Assembly (NCBI GenBank): GCA_030248225.1
Contig: JASANE010026736.1
Location: 80,058-144,057 of the forward strand
Source of the DNA: Trileptium ribeirensis
Lineage: Eukaryota; Nematoda; Enoplea; Enoplida; Thoracostomopsidae
DNA: 64,000 nucleotides
Direction: 5' to 3'
Below, one piece after another: positions 1 through 64,000 of the stretch. Both the position numbers and the translations under genes were made by a program. Every line of letters starts with the position of its first letter. Within the stretch, counting starts at the first letter, position 1. The notes beneath the pieces were generated by a model. The model saw nothing but the letters and a program-made list of their open reading frames with translations, did no database searches and had not been told where the DNA came from.

Positions 1-507
1 ACCATTTAGTTTCATACAAGCTATTCAGTGTTGGGTTTACATGCCCATCAAAACTACAATGGAGCAACGTTATCCATGGCACTATCTAATCAGAACAAAA
101 CACTTTCCGAAGTATAACTTCAGCCTTTCAGGATGGAGTTTTATCTTTACTACTTGAAAAGCATGATCTGTCAATGGATAAGCCTGGTTTTAGGAGTGAA
201 TGAAGTTGAATTAATGCAGAATTGCACTTTTATCACCGTTTTGTGAGACGCGTTGGCTCCAAATTGCTCCTTTCATGTACAAAACACGTGCCTTATTTCG
301 TAGAGAAATAATTTTTCGTGAAAAAAGGATCTAATGTGGTATATAAACAACTAATTGATGATAAAAATTCATGCATTACTTAACGTTCCTGATTTTACTA
401 TCGTCTTGGAATTTTTACCTCCGCTAAATTCTGTTATCGCTTTTATGCTACCAAACTTAACATTTTGGTATTATCCAGTGTATTAATCGGTTTTGTATTT
501 TGTTTAG
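1..507. other. AT-rich non-coding DNA, probably intron
   Basis: No coding region is visible on either strand. The stretch ends in a T-rich tract and AG at 506-507, which fits a 3' splice site for the exon that follows. Confidence 0.5.
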
Positions 508-677
508 AAATCAAGCAAATCGACACCCAAATGAATCGTCTAAGCTCAGTGCTGGAACGCCTTGAAAAGCATAACGACGAGGTTAATAGTCGAATGCAGG
601 CGCTGCTAGAAAACACACAGAAACAACGGCAAATGCGTCGCGATTCACTTCGCCAGGCGAGTTACCAATATTCGTGA
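508..677 (+). CDS. BBLN: Last exon of a BBLN/UPF0184-like coiled-coil protein
   Basis: The exon follows a T-rich tract ending in AG at 506-507 and reads to TGA at 675-677. The encoded stretch of about 55 residues is a heptad-rich helix of the pattern IKQIDTQMNRL, LERLEKHNDEV, then RMQALLENTQKQRQ. The LE-K-x-ND core followed by R-x-Q-x-LLE and Q-x-R is the signature I know from the small BBLN (bublin, C9orf16/UPF0184) proteins, which are coiled-coil partners of intermediate filaments. Only the conserved C-terminal half is here; the N-terminal exon would lie upstream of the window or in the first 500 bases and was not found. It could instead be another short coiled-coil protein. The splice site and spacing support a real exon. 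Confidence 0.55.
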
Positions 678-1386
678 AAACATGGCTGTCTCTCGCTCGA
701 AATACAGCCATTTCTGACGCGTACTGTAATTATTTGTGTATTCTAGTATACAAAAAGGCACAGTAATCGTCATAAATTACCTTGCAAGCACGGTTGATAA
801 CATCGAGCAAGCAGTAGTCATCTCTGACGACTGGAGATATATACTCTGGAAGTTTTGCCGCATACATTCTTATATTGATGAACTAACCATAATCAACTTT
901 CTTCCCCGTATCCAATTGTTATTGTGTCGTGCTTGTTTTACACCAGATGCTGCCTTCACGTTTCAGTTTACAAACAGCGAATTCGGCGGAATTTTACTTC
1001 GATTTGTTGCTTATTCACTGTACCTTCTTATTAAGTGGTAGTTTTAGCCAGGAAGTAAAAAATAGTCACGACAGGTTTGCCGAGATTACTCAAAAATGCT
1101 ACTCTACAACAAAGAATATGTTTTAGGACAGAAATAAAACACTTGGAAATTTGACCGACCGCAATTACTGGTGTCCCTTGTGGAATAGATGTCATTTTCA
1201 AATTCTTTAGTTCATTAAAAACGGCCTTTGCACATTCTGGTGCTAACGACTTAAAATTAAATTCAGAGCGGTCTCTGCGCCAAAGTTTACCGCGTTTTTA
1301 TTTTGTTACCGACGAAATTAATTGTCAATATCAAACCTTAAATCGGAAGCACTACATTTTTCGATGTCGACCAAAAAATTTTTAGG
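678..1386. other. Non-coding stretch
   Basis: AT-rich sequence with short frames that lack splice or codon support. Nothing recognisable. Confidence 0.4.
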
Positions 1387-1866
1387 CCGGGATACGTATG
1401 ACCTGTGAAGACTTTCGATGATAGGGGTCGCTGTCGGTCAAGTAGGGGTACGTATGACCTGTGAAAACGTTCAATGATGGGGTCACTGTCGGACGTATGA
1501 CCTGTAAAGACCTTCGACGAATGGGGTCGCTGTCGACCTGTGAAATCCTTCGATGATAGGGATCGCTGTCGGTCAAGTAGGAATACGTATTACCTGTGAA
1601 GACGTTCGATGATAGGGGTTGCTTTCGATCAAGTAGAGATACGTCTCACCTGTGACGACGTTCGATGAGAGGGGTTGCTGTCGGTCAAAGGGATACATAT
1701 GACCTGTGAAGACGTTCTATGATAGTAGTCGCTGTCGGACAAGTAGGCATTCGTATAACCTGTGAAGACGTTCGATGATAGGGGTCGCTGTCGGTGAAGT
1801 AGGAATACGTATCACCTGTGACGACGTTCGATGAGAGGGGTCGCTGTCGGTGAAGTAGGGATAGCT
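1387..1866. repeat. 56-bp minisatellite, about nine copies
   Basis: The unit of about 56 bp reads GGATACGTATGACCTGTGAA, then GACGTTCGATGATAGGGGTC, then GCTGTCGGTCAAGTA. About nine head-to-tail copies are visible. The third and fourth are shortened and several carry shared variants (for example GACGACGTTCGATGAGAGG), suggesting unequal exchange. Short frames across it are products of the repeat. Confidence 0.9.
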
Positions 1867-2292
1867 TAGCCCCGTTTTGGAGTCCGGTTTTATACCCTGT
1901 GTGCGTACTTTATAACAGACTAGTGGTAAACGGGGAATATGTAGTTTTCTAGCAAGACAAATAATACAATGACGTCGTTCGGCAAAGCAGTTATTTTAAA
2001 CAGTTAGAAAGGTCCTGTTTCAGACGCTTAACGGAATTACTCACTTCAGGTCTACTTGACGCGAGTTTAATGAAATAATGGCCTTGGAAGCTCTTTGTAG
2101 ATATTGCTGGCTTCTTTTATTTGTCAAAGTTATACCTGGTGGTGGAATAACATAGGGGTCTCCAGTCCGAAGCGTGATTGGAGGAAGCCATAATTTACCT
2201 TGAGAACTCGAAATATCTCATTACCCCTCGCTCTATTTGGAGAAGCCAGCGTATAATGCGTAATAAATTCACTATTACTCTTACTATTTCAG
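1867..2292. other. Non-coding DNA, probably intron
   Basis: No coding region is seen. It ends in CTTACTATTTCAG, a good 3' splice site for the next exon. Confidence 0.4.
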
Positions 2293-2377
2293 AGAGAGCA
2301 GGAATACAAATTACAGCAACAACAGTTTGATCTACAGCTTTCTTCGCTGCTGTCAGCTAGCCGGGCTTCCCGTGAAG
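2293..2377 (+). CDS. Internal exon of an unrecognised gene (Q-rich segment)
   Basis: An 85-base open exon lies between a polypyrimidine tract with AG (2291-2292) and a GT donor (GAAG|GTACG at 2378). It encodes a Gln-rich helical segment beginning REQEYKLQQQQ, then LSSLLSASRASRE. It ends one base into a codon, which is the phase needed by the exon at 5104 (which opens with GT of a glycine codon). That match joins the two across an intron of 2726 bases that holds two transposon remnants. The family is not recognised. Evidence is splice signals and phase only. Confidence 0.5.
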
Positions 2378-2574
2378 GTACGAGATACTATTACTTTGTC
2401 CACCGAATGAAATCGTAGCACATAGCTAAAATTCGGTGATATTTTTAAAAAAGCTAGTCTGGCGCTTTTCGTCACTGTTTTTTTGCGGTGGAGTTGATAT
2501 GGAAATTATTGTTAAAAATCTTTAAATTGTAACTCTCACATCGAGCGGAAACGAAGTAAGTGTAGATATTCTTC

Positions 2575-2709
2575 GCTTAGTGACCATTTCGTCGTTCTAC
2601 CTTCAGTTTCATGAGCCCCTTTTAAGTCCCACAGCAGCATTTATACACCGGCAATACTTCAGTGACAACGCTGCCGCCATTTTAGTCAGATATCAAAGAT
2701 ATAACAACA
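2575..2709. repeat. Direct repeat, copy 1 (flanks MITE)
   Basis: This stretch of about 130 bp (GCTTAGTGACCATTTCGTCG onward) recurs at 3108-3231 with scattered substitutions. The mariner-like MITE sits immediately after this copy. Confidence 0.8.
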
Positions 2710-2713
2710 CATA

Positions 2714-3041
2714 CAGTTACACTCAGAATTAAGTGCTTATAAAATCGAACGCAGACTAAATCGAACGAAAGCGCAATCGATCGATCTTCGTTTAAACGAA
2801 ATTCGTTAAATTAAACGCAAACTAACATTTTTTATGTAAAAATATTTCGTATTTCAACACAATTGGAATTCGTTAAATTAAATTGAACTAACATGCTTTA
2901 TTAAATTTTTATTTTGACGAAATCTAAATTCGTTAAATTAATCGAATTTCGTTTAAAAGACCGATTTTCGTTTAAACGCAAACGATGGAAATCGAACGAA
3001 GTTTCGATCGATTTTTGAGCACTTAATTCTGATTGTAACTG
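2714..3041. mobile_element. Tc1/mariner-like MITE
   Basis: Near-perfect terminal inverted repeats: CAGTTACACTCAGAATTAAG at the left end matches the reverse complement of the right end with one mismatch over about 23 bp. TA dinucleotides sit directly outside both ends (2712-2713 and 3042-3043). CAGT termini and a TA target duplication are typical of Tc1/mariner. The interior is AT-rich with further self-complementary TCGTTTAAACG-type motifs and no transposase frame, so it is non-autonomous. Confidence 0.85.
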
Positions 3042-3107
3042 TAGTTAAATATCTATAACTAGTAATTCGCAAAGCCAGGGGACATGAAACGAATATAGCC
3101 AGTTTGC

Positions 3108-3231
3108 GCTTAGTGACCATTTCGTCGTTCTACCTTCAGCTTCTTGAGTCCCTTTAAAGTCCCACTATGACAGTTGACACCGGTAGTACTTCAATGACAA
3201 CTCCGCAGCCGTTTTAATAATATAACAAAAA
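3108..3231. repeat. Direct repeat, copy 2
   Basis: Second copy of the stretch at 2575-2709, same orientation, with small indels. No coding potential seen. Confidence 0.8.
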
Positions 3232-4287
3232 CTGAAGAACTCTATTTCGTCCTCCAATGAATGATTAAAAAGAAGAAAACTTTTTAAATTTATAAATAAT
3301 AAATTAAAAAAAATTTGATTTGAAGATTTATTTTTGACGTTGTATTATTTGACGGCATACCGTTCAAATACAGTTATTTTTTGTATTCAGGAGCCACAAA
3401 ACCTATAGACATACTGTAATGACCTACGTACATCTATATTGAAAAAGTGGCAAAATTTGACAATTTTTGATGTCAAAATTTACGAAACTTTGCCACTTCA
3501 CCGTCCCGCAGGCCTAATACAATCTGGAGTTAGAGTAAAGAAACCAACGTGTTTGACGGGTTTAATCCTATGATCCTATCGTTTACCCCCAACGAGCAAG
3601 AAAATTACTTTATTTTTTTAATTTTAATTATAACGGTATTCTTATATGGTTCATAGCTCGAAAACGTATACAGTAAGGTTGTAGCTTCCGGTGAGAGGAT
3701 TCTGTCTCCATTTCTCGACCCGATGCCTCAGCAAGAGTTATAACAAAATGTTGTTCGACCCCTAAATGGCCAAAATCAAAAAATCTGTAATTTTTGTCGT
3801 TTGTGAAAATTTAGTTAGAACAGGGCAGATACAAGTTTAGGGGAATAACTGCATTTCGTTACGCGTCGAATCAAAAAATTACGAAAAATCATCAATCTGG
3901 TGAAAAGTTATGCGACAAACAGCCTGGCAAAAAAGGATTTTTTTAGCAATTAGTTGCTATTTAAGGAAACTCTGCTTTTTCTAACACTAGTGGTAATATT
4001 AGCTAGAAACAAGGGGAATGATAGTGTTGTTATGGTTTAAATGTATCTACTTAGTTCGATTGCATCTGAACCGTAATTCCTCTACTTTAATACCAATAAT
4101 AGTGTCTGCCGCCGCCAACATTCTTACAAACGTTTACAAAGGTCGTGCCGCAACACAATATAGCGACGAGCGTTGAAGGGAAAAGGGAAAACGTAGTTCG
4201 CTACCGTTATTTCAGTAGGTGTCGTATTTAGATTGTAATGCTTAATAATAGATGTTATTTGTATTTGTTTAACTTTTTTGATATACG
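3232..4287. other. Intronic non-coding DNA
   Basis: AT-rich, no gene or clear repeat recognised. It lies within the presumed intron 2378-5103. Confidence 0.4.
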
Positions 4288-4290
4288 TTA

Positions 4291-4991
4291 TGCATAATTT
4301 ACCTTAACATGTGTGCGCCTATGGCCGGATTCTGTCACAGAGCCAATTCCGGCTCGTAACAAAAACGCACAGCCACATTCGGCCTTTCGTAAATAAAATA
4401 AATAGCTAAGTTATGCTAGTATGTTTGTACGAGCCGGGAGTGGCTATGTCTCAGGGTTAGATAGCCGGGACGGGCTACTGAAAAAATATTTATTACATTC
4501 AGTTTAGCAGATTGTGTTACATCGAAAATATTTAACTCTAGGCCCAAAAAGGCTAGATTGGTTTTAATTAAAAGCAAAGCACACAAATCTAGGCAAAATA
4601 AATAGGTAAATATCGCTATTTTCAAAATGTTTGTTTAAGCGCCTTATACAAGCCAACCTAGTAGCTATGTAAAACACGCTGTTTCATGCATGAAAATCAT
4701 GCTATTGTAACTGGAAGGATGTTTTACGAATATATGACCATAACTATCATCAATTTCCATTTTTTAATGATTTTCCGTTGTTATCATATATTTCTGGCTT
4801 TTAGATCCAATTCCGGCCCTTCTGCCAATTTATCAGCCTAATTTTACTATTAGCTAAATATAATTTTAGGCTCTGGCTCGGCCCAAAAATGTCACACTGG
4901 TTGACTGCGGCCAGCCAAGCATGGCTTTAGAGCCGCGGTAGACTGTTACAAAATCCGGCCCTGCTGCACACATCTTAAGGTAAATGATGCA
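4291..4991. mobile_element. PIF/Harbinger-like non-autonomous element
   Basis: Imperfect terminal inverted repeats of about 45 bp: TGCATAATTTACCTTAACAT at the left pairs with the right end (TTAAGGTAAATGATGCA). Both ends are bordered by TTA (4288-4290 and 4992-4994), the 3-bp target preference of PIF/Harbinger elements. Sub-terminal GGCCGGATT motifs also pair. No transposase frame. The TIR resembles that of the element at 46458-46858. Confidence 0.8.
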
Positions 4992-5103
4992 TTATTAAGG
5001 TAAATTATTATTTAATTTAAATGGCATTCGCATTATAATACAAGGACGATCGGATAGCTTTCAAAATGAAATGAAATTGTTGTGTTTGTTGTTTATTCTT
5101 CAG

Positions 5104-5504
5104 GTAAACGCATTGAGCTGCCGCCAAGCTTAGCGATGACATCGACCGTGCCCGAAGAAATGATGATCGTCGAAAACGGCGAATCAATGGTGACACACCA
5201 TAACGGCGAATTTTCGTTGCAACAAACTCATCATCATCATATCAACGCTGAGAACCAAAATGAGTCGTCACCACAACATGATATTTTGGCGATGACTGAA
5301 GCCGAAAACGGTCAAGAAATTCCTGAAATTAGATCGAACGACGTTTGCGAAAACGCTACAAAAGCAGCTGTGATCGAACCGGATCAATCGAATCTTGCCG
5401 TCGGATCTAACATTAGCAGCAACGCCGATGATCCTGGATCTGTAGTTGTGGTTGATGACGGAAGCGATTCGGTTCAGAAGACCGGTGAAGCCGGTAGTGG
5501 ATGA
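5104..5504 (+). CDS. Terminal exon of an unrecognised gene
   Basis: The exon follows TTTGTTGTTTATTCTTCAG (AG at 5102-5103) and reads about 133 codons to TGA at 5502-5504. The product is hydrophilic and acidic. It starts GKRIELPPSLAMTSTV, has a His run (THHHHIN), several E/N/S-rich stretches and a valine-aspartate tail (SVVVVDDGSD). It looks like a disordered C-terminus. The phase fits the exon at 2293-2377. No domain or family is recognised. Long open length and codon-like composition in AT-rich surroundings support coding. Confidence 0.55.
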
Positions 5505-7401
5505 AGTAGACGATATGGACGATTCAGCTGGTGACAAACAGTAGAACATTGCAATCTGACAAAAAAAGTGCAATTGCGGTGGTATAATTTGTTTTCAGGA
5601 GAATGTGGGAAGCCATAAATGAAGCTGGTAATGGGGCCTCCATTTTATGCCCTCTAGCTAACACGCACTTAATTTTCGTATGAGTGTAACTAAAAATTTC
5701 TTTCTTTGCGCCTAATTTTAATAGTGACGTTACGAACGCACGACTAACCTTGTCTAGCCTGCCCCCCCGTGATCGAAGGCGAGACCTCCTCATGGTGGTT
5801 ACTGGAGATTACGTGAAGACTTCCAAATCCGCCTCCCGTTAGATGCCCCTGTGGCCTGGTGTCCCACAGCCTGTCAGGTTTGCTAGGTGCGGCCCTTCAC
5901 CGCCAGGAATGAGTCTTTTCGCCTTGGCTCACACTCAAGGGGACTAAGTACGATGGAATGGCCTCAAGCGACTGTTGTCATCCCTGCAATTCTGTGGTAG
6001 CCAGATCTGCTAGGATTCATCATTTTATAATAATTCTTTATGCTTTTTATAAAAACATAGCCAATGTTTATCTGGTGAGTTTATTTAGATTCTTATGTAA
6101 CACTTGAAACATTCTAGATGTTCGGATATTTTTTGCGCTTCTTGACTGAGAAAGAAAATTTGTCACGAGTTTTTCTGTGATTGATTTTGTACAAAGTTGG
6201 GGTATTCATTCTCAACCATAATTATCCTGCTGTGTAATGTCACATAGACTGTTGCAGAATATTTTATCACCTTCGAAATTAAGTATAATGGTCAAGTAGG
6301 GTACGTAGATTTTGGCTCTTCCCAGGATAACTATGTGGATAACAATAGGTGTATTGCGCGCCTGTATAAACGAGAAGCTTGCTCTAACGAATTATTGGTG
6401 AAAATAGGCGGACAAATACAGTAGTCAAAATGGCTGTAGCTCGCTCGAAAGTGACTCCAAATGTGGAATGATTTCTGGTAAGTAGTAGTGTTAGGTAGGA
6501 CGCTCTGTCCAATCAGTTACACTGTTTTTAACCAAATTACCAAACCAAATATTTAGCAGTGCATGATGCTTCTGTTACGACCGTTGGGTTTGCATTCGTG
6601 TCAGGCCTTTGTAAAATTGATTGAATTATGTAAACGTTTAGAGCATGACATGAAAATATTAATGACATTTTGGTTGAACATTGTTGTATTTAGGTAATGA
6701 ATGGGTCACCATTACTCCACAGATTGTAATACCTACGAGAGAATAATTAATTGGGGCTTTGTATAATAATAATAATTTTGACCTCAGTTATCTTTTTATT
6801 TCGCAAACATGAGAAACAAAATGCTATATCATGGATTAGTGAGGTCATGGATCTCTAAACAGCTTAATATAGAGTCACCGATTTGACAATAAGTATCATT
6901 GTTCAATGACCAATGTGGCCTTGCGGCATTTTTGTGAACCTCGATTTGAGATCGTCAACGAAGCTCTGTTTCCATTTGGTGTGATCTGCCATTTAGTTTC
7001 AAGCGTTCACAGGGCTAGGCTGAGATCTTCATTTTTTATGCGATATTCGGGAAAAAATATACGTGCACGTGTGTTATTGAAGAATTTCCGTTAAAGGCAT
7101 TGTGAAAATGCGTGCTATCCGCTTCACACAGCGATCCGGCACAGTACCAATTTAAGCCACTACCAAGGTGCTGTGTTGCTAGATGGTTGCCACGACCTAG
7201 TTCGATAAAGCATTAACTTTGCTTCTAAATGTTCGTCGTCCGAAAAAATTAAAAAAACGACAATACTGTGTTTAAGAGCCTTAGTTTTCTCAAACGTCAT
7301 GCCGCAGCAAAGGAACACTGAATTCTTATTTATCCGCTAGGGTGTAAGTCCAGTTGTTAGTATTATTTTTATTCTCCGATTTCTATTTTTATTACCTATC
7401 C
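5505..7401. other. Non-coding DNA with a GC-richer patch
   Basis: Downstream flank of the preceding gene. 5740-6020 is clearly GC-richer than its surroundings and has no open frame; it could be a fragment of a retroelement UTR, but nothing diagnostic is present. The remainder is AT-rich without recognisable features. Confidence 0.4.
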
Positions 7402-7740
7402 TCTAAGTCGAAGCCGTATTATAATAATTTTTTTGTCATTTTGCTGTATTTTTTAATCTTTGGTCTTATTCTGAATATGCATAATAGGAATATTACTGCA
7501 AACTCTTCCAAACCGTGTAGGTTTGCACATTGTTCTATTTTTAATCTATTATAATAAACAAAATATTAGTCCAATCATTCTAAGTCAAAACCGTATTATA
7601 ATAATTTTTTGTCATTTAGCTGTATTTTGTTAGTCTTTGTTCTGAATATGCATAATAGGATTATTCCTGTAAACAAAACTGCGTTTTTCTTCAAAATAGT
7701 GTAGATTTGCACATTGTTCTGTCTATTATCATACATTGTG
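7402..7740. repeat. Diverged tandem duplication, unit about 178 bp
   Basis: The block starting CTAAGTCGAAGCCGTATTAT at 7402 recurs from 7580 with substitutions and small indels. Both copies contain CTGAATATGCATAATAGGA. No coding potential. Confidence 0.8.
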
Positions 7741-8559
7741 TTAATAAGGACCAATGGAAAAGAAAATATTAGCTCAATAATTTAGGTAATACACCGTTTA
7801 TTGTTTTCAATATTTTCAGCGCCCCATATTGGTTGTGTTACCCAGTTATTTATATTATATCAAGTCCACCTTATAACGTTTGGCTAGTGCAGATAACATG
7901 CATGGTCTATATATTTCGCTAATCAATCATTATAACGGAACAGAGTGATTTTGTAAATAATATTGTGTTTCTGCGCCGGTGTGAAGTGGTGACGGTATAA
8001 AAAAACTTATGGGTGTCAAAATAATATTAATTTAATTGGAATCCCATTTGCGGATTAATAATGTTCAAAATTGTATACATATGAAGCTGTGTTGTTGGAT
8101 TCCAGCAGTGAATATGTGCATCGAACTACATAAAATGGTTTATTGTTTAAAAACACGTTAAATTTTGTTGTTAGAAATATTTTGAGAATCAACGTGTCTT
8201 TTAAGACTAAAAAAATAATGTGTTTCGATTGTCATTAATATGTAGTTATATTTTTTGCAAACGACGTGACAGATATAACCGCGAATAGCGGTTACATGAT
8301 AGCTTGGCTTTTTTCTAAATTTCTCAGAATTAGACCATCAGAAAAAAATATAGGCTCAGCTAAACAATCAGCTATTCTGTATGCAAAAACTTTGAGTTGG
8401 GTCCGTGGTGTCCACATGTGCTTATCAGAACATAGTGAAACGTCGTGGAGATTGTGTGTTGCAGGGGTGAAATCTTTTAAATTCCATGTGTGTGATCGAC
8501 CATAACTCGAGAACGCCTGAACCGATTTTCATGACCTTGGGCTCATTCGAACCGGCATA

Positions 8560-9270
8560 GTCGATTTACCGTGTACATCCCCGAGCGTCTTGTGATTTGG
8601 TTTCTGGTTCCGGGGTCAAGGGTCAAAATGTGGGTTTTTTCGCCCCATTTTAGTACCCTTCACGGAAGCAAGGTTATTTTTATCTTAACATTCTAATTTC
8701 TTTCTCTGGTTGGTTTTATTTCATACTAAAATGATAAATGCCGATGCCTCTTTTTTTGTTTTTCGATTAAGACTACGGTTTTAGAGTTATGGGGTTTAAG
8801 GTATGGCACCCTCATGGTTCCTCTTACCAAGATTGGAAAATTTATTCTGACGCTCTGGGTGACAGAAAAGTTTCAATTGAGGGCTTTCAGGCATGGGAAA
8901 CTCATTGCCGGTATTGGTTTTACTCTGCGACCCATGGTTTCATGGGTACAAGGGTATGGCGCCTCTTTGGTTCAGGGTCGGAGGTCAAAACGAGGGTTTT
9001 TTACACCATTTCAGTAGCCTTCGCGGAAGCAAGGTTATTTTTATCGTAACTTTCGAATTTTTTTTCTCTAGTTGGCTTTATTTCATAGTAAAATGATAAA
9101 TGCATCTTTTTTATTTTTCGATTAAGGCTCTGGTTCTGGAGTTATGGGGTTTGAGGTACCCTCGTGGTTCCTCGACTCAAAATTTGTTCAGCCGTCTTGG
9201 GCGGCTGATAAGTTGCACCTGGGGGTTTTGGAGCATGGGAAACTCATTGCCGGTGTTAGTTATGTTGTAA
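8560..9270. repeat. Diverged tandem duplication, unit about 340-360 bp
   Basis: Two copies share GGAAGCAAGGTTATTTTTAT (8664 and 9025), AAAATGATAAATGC, TTTTTCGATTAAG, AGTTATGGGGTTT and CATGGGAAACTCATTGCCGG (8892 and 9234). The open frames over it do not line up between copies, so I do not call a gene. Confidence 0.8.
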
Positions 9271-9469
9271 CTTGTGCTGGTATTGTGTGTTGTCCACATA
9301 TAGCATATCGACGAATGCTATCGAGAGCTGATTTGATGTACACGCGAAAGGCGTAGGTGTACCTATGCTTCACTACATTCTGCAATCTCGATAGAGTTAC
9401 TAGTTGTATAGCCGTTGTTCCCTGTCACGGGTCTTTGAAGCTAACATGATTTTTAAGATGTCAAAAAGT

Positions 9470-9535
9470 GTCCGTGGAAGTGTATTCGAACCCACGAGGT
9501 TACGTCTAATGTACCAATTAGCCCGACCGGAAGGT
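9470..9535 (-). other. tRNA-like promoter remnant, possible SINE head
   Basis: On the minus strand an A-box-like GGGCTAATTGG (about 9514-9526) is followed by a B-box-like GGGTTCGAAT (9484-9493). The spacing is about ten bases too short for a working tRNA and no closed acceptor stem is visible. This fits a tRNA-derived SINE remnant or chance. Confidence 0.25.
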
Positions 9536-9660
9536 TCCGATTCAGAAAGATGTGACAAGCCACAGCCTATTTATTTATCGTGTTCAAGCTACGCATTTGG
9601 TTGTTTGTATATAAAAATAATAGCAATTTTTGCACTCGTATTTTCAGCTATGTAGTATAG

Positions 9661-10235
9661 TTACGTTTTTTGTGGGTTTACTGCCATTTTGTCATTGTAT
9701 ACTATTGGCGTAATAGTTATGCTAATAATTAATATTGTATTGCATATGACATTATAATAGCATCACTGGAACGGAACTTTACAATCACGATTGTACTACG
9801 CCGGGGTAGAAAAGTTATACTTATTTTACATAAATACTCCTTAATCCGTCAACCGATCCTTGTGATTCAAATGCGATTTGAATGGCATATAAAATTATGT
9901 ATTTATTGAGAAAATTTTGAGTAGCAACGGAAACAAAATTAATCATTAAATTACGTTTTTTGTGGGTTTACTGCCATTTTGTCATTGTATACTATTGGCG
10001 TAATAGTTATGCTAATAATTAATATTGTATTGCATATGACATTATAATAGCATCACTGGAACGGAACTTTACAATCACGATTGTACTACGCCGGGGTAGA
10101 AAAGTTATACTTATTTTACATAAATACTCCTTAATCCGTCAACCGATCCTTGTGATTCAAATGCGATTTGAATGGTATATAAAATTATGTATTTATTGAG
10201 AAAATTTTGAGTAGCAACGGAAACAAAATTAATCA
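9661..10235. repeat. Near-identical tandem duplication, 285-bp unit
   Basis: 9661-9945 recurs at 9951-10235 with only one difference noticed (GAATGGCATAT against GAATGGTATAT). A 5-bp spacer TTAAA separates the copies. No TG...CA ends, TIRs or coding frame. The near-identity marks a recent event. Confidence 0.92.
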
Positions 10236-13200
10236 AAAACAGTTTTAACCCAAAACTGGCCTAAATGGATATTTTCAGAATCAACCTGTCGAGCTGAGTC
10301 GAATAATGCCAAAATTGTGGCTGTATCTCTAAAATCCGACATGTCCGGCCTGGGAGTAGGGGCTAATGGAAAAACTCTGATTAGTTTACAGTTGAACTGT
10401 TAGTGAAACTTCAGTCGCAGTGCCTTTGGCATTCAGGCATCGCATAAAATATCAAACCAAATGGTTTTGTCTGAAGCTCGAAATCATTCCAGCAACATTT
10501 GTACTGCATTTGAAACAGCGCCATAATTTAAAGAACTAACGCTCGGACCCCCTGAGATCGTGTACCACGCTCTTGCGAGAAAAAAAATGGCAATTGTGAT
10601 TATGTCATATATGTTTTTCGGCATGTCGGTAAGCCAACGTATATAATAGTCTCGGTGGATATGCGTTCCTGTGCTAGAGCAATTTTATAAAATCGGTTTA
10701 ATCAAAATTTCGGCATCCAATAATCAACCCACCTTCTGGCCCCGTTCCCACACTGACCGATCTTGGACACCTATTCGCATAGGTAAATGTTGCTAAATTG
10801 CATTCTTTAGTGCATACATTGCGAACAGGAGTTCAGAGAGGGGACCTCCGCCTTCCTCTCTATGCCTCTACCTCCCCAGAGGGTACCATTCCAGCCCCTC
10901 ATGCGTCGCACGCCCCGCCCCGCACTCCTTCACCTTAACCCCCGCGACGCGCCCGTGAACGCGAAAATTTTCAGCAAAAATTGGGGAAAATGTACCCCTA
11001 CTCCCCTCCTGACGACGTCCCCCTCCCGAGGGCGTCTACCCTCCCTTACGACCAACAGGAAGGCCTTTACCTCCTGAGACCTCGAGCGTTAGCATGTATG
11101 CTGTAGTGAATGTATAGTCGGGCATTGCATATAATAGTGCTTTAGTAATATATAAATATATTTAAATATAGTCATTTTGGTTGTTTATTTCTCTGTGAGA
11201 TGTTAGAATTGGTTTTAGGTAGGTTACTGGATACAGAAAAACATCAAACATAATGATATATAGACCCATTGAGTTATATAAAATTTAAATTACGGCACTA
11301 TGGATTTTAAGGGATAACATGAAGTTTATGTACGTATATGTGGCATAACGAACACTATCATACGTAGTAAGCTGTATATCTGAAGAACTGATAGAATATA
11401 GCACAAGTACATGCTTAACAACTAAAAGAAAAACGCGCTTAATAGAGTGTACAATATGCAAGTTTATAGATTTATAAAATTGAAAAACATTACTCTTCAA
11501 TAAATGGACCTATAGCATATGCACATATATATCTGCATATATTATTTATATTATACATTTATATCTGTATATAGTAGACTCGGCTAATCTCGTCACTCGG
11601 ATAATCCCGTCACTTTTAACACGGCATTAGTAACGTGACTTTTTCAGCCATTTAACTGAAAGCTTAAAAAAGTACTAGGCTATTTTGGATAGATCGTTAT
11701 TTTTGCTGCCCAAGTCATTGTGTTTCCCCAGAAAAATTAACACCGTCGGGTTGCTACGAGTCTGTAGCTTACTTTTGTGTTAAAATTGTGGGAATAACTA
11801 CCGAAGTGCTGGAGCTCTAGACTAAAATTTGTCGGTGTTTGAAATTTTCAACATTTCGGGTAATCCCGTCAGTATGTTTAATACTACAATACTGTTAAGG
11901 GCTTAATATACTTGATATTTTGCATTTTCAGGTTATTATAACACACTATATCAGAAAATACAGCAAAAGAAGCAGTGAATTTCGATGAACGTAATATTAT
12001 GACATCCTACGACTACATTGGTTATCTTTTACATTAATGCCACCGTCAGCATGCTTATCAGTTGCCCTAATCCCTGGAAAATATTTGAATCAAACGTGTC
12101 TGCCGCAAACCAATTTCGGCCCATGGCCCTTGAACTTTTGATAATTAGGCTAAAGGAAAGCAGCACTGCTAGATTGGAGACCAAAAGCATATTGCAATTT
12201 GGTTACTGATTTTCCTAAAAGCGGAGACGACTTCATTCTTTGACACGGATGCATATAACATGCTTAGCGTTTTTGTTTCAGAAAATTAAAACACGGCTAA
12301 AATAAACAAATTGTTAGATGTAAAGGTAAAGGTCTAAATAAAGCTAAATTCCAAATTATTGATACGGCGAATACTAAGAAAAATAATAAACAGAAATTTC
12401 GCCATACATCTAATCGGGTAATAAGACAGCAAGCTACAACAAACACGAAAGGAAACCGCGACGAAGTACACCAATGGTCGGTCGACAAAATGCGAGCAGG
12501 TCTAGAGGTCTTAGAAGAAATGTACAAAACGAGTTTTTCACATTTGTGTAACAAGAGACACGCGTGGCGACGCCCCTGCGCTTAGCATAAAAAGCATTAG
12601 ATGCTAAGATTATTTTAACTAGAATTTCGTGACTCGACATTACGTCCTTCGGACGTTACATTCTATAACAATACCGCATATGTGATCCCATGATGCTTTG
12701 TCGTTTTACTTTACGTGTGCACACGAGTCCTGTAACAAGGCTTACTCGTAGTAATACATACTAGTATATGTTCTTCATATATATATATTATGCAAATGCT
12801 GAAAAAAATCACAAAAGTGCTCACATGAGCGATAAGATTGTTGTTTTGGCTATCGATTGTTTGTGTGTCATTGTTAAGTTTTAAGTCAGCACACAAAGTA
12901 GCATTATGCCGACAATAGTGCATTGTGAAATTCTGCGAATTACGCTGCAGGTGGTTTGTTTGCTCATGCGTTGTGTTTTGACTAAGTTCTGTGCAGCTAT
13001 GCACTAGAAATTATTTCAAGTAGGTGGTTCTTATTTGTAGGGGTAGATGGTCCTGAGTTGTTTTCGATCGTTTATTGAATTTTGTTGCATATGACATATG
13101 GTTGCCTTGTAACGACTTTGTCTGTACTGGGGTGGGATAAGTCAAATCATTTTGCTATTAATAGTTCTGTAGTTCTCGGAATCACTGAGAGATGACATTC

Positions 13201-13802
13201 AAGTGAGTCGAAGCTTGGGTATTTAAGTCAGCACGCACTCTCCTCTAAACCTCATTCTTGTTGTATCGTCAGAGAGATAGACAGTTGTTGCTTAGCCTCA
13301 CTTCAATTGTTCGTCAGTCTTATTCTTTAGTTATTGCGCTACAGTTTAGAATTTTTTTGGTTGGACATTCTCTAGCGATTTCTTCTGGGGTTATCGTATA
13401 TAAGTCAGTCTCATGTTCTGGTGTGGATTTGTGGTGGTAATTACCAGGTTAATTCTGCTCGTTGGAGGCTTTAAAGAGTTTGGACTTTAGTTCGTTTGGT
13501 TTACGGCACAGAGGCGTCCCTGCTTATCGGTTACCTGCGCAGCAGCATCTCATCATCCTAGTATTTGGCGATTATTGTGGACAGTCACGCGGCTCGTGGA
13601 TATTAAAGCTGTACAAAAATTTTTGTGTGAAGAAGTAAAGATAGAGACACTACGGCATAATGATGAGTGTTATAGAGCATGTGCTCACCTTTGGATATTT
13701 TAACAAATATTCTTCTCTTTTGTGTTTGAAGATTTTATTGATTATACAGTTCGGTAGATTTTGTATTCTGGATTTTGTACGTGTGTACTTTACGCATCAT
13801 TT
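10236..13802. other. Non-coding DNA with a C-rich patch
   Basis: No gene is supported. 10830-11090 is strikingly C/G-rich inside AT-rich DNA and may be a retroelement fragment. 13200-13640 has TATTTAAG and a pyrimidine-rich start-like region that could belong to a solo LTR, but no second copy is in the window. Confidence 0.4.
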
Positions 13803-15319
13803 TGTAACATCCCAATCTTACGAAAATGGTAAAACAATAAAGGTGCGCTAAAATTATAGGTAATGAAGGGAACGGACGGCCGGACACCGGTGGAATGTGA
13901 CCTAAGTATAAGATGATCAGTGTGCAGTATCATTGTCATTGTTATGAAATAAACAATTGTATATCGTTGTATTGTATCTGTACGGTCATACTCCACCACC
14001 CGAAGGTGCATGGGATGATTTTGGCACCAAATATGAAAGACAGGGACAACGATTAGGGGTGCCCGGTCGATCCTCGTGAAAATGAATCGATTGATACAAT
14101 GCTATGTTTATAAAAGATTTTGTATATCATGGTATGCTTGTTGTACAGGACGGGTGTGCGTTCGGAGGGGCCGGAGAGGGGGGCCAACGGATATCACAGC
14201 AAATTTTACATACTTAATAATTAAATAATTACATACATAATTTTACTACACCCGACAAGAACTGGTCGCCTCGGGTCTGCTCCCGGCGCACAGGCCGTTT
14301 AGTTATCAGTATCTGCGGTGCGTTGGTTTAATACGTGTTACATATATATATTCGGTATGTATATCTATATTATTACAGGGTTAGAGAAGGCCATGACAAA
14401 TCAAAGAAATTTCTTAAAGGCGGGCCGAATCAAATTTTCGGCCTCGGAGGACCGAAATAGAGCGCCTCAGGATACAAAAATTTCTAAGGCGGTATTTCAG
14501 GGGCGACACGAAAATTTAATTTTTTGGGTTTTCTACGAACCCTAGGGGAACCAGGGTGACTAAACCCTCTCAAGGACTCTACTGTGGTGCCAAATCGTCC
14601 CGGCGGGTCAAAAATTTCAGATCCCCTAAATACTTATGGACCCCCGAACAGGCGCTTAAGCCTCCAATTTTCTAAACCGAAAAGGGCACCCAAGATAATC
14701 AAAACTCCCCGATTTTTGGAGCCTGGGACACTTATCGGGTTCTCCCCTAACTGCTTGGTCGAAAACTGGGGCCGCCCACCCCCGCGGGTCCGCTCAGGAT
14801 CCCCTAAACCCGAAAGGGACAAAAATTTTGGTTTCTAAGCGCCTAAATCGGCCTCTAACAGGCCTCCTATAAAAGCTACATTAAATCTTAATTTTTTATC
14901 AGTAGTCGGCCTGCCAGGGCATGATTCTGATCCTGCCTCCGGCCGCCTACTGTTTCTAGATCCCGAGATATCGGCAAAAATGTGCCGATATCCCTATGAG
15001 AAAACGGCGCCCTGAGCGCCGTTATATTTTGATTTTAAAATTTTCTCGCCCCGACCAGGGCGAGGTTTAGTTGTTTACGAGCCAACTTGGCACGTCTCGG
15101 CCACTGCCCACAGCAAAAACAGCTTCGGCCCTGTTGTCGCAGACAGTGTCGACTCCTATATTATGTTGGTCGTGCATCGAATATCGTTGTTAGTTATATG
15201 CTCGCTTATGTGTTATGCATATGTTTTCTTGTAGGCGGCTTGTTTTATTTTAAATTTCCTTTACTGAAGCTTACCGTTGTGCGGGCAGAATGAGCAAAAA
15301 AAGGGGGAATATGGTTTCG

Positions 15320-15357
15320 TATAAAAGCAGATGGCCCGTTTTGGAATTGGGACCAGT
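15320..15357 (+). promoter_or_regulatory. LTR promoter: TATA box and initiator
   Basis: TATAAAAG at 15320-15327 is followed about 25 bp later by GGGACCAGTCGAG. Both blocks are kept in the 3' LTR (37503-37510 and about 37531-37543) while the DNA between them has diverged. The spacing fits a TATA plus initiator core promoter with a start near 15355. Confidence 0.65.
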
Positions 15358-15450
15358 CGAGTCTTGGCATTTCAAAAGTTGGTTGGTTGCGGCGGTTGTC
15401 GCCGATTTCGTTTGAATTTCTCCTTTTTGTTTCGTTTTGCTTTTCTCTTC

Positions 15451-15620
15451 GCCCGGGTGGGCTCTTCGGCTTGCAGACTTGCGGAAGAGACCCGCCCGGG
15501 CCTTTCGCTTCACTGATTTTCGAGCTTTCACTTAGAGCTAGGAACAGGGGCAGCCCTTGCGGGTGCTGGGGTGTCCATCGGATGCCTCGCGCTCCCGTAA
15601 GTGCTGTGCCCGCGCTTCGG
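15451..15620 (+). repeat. LTR structured module, copy A
   Basis: A strong hairpin (15451-15501, arms GCCCGGGTGGGCTCTTC and GGAAGAGACCCGCCCGGGC) is followed by an 80-bp block (15538-15620) of the form AGCCCTTGCGGGTGCTG to GCTCCCGTAAGTGCTG. It lies downstream of the presumed RNA start, so it would be in the 5' leader. GTAAGT at 15597-15602 matches a splice donor. Confidence 0.75.
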
Positions 15621-15911
15621 GGAAATTAGAGAAAACCTCGGCAAAATTGTGGTTAAAATTGACAATCAAGGAGAACATCCCGTGCTCGACTGGTTCCCCA
15701 CCTGCTGGGTCGTGGTTGTGTTGGACGCCCAGTGGGTGTATTATTTGCATGGTTTAGCAGAGTTACTTTCGCTTTTAAATTTGGGTTAGAAACCGTTTGC
15801 GAGTGGTGACGAGCAGTATCCAGAGCGGTCTAGGAATGTTGGGTGACGGTGACGCCCGCGCGGTAGTCGGAACAATACTTGGACATCAGAGTTTTGGAGA
15901 GTTGTTCGTGG

Positions 15912-16076
15912 CTCGGGTGGACTCCTCGACTGCGGACGCGTGGAGGAGTTCCGCCCGAGGCTTCTCCCGGATTTTTAAATGTTCTTGCGTAGGTTCAGGA
16001 ATAGGGGCAACCCTTGCGGGTGTTGTGGCGTCCGATGGATGCCTCGCGCTCCCGTAAGTGCTGCGCCCGTGCTCCT
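15912..16076 (+). repeat. LTR structured module, copy B
   Basis: Hairpin 15912-15959 has arms CTCGGGTGGACTCCTC and GAGGAGTTCCGCCCGAG. The inner stem is CTCC/GGAG where copy C has CTTC/GAAG, a paired change that keeps base pairing. The 80-bp block follows at 15993-16075 with GTAAGT at 16054-16059. Confidence 0.75.
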
Positions 16077-16293
16077 CCGTTGTGAGCTGAACAGATTGAA
16101 AGAAAATTTGGGTTGGCCCTAGAAGCGTTGGCGAATTTGACGTGAGCTACGCATAGATAATCTGAGGGCTCAGACGTAGACAACGATGTTCAGACGCTTA
16201 CTATTAGGCGGTTCGAAGTTTTTTACTGGCTTCAAGGCACGCATAGCAGTTGAAACGAATTTTATACACTGGAAATTTCTTAGTTACGCTCGT

Positions 16294-16460
16294 CTCGGGT
16301 GGACTCTTCGACCTGCAGACGCGTGGAAGAGGTCCACCCGGGTTTGTGGCAGAGTTTTCTGAGCATGTTGCTTAGGCCTAGGAACCGGAACAGCCCTTGC
16401 GGGTGCTGTGGTGTCCGGCGGATACCTTGCGCTCCCGTAAGTGCGATGTCCGCGCTTCTG
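16294..16460 (+). repeat. LTR structured module, copy C
   Basis: Hairpin 16294-16342 has arms CTCGGGTGGACTCTTC and GAAGAGGTCCACCCGGG and loop CTGCAGACGCGTG, then the 80-bp block at 16379-16457 with GTAAGT at 16437-16442. Confidence 0.75.
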
Positions 16461-17495
16461 CGATCTGCGCGAGCCATTTTAAAAGAAAATTTAGGCCGGC
16501 ACTAGCACGGTTAACTGAATTTTACATGAGCAGTGTGAAGGCAAATTAAGGCTCAGATCTAACTACCAAATTTTGGGCTGAGGGTCCCGCGTTTCTAAAC
16601 GAGCCAATGGGAGCTCACAAAACATCATTTCGCTATCCAAGAGGGGGGCTGCAAAGACTTAGGGAGTCAAATTTTTGTACTTTCGAGTTTCTCGAGCGTG
16701 TGCACACTGAGCCAGGTATCTTGTATGTGCCAGGTTTTGACGTATCGTAGTGTACATATTTGCCTTATGGTGTGCACATGATTGGGTGATGTCTTCGTTT
16801 TTGCTTTATGTTTTAATTATAGAAAAGGGAATACCAAATAGTAAACGTTTGACGTGTGGAATTTTGTAGGCGAATTCGTAGGTTTGTTTTAGCTAAGCGC
16901 GCGCCAGTTCAAGAAAATACATGAATCCCCATAGTCCAACGCTGTTTTGGCTTGAGTCCACCGTTCTTCCCCCACACGCCGCCCTCCAACAATACTGGCG
17001 ATTTCTGTGCCATTTTACCACCACCCTATCCCCGCTCATTACACACCAGTTTACCTTAGTTTTGACATAGACAACTTGTGGCCACACCCAAGTCAAATGC
17101 ATGGAGACCGGTGCGTTAAATTTAGTCTATCCCCAGTTAATTCCTCTCGTGCGCGCCGCCCCGCCCGACCTTCGTCAGTAACCAGTATATGGCATAGGAT
17201 TCGATAACCGGAGACGAGGGAAAGACGGGTCCGCCCCATTACCTGTGAGCAGGCTTAGGGGATGACCCTCCCTCAGGGGGGACCTCCATGCTACTAGACA
17301 CGTGGGCCAATATAGGGGCCAGGCCGAACACCCTGGTAAACCCGCCGAGCAGCCCGCTAAGCTAAGCGGTTCCTATCGGTCAGACTAGGGTCCGCCGGGG
17401 AATCGTGTAAGCCGGGGTTGTCCGGGCACCACGGTGAAACTTGAAAGTGGTGCAGCTGGGATCCCTTAGGGCCAGAACTGGTCCTAGCTAGTACA

Positions 17496-19207
17496 TAAAA
17501 GTGGGGGTCACGCCGTGAGGCGTCAAAAAAAGGGGTGCTTAGGATAAAAAAGGGTATTTTAAAATTATTACGCGTTTTACCTCTCGCATAGGATGAAGTA
17601 AGGTGGTTTCCGCTCATGCAATAGTGTTTCTGCTCATAGACACATAGGCAATGTCTTCGGCTGGATTTTAATTATCAGAACGTTCAAACCGTATATTACC
17701 GTGTTAGCAGTTCGAGGAAATCACTAAAATTGTGGCGTTTGTATGCACGAATGTAATGTAAACGGAAGGAGTCCATGCATTCCAGCGGTACGGCCACGCT
17801 GCAACACACGACCCACTCGCGAGATGACATTATGGTGCATGGGGTATTACGAAAATATTTGAAGAGGGGGAGGGGTAAACGAATGAAATTTAGGAAGGGC
17901 CGCATGCGCTGGACTGTATGGATCCGAGCCAGTATTGAAATACGTGTATGGGATGGCGTTCCTGGTGCGAGTCGAAAGTCTATCCGTTGGATTTAAGTAG
18001 GTCATTGTTGTGTGATCCGAGTTACGCACTTAATGGCCATGGGATAGAAGCCGTTGTTTTAGATTGAATTCGTGTTAATACTTAAGCTGGCGATTATACT
18101 GATATTATCACAATGTAATATTTGAGTAGCGTATTGTTGCATCAGCCACTGATACAACCTGACTATTCGTCATATTGCTGTAACAATTATCGACTCGACT
18201 TGACTATTCGGACGGTAACAGTCTCTGTAACACACGAATGTTCTCGCATTTGTGAACCGTTCGTCAATCCTATTTGGTGTGTTGCTCAACCAAGCTTTTG
18301 ACAGTATCCGACGGCTTTGAACTCGAAGTAGTAACCGTGTAGTGACTATTGTGCCGGGTCCCATCTACGACCCCGCTACTGAGATCGATCATCGATTCTT
18401 GCTACAAAAAGGGAAAGGACACCGACGTTTAATTCGTCGCCTCTGGTTTCAACAAGCTCCAGTGCCCATTTCGTCAGCCTCAACTGTGGACGGAAACCGA
18501 ACTGTACGAAAATAAGGCGATCACCACGATACTGATAGACGATTATCACATGGTCAGTATGACGTTAATTTGTGGTATATCTTTGTATTAATAGCTTTAG
18601 TTTATGTTGTCTATATATATATCATCGGCATAGTAATATCTATGTTTCACGCGAAGTGCTCCGATTTGAAAGTTTGATAGTAGTAATGCACGTACCTCCA
18701 AACTGAAGTGTGTGTGGACCCTAGCCGTTCCTTGGTATGCCATTAAAATAAACGCTTAGTTGAAGTGTCCCCTCTTGGTCTTTTACTGGCTTAGGATTTG
18801 AACATTTCTAGGGACGTGAAACTGTACAGTCAAATTGACTGAGAATAGTGATATTGATTGCCTTTTTACACTAAACTGAGTACGACCCGCTAGATTTAAG
18901 CAATCCGGTGCTACGAGGAGCATCGAACTGAGAGTGAATGCAGCAATTGTACGTGGAAATAATAGGGAACAAACTTACGTATCGCAGCGAAGCGAAAGTT
19001 TTACACGATCAGGTACATACTTAAGGAGTATATAAGTACACGAGGAATTTAGAGAATTAAAATCTCGTTCAACAGTAGCGGATTCCGCGGTAAAGCAAAC
19101 ACGTATAGAAAATTATATATTATATCATCCGTACCCACGTCAAACTGGACCACGGACGCCACACAAATTGAAACAAATAGGACTTTATAATCAATTTCGG
19201 AATCAAA
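17496..19207 (+). other. Leader between 5' LTR and gag; possible primer-binding site
   Basis: Seven bases after the LTR end, TGGGGGTCACGCCGTGAGG (17502-17520) begins with TGG as a primer-binding site should. The first six bases match the 3' end of tRNA-Pro, but the rest does not match a tRNA I know well, so the primer is undetermined. The remaining 1.7 kb has no long open frame. Confidence 0.4.
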
Positions 19208-22122
19208 ATGTCATTGCCAGCGAGCGCGAATAGAACGCCAATAAGTAGCGCAGCGGGAACGACGAATATAGGAAGTGGCACTGCCACTACGGCTGGTAGT
19301 ACAAATGGACCAAGTCCTATCGCTTCGGGAGACCCTCTAGTTGCAATTCTGCAGGAGTTGACGCAACGAACGACGACGGCTTCCATCATTCAAGTACGGG
19401 ACATCCCACCTTTTTTAAGAGCCGATGGGCAAGACTTTGAAGCCTGGTTGGCTACATATGACAACCTGACCGACGCAAATGGGTGGACCCTGGACCAGAA
19501 ACTAATTTGTTTTCCAACCGTATTAAAAGGGGAGCCCTCAAAATATACGAAAGTTTCCCCGACTGTCAAAAGCAAACTTATGAAGCCCTTTGCTATAATA
19601 TGGGTTTCATGTATTCGTCATCGCAAAGCGACGAGGACGCTTTGATAACGCTCCGCATGCGAGTGCAAAGGGAACGTGAATCAGTTGCCCTGTTCGGACT
19701 TGACTTGCAGAACCTTGTGGACAAAGCGTTCCCGGAGGTCGAGGGTGAACAACGCGACGCCTTGTTACAGAAATTTCTGCGACAAGGACTACGACGAGAA
19801 TTAAAATCTGGAGTAATAGGGAAGACATGCCCGTCTTTTAAGCACATGATGGACAAGCTCAAATATAAAGAGGACGCTATTCTAGCTTCACAGAAAGAGG
19901 TAATAGGAATACCGGTTCCCAAAAGCAGCCGGTCCAAAACAGCAAACTGCATGTCACAAGGAGGCGAGAATACCCAACTGGAAGATCAAATCCGCGAAGC
20001 TTTAGATGAGAATAAACGCACTGCAGCCAGTAGCGACGCCACGATCGCTCGGCTTATTGACCTGCTAGATAAACGCACTGAACAGCACCAACTGAACGCG
20101 ATGATGCAGAATAGTGTGACCCCGGCAGCCGGCGCTAACGCTGTTCCAGCAGCACCCATAGGAAATCAGTGCTTTCGATGCGGTTTCGTAGGACATTTCG
20201 CACGGGAATGCACGTACTACCGAACCGACGTGTATGACCCACTCCTAAATGAATACACCCGCTTGTCAACACGCGCAGCCCCAGGCTACGTGCAGAATGC
20301 ATCCGCACCCATTAACGGTTATCCTAGCGCACCCTCGCAGTACAGCAACCGCCCCCGATATCGAGTAATTGAACATCGAGGAACAGGCCGATCCTCGCGA
20401 CGCGATAAATGGAATCATCAGCGAGGACCTGTAGGTTACGGGCAGCAAGGATATTACCGCCCTGAACCTGCTCCGAATACATACGGACACTATGGCCGAA
20501 CTGAATACTACAACCGATCGCGTGGCCGCGATACAAACGGACCTAACAATTGGCACAATGGCTATCAGGCCGCACCTAACGCGCGTTACACAGGCCCATC
20601 GCACTTGTCAGCTGAAGCAGCACCATTCCGCCCGCACACACCTAGCAACGGCTGGAACAACGCTAACCAAGTAGGGTCAGCCACTCGATCCAGGCCTTCA
20701 CAGGCACCTATGGGTCAAAATGAACAATCAGGTCGCCGCAACGCAGGCGTTATGTCAGTAACCCGCGCAGCTGACCCCGAACTCGCACATCGTCTAGATG
20801 TCATGCGACACGAAATGTCAACTTTAGAGGAACGCGCAGGAGCTGGTTTGAGTGCTCGGTCGACACAAATTAACGCAATGATCACTAGCGACAGCGCAAA
20901 ATACGCACACGAGGACCCAAATAGCGAAGTAGAAAACGAAGGCCAGTGCGAATTCGAACCCGAACCAACTCTATATCAACTGAATTTATTGCAAACGAAC
21001 GGAACACCAGCACGATTATTGCCGCAAGCGACCAGGTCGTTGGGCGACAATGGGGAGTATAACGCAATTGGATACGAACTAACCAGCGTAGTAGAAGTAG
21101 GGCGTAACAAGGAACAAATTAGATCTAAAACCGAACGGCGCTCGGTTTCACTGTCTCCGACCCCTGGCGCGCAGGGTGTGACTCGTGACCCTGTGAGTAA
21201 TGGTCGGCCGACCGATTTATATGTATATCCCAAAATGGAGTCAGCTCGAAGTGATGGAAACCGACATACCGAGAGAAGTGAGAGGGGAGGAGGAGTCGAT
21301 GAACCAAGGGAACCAAATGTACCTGATATGCCGAGTGAGAAATATGGGAGATGGCCGTTCGGACTTCGGGGGCCGATTAATAGGGCATCCGTGTCTAGCA
21401 ATGACCCAAACGCTGGCACGTGTAACCCATCTCAGGCGGCTGCATATCGGAGGAAACCTAATGGACTTATGGATGCGGAACCTAAGGAACCAATGGAGGA
21501 TGAAACTAATGGAATGGAACCTAGAGAGACGCCGTTCGGACTTCGGAGGCCGATTAATAGGGGTCGCGTGTCAGGCGATGGCTCTAACGCCGGCACGGCA
21601 CAACCTGGTGAACCCGCCAATTTTCACAGGCTTATTCAAAATTGTATGTGTGTAGCGGAACCAGAAGAACCTGATGAGGAATCAGTGAACTCAATGGAAC
21701 CTAATGGACTTGCGGATACCGAGAACCTAGTGGAACCTAACCTAGTAGAACCTAATGGATGGAATGGAATACCGAGTAACCTAGCAGAAGGGAACCGAGA
21801 ACCAAAGGAAGTAGATGAACTTAACCTAGTGGATGCATCCGATACTAAACTGGCTCCAACCAATTTAGGGCGGCCGTGTGAGGCCCCTGTAGCGTTTCAA
21901 CCGACCGGGGAAGACCGTAAAGGACACTGGTCAGGTGCGATGGAGACCTTCGGGAAACGGATCAGCTCGATTGTCCTAACTCCGTTCAAAATTCGAGAGC
22001 GTATGTGTACCCTAGAATCTTTAGAGGCCGGGGAAGAGGACACTGGCCAGGAGAAGGGAGGCGTTGGGAAGCGAGCCGCCCCGTTGGCCCGAGCTCCGTT
22101 CAAAATTGTAATTTATGTGTAG
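19208..22122 (+). pseudogene. gag: gag of element 1 (frameshifted)
   Basis: Gag forms the particle and binds element RNA. ATG at 19208 opens a low-complexity Ser/Thr/Gly N-terminus, then a retrotransposon-gag helical region with FEAWLATYDNL and QKLICFPTVLKG. The frame breaks once between about 19515 and 19560; the downstream frame continues with a Gag-type helical core (LRMRVQRERESVALFGLDLQ). One CCHC zinc knuckle is intact at 20170-20211 (C-FR-C-GFVG-H-FARE-C). A basic G/N/R/Y-rich tail follows, then a long acidic linker to the TAG at 22120. Element 2 encodes a homologous Gag without this particular break, so the shift is probably a mutation here. Confidence 0.85.
21340..22122 (+). repeat. 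Diverged internal repeats in the gag-X linker
   Basis: The block GTTCGGACTTCGGGGGCCGA with following NAGT-encoding sequence occurs at about 21357 and again at about 21535. A second pair, starting GGACACTGG and ending CGTTCAAAATT, occurs at about 21921 and 22039. The acidic linker seems to have grown by tandem duplication. Confidence 0.65.
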
Positions 22123-22124
22123 GA

Positions 22125-23862
22125 TCAAACTCGTGTAGAGCCCGATCCCTAAGTGTAGGGGCCGTGAGATCTGACCAGGTCGGGTACTGCGGTCTGAGTC
22201 TGTCGTGGCATAGCCAATCTAACCGGCAGGTGAGCACGTGTGCGTTCGAATGTGAGTCGGCCGGAACCGATGCCTCCAGCGTGTGTATAGAACCGGGAAG
22301 AGAAGCTTTGCCGCTTGTGAGTGAAAAGGGTTCCGAGCCACATGGAGACAAAACTGAACCGAGTGCCGAAGTTATTTCTGGCGTAGGTGATCAGGATAGT
22401 CGAGCAACAATGAGCCTAATCTTGAACGGTGAGAGTAAGACATTGGAACCGAAGGAACAAGTGGAACCTAATACTGACCTAAGGAAACCAATAACTGCTA
22501 GCCCAAGCTCGAATATTATGATTGTGACGCCTATGGCACCCGAATTGGACATGAACGCCCGAGCAAGCAACCGGATAATGGAACAAACAGTGACACAGCC
22601 CGAGATAGTCACCTGTTACCTAAGTAAAGAAATAATGAACGAAATCGGATATGGGAAGACCGGATTGCCGGTCAACCTGATTTACATAATTGAACAAACA
22701 CTGGCTACACCCAGATCATCGCGAATTAGACCGCTTTGCGACCCCATTAACGTGAACCCTATCACCGAACTTAATGACGATCCGATAGCACAAGCTGAAC
22801 AGGCCACGCATCCACTAAGCACGCCAACTAGTACACAACACAATCTTGATCTCGCGCTAAGAAAGATATTTTCCAAATGTCCTACCGAAGAAAAGGTAGA
22901 GCCCTTAACTCGGCAGGGATTGCCCAACGAGGAACGATTAATATTATTGGGAGCGGAGTCCGAATTCGCACCCACGATTATAACCTTGGGACCTGGGAAG
23001 GTACCCCGCTATTCATTCATACCCCCTGCGCCCAGAAAGAGAACAGGTACTCGCTAGGGCCTTATTTTATCGAAGAGTCATAGCCGTGTCGGAGCGGATT
23101 TGCCATGCCCACCAGTTGCTCAGAACTCGGGCGGCTGGAACGGCCCCACTGGAGCGACGGCGGGACGCTGCCGTGTGTCCGGGGTGTTAGGGTTCGCATC
23201 TCCGTTCTTGCACACTATGGCCGGGATACATGTTAGCAGTAGCCTGGTGAGACACCTCGAAGGCTTATTGGAGTTAGTTGCCCGGGTATTTAAACTCAAT
23301 GAGTATTACCGAGGCCATTACTAAAATATACCGTTCTCAGATTCCTATCCTACAGACATGCCAGGCGTGCGAGGGACAACACAACACCAATTTTATGCCC
23401 ACCCGCAGTTGCACTTTCATCACCTATCACGGCGAGTGGGACTATACGGGGACTTTGTCTGCCGAATACGGCACAGTCCGACGTAATGGAACTATTACCA
23501 TCCAGCCAAGTCGTACATATGGATTGCACACAGCTCCTGAGCTGACCACCTACAGGGAAGCTAACTTAGAATGGTTAGAAACTGTGACCAACGCACCATA
23601 CTTGTTGGACTACCTCGTTACTGAATATGGCGGATCCGGTCCCATTGCACCGGTGCTGTCAATAGACCACATCGTATATGCAGTCATAGCGAATGCTATT
23701 TTTAAGCAAGTAGCTAGCGTGCAGAAACGCGAAGAACTGTTGTACCTGAGGCTATTGTGGCTGCGCCAGCCCGCGCAAAATATCTGGCAAGCAGATCCAA
23801 ACGACGACATGGACGCAGGCCCGATTGTCATCCCGGACACGGACATAACATTCATTGACTAG
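22125..23862 (+). pseudogene. Region X of element 1: conserved, unknown function
   Basis: It lies between gag and env and is open in pieces: one frame to 23057, a second over about 23041-23190, the first again to 23324, then 23278-23862, so at least three frame changes. Two blocks are shared with element 2: an ALFYRRV segment at about 23059 and a later region (about 23280-23780). The later region has C-QAC, then about 13 residues, another Cys, an HGEWDYTGTLSAEY motif, and a Leu/Arg-rich helix. The C-x2-C...C...H pattern could bind zinc, but I recognise no family. In element 2 the matching region runs in frame into env, which suggests X and env form one polyprotein. The TAG at 23860 is followed by an acidic stretch leading to env. 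Confidence 0.6.
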
Positions 23863-24104
23863 GAGGAACTCGAGAGTGAGTTGAGTACAGCGCCCAGTGA
23901 CTTGAGCGAGGACGAGTTTAACATGCCCGCTATCGTAGCACTCGACTCAGACGACGTGGTTTCCGAACTCGACTCACTCCCGACAGTGACGATCTCGAAG
24001 ACGAATCGTACTTTGACGCAACTGAGGGTGGCCGAGAAATACTGACCAGGTCGGTACGGTCCCTCTCAAACCGACTAAGCCAACGATATGCAGCAGCTGC
24101 AGAA

Positions 24105-25917
24105 TTGTGGAGCCGAGGGGTTAGATTCGTGGGATTAGTAATTTTCCTGCTTATCGTTCAACAAATTGGTCAAACCCAGGCAATCGCCACGCCATTTTCG
24201 GACCAGGTAGCGCGCTTAGGAGCCATGGTCAACCAACAAGTGGGCACCTTAATCGAACCACAGGGTCTGGTAATAACAGCCTCGCGATCCACTTTCCTAC
24301 CGATCGTTTTGCCATTGTCTCTGGACGGGCTACAACCGAGCAGGCAAGCAACCGCTATGGAGTGGTGTGTCTACATCCCCAGGGGTAAACCATGCCGAGG
24401 AAACTGTTGGCCCAGCCCGAATTGTACTACCATGCCGGACTTACAGCGCAAAATTCAAGAGTTGGAGCGAGAACTAAGGAGCATTTATCAGGGTGTGCTG
24501 CATACAAGTTATATGGCTCTAATGCGCGAATATTGCGAAGCGAACGTTCATTTTTGTGAAGAGCCCAAGGCTCGGAAGAAAAGATTTCTTGCTGCCCTAG
24601 CCGGAGCTGCTGGCGTAGTTACAGGATTCTTAGGAGTAGGGGTAGCGTTCACAAATGCAGTGCACCTAAAGGACCTTAATAAACAGATGATAGCACTGTC
24701 TAAGGAAATGCGAAACACTTATAGTGTGGCTCAAGGCAACTCGCGAGCAATCTTGAAATTAACACGCGCTAATGAGAAACTCTACTCCTTCCTACATCAT
24801 GATATGCAGGAAGTGGTGGGCATGATAGAAAAAGGTTAGGTGCCAGAAACAACGCTACGTGACTGAGGTACATCGCGAATTTGTGAATCATATGTTTCGC
24901 ACTAGCCTGCGTTCTTCAGTTGACGCCGTCATGGAAGCCATGATGAGCGGGCAGCTATCACCAAAAGTGGTGGATGCCGCGACACTAAAGCGTCTATTCG
25001 AAAAGGATCCAAGAATAGGACAAACCATACTAATACGCGCGCCGGCGCTAGCCTACCAGTTTGGGCAAATTTACCCAGTGCACATTGACCTGGGCACGTT
25101 CAAATTTGCATTCTTCTTAAGGGTACCGCTAGTTACGTCGGACGACGTCCGGCCTTATTTTCGGATATACAACGTTCGTTGGAACGTACCAGAGCGTGGT
25201 GCGCACATGAGGCTACCGCTGCCAGAATATGCCACGCGAGTTGAACAGGCACGATATGAGGTGCTGAACTTGCACGCATGCAACACGCGACCTGGTATTG
25301 CTTTCTGCGAAGTTCACGCTTTGGCCACCGACCATTCTTCACGCTGTTTGGACTGGATCATCATGGGCGAAGACGCCCTCGATGACACGCGCCGCATATG
25401 CAGGAACAGCGCACTGGTCGGACCAATGGTCAACCATACCGACGTGTACACTACCGCTCAAGGAGTATTAATCCGAACCGCTGAGCCCAAGGCCGTGGTC
25501 TCCAAGCAAAAGCACCTCAGCCATGTAACTCGCGGGGACACCATTAGGATACCAGAAAATGGAGCGCTATGGCTGTCACACAGCAATTGCACCCAACTGG
25601 TGGTCGGACCACTAATGCTCGCCAGTACACTAGACGCTCAGGAGGTCATCGTTCACATCGGACCCAACATCACCATACATGACTCCCCAGATATTCCTCT
25701 CAGGCCTATCACCTGGAGCTCATTAGAACATGCCAAGGCTACCAACTTACAGGTCCAACGGATAGCTGATGAACAGTTGAAGAAGGTGATCGACTTTCCG
25801 TACATTACGACAACGGGAGTAGCCCCTTACCTTTGGATGCTTGTCGTGCTAGTCGTTGTGGGCATAGGTGCTATCATTTACATCAGGAAAAGGCAGGCAT
25901 GTGCCCTAAATGTATAA
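24105..25917 (+). pseudogene. env: env-like glycoprotein of element 1 (frameshifted)
   Basis: The layout is that of a class I-type fusion glycoprotein. A hydrophobic leader (FVGLVIFLLIVQQ, about 24132-24170) is followed by a Cys-containing surface part. A furin-type site ARKKR ends at 24584 and a Gly/Ala-rich hydrophobic fusion-peptide-like segment follows, then a heptad-rich helix. The C-terminal ectodomain has N-glycosylation motifs (NHT, NCT, NIT), a membrane anchor at about 25825-25885 and a short basic tail. One frameshift with a TAG at 24837 separates the fusion-peptide half from the rest. Its end overlaps the pol frame by at least 85 bases. It lies upstream of pol, not downstream. Confidence 0.8.
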
Positions 25918-26357
25918 GGGGACGCTTACAACGCTGGTGGCAACAACGACCATGTAGTCAAACAAACCCAAAGCGACTTGAACTGAACATCAAAACCGGG
26001 AACGAGTATGGTACCCCAGATGCGGTTCGGCCTACGGTCTCAGCCCCAGCCGCTTCCACGGAACACCTGGAATTGCGGACATTGAGCCCACGTCGATCGG
26101 CTCGACTAAATAACCCCAATGAGGAGGAGGACGTTGTTCTGGTGGAACCTACGGAACTATTTGCAGTATCCGAGCGTGCGCAACGTAGGGGACATCGCGC
26201 AGTATCTTACCACCGACAAGTCAATGCCATGCACTACATAGACGCACGGCTGCTCATCAACGCTTTTATCTACCGGACACCAGTCCTCACGTTGATCGAT
26301 ACAGGCGCGGACGTCTCTATCGTATCACAACATCTGGTAAGCAAGCTAGGTCTTTAG
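25833..26357 (+). CDS. pol: pol of element 1, protease segment
   Basis: This is the first part of a pol frame that overlaps the 3' end of env in the -1 frame. A basic and acidic N-terminal stretch is followed by an aspartic protease with the active-site motif LIDTGADVSIVS at about 26290-26325. A TAG at 26355 interrupts the frame just after the active site. Downstream sequence resumes in the same frame, and element 2 reads through the equivalent position, so this is a nonsense mutation. No start codon is obvious; expression may need frameshifting from env or a spliced message. Confidence 0.85.
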   Translation: MDACRASRCGHRCYHLHQEKAGMCPKCIRGRLQRWWQQRPCSQTNPKRLELNIKTGNEYGTPDAVRPTVSAPAASTEHLELRTLSPRRSARLNNPNEEEDVVLVEPTELFAVSERAQRRGHRAVSYHRQVNAMHYIDARLLINAFIYRTPVLTLIDTGADVSIVSQHLVSKLGL

Positions 26358-26405
26358 CCCCGCCCAGACAACTCGACGCGGATAGTATCGGCCACCAAAC
26401 AGGAA

Positions 26406-29132
26406 TTGGCATTGGACGGTAGCATAAGTGTACCCTTATCGATCGGACCTATTAAGGTGCAGACGGAATTTTTCGTTACCCAAACTGCTCCGTACCATTG
26501 CATCTTAGGAACAAATTTCTTGTCGCAACTGCCAAAATACATCATAAATCTTCGCGAGCGCTGTTTAGAAATTGGCATAGACGAGGAAGAAGCCAAAATA
26601 CCCTTCGCAGGCTTGGAGCGCTATGACCCACCCTTAATAGCAGTGATGTGCAGAAAACTTACCACCATCCAACCAAATACAGAAACGTTTATCAACGCTA
26701 TCCCCGAAATTGCTGACACAGGCGTAGGACCCGCTCTATTTGTCCCCGCTCCCGAAATGACGGATATCGCAATGGCACACGCATTGGTGCTCAGAAGTCA
26801 GCGGACCATACCAATTGCGGTAATCAATTTTGGTAACACACCTGTCACCATATACTCAGGACAAACTATTGGGCACATAGAGGTCATGAGCAACCCAACT
26901 ATACAATTCCTTAAGGACACAAATCAAAATTTGATACGATACGAGGAACATAAGGAGGCTAAACAGCTAAACCATATCACTACCCACCCTGAGAGGATTA
27001 TTGAACATATTGAGGCAGGCAAGCGCTCCATCGATCATGAACGGGCCCAAACAGTATTGAGTAAAATAGATTTTGATAGTACACTACTATCGCCTTTCGA
27101 ATTAAAACAACTGAAAACCGCAATTGCTGAAAATGCAGACGTATTCAGCACGCATGATTTCGACCTTGGACGATACACGGAACACCGACATCGCATAGAA
27201 ACCGGGGATGCAAAGCCAATCAAACAAGCACCATATAGGCTGGCGCATTCTTTACGCGAACCACTTAGGGAAGAACTAAATAGTATGTTAGACGCAGGCC
27301 TCATAGCCCCGTCGAGTTCACCTTGGGGATCTCCAATAGTTAACGTAACAAACAGTGATTGCTCTCTCCGACTGTGTGTCGACTTTCAGAAGGTCAACAC
27401 AGTAACAGAGCAAGACGCCTATCCACTGCCACGCATAGACGATATACTAGGGTGCCTCAGTAACACGAAACTAATGTCCAGTTTGGACCTAAATAAAGGA
27501 TTTTGGCAGTTAGAATTAGATCCTGAAACTAAAGATAAGACATCTTTCGTGACGGTGCACGGACAATACGAGTATAACGTCCTACCGTTCGGTCTAAATT
27601 CGTCCCCCGGAGCCTTTCAGCGTTGCATGTCAATGATTTTGAAGGGGCTTGAGTGGGAAAAATGTCTAATATACACAGATGACATACTAGTTTTCTCACC
27701 ATCATTCAAGGCCCATCTGGCAGACCTGATTCGGGTTTTCGATCGTTTCCGTAAGGCGAATTTAAAACTCAAACCCTCGAAGTGTCACTTCGGACGAGGC
27801 AGCCTCAAATATTTAGGACATATAATTAGTACCGAAGGTGTCAAACCAGACCCAGAAAAGGCAATAGCCATAGAAGAATTCAAACGTCTGGAAACGTTGA
27901 AACAGCTCCAAAGTTTCTTAGGGCTTGTAGGGTACTACCATAAATTCATTCAAAATTACTCGGATATCTGCGAACCGTTAAATGAACTAAAACGTAAGGA
28001 CACAGAATTCAAATGGACCCTTAGGCGCGAGGAAGCCTTCAAGAGATTAAAGCAGGCATTATTGGATGAACCGGTCTTGATTCACCCTGATTTCAAGCAG
28101 CCTTTTCTCCTGCAAACGGACGCTTCCGGATATGCTATGGCTACAGTGTTTTGCCAGAAATATAAGCAAGGAATAAAACCCATTGCATACGCTAGCAAGG
28201 CCCTCCTTGATTACCAACGCAGGTACCCCGCAATAGAAACTGAAGCTCTCGCTATTAGGTGGGCCGCACTACATTTTAAGCATTACCTTGTAGGGCACAA
28301 ATTTCACGTTGAGACCGACCACAAACCACTTAAAACCCTATTTGATAAGCCACCCAAAAATTTACGCTTATCTCAATGGCGAAGTGAGCTATTACTTGAG
28401 TTTGGGGGATTCGAGATATTGTATAGGCCAGGTAAGGAAAATGGCAACGCAGATGCCCTATCACGCGATCCTAGGTACGACCCGTCTGTAGTTGAGGAGT
28501 TAGGAGATACGTACGAAGTCCTTATGATGGGCCGAGGACGACCCTCCGGACCTCGCCCGCCAACAACCTGCGCAGCATGGGATCAATCGCACCTGCCGTA
28601 TCCCGTACGCACTGTTACACCGCTAGCAACCGGCGCGCCAACTCCTATAACAGGGAGCCCAATAGCTCCTCCAGGCCAACCCAATCCTGAAGCAATCCCA
28701 TCGCAATTAGTCGCCGACACGCAAGTAACTACAGTACCCCCAGCAACGCTGACCCAGCAGGCAGCTACGCTAAGTGCGATCCCGATTAGGATGGATCCGG
28801 GAGAAACCCCAGTGGTGTCGGTCCGTACAACCACCATCTCGGGTTCTGAAGGCAGACCTCAGGCTCGAGGACCCAAAAGACCGTTTCGCACCGAATCAGA
28901 AACAATGGGCCTAAGAGCAACCACGCTACCGACTGAACAGGAGTTTGATAGGCTCATGAAACTAATGATGCACTATGAAACCGAAATACTACCAACCGTC
29001 CGAATTGAGGACGCACAGGACACTCATGAAAACATATATTTGCCATTCTTTTCGGATCTCCCAGATTTTAATTTAGTGCGGCTCTTACCATATATCCAAC
29101 GCAATGACCCTGAATTGGGTCCAATTTGGTGA
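26406..29132 (+). CDS. pol: pol of element 1, reverse transcriptase and RNase H
   Basis: An uninterrupted frame of about 900 codons, in the same frame as the protease. It begins with the protease C-terminus (CILGTNFL). The RT domain has LDAGLIAPSSSPWGSP, FQKVNTV, SSLDLNKGFWQLEL, LPFGLNSSPGAFQRCM and the catalytic LIYTDDILVF at about 27664-27694. A Ty3-type RNase H follows (LLQTDASGYA, AIETEALAI, HVETDHKPL) and ends near NADALSRDP. A proline/threonine-rich linker then leads toward integrase. TGA at 29130 ends it where element 2 keeps reading; TAA at 29184 is a second break. Confidence 0.92.
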   Translation: MALDGSISVPLSIGPIKVQTEFFVTQTAPYHCILGTNFLSQLPKYIINLRERCLEIGIDEEEAKIPFAGLERYDPPLIAVMCRKLTTIQPNTETFINAIPEIADTGVGPALFVPAPEMTDIAMAHALVLRSQRTIPIAVINFGNTPVTIYSGQTIGHIEVMSNPTIQFLKDTNQNLIRYEEHKEAKQLNHITTHPERIIEHIEAGKRSIDHERAQTVLSKIDFDSTLLSPFELKQLKTAIAENADVFSTHDFDLGRYTEHRHRIETGDAKPIKQAPYRLAHSLREPLREELNSMLDAGLIAPSSSPWGSPIVNVTNSDCSLRLCVDFQKVNTVTEQDAYPLPRIDDILGCLSNTKLMSSLDLNKGFWQLELDPETKDKTSFVTVHGQYEYNVLPFGLNSSPGAFQRCMSMILKGLEWEKCLIYTDDILVFSPSFKAHLADLIRVFDRFRKANLKLKPSKCHFGRGSLKYLGHIISTEGVKPDPEKAIAIEEFKRLETLKQLQSFLGLVGYYHKFIQNYSDICEPLNELKRKDTEFKWTLRREEAFKRLKQALLDEPVLIHPDFKQPFLLQTDASGYAMATVFCQKYKQGIKPIAYASKALLDYQRRYPAIETEALAIRWAALHFKHYLVGHKFHVETDHKPLKTLFDKPPKNLRLSQWRSELLLEFGGFEILYRPGKENGNADALSRDPRYDPSVVEELGDTYEVLMMGRGRPSGPRPPTTCAAWDQSHLPYPVRTVTPLATGAPTPITGSPIAPPGQPNPEAIPSQLVADTQVTTVPPATLTQQAATLSAIPIRMDPGETPVVSVRTTTISGSEGRPQARGPKRPFRTESETMGLRATTLPTEQEFDRLMKLMMHYETEILPTVRIEDAQDTHENIYLPFFSDLPDFNLVRLLPYIQRNDPELGPIW

Positions 29133-29186
29133 TATCTCTATAACAAAACACGGCCCAATGCCGAATTAGGCGCGCTAAGAATATAA

Positions 29187-29882
29187 ATGCGGGCACACTA
29201 TTTTGAACTAGCCGCCGATACCAAAATATTGTACATGCATCCATTGCAACTAGGGGACATAAATTGCAAGCTATGTGTCCCTATCACACTCGTACAGCAA
29301 ATACTCAAACATGAACACAATACATTATGTGGAGGACACCCTGGCCGTGACCGGCTTATAGCTAAATTAAAACAGTTTTACTATTGGAAGGGTATGTCCG
29401 AACACGTACAGCAATGGATCAGGCGGTACACTCTATGCCTGTCCGCGAAGGACCCAATCTCGCGGATAATCACCGGATCGGGTAGGGTTCCGTTGGCAAA
29501 TCAACCAATGTATCGTGTCTTTGTGGACATACTCGACATCCAAGTCCGGTCACAGGCAGGCAATCGTTATGTTATTGCATTTATAGATCAGTTTACAAAA
29601 TTTGCAATAGCAGTGCCAATAAGGCACCAGGATGCTCATACAGCTGCCCATATATTCCTATATGAGGTAGTCAATAGGTACGGAGCTCCCAGGGAGCTCT
29701 ATTCTGATAGAGGGGGTGCTTTTACTGCACACATGTTCGAAGAGCTGTGTCAGGAAATGCACATATTTCGGCACATGAGTTTAGCTTATCACCCTCAGGC
29801 AAATGGTGAAATTGAAAGATTCAATAGGACCCTACTATATTTATTACGAGTGAGTGTACCACAGGATGATCACCACTCATAG
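29187..29882 (+). CDS. pol: pol of element 1, integrase zinc and catalytic domains
   Basis: The frame is the same as the RT segment. An N-terminal integrase zinc region is visible (HEHNTLCGGHPGRDRLIAKL), but the expected CxxC reads YTLC, so one metal ligand is missing; element 2 has CVLC. The catalytic triad is intact: D in FVDILDIQV, D in LYSDRGGAF and E in NGEIERFNRTL. A TAG at 29880 breaks the frame soon after the catalytic domain. Integrase inserts the cDNA into host DNA. Confidence 0.88.
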   Translation: MRAHYFELAADTKILYMHPLQLGDINCKLCVPITLVQQILKHEHNTLCGGHPGRDRLIAKLKQFYYWKGMSEHVQQWIRRYTLCLSAKDPISRIITGSGRVPLANQPMYRVFVDILDIQVRSQAGNRYVIAFIDQFTKFAIAVPIRHQDAHTAAHIFLYEVVNRYGAPRELYSDRGGAFTAHMFEELCQEMHIFRHMSLAYHPQANGEIERFNRTLLYLLRVSVPQDDHHS

Positions 29883-29906
29883 GATGTATCCCTACCATTC
29901 TGCATC

Positions 29907-32165
29907 ATGGCCTACAACTCTTCTGTACACACAGCAACGAAATACCCACCATTCCTGCTAATGCATGGTATTTACCCTAGGTTACCTGGAGAATATGACA
30001 CGCATAGTGCAGCCACCGGATACACAGGAGCACATTCCTATAGGGCCAACGCGCAGCGCTGGATGGCTTCTATTAGGAAGCGTGCATACCAATCAATGAA
30101 AGCCGCCCAAGAATTAAACCGGCTAAGATATGATAGACGGGCTCGCGAACCGCGCTATCACACAGGAGAATTAGTTTGGTTTTATAGGCACGATACCACC
30201 CCAGGAATAGCTAGAAAGCTCACGCCTCCATACGAAATATTAGGGATCACCCCGCCTTGCATGCGCGTATGGATGCATTCTAATCCAGAAGGCATGGCCC
30301 ATGTCGTACATATTAATATAACCAAGCCGTGTTTTAGGGCATTAGATCCGGTGCCCAGCGTGGGAGATTGGTTAGGTCAGGTACACGCTTTCGTACTAGA
30401 ACGGGGTTTGACTGAAGCAACCCAACGTATTATCGCTGATAGGGATTTCGTCACTGAGATAGAGCCGGTAGACGAAGTAGCAGTACGCATAGTAAGAACA
30501 GCAGTCAGTGATAGTTCTGATACGGAAAGCATCGAAATGGGTGACCCCAACTACCCTAATCTATACCGTCGAACCTATGCTGAGATTGAGGCCGAGCAAG
30601 CAGCAATGGAACATATCGAGTACAGGACGGACGCTCACGAACCACAAAATCCAAGGACGGTCAGGAATCGGATTCCCCTGACTGATCCGGATAGGGAAAT
30701 TGAACCTACCTGGCCACCAATAGCACAAGAGCAGGTTACTAGTCAGGAGGCCTTTTCATACATACCAGAACCTGGTAGCCGAGACACGCAGGTAGAGTAC
30801 GGACAACATACAGTGCCAGTGACCACGATGGAAAGAATAGTGGCTACCAGTGAGGAAGTCCCGTTTGGCGTACCGACAGTAGGTGTTGGAATACTCGAGG
30901 GACAACATTTCTACCCAGCAGATATCACGCTATCCACCACGCCACGCGGAGCTTCAGGCGGAATCGTCGTACCGGGACCATACACCTCAGGGGATCTACG
31001 CTACGCAATCATGCTCGCCGCGCAGGATCACCCATTATTTCAATCACGACCGGCCGAACATATCATGGCTTCGCGACTACGAGTACCAATGGAAATGTCC
31101 ACTCAAACCATAGGAGACTATACAACAATGCGCCCTTATAGTGCTCCACCAGCAGCCGCTGACAGGCCTATGTCTCCTCATCAGTGGGTCTTTCGCGAGG
31201 CACCCATGACTCAGCCACCTCTAGGGTCACCAATGTCCAGTTACTTGTCGGAGACCTCCGGAGAGGGCACGACAGTAGACGTAAGAGCAGCTGAAGCAGA
31301 CGACGAATTGACTAGCCAAACCTCACAGGAACCATCTTCGGCCGAGCGACATGGCCAGGCAGGACTAGGAACATCAAGCAGTGATTCTAGGACGCCTACC
31401 ACCCAACCGGGAGCCTCTGACTCATTTAGTGAATTCACACTTGCAAGTTCAAGCAGCGAAACACCAGCGCCTCGAAGAGGAACTGGACGGACAGTAACGC
31501 TAAGTACCCCTCCTCGCACCCGAGCACCGCCGAGCGAGCAAAGGAGCACGCGAGCACCGCCAGAAGAGCGAGGGAAGGCCCTTGTCGGACGGACCACCCA
31601 ACGGAAACAAATTGTATCGGCCCGAGGCGGTTCAACTATTCAGTTTACAAGCACCGAACAACCGGGACCATCCACAGTGACCATTACCGAGTTGGTACGC
31701 ACCACTGCCACTACCACCTCCTCAGGAATAATACGACTCAGTACCACCCATGCAACGGCCCCAACCAGGCACCTTTTGCATCGACAGGCTAGAGACCGGG
31801 TCTTTAGGCCATATGGCGCAGCATCGGACGAGGAAGTAGGGGAGGCCTTACGCAGGCCTAGACGCGTGACTTTCCAGGAACCGGAGACAACCACTGCCAA
31901 CACTGCGGGAACATCAACTAGGCTAGCTTCTGCCACACACGCACAATCCACTAGTGTCACCACCTCAATGACGAGCGCGCCAATACTGACCCCAAGACCA
32001 CTTTTGATTGGAGAACGCTCGCCAGGCAGAACTTTACCATCAACCACGTTCCCACGCTACCCCTCTAGCCAAGAACTGTACCCCGCCGCTTGGCGACAGC
32101 GTGTACCTCGACCACCACCCCATGAGGAATCTGAGTCCGACGAGTCGGACCCGCAAGTGGACTAA
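29907..32165 (+). CDS. pol: pol of element 1, integrase C-terminus and long disordered tail
   Basis: It continues the pol frame after the TAG at 29880. The first 140 or so residues carry the end of the catalytic core (YNSSVHTATKYPPFLLMHG) and a GPY/F-like domain (GELVWFYRHDTTPGIARKLT). Then come some 600 residues of acidic, then Ser/Thr/Pro/Arg-rich low-complexity sequence to TAA at 32163. No chromodomain or other fold is evident. The tail is unusually long for a Ty3/gypsy integrase. The matching part of element 2 is lost by truncation. Confidence 0.82.
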   Translation: MAYNSSVHTATKYPPFLLMHGIYPRLPGEYDTHSAATGYTGAHSYRANAQRWMASIRKRAYQSMKAAQELNRLRYDRRAREPRYHTGELVWFYRHDTTPGIARKLTPPYEILGITPPCMRVWMHSNPEGMAHVVHINITKPCFRALDPVPSVGDWLGQVHAFVLERGLTEATQRIIADRDFVTEIEPVDEVAVRIVRTAVSDSSDTESIEMGDPNYPNLYRRTYAEIEAEQAAMEHIEYRTDAHEPQNPRTVRNRIPLTDPDREIEPTWPPIAQEQVTSQEAFSYIPEPGSRDTQVEYGQHTVPVTTMERIVATSEEVPFGVPTVGVGILEGQHFYPADITLSTTPRGASGGIVVPGPYTSGDLRYAIMLAAQDHPLFQSRPAEHIMASRLRVPMEMSTQTIGDYTTMRPYSAPPAAADRPMSPHQWVFREAPMTQPPLGSPMSSYLSETSGEGTTVDVRAAEADDELTSQTSQEPSSAERHGQAGLGTSSSDSRTPTTQPGASDSFSEFTLASSSSETPAPRRGTGRTVTLSTPPRTRAPPSEQRSTRAPPEERGKALVGRTTQRKQIVSARGGSTIQFTSTEQPGPSTVTITELVRTTATTTSSGIIRLSTTHATAPTRHLLHRQARDRVFRPYGAASDEEVGEALRRPRRVTFQEPETTTANTAGTSTRLASATHAQSTSVTTSMTSAPILTPRPLLIGERSPGRTLPSTTFPRYPSSQELYPAAWRQRVPRPPPHEESESDESDPQVD

Positions 32166-32297
32166 ACTACTCGACACAACGGCACGTACCCCGAGGTAGA
32201 ACCCAAATTCCCCGCAAAACCCAGAACAAGGGTGAAAGTTAAGGCAGACCTAATTTTCATCCATACTATGTAAATTTACCAGTGCTTCCTTCATTTT

Positions 32298-32302
32298 AGA
32301 TG
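32298..32302 (+). promoter_or_regulatory. Predicted 3' splice site abutting ATG of NADAR ORF 1
   Basis: A pyrimidine-rich tract (GTGCTTCCTTCATTTTAG) ends in AG at 32298-32299 and the next three bases are ATG (32300-32302). The same arrangement occurs before ORF 2. This predicts a spliced message with a leader joined directly to the start codon. Confidence 0.55.
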
Positions 32303-33549
32303 CGTCGCAGCTACAGCCACAACGATCTCCGTGCGCCCCGCCTTCCACAGTACTGCATACGCCAGCGGTGTGCGATGGACATCGCTATCCGACCGTTCCC
32401 CGAAGCCACATGAGCAGCTCACGCTTCTGGGATGCGGTCGAACTCAAGGGCTCAAATCGGACCACGCTGGCAAACGAACATTATCTCCATGGAGGCTTTA
32501 AGCATAATGGCCGCCAGCTCGGCAGCGCCACCGAGCATTTCTACATAACGATCTTGGATTTGTTGGGCTTCGTCACGGTGATCGCCCACATGCTGGACCA
32601 GCGAATGTCGCCGACGGAGGTCAAACTACGCAGCGTAGCCCTCCTCCGCACGCTGCCAGCAAACACCCGACGGTGGCTCCGGTCGTACCAGCTGCACGTC
32701 ATGCGCCCAATCCTGCTGGCGAAATTCCAGGAGCTCGACTACTGGGAGGAGCTGGACGATTCGGGCCACAAACCGCTCCTCAACGACACCTTCGACAACT
32801 TCTGGGGCACAGGTGTCCACCGGAGCGAGTGTGGTGCAGATCAACCGGCGCACCACAACGTGCTGGGCCATCTACTTTGCGACATTCGGTCCTTCCACCG
32901 AGACCGTTTCGTGCGGTGGCCGAGAACCATTATCGTCGGCGACGAACGCGCCCTGCCCTTGGTGGACGTGGCCGACGACCACAACCGGATAACATTCGTA
33001 CGGCCTGGGCTTAACATGATTTCTTCGTTGATCCACTGGGCGAACGCATTCCTGACGCACCAGACGGATTGCGTTATCATCATCGGCGGCTACCGGGACG
33101 TTTGGCATTTGCCCAACAAGGCCTTCTCGCCCGGCGCCTATCTCAAGCGAATTAAGCGCCACCTAATGGTGCTCGAGCAACGTCTCCGGGCAGACTCGGC
33201 CGTTGTTATCACCGGACCGGCGCCACACTGGGACGACTTCAGGGTCGACAGTACAGCGTGGTTCGACGAACTGACCGAACGGAGAACGCGGATGGTGGAC
33301 GGGCATCAGGCGCTCATGAGCGTCATCATGCCAGGCTGGCCCGCGGCGCTGAGAGGAATCGAGGCCTGGGATGCAATCGGCCCATTTAATCGGGGCGAAG
33401 AACGCCAACGATGGGCCGAGCCAGTGGTCTCGCCGCCGTTCTGGCCACAGCTGCGCGACTGGACTGAAGTACTAATACGGCGCACAGACATGTTTTGGCG
33501 TATGGGCGAGGCTCACCTATATGACCAAGCTGAGCCCTGGCAAGAGTAA
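32300..33549 (+). pseudogene. NADAR + SGNH-like protein 1, accessory ORF of element 1
   Basis: From the in-frame ATG at 32410 the protein has 379 residues. Residues ~5-162 match the NADAR (YbiA-like) pattern: EHFY at 42-45, MRPILLAKF at 98-106, D129 in DTFDNFWGTG, and N150-VLGHLLCDIR. NADAR proteins act on ADP-ribosyl N-glycosidic bonds; some reverse guanine ADP-ribosylation. Residues ~170-360 resemble an SGNH hydrolase (IIVGDERALP, then VIIIGGYRD), but the Ser of GDS and the Asn of GxND are absent. The ATG at 32300 lies in another frame that reads to a TGA near 32410, so a frameshift near 32400 probably broke the N-terminus; the 32410 start may still yield most of the domain. It is a paralogue of the next ORF. 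Confidence 0.75.
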
Positions 33550-33739
33550 GGCCGTACTAATCCAAACGAAAAAAAGGGGAGAAGTAGCCATTTTGAAGAG
33601 TAAGGGAGACGCACAGAGTAGCAGCTAGGAGGCAACGCGTAGGTAGAGCAGAGTAGAAAGAACTAACCGGCGAGCGATTAGCGAAATAGAGCGACCCTAC
33701 GCAACGACAACCCGAATATTTATTTGAGTTTATTCTTGC

Positions 33740-33744
33740 AGATG
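33740..33744 (+). promoter_or_regulatory. Predicted 3' splice site abutting ATG of NADAR ORF 2
   Basis: TTTGAGTTTATTCTTGCAG ends at 33741 and ATG follows at 33742-33744, exactly as at ORF 1. The approximately 190-bp spacer between the ORFs is otherwise non-coding, so this acceptor seems to serve ORF 2. Confidence 0.6.
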
Positions 33745-34986
33745 GCCAGCACCTCGCAACCGCGACGCAGCGACGAAGCCGAGCAGACTCGGAGGCGATC
33801 CAGCGGACGCGTATCGGTGAGTGGGCCATTCGCCCCACCAGAATCGACGTGGTTCCAGCTTCCGGCGATCCCGACCTACCGTGTGGATTTAACCAAGCCA
33901 TACGTGACATTTTTATCCCACGGTACCGAATGGCCGGAATTGTCAAATATGCACGAGGCACCAACCCCATTCGCGCACGACGGTAACACCCTGTCGACCG
34001 TCGAGAAACACTACCAGGTACAGGTGCTCTCGCTGCTGGAACTAACCGACGCCGTCCGGGAACTGCTACTCATGACCGGCACTCCGCTGCAGCTCAAGAC
34101 ACGAGCGCGAGAGCTAAAGAATGAGCTCATTGACGGTGTTACCCAAGCCCGTCTCAAGCCGCTCCTCGATCATATCATGCGGCCGATTCTGCTTAGCAAA
34201 TTCGCCATACCAGAATATGCGCGGATATTGCGACTCACAGAGGATCAACAATTATTGGAGGCCACCACGGACACTTTCTGGGGCGTCGGGCGCACCAATC
34301 AACAGCTGCAGCAGCATGAAGCCCCGACGCGCTGCCACAACGTCATGGGCAGATTACTCGAGGAAGTACGGGATTACCGTGCTACCGGTCACGCTCGTTG
34401 GCCCAAGACAGTCATAGTGGGTGACGCCCTGGCGTTGCCAATATTAGAAATGGCCACCGAAAACAAGTGGATTGTCAACGGGTGGCCAGGATCCACAATG
34501 GTACGCTTGCTGCAGCTGGCAAATGCCATCTTAACCCCGCAGACCAGCTGCATCGTCATTCTCGGCGGGTTCCAATACATCTACCGCAAGGCACCAATGG
34601 AGCAGCTCCACGCGTCCTTGCCGAACGCCGCCTTCCGTAAATTCAAGCGACACCTGGGTGTACTTTCTCGCCGAGTCGCACCTACCACTGCCATCATTAT
34701 AGCGCCACCGGCACCCCGATGGGCTGCCACCAACCAGGACGCATTGTCATGGACGGCTGAACTCAAGCAGCTCATGGCTAACCACCGACGGCAGCACGAC
34801 ACCTTCCACAACGTTTACATGCCTTCCTGGCCGATTGCGTTACACAGTGCAGACGCGTGGGAACGGGACGACCCGCATATGGAATGGCAGGAAAAGCCGC
34901 ATTTTGACGAGCCAATGGTGTCGCATTATTGTCGGCGGAACTTGCATGAGTGGGTAAGCCGTCTAGTTAGGGACGCCGAGCTATGA
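33742..34986 (+). CDS. NADAR + SGNH-like protein 2, intact accessory ORF of element 1
   Basis: An intact frame of 414 residues from an ATG that abuts a splice acceptor. After a disordered Ser/Arg-rich N-terminus (1-45), residues ~52-213 form a NADAR domain: PYVTFLS and LSNMHEAPTPF, then STVEKHYQVQ (E88, Q92), MRPILLSKF (146-154), EATTDTFWGVG (173-183, D177, W180-G181) and N200-VMGRLLEEVR. These are the conserved positions of YbiA/NADAR proteins, predicted or known to process ADP-ribose conjugates. Residues ~220-400 resemble an SGNH hydrolase (VIVGDALALP, NGWPGSTMV, IVILGGFQY), but the catalytic Ser and the Asn of GxND are replaced, so esterase activity is doubtful. The ORF has survived while gag, env and pol are broken. 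Possible roles are counteracting host ADP-ribosylation of DNA/RNA, or NAD-linked metabolism; both are inference. Confidence 0.8.
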   Translation: MASTSQPRRSDEAEQTRRRSSGRVSVSGPFAPPESTWFQLPAIPTYRVDLTKPYVTFLSHGTEWPELSNMHEAPTPFAHDGNTLSTVEKHYQVQVLSLLELTDAVRELLLMTGTPLQLKTRARELKNELIDGVTQARLKPLLDHIMRPILLSKFAIPEYARILRLTEDQQLLEATTDTFWGVGRTNQQLQQHEAPTRCHNVMGRLLEEVRDYRATGHARWPKTVIVGDALALPILEMATENKWIVNGWPGSTMVRLLQLANAILTPQTSCIVILGGFQYIYRKAPMEQLHASLPNAAFRKFKRHLGVLSRRVAPTTAIIIAPPAPRWAATNQDALSWTAELKQLMANHRRQHDTFHNVYMPSWPIALHSADAWERDDPHMEWQEKPHFDEPMVSHYCRRNLHEWVSRLVRDAEL

Positions 34987-35992
34987 CGCCTAACGCATTG
35001 AGGGCTATACTGAACGCGCGAAAGTAAAGCGGGGACGGCACTGCAAGAGGATAGGTCCATGCGAGGCAAGTGGCAGGAATCTACAAATGAGGCCTAAATA
35101 GGGCTAGTGGCAGCGAGCAGTAGCAAAAGCGAGCGGAAAGCAGCCAAGGCGCGATGCAAAACTTTCTAAAAAAGTGATGTCCGAGAGCTGAAATTAATGG
35201 GACTAGCAACACCAAATAAACCAAACCAAACCAACCTAACCCTAGTTCAAAAACTGAGGAAACCCCCCTACGAAATCTATTTCCGAATTTCTACCAAAGC
35301 TACAGAACCATCCATAAGGAAACATTTGGAAAATATTGGCAGGGAACTCCTGGGTCAGGCACCCTGGCAGTCCGGACCCTTTCCTGGGAGTGACCAACTC
35401 AATCAAACCTTTGGAGGTACGTGCCAGTGTACATATTGCATACATATAATAAATGGTTATTACATTATATATATAACATAAATGGATAATTATGAATATA
35501 ATAACGTGGTACAAGGAATTAACGCTAAATTAACATAGGAGAAAGAAAATGTTACATGATCTAAACCATTTTAACAATAAATTTAACCCATAAGGGAAAA
35601 CTTCAAAAATTTCCGGAAAATAAGGGAGAAGGGGCGACGTTTTTCGTGTTTTCTTACGTATATGGATATCGAACGACACTAAGTCGCCCTTCTGCCCTGA
35701 AATTCATAATATGTTTACCGAAATTTATACAAACTTTACTAAAATTCATTAAATTTTTACTGAAATTTATCGAAATTTACCAAATTTTTACGGAAATTCT
35801 GGAAATCTGGCAAACTTTCTTAAATTTTCACACATAATCTTAAAACCTAATTCAATCCTCAAAATTTTCAAGCTAATATCGGGCTGTACATCTATGGATC
35901 TAAGGCGAAATTTCACTCATAACCATCTTCTCATTCGATTTACACTCTTACCCTAAGCAAGGAGTCAAATAAATCAAAAAATTTTTAAGAGA
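34987..35992 (+). other. Non-coding 3' region between NADAR ORF 2 and 3' LTR
   Basis: It holds a 94-codon frame at 35197-35481 with no recognisable content and an A/T-rich degenerate repeat (35690-35830, AAATTTAC/GAAATTT units). The bases before the LTR (TTTTTAAGAGA) are only weakly purine-rich, so a polypurine tract is not clear. Confidence 0.5.
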
Positions 35993-38900
35993 TGTAACAG
36001 CCCCAATCTCATGAAAACGATAGAACGTTAAAAGTGCACTAAAATTATCGGGAATGAAGGGAACGGACGGCCGGACACCGGTGGAGTGTGACCTCTGTAT
36101 GAATTTATTACGTAAATGTGCAGTATTGTATTAATTTTGAAATAAACTTTGTATTTTATTTCCATTGCGTTTATAAGGTCACACTCCACCGCCCTAAGGT
36201 GCCCGGGGTGATTTTGGCACCGAAAACGGAAAACAAGTATCACGATTAGGGGTAGCCGGTCGATCCTCTTGAAAATGATTGATGGAATGTCTTGTGCATA
36301 AACTGTTTTCTATATATATATCTTATTGTATTTGGTGCGTAGAACGGGTGTGCGTTCGGAGAGGCCGGGGACCAACGGATGATTCCGGGATTTTTGGTGT
36401 TACACGAAAACTGGTCGCCCTGGGCCGATCCCAGCGCACACGCCGAATGATCATTATCTCACGACATATGCTGTGTATTGGTACTCGCTACATATATGGT
36501 GTATCTATATATTATATTTGGTCAAGGAATACTCGGACGAGCCCTAGGAAGGTCGTAGGTGATCGAAATCCTTGACCTAAGAGAGCCGAAACAGAGTACT
36601 TCAGGATATAAAATTTTCCAAGGCATTATTTTAGGGTATAACGATAATAGTTCAATTTTTGGGTTTTCTACAAACTCTAGGGGAACCAGGGTGACTAAAC
36701 CATCTTAAGAACCTCCCAGGGGTGTCAAATTGTCACGGCGGGTCTAAAAATTCGGATCCCCTAAATACTTACGGATTCCTAAACAGGCGTTTAAGCCTCC
36801 AATTTTCTAAGCCTAAAAGGGCACCCAAAATAATCAAAACTCCCTGATTTTTGAAGCCTGGGACACTTATCGGGTCCCACCCTAACCGTTTAGTTGAAAA
36901 CCGGGGCCGCCCACTCCCTCGAGTCCGCCCAGGATCCCCTAAACTTAAATGGGACTCTAAAATTCTCGTCTTCGCTCGCCTATATCGGCCTCTAACGGGC
37001 CTCTCATGGGAGATACATTATATCTTAAATTCTCATCAGTAGCCGATCTGCCAGGGCATGATTCTGGTCCTGCCGCCGACCGCCTACACTTTTTAGATCC
37101 TGAGATATCGGCAAATACGCGAAGTATCCCTATGAGAAAACAGCACTCTGAGCGCTGTTATATTTCTGCTTTAAAATTTCCTCGCACCGACCAGGGCGAG
37201 GTTTAGTTGTTTACAAGGCTGACTTGGCACGTTTCGGCCACTGTCCGCTGTGAGTTGCTGCCGCGTACCAGCTCATCGCTGTTTGCTGCACCTAGGAGAT
37301 CTACAGCTTACTGTTGTCTGCTCTACGAGGGGGTTTGCTTTAATTAGTCTTCATATTGCTGCTATGTATACTTGGTTGTTGCTTAAAATTGGGAGTTATT
37401 TTAAAATTACGTCGTATGTATATGGTTGGCGCCTCGGTTTTAAATCTGCTCTGTTATTAGAGTTGTCGCTTCTGAGACCAGTCCAAAAGGAGAAATTTCG
37501 AGTATAAAAGAAGATGGTACCCTTTTAAAAGGGGACCAGTCGAGCGATTTAAAACTTAAAGTTTGACGCTTTTGTCGGCGGTTGTCGCCGTAGTTTTTCC
37601 TCTCTTCTGTTTTCGTTTCCCTTGTGTTTTTAATCTGTTTCGTGCCCAAGTGGACTGTTCGACCTGCAGACGCGTGGAAGAGGTCCGCCCGGGGTTTTTC
37701 ACTGCAAGATTTTCGAGTTGTCGCTGAGCCTAGGACTAGGGACAGTACTTGCGGGTGCTGTGGCGTCCGGCGGATGCCTTGCGCTGTCGTAAGTGCTGTG
37801 CCCGCGCGGTGGAGAGGGGGACTGAGTTTTGGAAAAAATTTGGGACAAGATAGCGACAAAATAGTAAAAGGAAATGTCCACCCGTGCTCGACTGGTTCCC
37901 CACCCACTGGGTAGTGCCGATTGAGGATGCCTAGTGGGTGCCTCGCTTGCCGGTATCAAAATGTGTTGTAAATTTTAGTCTTGGAATTCATTTATCGGTG
38001 AGCACGTTTGTCATTCGATGCGTTTCATCAAATTTCACGGGTATTGATGCACGTGGCATTCGGAACAAATTTTGGTACACCGAAACCCCTGGGAAGTTTC
38101 GTTGTCTCTGGCGGAATCTTCGACTGCGGACGCGTGGAAGAGGCCCGCCCGAGGCTTCTCCCAGAGTTTTAAAATTTTCTCGCCTAGGCATAGAAAAAGG
38201 GCAGCCCTTACGGGTGTTGGGGTGTCCGTTGGATGCCTCGCGCTCCCGTGAGCGCTGCGCCCGCGCTTCTACTATCGAATAGGACAAAGGGGAAAACTTA
38301 AGGATAGGAACAGTAATGGAATTTTACATGATCAGTATGAGGATAAAGCGAAGGTTAAGGTCCTAATAACAAACTTTGGGTTGAGGGTTCCGCGTTTCTA
38401 AAAGAGTCCAAGTGGAGCTCACAGGATACAATTTCGTCATCCCCATTAGAATTGTCAACTAGTGAACTCGTTACTAATTCTCAAAATTTTGGGTCGAGGG
38501 ATTTAGTGGTCGTAAAACTTCATGGTTAGCGATTAACCTTTCGGGTCGTGGGTTCCGTGTTTCTAAAGGGGCTCTATCGGAGCTCGGGGATCGCTTTTCC
38601 GTCACCGAAAATTTGTAAGCTGACGGCCAATTCACACCGCGTTTCAAGTTCTACGAGAACGTGTGATGCGGGCTCTAGGTGGAGCCCGAGAGTTTGTTTT
38701 TGAGTGATCCCGATTGGGAAAATTTTGACGTGCTAAGTAAATAAAACAGAAAACAAGCAAATAGCTGGAGTGTGCAATTGTTCGCGAAATAAGCGAAATA
38801 GATCTAATATGAGTTACGCGAATCTCTAGGTAGGTGAATTAAACTCAATCAGGCGGCTCGCATCTACAGTTTCCTTCCGCGTGTTTCCAACTCCGTTCGT

Positions 38901-39471
38901 TGCAGGTGTCTTAGGTTACTGCCCCTCCCTCCGCCTACCATCCAAGACTCTGGTCCGATTTCAAACCACGCCTCGACCCCGGCCATAGGTCGGCTAAGCA
39001 ACTTATTACTTCCTAACAGGCGGAGCCATTCTGGCCCTGCCCCAGTGTAGCCATGATAGCACACACCAAATCCTACCTGCTAGGAGCCCCGGAGTTTTGG
39101 GGAAGTCACTCGACCGTTTATACACTCCTCGGAGCACGGACCCTATCGTTTGCGGTGTTTTACTCCTGGTCTTGGTTCTGCACCCAATCGCAGAAAACGA
39201 GGGAATGACGGGTCAGCCCTATTACCTGTGAGCAGGCTTAGGGGATGACCCTCCCTCAGGGGGACCTCCATACCTCTAGACACGTGGGCCAATATAGGGG
39301 CCAGGCCGAACACCCTGGTAAACCCGCCGAGCAGCCCACTAAGCTAAGCGGTTCCCATCGGTCAGACTAGGGTCCGCCGGGGAATCGTGTAAGCCGGGGT
39401 TGTCCGGGCACCACAGTGAAAATCGAGGGTGGTGCAGCTGGGATCCCTTAGCCAGAACTGGTCCTAGTACA
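35993..39471 (+). repeat. 3' LTR of element 1
   Basis: Homologous to 13803-17495. TG at 35993 and CA at 39470-39471. It has the TATA/initiator pair, two copies of the structured module (hairpins at 37644-37693 and about 38104-38152; 80-bp blocks at about 37732-37812 and 38186-38270) and an extra internal duplication around 38380-38590 (GGGTTCCGCGTTTCTAAA and GGGTTCCGTGTTTCTAAA). AATAAA at 38740-38745 is a candidate poly(A) signal. Confidence 0.87.
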
Positions 39472-40734
39472 CATGAACATAGGACGTTAGAGTTTGCCTT
39501 AAGGCGTTATATCGAAGCGCTCGACGGCTCAACTGTGAGGTTTCAAAATCTAAAAATGTCGAAAAGGCAACAATGTTCAACGAAAAGTGTTGAAACGGCG
39601 GATACATCGCTTCAGGTACGGTTGATGAAAAGGGAACGTTTTAACTGATTTTTACATTATTTATTCAATATTTATCTGCGAATTGGAATTTTAAGAAATT
39701 TTTGTCATTTTGTGGCAAATTTTTCAACTTTAACATAAAAGACGTTTTTTGAAAATTTTCCGGGTGGGGTATTTTTACCATAATGGCCCTAAACTGTTTT
39801 CCAAGCGGCGCTCGTTATAAACTAGGTTGAGCCCAGATGTGCCAATCCTCCTATCTCAGCTTCATTTGAGATCGCAGCATGTTTGGTATATAATATGCAT
39901 ATAAAATTTCTTGTTATAAAACTTCGTAGAGAACATTAGATTTTTCTAAACGGCGAGTAATCGCAGCGCAGCTCCGAATATACAACACAACTCGTGTCTT
40001 TTTTGACGTAAATCTACCGTTATATTTACACGCCGCCTCGCAATTTCAGTGTCTCCCTCTAAGTTTGATCGAAAGCGAACGTTATAAAATTTCCAACTAG
40101 ACTGATTGCTTTGCCCGCAGTCTTAAAATTTGACCTTTAAGAATTTACGTACAAAAATCCTTTACATTCTAATTGCTAATTGGCTGATTAAACAAGTTGC
40201 ACAATATACATATATATGTGTGTGAGAATAAGACGGAACTTAGCAATTACCCTGGATATGCACTTATATGATATATATTCGACGAATACATTAACATCAA
40301 CTGTTCATCATACATATAGTTATATGTATAGTCGCCAATTCCTGACAATGACATAATACTCAATTTCTGGGCAATGTTATCATAATACCATATATTATCG
40401 GCGTCGGCGAAATTTGTTAAACACCAAAAGCTTCCGATGCGAATTTTGCTAAATGCGGCAAAAAGGAATCAAATTCTACAAAATGCAGGGTCGACTAAAT
40501 TATGTAAATTTTCAGTAAGTGATGTTATCTTAATTATCCAAAACATTGTAACACATTCGTATAATGCCGGAAAAACAACTGATATGACATGTTACTCGAT
40601 ACATAAAGCAATGGTCGAAAATTTTTACCTACCTTTGTTTAAAAGTACACAGAAACAATAATATCGCAATACATCAATGGCAACGTAACAGATTATTCCA
40701 ACGTATTTTTATATATAAAAAATATACAGAAAAT
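39472..40734. other. AT-rich non-coding DNA
   Basis: Host flank right of element 1. No gene, splice signal pair or repeat family recognised. Confidence 0.4.
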
Positions 40735-41240
40735 TTTCCTTCACGAGAAAATTCGGAAATGTTTGGGAAATGAATTTTTCTTCTCGAAAATTCCTGAATT
40801 TTCTGTTTCCGAAACGTTTCTCAAAAATTCCCTGCTGTTCGCTTCCCAGAAATCCCCGAATTTTCTGTTTCCAAAAATTCCCAAAATTTTCTGAACTTCT
40901 CCTTCCCGAAAAATTCCAGATTTTTCCACCTCAAAAATTACCGATTTTACCCGTGCCTTGAAATTTTCTGTCTTTTCCTTCCTAAAATTTATCAATTTTC
41001 CTGCCATTTCTCAACTTCTGCTTCTCAAAATACCCGATTTTCACGTTTTCCGACAACTCCCAGCTGTTGTTTCCTAAAAATGCCAGATTTTCGCGTTTCT
41101 CGAAAATTGCCGACTTTTCATTCCCAAAAATTTCCAATTTTTCCGTTTCTCGACAATTTCTGATTTCTTTCTCTTAAAAGTTCTCGATTTCCCCCTTTTA
41201 TGATAATTCTCGAGTTTTTCTTCCAAATATTCCTGATGTT
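40735..41240. repeat. Degenerate AAAATTCC/TTTCTG minisatellite-like tract
   Basis: Many imperfect units of roughly 30 bp with a CCCGAATTTTCTGTTTCC-like core and AAAAATTCC spacers. The open frames over it in both directions are products of the repeat. Confidence 0.65.
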
Positions 41241-43980
41241 CCCGACTAGTACCCAAGTGAATATTTGAGTCTATGGTACAGTACATAATATAATTCGGAA
41301 AGTCAAAGATTGCGTACTACATGTCATCGATGGGATACATGCTGTCGTCCATTGGGATACACATGCCGCATAGGAAAACCAATGAACACCTAGTCTGGTG
41401 TTTTGTACGAATAAAACTAGTACCTGACTGATCTTGTATGATTTGTGAGGCATAGCCATTATTTGTAATTGGGAGTAATAAAGCTACACTTGAGTTGTAG
41501 ATCGTTCGCTCCAGTTCGTACACTCCATATAGTAACATTTATATAGTTATCATTGAGTTAAATTACGTTCGATGGCCCGTGGGGTTTCTACCTTTCCATA
41601 ATTCGCCAGAACGTGTCTAAAACGACAGAATTAACTCTATTCACTGTTTGCACTCGTACTAGAATGTGTGCCACCCAAACAACGAAAGCGATACTAGGTT
41701 TACACTACATATAAAAACGCAGCGTTTCAAAAATTCCATACCTTTAAAAGTGAACTTCGCTTAAATTCAACTCTTCGCCAATCTTTACTAGTATGGCACC
41801 CGTCTCTGAGACCTGTGCCCTTTTCTATTCCAATGTTTTTGTGTCGCGCTCTACACTGATCTCGGTGTTTGCTTGCTCTTGAATAATCCCCTTTAGAAGG
41901 TCTAAGTTGTAATTTTCACGCTATTACTCAGGTCCGCCTTTCGCACGGCCGATACCATCTAAACATTTCCATTATGACAACAAGGAGCTTTTGTTCCCAT
42001 CAGACCCGGTTCCAATTATTGTGTTGAGTTTGCCCAAACCATGAACAACTCTAGTTATACTTGTTTACTTGATTTCTGATCTTATCGCCAGGAGAGTAGA
42101 GTCCCTGTAAACACAAGTTAAGCCTTTTGGTGGAATTTAACCCGGCCGCAGTGGCTCTGTCATAACCCTAGAAGTACACTGCATACGAATAGTAGTGCTT
42201 TGAACCCTAGTTTTGTGCTACGATTGCGTTGCTCTGAAATTATTATTTGAAAGCTGGGGAAGAGGAGCCTGACTCCCCGATTATGTCAAATTGTGTCGCT
42301 CTAACCGACAAGAGTATGACTGCCTGGTTATGCTGCTAACGAGATGCCTCGAATAACGACGTACATGGTGAATTTTATCAGAAAAGATCCTTACCGGTTC
42401 TTCATAATACGCCTAACGTTAAACTATATTTTGAACCCTGTGGGCGTAACTTACCCTGCCGTCCGCCTGTTCTTAGCTTTATAGGTTACTTTTACTGCAT
42501 ATTAGCATCTAATTTTCTATTTTGGTACCATTTCTAACCTGGCTGACCAGGTTTACCCGTCGGTGTGGCCGATCCAACCCTTGCAACAGGTATTCTGTCA
42601 ACGTTCGATAAGGTATGGCAGTGCAACCTGTGACACCCCTAGACTGTCTTACACAGCCAAAGGTGCCCCTCATCTCAAATATTTGATGTCAAATTGGGGT
42701 TACTTTTGAGGGTATTAAATTGCGAATTGGCTCCATGCAACAATCTCAACCAACTATGTCCACGTAAAGCTACTTTGATATCCACCTAGGACCATGGGGA
42801 ATCAGAAGGACTTCGGCAACGTTTTCCTAATCACATGAATCGGAACTCACCATTTAAAAGAATTCCAGGCGACACTTTTGCTGTAGCAGCTCTGGTACGA
42901 AGGCGGATCTGCAAGAGGCGGACGGTGAATAAACTCAATGGAGAATGGACTACTAGCTACATTCGATGGTAAAATTTTATGGGTAAACGTGCATACGTAT
43001 ATGATAGTTACCACCTACGCCTCACTGATCCTTGTGGAAGATAAACACCCGCTCCCATACTTATTAGCTTTGACTCCAACGGGCAGTGCTAGCTTAACAC
43101 CTTCGTGAGAGAGACTCTGCACACCTACTCGGAAACTTATCGCGGCAAGCTTCGCATGATCCATATGAAAACGAACTCGGCACCGGTCAGTAGTCTCAAC
43201 CGTATACCGCGTTACCGAACTCGAACTGAGCCATAAAAGTTGGACATCACGTCCGACCTTCAAATTTTCGCCTGTATATTAATTGCTAACCTTTGTCACA
43301 GTCCGTTCTGAGGCGATTTTTGGTCTCCGTTTTTTTTTCAATTTTACTTCCAATGATTAATCGAAAATATGCATAGTTGCCAATATTATCGGTTGCAGTA
43401 ACCGTTGGTCACTTTAGGAGAAGGAAAACAAATGGGTGACATCTGCCGATTTTGGTCGAACGTTGAATTTTTGCGAAGAACGTGGTTTGTTTCTTATCTG
43501 CTATAGACCTTATTTACGTCTGGAAGCCAGACGTTCTTATATGAAAATAACTTGTAAACGAAAACCAATTAACAAATTGTCAAAATTATTATAATTAAAA
43601 TATTAAATTTAAATAAATATCACTAAATAATCTTAAATATGCGAGATATGCTCACGTTGGAGATTGAACCCCGACCTACTTAAGTCTGTGGGCATCCTAT
43701 ACATTTCACTGTTAAACGTGTAAAATTAACACGTTTACCTCTCTGGCGCTGTCAACCCTTTGTCCTTTGTTTGGATTTATGCCGCTAAAGCCGAGTACTC
43801 CCTATATATTTCCATGTGCCACCGTGTAAAAATTGCACGTTGATATTTTGTATGGCGATGTTTATATTTCTTTGTCTGCGCTTTCATGAGCGATACTCTA
43901 GTCACCTTAGTCTGCGCAAAGCGATTATCCTATTGTGTTATTTTAAAAAAATAGCGTTATTGAACTTTTCCTACCTAAGC
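41241..43980. other. Non-coding DNA
   Basis: No supported gene on either strand. Short frames lack domains and splice context. Confidence 0.4.
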
Positions 43981-43989
43981 GAAAATCAG

Positions 43990-45690
43990 ATATTTTTTAT
44001 TCGCGAACATCAAAATTGTTTCCGACCTTAATTGAAAAGTGCTATGTTAACGAGCAATAAACGAAAAACTACAGGATCGCTTCGTTTAAGCCGCCGTCTT
44101 TACATTGAATTTGTTCGCGAACAGGCAAATTTTTATTGAAACACACCAATTGTCATGGAACTGGCATTGGTTGATTTCATCTACAAATTCTAGCAGTGAA
44201 TCGAATTCCTGTTCTTAATTGTTCCATAGCAATGGATATGGATTTGACATAGGGTTTTACAAAATAGTAGGGTAAGTTTAAGTGTAGGACATGAAAGGAA
44301 AGAGAATGCAAGAAAAATCAAAAGAAAGACTGAAATGTCGCAGACAGCGAAGAAACAGCACAGAAAAGAAAATCGAAAAGAGCTCCCAAAAGATCGAGAA
44401 ACAAGGCGAGCAAAAAGACGAAGGAAAACGAGTAAACACGAACAGACAGCGACCGAAAAGATCGATTAGGAAGAGGACAGAAAAGAAAAAAGAGCCTCGC
44501 GAAGTGCCGGGAGCGAGAGGTTTTCGGGGGAATTCGAGCGAGCTAAGAACAGATTAGGATAAGGACAGACCAGGACAAAAACCCGGCTCAAATGATACCA
44601 AACACAAGGGTGTAGACGCAAAATTGGGATTTGGCCTATTTATACCAACTTAGATATTAGCGTAGGAAGCATTAGCAGTCTGCCCTGTGTTAGCGACTGG
44701 GAAGATTGATGCCCCCAAGGGATCGTCGCACTAGCCTTGAAGAGGCAATTCGAATGAAGGGTAACACTGCCGTCTGGCGGTTGAACAATGTGAAAAATTT
44801 TAAAATGCCGAAACCGTAGAGAATTTAATAACGGCGGCGGCGCTATTATCAATTGTGCTGAAGTAACAGAAAGTCGGATAAAGACACGCTCGGTATTTTT
44901 GAAGATGTCTCCACGAGATGAATGTAACGAGGATGCGAGACTAAACTTTGTATGCGCCCAGCAATAACCCTCTTTGGTAATTCTCTTTGGTCATCGAACA
45001 TTTTTTAGCGATCCTATATCCATCTTCAAACGGTTTACAAAGATTTGCATCACTAGTTTAAAAGGTTACAAATAGTGTTACCGAAGATTTTAATGAAATT
45101 GTTAAGTGGTTGTTTGAACATACTTTTACAGAATTTTAATTTGAGGCTTGTTCTTCGGGAACAATATAGCATCCGACCTCAAAGTTTGTTTGCGAACAAA
45201 CATGCCGACTAGGTAGCGCAGCGCGTGTCGATTGTTGTTCGCGAACATGAATAAGTTTTGTGAATGCGATATTTAATCCAATTTAATTAGAATAATGCAA
45301 CACGCCACTGTTCGCGAATGGAGGACCCTGTTTTGTTGTTCCTGAACCTGGCTGCATTATGCGAGATTTAATTTTGATTTAATCAGAATAATATTAAACG
45401 TAACTGTTCGCGAATAGAAGAGCGTTTTATTGTTTGCAAATACTACGTTGTGCGTTAGCTACCGGGATGTAATTGCTTATCACATTCCTTTTAATATACT
45501 TTATCAACATAGTTTGCCCTAATGCTCGCGGACACACTATTTGAGAGTTCTGATCTTAAACGTAGGCATTTTATATCCAGTTCTGTTTTTGCAAAATTTT
45601 GTTAAAAATTGTTTTTCAATCGCTTTGACGAATGTAATTGTTCGCGAACTAATTTGTACAAGGGTATAGCAGAGGTTCGCGAACATATCC
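43990..45690. repeat. Cluster of TTCGCGAA palindromes
   Basis: The motif TTCGCGAA, mostly as GTTCGCGAAC, occurs near 44000, 44112, 45238, 45310, 45406, 45640 and 45675, with a one-base variant (TTTGCGAAC) at 45188. An 8-bp CpG-containing palindrome repeated this often in AT-rich DNA is far from expectation. The intervening DNA is not an obvious tandem repeat, although short shared phrases (TTTAAT near AATCAGAATAAT) suggest an old, diverged array. Confidence 0.7.
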
Positions 45691-46454
45691 GCTAATATCT
45701 TTACGAGCAAGCAAATGTGTTTGGTAACGTGACACTGACTAGGTCGATGTATTTCAAGAACGTTGACTAGTGCAAAGATACATTTTCGAAGAGTTATTGA
45801 ACCATTCAGCTACGTACTTAAACAGATGAGTATTTAGTTCGACTACAAAATGGGATTTTGTATCACGACTTCGAAATTTGACTGAATATCGTTCACGAAG
45901 AATCGATGGCAAACCGCAGTTTGTTTCATAACAACGTATTGCGGTTTGCGATCGCTTTTTGCAAAGCAGGATTATGACTGGGCGTATTTTAAGTTTACTG
46001 ATGCATTACCCAATTTAGAGTTGAAAATATAATCTTTGGTATTTCATATTACTGCAGTCGTAACCTGGTTTGGGAGATACTTTGACTTTTAATGTAGGCC
46101 AATGTAGGGCCGGGCACACATTGCTGTGTTCCCCGAGACGAGCCGAGTTGATGGAGATACTTGAGTTTTTAGAATTAGAGCTAAAATACGCAGATTGTGC
46201 AAAACGAGAATAAGTCTGTGTCAATTTATGTTGTATGTAGTATAAAACGCATACAACACTGGTGTGGAGGTGGGGCAACAATTGTAACGACGTAAAGGCT
46301 AGACGGTTCGAGGCCCGCTTGTGCTTTTTTGAGTCCCTGGTGGGCTTGCTACACAACAAATTTTAAAATTCTCACCTATTGAGAAAAAACTCTCGTGTCA
46401 GAAAAGCAAAGGGTTGTAATGTCGGTGACCAAGCGACTTTACATGCTTGCAGAA
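45691..46454. other. Non-coding DNA
   Basis: No gene or repeat recognised. Confidence 0.4.
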
Positions 46455-46457
46455 TAA

Positions 46458-46858
46458 TGCGGCGTTTACGTTACACAGGATCCCCCCATGTGAAAGTTTT
46501 GTCCACCCTGAGTGTCTCTTCCACCATCAATTATATGGTGTCTTGGACACCATGGTGTTTCTGATGGTATTTGCAGATAGTATACATAGGCAGTGTACTG
46601 TCGGTAATAGTATGGTGTAGACTACGCCATAAATTTTATATGGTGTTAGCTACACCATGTTGTTATTTACACGCAATATATAATGGGTTTGTGTATGGTG
46701 TCCTTGACACCGTCAGTAAAAAAATAAGCTACGTTACAGGTGTCTCATACACCATCTTTTGCATTACATAGTGTGGGTATATACCGTATAACACTGGATG
46801 GTGTGGTCTAGACGACAAAGTTTTTTACATGGGGGTCCTTTATAACGTAAACGCCGCA
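46458..46858. mobile_element. PIF/Harbinger-like MITE with internal hairpin array
   Basis: Terminal inverted repeats TGCGGCGTTTACGTTA... of about 38 bp with few mismatches; TAA flanks both ends (46455-46457 and 46859-46861). That fits a 3-bp TWA target duplication. The interior lacks a transposase and carries five short hairpins with GGTGT/ACACC-type stems. Confidence 0.85.
46535..46753. repeat. Array of five small GGTGT...ACACC hairpins
   Basis: ATGGTGTCTTGGACACCAT (46535-46553), TATGGTGTAG/CTACGCCATA (46611-46631), ATGGTGT/ACACCAT (46640-46658), ATGGTGTC/GACACCGT (46695-46713) and GGTGT/ACACC (46739-46753). Stems are kept while loops vary. Confidence 0.75.
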
Positions 46859-46929
46859 TAAAAGTTAAACTTTTGTTACTATCCTTAGACGAACCGCAGC
46901 GCATTATGAAACATAGTAGTGTACTTTAG

Positions 46930-49900
46930 TTATCGGGCGGTGCGTCGTAATCACTCAAAGGTGCCAAAATCCCGGTTGCCAATCACTAGCCGGCACCAAT
47001 AATTCGAAATTTCTCTCTCACCCCCAAAATGGGCGAACCGCCCCTCACTGGATTCGTCTCGACGAGACGTCTCCAAAAATACCCGGCTGGTCACGGTCCG
47101 CCGCACCGTTAACTAGGGATAACCGGCGAAAACGTCCCTACCGTAGTCGCTACTCTCTCTAATCGCTGTAACTTTAGTACCATTTTCACCCTTGTCTCCC
47201 CGGTAGCGATATAACCCCTCATTTAAATCGCCGTTGGACGACTAGTCCAACGATACCCGTCGTGCGTCGCTCCGCCCAACCGTCAACACAGAAGAGCCCG
47301 CTAAAGCTCCCCATACTAATATACATCGGAACCCATAGGTGGGTCCCGGCCCGCTACTACGTCCTTCACCCTCGTGTTTGGTATCGATCGGCCCATTCTT
47401 CGTCCTGGGACCGAATCTAACCACAGCCCCTCGAAATTCTCGGGACTCCCCCTGTCCCGCTTCCCTTCCCGCGCCCTCTTCGCGTCCTCGCTGTCCTTCG
47501 CTTTCTTGTCCTCATTCTCTCTCTCTCTCTAACCGACTTTTCTGGTCGGCCTTCTTGGTTGTCGCTTTGTTGTTGTTGTTGGCGTGTTGTGAGTTTGTAT
47601 TTATCCTGAGCGACCTTTCTGTCGCTCAGGACGCCATCCTGTCTGGTGTATGTAGCATGAGTGTTTGTATGTGTATGTGTGTCGATATATGTATGTAACA
47701 TATATATGTATATATATGTATATGTAGAACTATATATATATATAAGGACATAACATAAGAACGGACGCACGAGGTCAACGCTTACAAAAAGCGTTGAAAT
47801 TTTAGAGTTTTACGGACGGACAAAATACGAACGGGGGGGCGACTTTAGGGCCCTCCCGCGGACCCTAGGGGCCTTGGAGCAGGTCCCCTCACCAGATAGG
47901 AGTACGTCAGGGTCTGCCCCGTCTTTGACCTCGAGACGGGCGTTTTCCCATCGTCAGTTCCCCCCCCCCCCCGGCGAGCCGTTGAAACATAGGCAGCTGC
48001 AGAAAATTTCAAATAAGGTCGAGCTTTTTCGATGTTTTAAGGTGTCCTCATGAGCGAGGGTCACCTTGCAAGCTAGAGTGAGCTCGTTTTGGAGAGCGGC
48101 ATGTCGAAAACACAAAGGCCGAGTTGATGTTTGCCGACTCGAGATGGGCTGGGAAGAGCAAACAGTCAGAAGATGAGCAGATAGTCACGCTAATTGGGGT
48201 TGAAGAAGGAAATTGCGTGACCCCAAAGTCGTCGTTAGTGGTTCAAACTAAGCTGGGATCGGAAACAGTTTAAATTCTGTGAGTTTAGGATCCGATTTCG
48301 CTGGACATCCGGGAAATTAAGAATGGAAACGGGAAATTGGGACTTCAGAGTTTGCTTTTCATGAGAAAATCGGGACCAAAATCGCAGATTGTCAACTTCC
48401 GAGTATTCGGAAGATTCAAACTTGATGTCGGCAAGACTAATTGAAGCCGACTCTCTTTAAGGACATCGACGGCTTACGGTAGTCGTCAAGATTTGAATTT
48501 CCGGAAGCGTCCCCAATTGAACACTGAATTAAACCCCAAGAAACGTGGGCGTTGCCCGACCAACGACGATTGGATAGCGACAAAATCGCTATCCTAAACT
48601 ATGGGCAAAAACTTCGAGGCGACGACCAACTCGTCGACTCGTTGAATCAGTTGGACTTCGACAGCGCGGAGTTCGGTCGACTTTACTGACCGGCTCCGAC
48701 GCTCTATTTTAACGTTCATAGTTTTCATGTGACTCGGTTTTCTCTCGCTTTTCGTTTTCGCTTCGGATTGACTCGATGGACGAAAGATTTCCGCGTAGGT
48801 CTATACCTCGCCAAGGCGGTTCAGCTGGTGCTGCCCCAAGGATCAACAGCCGTAAGTGTGAGGAAGGTTTTGCGACAGCAGGGTTTATTTTCCCTGTCAA
48901 TTGAAGGGTAACAGGCCGTTCGTTGAGCTACCCCTTGAATGTAGCTCGCCCTTCGCACTTAGGTAGAAACACTCTCGTTCGGGTTCTAACTTCGCACCGA
49001 AATGCTACACATAACCCGTTTCTGGAATCAATCATTAATATCGAGTTCCGACGTAGGAGACGTTAGGCGATTCGGGATGTGCCCGTATAGAGTGCAGTGA
49101 GGACTGATCAAACCAATTCGAAGTCTTTCTGATTTCCCGTGGTCTTAGGTAGGACAAAACAAAATGGACGTCTCTGGTCCACGCTGTACATGACTTGCAA
49201 TTCTTGAGGTAGGATCATTGAATTTTTGTTGAGCAGACCACGGCAAAACTTTCCGACGTCTAGAAGCTGAACCGGTATTGATTTGCTTTACTTTTATGTT
49301 TACGGTTTACAAATTTACAGTTTAGTGGATTGTTCAACGCCCATGCAGTGTTTGGGCTTGTACAGAAACGCAGATTAGGGATGGAGGACTAGCCTTTTTC
49401 GGGCTTTAGGAAACCCTTAAAATTTCATTTTACTCTTTTCTTTTGAGCTAAGAAAATTTGGGAACACAAAGGACGGATCAAATTCTAGGTACCGTCACTT
49501 GAGTTTAAGGTGTTTGCTGCTTACGCGGAATGTTGCTTAAGGATTTTCTCGGTTTAATCGTTCGACACCGACTCTAGGGCGTTTCAACAAATTTAGTAGA
49601 TATCTCACCTAAATACAAATTTCATTGTGACGACTGACCGGAGTAACTTTAGGTGTCCCTCTTGAGCCCCGTTTTATCCAAAAATGAGCTGGAAAATTAT
49701 CATTCATGCAGGGCAAATTTTTACTTTTGTGCGTGCATCTCTCGCAACCGACGAACATTACGGTATCTGAGTGACCTGTAACTCATATGTTTCATTTTGC
49801 CTTTTGCATGCTTTGCTTATACTGTGCCCATGAGTGAAGTTGTATTCACCCTGTGCTGGAAATGCCGGACGTTATTGCCTCCCGTGTTCAAGGTACAAGT

Positions 49901-50880
49901 CTGGGCTGCAGTCTGGTGTACAATGGTACCGCACATGTCGAGACCACGGGCACTATTTCAGGAATTGGTTGTCATACTCTTAAAGTAATTAACTAACTAA
50001 TTAACTTATCCACATACTAGTATTGCATATCAATCTGTCGGCGTATTTGCTAGCGGAAGTAATATCATAGCAACGTCTTATTGCTTCAACTATTCTGCTT
50101 CTACCCATATTTGTTGGTCGCTTTAACCTATTCGGGCGTCTGGACTGCCAGTTTGTAATCGATTTGCCATCCATTCGGACACTAACTTCCTCTTGGACGG
50201 TCGTCATGCCCGACTAATTGAATATTATTGGCTGTTTGGGATTATCGGACGCTTCTCTCGCTTTGGCTCTTACTTGGATTTCGGGAGATTACTATATTCG
50301 CCTGCCTGGACCTATCGCCGTCGATTTCAACCGCTTTATTCGTTCAACTAAGTGCCTCGGACTGCTTCACGGACGTGCCTTGAAATCAAACGGGTAATCG
50401 CTGCGCTGTTGGTCTGGATCTCGCTGGTGCCGGAAGATATTCATCGGACATTGTAAATAACATTTTGTTTTATTTTGTTCTAGTTTAACTTTTGCTGACT
50501 TTAACGTTATCACTTGTTGTTCTATCTTTGTGTGGTCTCTATCTTGTCTGTTTTTCTAGCTCGATTTGCTTATAACCGTGAAGCTGATTACGGACTCATT
50601 TGCTTGTATAACCGATTTAGTGCTGACCGGGACCGTTGTGTTTCTATAGTAATAACAGGATAGTGTGATCTACCTTTGGTTGTTTAGCCCAGCAGGCCAA
50701 GGTAGTTTTATTCAACGCGAACGTGATTATTCGTACCACCAGTAACACGTTTTTGGCTGTGTCCGCACGGGATTTAACGCACCAATTTCACACCTTTTTG
50801 GTTGTTAATTAGGCGCAGGTTATCTGATAAACAAGTGTACGCATTTGTCTGCCGAAGTCGGGAAAACAACGTTTACGCCC
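46930..50880 (+). other. Probable 5' LTR and leader of element 2 (boundaries not found)
   Basis: The stretch lies directly upstream of element 2 gag and is GC-richer than its flank. It has LTR-like structure: perfect hairpins at 47232-47252 and 47605-47630, a TATATATATAAGG box at about 47735-47747, then leader-like sequence without a long frame. TGTACA at 49917-49922 followed by TGG resembles the LTR end/primer site layout of element 1. No 3' partner is in the window, so the LTR cannot be proven. A C run at 47961-47974 is present. Confidence 0.35.
47605..47630. other. Perfect 10-bp-stem hairpin
   Basis: CCTGAGCGAC, loop CTTTCT, GTCGCTCAGG. It lies in the presumed leader/LTR of element 2. Confidence 0.8.
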
Positions 50881-52885
50881 ATGGATTCTAACGCTAATCA
50901 TAACGGAGACTTGGAGACGAGCGACTTCTTCGGTGCTATGGACGGCACGATGGAGGACGCCGGACGGACTAGGCCCCGACGCACCGCTGGCACCGGTGAG
51001 CGACCGCTCACACCCCCTCCGCCTCAACCTACTGGACACCTGGTCGTGGAGAAGCCGCCGAATTGCTCGGCTCGGACCTGAATGCTACGAATGCTATCTC
51101 ACACCATCTATCTACCCAACCCACCGGCCCTCCAATGATACCGTTGAGGGACATGCCAACCATTGACGGGAAACCAGGAGGTCAGGATTTCGAGGATTGG
51201 GTTCGTATGTATAATCGTCTCGCTAATGCCAATGTTTGGGACGATCGTCGAAAGCTGATTTGTGTACCAGCTCTCTTGCGTGGGCCGGCAAGGGAGGCCT
51301 TTGAGGGCCTTCCACCGGCGAAGCGCCAAAGTTTTCTGGGACTAGTTGCTAACTTACTCTTTTTGTTTTCGTCTTCTCGTAGACCCGAGAAATCACTATC
51401 AGGACTTTGTACTCGACAGCAAGGAGCTAATGAACCAGTTGCAATGTATGGCTTAGAGTTGCAGAAGTTGTGTGATCGTGCCTTCCTTGATATGGCGGAT
51501 TAACAAAGGGACACCATGCTCCGCATGTTCTTTCAGAGGGGTTTACGACCCGAGGTGCGCAGGCAAGTCCTTAATCAGATCCACGAATGGCGACGTTTCG
51601 CGATACTGTAGGTGTTGCTAAGCGGTATGAGGATGCCAATGCTGCTTGCCCTGACCCAGACGCTTCGGTCACTAGTAAGCCCCGCACTAAGACGGTCAAC
51701 TCGCTCCTTGAGGAGGGTGGTGAAGGTCTGATCACACAACTGCAGTCCATGATTGAGGAACACCGCAAGGCTAATAATAGTAATTGTTACACGATTAGCC
51801 GACTATTGGATGTGATCGATAAGCGAGCCGAGAACACGCACCAGCTAAATGCACTCGCGCAGCCGTTTGTACCCACTGTTGCCGCCGCGCCACCGCCACG
51901 CGCTCTGCCGCCGCCAATTACCTGCTACCGTTGTGGAGAACCAGGATATGTTATGCGCGATTGCCCGCATCCCGCACGCTATCCGCCAGCTGCTAACAAG
52001 GCGCCGCGTAACGCCGAGCCCGTATCAGTTTATGTTTCTAGCGCTGTACGCCGAGAGCGAACGCAGTACCAACCCAGGAACTACGGAGGAACTTACCCGC
52101 GAAATGATAACTATACTATGGGCCGTGGAAGTCCTCAACCACCTCCGCCTCGTCGTTTCGAGACCGGAGCTGGATGCCGAAATAATCCAGGATGGAGTAA
52201 TGGAGGAAATCGTCAGAATTTGAACCAACCTGGGTATAATCGTCCACCCCCAGGTTTTGCTAATAATGTTCGCGGAAATGGAGACTACACAATCAACCGA
52301 CAACCCGCTATGTATAACAACAGGCCAGGACAGGCAAATGGACACCAGAGAGTCTCTAATGAGCGACCTCAGTTTGAGCGCGGTATAGGCCCCCAGCAAC
52401 AGTCTAATCGTCCCTATGCAGGAAATGGAGGAAATAGGAACGGAGGTGCAGTAGAGCGCCGCCGATATCAACTAAACTGCAGTGCTTCGCAAACAAAAGG
52501 TAATCGTGAACCTAGCCCAGCCACTACCCATCGTTTAGATGTGCTCAGTCGCGAACTCGGCATGATCCAGGGTAAGTTAGGGTATAGCGCCCCGACTGGA
52601 CGCGTGAATGCTATTGCATTTGCAGACGAACCGCAGTATGACGATGATGGATACAAGATGAACAGGAACGATGACGACATAGACTTTCCTGAGATGACGG
52701 ATGGACTTGTTGAGCAGCATCTGAACGTGATTACGACCGCTCCTTGGGCTGACGCCGCGCGTGTTCCTCGGAGTAGTGTTTCGTTCATGCCGATCGACGA
52801 TCCTGAGGATAGGACATTGTGTTCGACGGACGTGGACAATGAACCGTGCCTGGGCGAAAGCACTAGCACTGTATATAGCACCTAA
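50881..52885 (+). pseudogene. gag: gag of element 2 (broken)
   Basis: ATG at 50881 in a good context (GCCCATGG) opens a short frame. It shifts near 51063 into the Gag core (FEDWVRMYNRLANANVW, RKLICVPALLRG). A TAA at 51501 and a further shift near 51585 follow. The last part (51587-52885) has a helix (LDVIDKRAENTHQLNAL), a zinc knuckle whose histidine is replaced (C-YR-C-GEPG-Y-VMRD-C) and a G/N/R/P-rich nucleic-acid-binding tail. Homologous to element 1 gag. Confidence 0.8.
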
Positions 52886-52912
52886 AATCTAAAATACCAA
52901 AAAGAGGGTTAT

Positions 52913-54618
52913 TTGTATATGTCATGTGTGGATGTACCTAGCGCAAGTTTCGATCCGCTTGTATATATGCCTGCGATCGACTTAGAGAGCGAACCGCGAG
53001 GCGAGCGACCGATCGATCAATCGAACCGTCCGGCCATGCGTGGGCCTGGAATGAACAAACGGACTTTAACGGCATTGGAAGGTAGTAATGGTAATGTTGA
53101 GATTTGTGAAGGAATGGAAGACGGATGTGTTGGAAATTATAGGTTGAGTGAATTTAAGAAAAGTGATGATTTTATTGCGGGTAGTCCCCAGGGAATCACC
53201 TCAAGGAGGAATTCCGGAACCCCCAGCTCTTTGGAGATGACTGGAAGGAAAGTGGAAGATGATGTTGATGTATTTGAGCCAATATTATTATTTTTCTCCT
53301 CTGTGGCTGGCCATCCGAGAGAGTGTGTGGATTATGTTGATGATGTTGATTATTCCGGCAGGGAAGCCGATGACGTTGATATGGCTTAGGAAGATATGGA
53401 TTGATTCGGGTCGTCGTGTGAGACACCCATGGAGCTTTTAGAGACCAATGGACGGTCAGGAACGATGGAAGCTGAGACGTACGATGTTAGGGCCCTCTCG
53501 GAGTCGTCCAGTCCTAGTTCCGTTCTAAATTATAGGTCGTATGATGTAGTATGTGTGTCGGACCGCCGCGCGGGTGGTCCCTTGTGTGAGTGTGAGAATT
53601 GTGTGTCGTATGAACTTGCTGATTTACCTAGGTTAGGTCGCGCTTGCAGTCTTAGTGAATTTATGGCGGATAATGATGGAAGTGAAGTTGATGTAATTGA
53701 TGCTATTTTGAACCGGCCAATTATAGTATTGATGGACTTGAGGTGACTTTCCCGACCTCATTGGCAAGTGGTTCCACGGTCATTGGGTCCTTCCTTGATG
53801 CTGACCGGGGCCGCCCTTGTCACCCGTATCTAAGCAGAGGTAGCAACGGGTTCGCGACCGCTTGCACCAATGAAGAGGGTATGATCGTTGGGGCTGAAAG
53901 TATTGCCCGGGGTCTGCCCAGATACGGGGATGTAGATGGCGGGGTGGCAAATAAAAACCGCCCATCGCATTGTGAGGCTTCCGTTGCGCCCACCGTTGCT
54001 GAAGCGCGCAGTAACGTTCCCCATGCTGAGCTAAGTTTTTTCAATAACTTGTGTGATGAACCTGATGTTAGTGATGATATTGTTGATCAGAAGTGTAGTG
54101 AATTGAAGGAGTCGGTTGAGCTCCTATTTGAACAAAGTGGATCCACAGCGAGCGATGCGAATCATTTAAGCGAAGCGAAAGTGTCTAATCTAAGTCAGAA
54201 TATTATGCATGTACTTAGCGAATATGAGGATGAAAAGGATGGTAAGCCTGAGTATGAAGTAACCAACGCTCCATGTCACTCCGACGACAGTTATGATGAA
54301 GCCAGCGATAGCGAACTCGATGAGGAGCGCCTGTTGAGCGACGAAGAGTTCTGGGCGAATTGGGAAGATCTGAACGCTGTTTGGTACCGACGTGGACCTA
54401 CCCCCGATGTGCGAGAGTGGCACCGTGAAGGAGTGTGGGAAACGCGTCGGGCACGTGAGGCACTTCGAACCCCATCGGACGACGGTATTGATTTGAGCCT
54501 GCGAACAAGTCATTTGTCAATCCGCTCCGAGGACGCCGATGATACCCCCAGCGAGGATGAGACCACCGAAGAACATAGTGATGAGAGTGAGTCGATGGAC
54601 GCGCGCGAGCTGAGATAG
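52913..54618 (+). pseudogene. Acidic linker between gag and X, element 2
   Basis: Three consecutive frames (52913-53389, 53429-53746, 53743-54618) encode hydrophilic, Asp/Glu/Ser-rich sequence, most acidic near the end (DEERLLSDEEFWANWEDL, then EDADDTPSEDETTEEHSDE). It holds the position of the acidic linker of element 1. No domain recognised. Confidence 0.5.
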
Positions 54619-54874
54619 TGCAGGGGAGGATCCTATCGAAGGGTCGCCGCGTATGCGCCCGGGTAATTTACGTGAGTCCGCTGACACGTTGTCCAATGTT
54701 TCTAGCGATATTCTGGGATTCGCCGAAGAGGTTCCTTAAGCCCTCTGGTAATTCGGATAGCCCACTCAAGAAATCTAAGACAGCTGAGGATGAATCCGTC
54801 GAAGGGAGACCAAGTATGTCCCCGGTAATTCGGAGGAATCCGCAAGCATAGTCAGTGAACATTCAGACGCATGT

Positions 54875-56230
54875 ATGGGACGAAAACAGTTACTTGACCT
54901 TGTGAAGGATGCGAACGATGAACGATCACGCCGACTGGACGAGCAACTGCGTAGCATGTATGGACTTTATCTTACAAACGATACCCCGATTGAACGAGGA
55001 CGCGTTCGCTTACTGACAGCGTATGAGCAAAACCGACTTGTTGGACCGGACGCATTGTTTGCCATCCCTACTGATCATGCCGAGACCTCGAACTATCAAT
55101 ACCCGCGCATTGAGGTAACCGAAAATTCGACCCCTTATATAGCGGAATGCCTTATTCCGATTAACTTTAGAGCAGGTGAGAGCAATGTTGAGTTCGGACA
55201 GTCTGCGGTACTACAACCGCAGGCCCTTTTTTACAGGCGAGTTGTGCTAGCCATGGGGCAATTGAACAGCCTGAGCAGGCTTTTTGATGTCCGCTTCGAA
55301 TGTAGCGACGACGCAGCTCTTCAACGAGATTCTGCCATGTTGAGAAGTATTTATTCCAGGTATGGCCTCCCCTATCGACCATCGTGTAACTGGATTGTAC
55401 CTCGATCCAGTGGCTCTTGCCTCGTTGGAACTCCTCATGGAATTGTTGGGTCACTGCGTGAATGGCCACACGCTCCAGCAAGTCATGGAGAAGGAATTTG
55501 AGGCAGAGTTGAGCATGCACCCAATGTGCCAAGAGTGTAGGAGGAGTCATGCCCGACCGACATCAAGCGTTGATCCCTGCTGCTATTTTGTCGGACACCA
55601 CGGAAAATGGAACTACCAAGGTACTTTAAGCGCTGCTTACGCTTCTATCCGCATTGACGGGTATATAATACCTAACTGGCGTTACTATATTGGTATTCAG
55701 ACGCCCCGAATGCAACGGCTCTCCCGTGCCGCCAACATCGACTTGCACGAGATGCTGTGCGGAGCGCCCCAGCTGTTGGAATTCATCTATAGCAATCAGG
55801 GCAGTGAGGGAGTCCCAATAACTACTTTTGTTCAGTACGCAATGAGCTACACGGAGTTTACAGACGAGTCCCATAGGCGAGATCGATTAGTATTGCTGTG
55901 TGTGCGCCTAAGACTCCTACGACGCCCCGCTGGTGTTAATCTGCTCCAGATTGAGAGTGGCGAGACAATAGGTGAGCACGTTGAAGTAGACTACTTGATC
56001 TCGGAACCGTGTACACTCCGACGCTGTAGTATCAATAGCTCTACTCAAGACTTGGACGAACAGCTGGCCCTAGCGGTGGCCGACTGTTTGAACACGTCCG
56101 CAGAGGAGCGAAATGAACCAACGGTAGAGAATGTCCGACCAGTTGACAGGAAAATCCCGAATGGAACTGATGGACAAGCAGTGAATAGCGAGGATGAATC
56201 AGAGCGTCCCCGAAAGATGAATCGACCTTC
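54875..56230 (+). pseudogene. Region X of element 2: conserved, unknown function
   Basis: The first part (54875-55501) carries the QALFYRRVVLAMGQL segment shared with element 1. The frame shifts around 55370 into a second part with C-QEC, a downstream CC, a HHGKWNYQGTLSAAY motif and a Leu/Arg-rich helix (RLVLLCVRLRLLRR), matching the later X block of element 1. The second part reads without a stop into the signal-like segment of env, so X and env share a frame here. Function unknown. Confidence 0.65.
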
Positions 56231-56267
56231 CTCTCCTGGCCTAAATGGCCTAGGTCAAAATACAGGT

Positions 56268-58062
56268 ATGCGGAAAGTATGTACTATCTTACTGTTACTT
56301 TGGCTTTCGACGTTAAGCCCTACACACGCCACGCTTTCGCCTTTTAGTGATGCAATCTCGCGATTAGGTGCGTTTGTAAACCGCCAAGTAGGTGTTGTCG
56401 TTGAGCCCCAAGGTCTTGTGATTACCTCGAATCAGACCACATATTTGCCAGTGGTACTGCAGCTGTCACTTCGAGATTGGGAACGCAAGTCGGACCCCTA
56501 CGTAAGCAATATTTGCCCACCATATGAAGTTAACGGATCCTGCCGAGCTGATTGCTGCAGGAAGGCGAATTGAACTGAGTATCCGCAGCTGCACAACACC
56601 TTGAGCGCGCTAGAATGCGAACTGGACGATGCATATCATGGCATATTAGATACAATTCTGCTCGTGCATTCTTTCTGCGTGGAGAACGAGCATCTATGTG
56701 ACCTCACCAGCCGCCGAGAGAAACGCTTTGCAAACCTTATTGCCGCCGCTGCAGGTGCCGTTTCCGGATTTCTAGGTTTGGGAATGGCTTTCGCTAACGG
56801 CGTTCATATCAATAACGTCCGTCAGCGAGTGACCGTTCGCGAGAAATTTATGCGCGAGACGAATGATGTCTCTTTTCGGAACAGTAAGGCAATAAAGCAA
56901 TTAACCCGAGCTAATGAGGACATCTATGCATTTTTACACCACAGTATGCAGGAAGTAGTCTCCATGATTGAACAAGTCCGATGTGCTGATCAGAAAGAGG
57001 TCACACACGTGTACCATCAACTCATTGACCACATATTCGAGCGAATATGCGCTCGTCGGTACAGGCCATAATGGAGTCTATGTTAAACGGCGAACTCTCC
57101 CCTGCTGTTATCGATGTCGTTATGCTACGACGATTATTCGCCATGGACCCCCGCATATCCAAGACCATTCTGATGCGAGAGCCCAGCTTAGCTTATCAGT
57201 TTGGTCGAGTGATGTCCGTAAGTGTAGATTTAACGGGATTTCGCTTCGGTTTTATTTTGCAGTTACCTTTGCCCAAACGCAGTGATGTTCGGCCTTATTT
57301 TCGGATTTACAACACTGGCTGTAATGCTCCCGATACGCTAACGCAGTTGAAACTACCGCTACCGCAATATGCAGCCCGATTGAGACACGTGCGTTACGAG
57401 TCCTTGAATCTAGGAGCATGCAAGCACAGACCCGGAATTGCTTTTTGCGCACCCCACGCACTGCTCACCGACCACAGTGCAAATTGCCTAAAATGGATCA
57501 TCGCAGGAGAGCTTGTGCTAGAATCCAAAAAGCACGCATGTAGCAACCGCACGCTTATCGGTCCACTTGCCAACGATACCGCCGTGCACACCACCATTCA
57601 AGGTGTTCTGATTAGGACCAGTGAACCGAAAGTTATACTGACTAATCGTAGACAGCTTGCACATGTCACCTTAGGTAAGGCTATAAAGGTTCCGCCTAAC
57701 GGAAGTTTATGGTTTCCCCACGGAAATTATACACAGTTGGTCATAGGATCGATCGTGCTAACGAGCATGCTAAGCCTGAGGAAATCACAATCAAATTTGG
57801 ACTAAATATTACCATAGACCAGTTAACCGGCCTCAAATTAAGACCTTTAACCTGGAGATCACTTGACGACGCTACAGCGACGAACCTACAAGTAGCTCAG
57901 ATAGCTAAGGAACAAGTACAAAAGATAGTTAACCTTCCTGCTTTGGAGTATACCGGACTTTCGCCTTACTTTATAGTCACCATCATCGTCAGCGTAATTA
58001 GTCTGGTCTACTGCATGACTAAGTGTAAGGTCTCGCCTAAGTATGCGTACTATCTGCCCTGA
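56268..58062 (+). pseudogene. env: env-like glycoprotein of element 2 (broken)
   Basis: A hydrophobic leader (MRKVCTILLLLWLSTL) begins at about 56268. The surface part is interrupted by TGA at 56571. The same frame then gives a furin-type site RREKR ending near 56727, an Ala/Gly-rich fusion-peptide-like segment (FANLIAAAAGAVSGFLG) and a heptad helix. Frameshifts near 57050 and 57770 split the remaining ectodomain from the membrane anchor (PYFIVTIIVSVISLVY, about 57964-58010). Motif order and many positions match element 1 env. Confidence 0.8.
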
Positions 58063-58149
58063 TGGCTACCATGCCGCGGAAGACTGATCAAAACTGATGG
58101 TAAACCCAGAAAAGCAATTAGATGGATTAGAGCTGATAAAAGAGGCCCG

Positions 58150-59843
58150 AGCGCACCACCGGAGGAGGACACTACACCCCGAGTTTCGCCGACCGAGGTT
58201 TCGATTGTACCTTCGGGGACGTCGCGCGTGTCCGTTGTGTCCAATCGTGCCCCGCGTCGCTCCAACAGACCCGTGCTTCGTCCGAAGAAGAACTAGTTTT
58301 CATAGAGGACGACGAATTATTCGCTGCTCCTACTCGTGACTTACGCCGTGGACCCCGACAAGGTATGTTCACCAGACAATTAAACACCATGAATGGAGGT
58401 AATACTCCACTTCTCATCAATGCAACTATACTTGGCACTCCAGTCACGGCACTTGTAGACACAGGAGCTGATGTCTCAATCATGTCCCAAGCCTTAGTCG
58501 CCCGTTTAGGCCTAGTACCCCGAGACACTAACACTACCCGGATAGTATCGGCTACACAACAAGAATTGACTATAAGTGGAGTGGTGAAGGCACCAATCAC
58601 CATCGGATCGCTGAGTACCCCTTGCGACTTTCGGGTAACCACTGACACCCCGTACGAATGCATCTTAGGCACCGACTTCATGGCTCTCCAACCATACGTA
58701 GCTATTAATTTCAAGGACCATTGTTTAGGCCTATCAAGCGGGACGGAGAACTGTTCCGCACCTTTCGCCGACCAGGGAGACTATCGACCGCCAGTCATTA
58801 ACGTAGTATCTAGGAAATATGCTCAAGTACCGCCGAACACAGAACTATTCATCAACGCAATCCCCCAGATTACACAACCACCCACTGGCCAAGCTTTGTT
58901 TGTACCAGACCCCTTCATTAGGGACATCGCCATAGCTCACTCTTTGGTAATCACCGGTCAGCGCATGATTCCAGTAGCAATGATGAACTTTGGGAATCTA
59001 CCCGTTGCTACACATGCAGCACAAACGATAGGACATATCGAGATGCTGGATGACAATGAGATTGAACTCTTGTACGACAGCAACAAGCGCCTGCTTAAGC
59101 TTGGACCTCTTCAGCGCACAAAACAATGCAATAACCTCGGGGTTACACGAGACAATGTAGTACAGGTCATAAATGAACAGAAGAAAACGATCGATACGGA
59201 ACGATCTATACAGGTACTCAGCAAAATTGATTTTGGGCAAACTACTCTCAACCCCTATGAACTGAAACAGTTGAAAACAACTATTTCTGAAAACGCCGAC
59301 ATATTCAGTGTACACCCATTCGACCTAGGTAGGTGTGGTGTACACCAGCATAGGATAGTTACCGGGGATGCAAGACCCATAAAACAAGTGCCCTACCGCC
59401 TTGCACATTCTCTACGCGAACCCTTGAGGGAGGAGCTAAATAATATGATAGAAGCTGGCCTCATAACGCCATCCGACTCACCTTGGGGTTCTTCCATAGT
59501 GTACGTCACCAAAAGTGACGGCACCCTGCGTTTATGCGTACACTTTCGCAAATTCAACGTAGTCGCTGAGCGCGACTTATACTCGTTGCCCCGCATAGAC
59601 GACATACTGGGCTGTCTACGAAACACAAAATTCATGTCCAGCTTGGATCTCAACAATGGGTTTTGGCAATTAGAACTAGTTCCCGAAACCAAGCAGAAGA
59701 CCTCCTTTGTCACTGTCCACGGACAGTACGGATACAACGTTCTACCTTTTGGGTTAAACTCTTCTCCGGTTCGCCTTCCAAAGGTGCATGTCAATTATTT
59801 TGAAGGGTTTTGGATGGGAACGATGTCTTATCTACATCGATGA
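58150..59843 (+). pseudogene. pol: pol of element 2, protease and N-terminal reverse transcriptase
   Basis: An acidic stretch (EEELVFIEDDELFAAP) precedes the aspartic protease (ALVDTGADVSIMS, about 58448-58485) and CILGTDFM. RT motifs follow: MIEAGLITPSDSPWGSS, FRKFNVV, SSLDLNNGFWQLEL and LPFGLNSSP. The frame is lost near 59770, just before the catalytic motif, and continues in another frame. There is no stop after the protease here, unlike element 1. Confidence 0.88.
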
Positions 59844-61260
59844 CATCCTAGTCTTTTCACCCATTTTTGAACAACATTTAGCAGACCTCATTACTGTATT
59901 CGATAGGTTTCGTAAGGCTAATCTCAAGCTGAAACCCTCCAAATGCCAATTTGGACAGAAACAATTAAAATACCTCGGACACATCATTAGCTCTGAAGGA
60001 GTTAAACCTGACCCCGAGAAAACCGCCGCAATAGACAACTACAAAAGACCTGAGACTCGCAAACAACTGCAAAGCTTCTTAGGACACGTAGGCTACTACC
60101 ATGAATTTATACCACACTATTCCGAGATTTGTGAGCCACTCAACGCCCTCCGTCGCAAGGACAATGAATTCAAATGGACACCGCAATGCGAGGAAGCATT
60201 CGGAAAGCTAAGCAAAGCCCTAGTACAAGAACCGCTACTCATCTATCCGGACTTCTCCAAGCCTTTCATACTTCAAACGGACGCTTCAGGATACGCTCTA
60301 GGAGCCGTGCTCTCGCAAAAGACCGATAAAGGGACACTGCCTATCGCCTACGCAAGCAAATCGCTAGTGGACTACCAACGCCGATATCCCGCTATTGAAA
60401 CCGAAGCCCTTGCTATTAGATGGGCCGCTCTACATTTTAGGCATTACTTGCTTGGACACGAATTCCATGTCGAGACTGATCATAAGCCACTCAAGGCACT
60501 ATTTGAGAGACCACCGAGAAACTCACACCTAACTCAATGGCGTAATGAGTTACTCATGGAATTCGGTGGATTCAATATCGAATATCGACCTGGTAAGGCC
60601 AATGCCAACGCAGATGGACTTTCACGCGACCCCCGACACGACGTAGAATTTTCCGACTCTGCCGACGAAGCCGAATATGACGCACAGGACCATCCTCGAA
60701 TGGTTGCTGTAGCCATAAAAGGACAGGATCGTGGCAAGGGCAAAACTCCTGCCAAACCACCGCGGAGACTTCCTACTGAAGAAGCTTGGAAACGACTTAC
60801 GCGACAGTTAATGGGACTTCCCCCAGACGCTCCCGTTAACCTCCCACCCGAGTACGTTAGAGAACGCTTCTATCGCATGTTCGGAAAACCTGGCTATGAT
60901 CCTCTACCGGACCCAACGCGTTTCATTTTCTGCGGAGACATTGACGACCCATCGCCTGAAGGAGTCGAGGTGCCCTGGAGCCGCTCGACTGCTCCCGGAC
61001 CACCGACTGGACCGGTCCCAGCCCAAGAATCCGCTGCTGAGCCCACCCCTGGACCCTCATCGGCCCCTGAAAAATTCGTTAGGCCTACGCTGCCGCAAGA
61101 ACCCCCGACTGCTTCGACACCGCCCGCTCCTGGCGCGGCCAGCGAAAGCTCACCCGTGCCACTACTGGTACACCTGACCCCACTAGACCCCAGACACTAC
61201 CGACGACTGCTAGGAAAAGATATGGTGGTTTACCAGAGGTCGAGGAATTCGATACTTTAA
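59788..61260 (+). pseudogene. pol: pol of element 2, reverse transcriptase C-terminus and RNase H
   Basis: It resumes RT with the catalytic LIYIDDILVF (about 59827-59857), the thumb region (LGHIISSEGVKPDP) and the RNase H (LQTDASGYALGAVLSQ, AIETEALAI, HVETDHKPL). It ends the enzyme at NADGLSRDP. A proline-rich linker runs to TAA at 61258; the reading frame of the integrase differs, so another shift lies near 61250. Confidence 0.9.
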
Positions 61261-61547
61261 TTAGGATCGCCTATGCATGTGGACCGCGAGTACGACTACA
61301 ACGCCCTGAACAGGTCTATGACACTGGTGAACACATATACTTACCACACTTTCAACAATATGAGGGGAGAAATCTTCTCAATTACATACCCTACATCCAA
61401 AGTAGAGACAAACAATTTGGACCCACATGGTGGTACTTACATACTCGACAGTCACCAGCTGACAAAAAGGCAGCGACTGCTCTCAAATTAGAAGCCCATT
61501 ATTACCGTCTCTGCCCCGACACTGCCATTCTTTACTTACATCCCATC

Positions 61548-62386
61548 ATGCCAAATGACCATAGACCTAAACTGTGTGTGCCCAGACTACCTATACGACA
61601 AATACTCAAACTCGAACATGACACTTTATTCGATGGACACCCTGGTAGGGACCGCCTACTGAGCAAGCTCAAACAATTCTATTACTGGGAGACTATGGGT
61701 AATGACGTCGACGAGTACGTAAAACGCTGTGTACTCTGCCAGCGATCACGAAATTTGCCCTAAAATGTTCGAGCCGCGCTCGGAGATAACCCGCTGGCTA
61801 GTCACCCTATGCACCGCATGTTCGTCGACATATTGGACGCTCGGGTTTTGTCCCGAAATGGAAATCGGTATGTTATTGCTTTCATTGACCAATTCACTAA
61901 GTTAGTCATCGCCGCCGCATTGCCTGACCAAACAGCTAAGAGTGTAGCTCGAGTTTTCGTCGAAGACGTAGTGTGCGGTTATGGCGCACCCGAGGAATTA
62001 GTCTCCGACGGAGGAGGATGCTTTGTTTCTGAAGTCATGGAAGCCTTGTGCGCTAGGCTACACACATTCAAGAGGGAAACCTTAAGCTACAACCCGAAGG
62101 CAAATGGAGAAATTGAGCGCTTTAACCGTACCTTACTATTCCTCTTAAGAGTAGCTTTACCCGAGAATGACCATACTACATTGGACGAAGTCCTACCCTA
62201 TTGTATCATGTCCTACAACTCAGCAGTACACGCTTCCACTCATTACCCACCTTTCATGCTCATACACGGATTCCAGCCCCGCGTACCGGGTGGAATCGGG
62301 AGACAAACTGATTGGGGACGCTACCCCGGAGCAGAAGCTTACCGCTCAAATGTGCAACGATGGTTAGCCACGATCGCTATCCTGTA
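61548..62386 (+). pseudogene. pol: pol of element 2, integrase (truncated)
   Basis: The zinc-binding part is complete (LEHDTLFDGHPGRDRLL and RCVLCQRS). TAA at 61761 then breaks the frame. The catalytic triad is present: D in FVDILDARV, D in LVSDGGGCF and E in NGEIERFNRTL. The frame ends at about 62386 after RSNVQRWLATI, where homology to element 1 stops; the GPY/F-like domain and the tail are missing. Confidence 0.88.
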
Positions 62387-63441
62387 GGCCATATGTACAA
62401 TAACCCACGGGGTGGCAAAAATTCTCAGCAAAACGAAAAAGCAACAACGAGTTCATTGACACCATCTCAAACACCAAACTCTAGCTAGCTTTGTTTGAAA
62501 TTTCTTGAAATTTGTATTCAAAAACACAGGGGTGTCTCAACGCCCTGTAGTCTGCAGTATTACCTCCACTATATTGGGTACATAAGTTCCAAGTTGTGGG
62601 GACATTACAAGGTGAATCCCACATAAGTGAAATGTAGCTATACCATATTATAACATATTAAACTAGCAAAATTACATAACAAAATAAGGCACAATAAGTC
62701 ATATATCCCTGCATTTAAAACACAACATATTCATATTGAGGTAAGTAGAAACTGGAATTTGCGATAGTAACATGGTAAAACTTTGTTGATCTGTTAATCC
62801 ATATGTAATGAAAATTATAATTTCTCTTAAAATATGATATCCGAAATACAGTAAAATTGATTTGCGGAAATATAAATTATGGATTATTCTAAAAATTAAT
62901 AGAAAATTTATTTAAGTTTTTAGAACGTGATCGAATGTCCAGTTGAAATTAGTTCATAGTAAAATCTGATAGACGGAAGTTGAAACTGAAGTGAAATTAA
63001 TTGTAGAATTTGTTCCTAAAATGCGTATTTTTGTAAAAATGAACTAATTAATCTATGCATAGTTGGAAAATTAGTTGATTTGAATTACTTGACATCGTAA
63101 AAATTCACAGTATTGACATTGATAGCATAACAAAAAAAACAAGCTCTTTCATAGATAATTTGGTTTGGTATATAAATATAAAATTAGAAATAAAGTATCA
63201 CTGCGTTAGTTTTCGTGTTCTTCTTCTGGTATACAATAAAATGTCAATGGCACATTGTTTATTACTCACGGAAATTGTCAATAATTGTTCATTGTTCCTT
63301 TCAAATAGTTGGAAAGTCACAGACAGTAACAAGTTGTCAATAGTCGTTGCGGGATTATTGTCTTAAACATGAAATCGAGTCGGAGGCACCTCGATCGGCA
63401 AATTACTAGTTCTATTACAGTTATTATTGTACTACTACAGA
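62387..63441. other. AT-rich non-coding DNA
   Basis: Begins at the 3' break of element 2. No gene, TIR or LTR recognised. Confidence 0.45.
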
Positions 63442-63967
63442 TTAGGGCTTACAAATGATTGTAGGTGCCGCATTCGCATTCGACATCTCTGGTAAAATAC
63501 GATCGAGAGACGCAAAAATGCCATAATCGCCTCGCGTAATACGCCAATTCTGTTCTTGTTGATATCCAACCGGTCGTAGATAATGTTCCGGTGCAAGATA
63601 AGGCGGTGTCCCGAAGTATGGCAAACATACATTCGGCGCATTCGATTGTCAGCAATATCCACTTATGCCTCGAATAATCGATGGAATTGACGCTGATACT
63701 GTTACCAACCGGGTTTAAATCGCGCACGTTGGTGGTTTGCAATGTTCAGCCACTGATTTCGATTCGGATGCTGATCCATGATTGGGTCTTGCAATAATCG
63801 AATTTGTATTTCCAATCCTTCCAACGTGCTACGAACAACGCTGTCACGCATCTCACGTCTATTTCGAGCCAAATCGTGCATACCATGCCCTCACTCTTCG
63901 TCGGATTCGAGAACCGTCAACATTTCCCGGGTGTCGTTCCATAACCGTCATCTGTTGATGCATTTCG
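63442..63967 (-). pseudogene. Decayed coding remnant, unrecognised family
   Basis: Read on the minus strand, a splice-acceptor-like TTTTCAATTTCAG ends at 63968. Protein-like segments follow in changing frames: MHQQMTVMER, then MHDLARNRREMRDSVVRS with LEIQIRLLQDP, then CLPYFGTPPYLAPEHYL with GDYGIFASLDRILPEM. In-frame TGA codons interrupt two of them. The segments look like one coding region broken by indels and CGA/TGA-type changes. No family recognised. Confidence 0.35.
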
Positions 63968-64000
63968 CTGAAATTGAAAAGCGACAGAATAGGAAAAGGA

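What the first reader, a model, noticed from the sequence alone, without database searches (positions are those of the whole stretch)
32300..34986. NADAR-domain proteins encoded by an LTR retroelement
Two ORFs between pol and the 3' LTR of element 1 show the NADAR pattern (EHFY or EKHYQ, M-R-P-I-L-L-x-K-F, D-x-F-W-G-x-G, N-x-x-G-x-L-L-x-x-x-R). NADAR (YbiA-like) enzymes cleave ADP-ribose-type N-glycosidic bonds, and some reverse guanine ADP-ribosylation of nucleic acid as antitoxins. Carried by a gypsy-type element with env, such a protein could counter a host ADP-ribosylation defence acting on element RNA or cDNA. The motif match is seen in the sequence, the family activity is established knowledge, and the anti-defence role is inference.
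Basis: partly seen in the sequence, partly recalled or inferred. Interest (0 to 1): 0.95.

Follow-up and report, generated by a model that had tools for sequence, protein, structure and literature searches.

The report
NADAR gene pair in a retrovirus-like element
A retrovirus-like mobile element carries two related accessory genes of the NADAR family (enzymes that in bacteria can remove ADP-ribose from guanine), kept intact by selection and probably made from spliced messages, although a residue needed for efficient catalysis by a studied member is gone from both.

The parts
13803..17487 (+). 5' LTR (TGTAACA ... TACA), about 3.7 kb
   Evidence: Alignment to the 3' LTR: 73% identity over the first 1.3 kb, 94% over the last 274 bases, 68-71% in pieces between
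19208..22122 (+). gag region, two overlapping ORFs (19208-19645, 19483-22122) with a CCHC zinc knuckle
   Evidence: zf-CCHC E 3.2e-4
24105..25917 (+). env-like region in two ORFs: hydrophobic N-terminus, RKKR|F cleavage and fusion-peptide-like stretch, C-terminal membrane segment; lies between gag and protease
   Evidence: read by eye from the translations; no convincing Pfam or PDB sequence match
25833..26357 (+). protease start (LIDTGADVS)
   Evidence: weak gag-asp_proteas match E 0.0033, below cut-off
26406..29132 (+). reverse transcriptase and RNase H
   Evidence: RVT_1 E 4.6e-29, RT_RNaseH E 4.3e-30
29187..32165 (+). integrase (29187-29882) and long pol tail ORF (29907-32165) without Pfam match
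   Evidence: Integrase_H2C2 E 7.1e-16, rve E 9.1e-15
32283..32299 (+). splice-acceptor-like tract ending in TTTTAG directly before the ATG of NADAR-A
   Evidence: CATT[CT][CT]AG|ATGCG in 29 of 29 open copies
32300..33549 (+). NADAR-A gene: NADAR domain about 32560-32892, C-terminal half (SGNH-like by homology to B) about 32905-33549; early frame disruption in this copy
33725..33741 (+). splice-acceptor-like tract ending in TTGCAG directly before the ATG of NADAR-B
   Evidence: 39 of 39 open copies; last 13 nt 220/260 identical between subtypes against 1901/3614 in the rest of the A-B spacer, 20 pairs
33742..34986 (+). NADAR-B gene: NADAR domain about 33928-34374, SGNH-like C-terminal half about 34399-34737
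34003..34005 (+). NADAR-B Glu94 (counted from 33724), equivalent of Glu43 of P. nicotianae NADAR
   Evidence: E in 39 of 39 copies; GAG 25, GAA 14
34024..34026 (+). NADAR-B Val101, at the position of Lys50 of known NADARs
   Evidence: V 37, L 1, A 1 of 39; K in 98% of the canonical NADARs of a 60-sequence set
34258..34260 (+). NADAR-B Glu179, equivalent of Glu125 (YbiA-family acidic residue)
   Evidence: E in 39 of 39 copies
35993..39467 (+). 3' LTR, about 3.5 kb

Best explanation
The two ORFs are a duplicated pair of accessory genes of a retrovirus-like LTR element (pol in the gypsy order, env-like gene). Each makes a two-domain protein: a divergent NADAR domain joined to a domain that looks like an SGNH hydrolase without its catalytic serine and asparagine. 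Shown: NADAR family and fold, duplication, conservation, exchange between elements. Inferred: both are translated from spliced messages whose acceptor sits directly before each ATG, while unspliced RNA makes the gag, env and pol products. Inferred, most likely mechanism: NADAR-B binds ADP-ribose or a related nucleotide on nucleic acid and, with its two conserved glutamates, acts as a weak or differently specific N-glycosidase; NADAR-A is a degenerate, probably inactive partner; the SGNH-like halves serve binding or pairing. The pair would protect the element's RNA or cDNA, or its host cell, from ADP-ribose-type modification.
For: NADAR profile and fold of B. A and B are full-length paralogues and one clade with support 1.0. 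dN/dS between subtypes: NADAR-B domain 0.044, whole B 0.075, whole A 0.137; RT 0.024-0.043 in the three comparisons. Glu94, Glu179, Asp183, Trp186 in 39 of 39 B copies, with synonymous codon changes at the first three. Acceptor|ATG at both genes; of three such sites with 9 or more pyrimidines of 14 in 17400-36000, two are these. Element RT found in 18 of 20 pieces fetched about 3.5-6 kb upstream of NADAR copies. Other NADARs of the genome lie beside a packaging-ATPase-like ORF (5 of 7 loci read; Pox_A32 match in the 2 scanned), so an unrelated kind of mobile element in the same genome probably carries the family too.
Against: The catalytic lysine is absent in both, and A lacks the second acidic residue, so hydrolysis is doubtful. 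A Trp and a Gly that are invariant in the canonical set are also missing. In A the NADAR part is not the most constrained part between subtypes (0.163 against 0.114-0.129 for the C-terminal parts). No transcript shows the splicing, and no donor was established (one search lists candidates only). No target and no host ADP-ribosyltransferase was found or tested. dN/dS was measured on open copies only, which leans low. No relative outside this genome was found. By step: NADAR family about 0.95, spliced accessory genes about 0.75, action on ADP-ribose-type modification about 0.3 to 0.5.
Confidence: 0.5

Rival explanations
1. Non-enzymatic accessory pair: the NADAR and SGNH-like domains are dead scaffolds that bind the element's RNA or lipids, for example for nuclear export of unspliced RNA, as CERV does for Cer1 of C. 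elegans, or for membrane targeting.
For: Lost Lys in A and B, lost acidic residue in A, lost Ser/Asn in both SGNH-like halves. [quoted passage not shown] The ZfL2-1 ORF1 esterase binds phospholipids (PMC3905857 abstract).
Against: Both glutamates that contact the distal ribose in NADAR, plus Asp and Trp of the pyrophosphate site, are invariant in 39 of 39 B copies, and the NADAR domain is the most constrained part of B, which a mere scaffold does not obviously need.
Confidence: 0.35
2. Metabolic or nucleotide N-glycosidase: the protein acts on a small metabolite (riboflavin intermediates are the proposed substrate of some bacterial and plant NADARs) rather than on nucleic acid.
For: NADARs with that proposed role exist (PMC11125620 introduction); loss of the phosphate-coordinating Lys would fit a substrate without the diphosphate.
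Against: No clear reason for an LTR element to keep two such genes in tandem; the pyrophosphate-contacting Trp and Asp are kept.
Confidence: 0.08
3. Passenger genes captured from the host, not needed by the element.
For: Captured genes of several enzyme types occur in LTR elements (bdelloid ORF3s, PMC5408684 results, part 1).
Against: 100 scored copies of B and 105 of A, two subtypes, dN/dS 0.04-0.14, acceptor|ATG in all open copies examined.
Confidence: 0.04

Closest known systems
Ectocarpus Gypsy elements with a YbiA-family NADAR domain (PMC12477816; passages read)
   Same: NADAR carried by Ty3/gypsy-type LTR retrotransposons; function unknown
   Different: [quoted passage not shown] here two separate ORFs after pol, each joined to an SGNH-like domain and preceded by an acceptor|ATG, in an element with an env-like gene
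Tx1 LINE ORF1 NADAR of Crassostrea gigas (same paper and call)
   Same: NADAR in a retroelement ORF
   Different: Non-LTR element; NADAR is in the ORF1 protein
Bdelloid rotifer Vesta/Juno LTR elements with GDSL-esterase ORF3 (PMC5408684; abstract and part 1 of the results)
   Same: Accessory ORF after pol with an SGNH/GDSL enzyme family
   Different: Invariant catalytic residues intact there, lost here; the word NADAR does not occur in that paper (one search counts)
Cer1 / CERV of C. elegans (PMC10309623; passages)
   Same: Accessory ORF between pol and 3' LTR used in a spliced mRNA, TTTCAG/TTGCAG acceptor
   Different: CERV is not described as a NADAR and shares sequence with gag
DarT1-NADAR antitoxins and YbiA (PMC11543638 section 12 and passages)
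   Same: NADAR fold, both acidic active-site residues in B
   Different: Catalytic Lys absent; no toxin partner seen; C-terminal SGNH-like domain

Membership tests
NADAR (PF08719) | Profile match above the curated cut-off | tested here: met
   B 49.8 bits against cut-off 35.1. A 29 bits, not met on its own; A is a full-length paralogue of B
NADAR (PF08719) | YbiA-like fold | tested here: met
   [not shown]
Catalytically competent NADAR | Glu43 equivalent (P. nicotianae numbering) | tested here: inconclusive
   B: E94 in 39 of 39. A: Glu56 in 28 of 29, one residue off in the ungapped alignment, Thr55 in the column
Catalytically competent NADAR | Lys50 equivalent | tested here: not met
   B: V 37, L 1, A 1 of 39; A: I 17, V 11, M 1 of 29; Lys in 98% of the canonical set of 60
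YbiA subfamily | Glu in the last strand (Glu125 equivalent) | tested here: met
   B E179 39 of 39; not met in A (Asn 17, Cys 11, Ser 1 of 29)
SGNH hydrolase | Fold | tested here: inconclusive
   [not shown]
SGNH hydrolase | Catalytic Ser and Asn | tested here: not met
   GDS reads GDA in B (A 38, T 1 of 39) and GDE in A (29 of 29); GxND reads GGFQ / GGYR. The motif positions are placed by eye from recalled family knowledge
DarT-NADAR toxin-antitoxin | Adjacent ADP-ribosyltransferase toxin | tested here: inconclusive
   None among the element ORFs scanned with Pfam; not every small ORF was scanned
Ty3/gypsy LTR element | LTRs and PR-RT-RH-IN order | tested here: met
   clade not tested by a tree

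The most novel reading that the evidence does not exclude
The pair is a retroviral counter-defence module: a two-subunit NADAR that undoes or masks ADP-ribosylation of element RNA or cDNA, implying that this host or its relatives use nucleic-acid ADP-ribosylation against mobile elements. Polinton-like elements in the same genome would have recruited NADARs independently against the same defence.
Probability: 0.2. Interest if true: 0.88.

Novelty: new variant of a known kind. Interest (0 to 1): 0.62.

Why it matters
If the NADAR pair acts on ADP-ribosylated nucleic acid, it would hint at an ADP-ribose arms race between eukaryotic hosts and retroelements, and a second, unrelated kind of carrier in the same genome makes that testable. 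Even if inactive, it is a clear case of a retroelement keeping, by strong selection, a duplicated two-domain accessory pair with its own splice signals, and exchanging it between lineages.

Tried and rejected
Protein searches of 5.8 billion sequences with B and with the A/B alignment found nothing at the thresholds used; the A/B alignment found no relative in viral contigs. B and the A/B profile found no NADAR by sequence in the PDB. A single-sequence structure prediction was useless (pLDDT 34). No tRNA and no Rfam match in the window. The host was not identified (one paper search by assembly size, no use; passages of PMC8556966, no use). The tree does not place A/B near any sampled NADAR; they sit on a long branch, and the idea that they descend from the genome's other NADARs was dropped on it. 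RT and B distances are not fully unrelated (Mantel r 0.176, p 0.046, n 14), so exchange is not complete, and the fall in identity towards gene A is gradual over about 1 kb. Whether element 2 of the window also carries NADAR genes could not be tested (contig ends; no more letters allowed). Whether element-1 copies have one gag-env-pol frame was not tested (search did not complete). Searches behind the statement that NADAR in retroelements is known to me only from Ectocarpus and oyster: (open-licence papers only; many hits for 'nadar' appear to be an author name).

Full report
What is there. ORF B gives PF08719 (NADAR) at E 5.9e-13, 49.8 bits, above the cut-off of 35.1; ORF A gives E 1.5e-6, 29 bits, below it. 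A and B match each other over nearly their whole length (31% identity, E 1e-60), so A belongs to the family through B. The 14 copies of A and B that were scanned all match NADAR at E <= 1.

Copies. The same genome (G000, 687 Mb in 20229 contigs; organism not identified) holds 100 scored places for B (of 2662 candidates; 68 of the 100 rows have no stop, my count) and 106 matches for A (105 scored of 2314 candidates); both lists are capped and ranked by score. From 50 loci (L009-L038, L044-L063) I took copies with the whole reading frame open: 29 for A, 39 for B, the window copy included; the rest were dropped. Element RT is found in 18 of 20 pieces fetched about 3.5-6 kb upstream of NADAR copies (L079 was short, L083 had none), so the genes belong to the element.

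Selection. Copies fall into two subtypes by the NADAR genes (18 and 11 for A; 27 and 12 for B). Nei-Gojobori dN/dS between subtypes is 0.137 for A, 0.075 for B, and 0.044 for B's NADAR part at dS 1.09; within subtypes 0.106 and 0.170 for A, 0.064 and 0.126 for B. In A the NADAR part is not the most constrained part between subtypes (0.163 against 0.129 and 0.114 for the C-terminal parts). RT in 14 copies (13 of the 18 with a full frame, plus the window) gives 0.043, 0.035 and 0.024. Using open copies only leans the values low, but they are those of working genes, and B's NADAR part is about as constrained as RT.

Exchange. Copies C7184 and C12976 differ in RT by dS 0.090 but in B by 1.002 and in A by 1.414; C7184 and C2346 differ in RT by 0.538 but in B and in A by 0.082 each. 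In 150-base steps, identity of C7184 to C12976 is 88-99% in the RT piece, 79-97% in the pol-tail piece (falling over its last 1 kb, with steps at 81%, 81% and 79%), then 62-81% in gene A, 50% in the A-B spacer and mostly 72-89% in gene B (the stretch C7184:3800-4700 was not compared). RT and B distances are nearly unrelated over 14 copies (Mantel r 0.176, p 0.046). The 3' part with the NADAR pair has therefore recombined between element lineages.

Splice signals. Directly before the ATG of B stands TTCTTGCAG, matching [CT][CT]TTG[CT]AG|ATGG in 39 of 39 open copies; before the ATG of A stands CATT[CT][CT]AG|ATGCG in 29 of 29, in frame with the NADAR part in 28 of 29 (the exception is the window copy). 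The spacer between A and B is otherwise poorly conserved between subtypes (1901 of 3614 aligned positions identical over 20 pairs), but the last 13 bases before B's ATG are kept (220 of 260). In 17400-36000 only three sites combine a tract of 9 or more pyrimidines of 14 with YAG|ATG: 20798, 32300 and 33742. I infer spliced messages, by cis- or trans-splicing; no donor was established.

Active site. In known NADARs, Glu43, Lys50 and Glu125 (P. nicotianae numbers; Glu88, Lys95, Asp171 in E. coli C7 NADAR) matter for guanine-ADP-ribose hydrolysis; the Lys is essential for efficient hydrolysis, though Arg can stand in for it in vitro (PMC11543638 section 12). B has Glu94 and Glu179 (39 of 39) and the pyrophosphate-site Asp183 and Trp186 (39 of 39), but Val/Leu/Ala at the Lys. 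A has Thr55 in the Glu column with Glu56 next to it, Ile/Val/Met at the Lys and Asn/Cys/Ser at the second Glu. I read B as a binder or altered enzyme and A as a degenerate partner.

Other NADARs in the genome. The best PF08719 matches (124-141 bits, 150 scored of 2317 candidates) are of the ordinary kind. Seven of the first eight loci were read (L001-L004, L006-L008). In five (L001-L004, L008) an ATPase-like ORF lies upstream; of these, L001 (at the cut-off) and L004 were scanned and match Pox_A32, and in L004 a TBP-like ORF (E 1.1e-32) follows. L006 and L007 begin too near the NADAR to show it. I call these clusters Polinton-like from the ATPase and recalled gene content; capsid and polymerase genes were not looked for. 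The tree puts these NADARs apart from A/B.

Against what is known. NADAR in retrotransposons has been reported for Ectocarpus Gypsy and oyster Tx1 LINEs (PMC12477816, passages); GDSL ORFs in rotifer LTR elements (PMC5408684, abstract and part of the results) and an SGNH esterase in LINE ORF1 (PMC3905857, abstract); a spliced accessory product using an ORF after pol in Cer1 (PMC10309623, passages). The union of these in a tandem pair within an element with an env-like gene did not come up in my searches. Function remains inference.

Noticed in passing
window 19208-32165 and 51587-62387: In both elements the env-like region (furin-like site, fusion-peptide-like stretch) lies between gag and protease instead of after pol. 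Copies of element 2 have single open frames of up to 4749 codons around the integrase (16 of 150 rows at 4700 or more, my count), suggesting one gag-env-pol polyprotein.
   Followed up: partly
L001-L004, L006-L008 (G000): Ordinary NADARs of the genome lie near a packaging-ATPase-like ORF in 5 of 7 loci read (Pox_A32 match in the 2 scanned); L004 also has a TATA-binding-protein-like ORF at 2050-2589.
   Followed up: partly
window 13803-17487 and 35993-39467: The two LTRs are 73% identical over the first 1.3 kb but 94% over the last 274 bases, odd for one insertion: old insertion with conversion, recombinant, or assembly fault.
   Followed up: no
G000: 150 scored matches to the element-2 integrase at 92-100% identity, many with the same score, out of 4197 candidates: looks like a recent burst.
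   Followed up: no
BFVD matches of the NADAR-B model: NADAR-like folds also turn up in nidoviruses (yellow head, gill-associated), giant viruses and phages.
   Followed up: no
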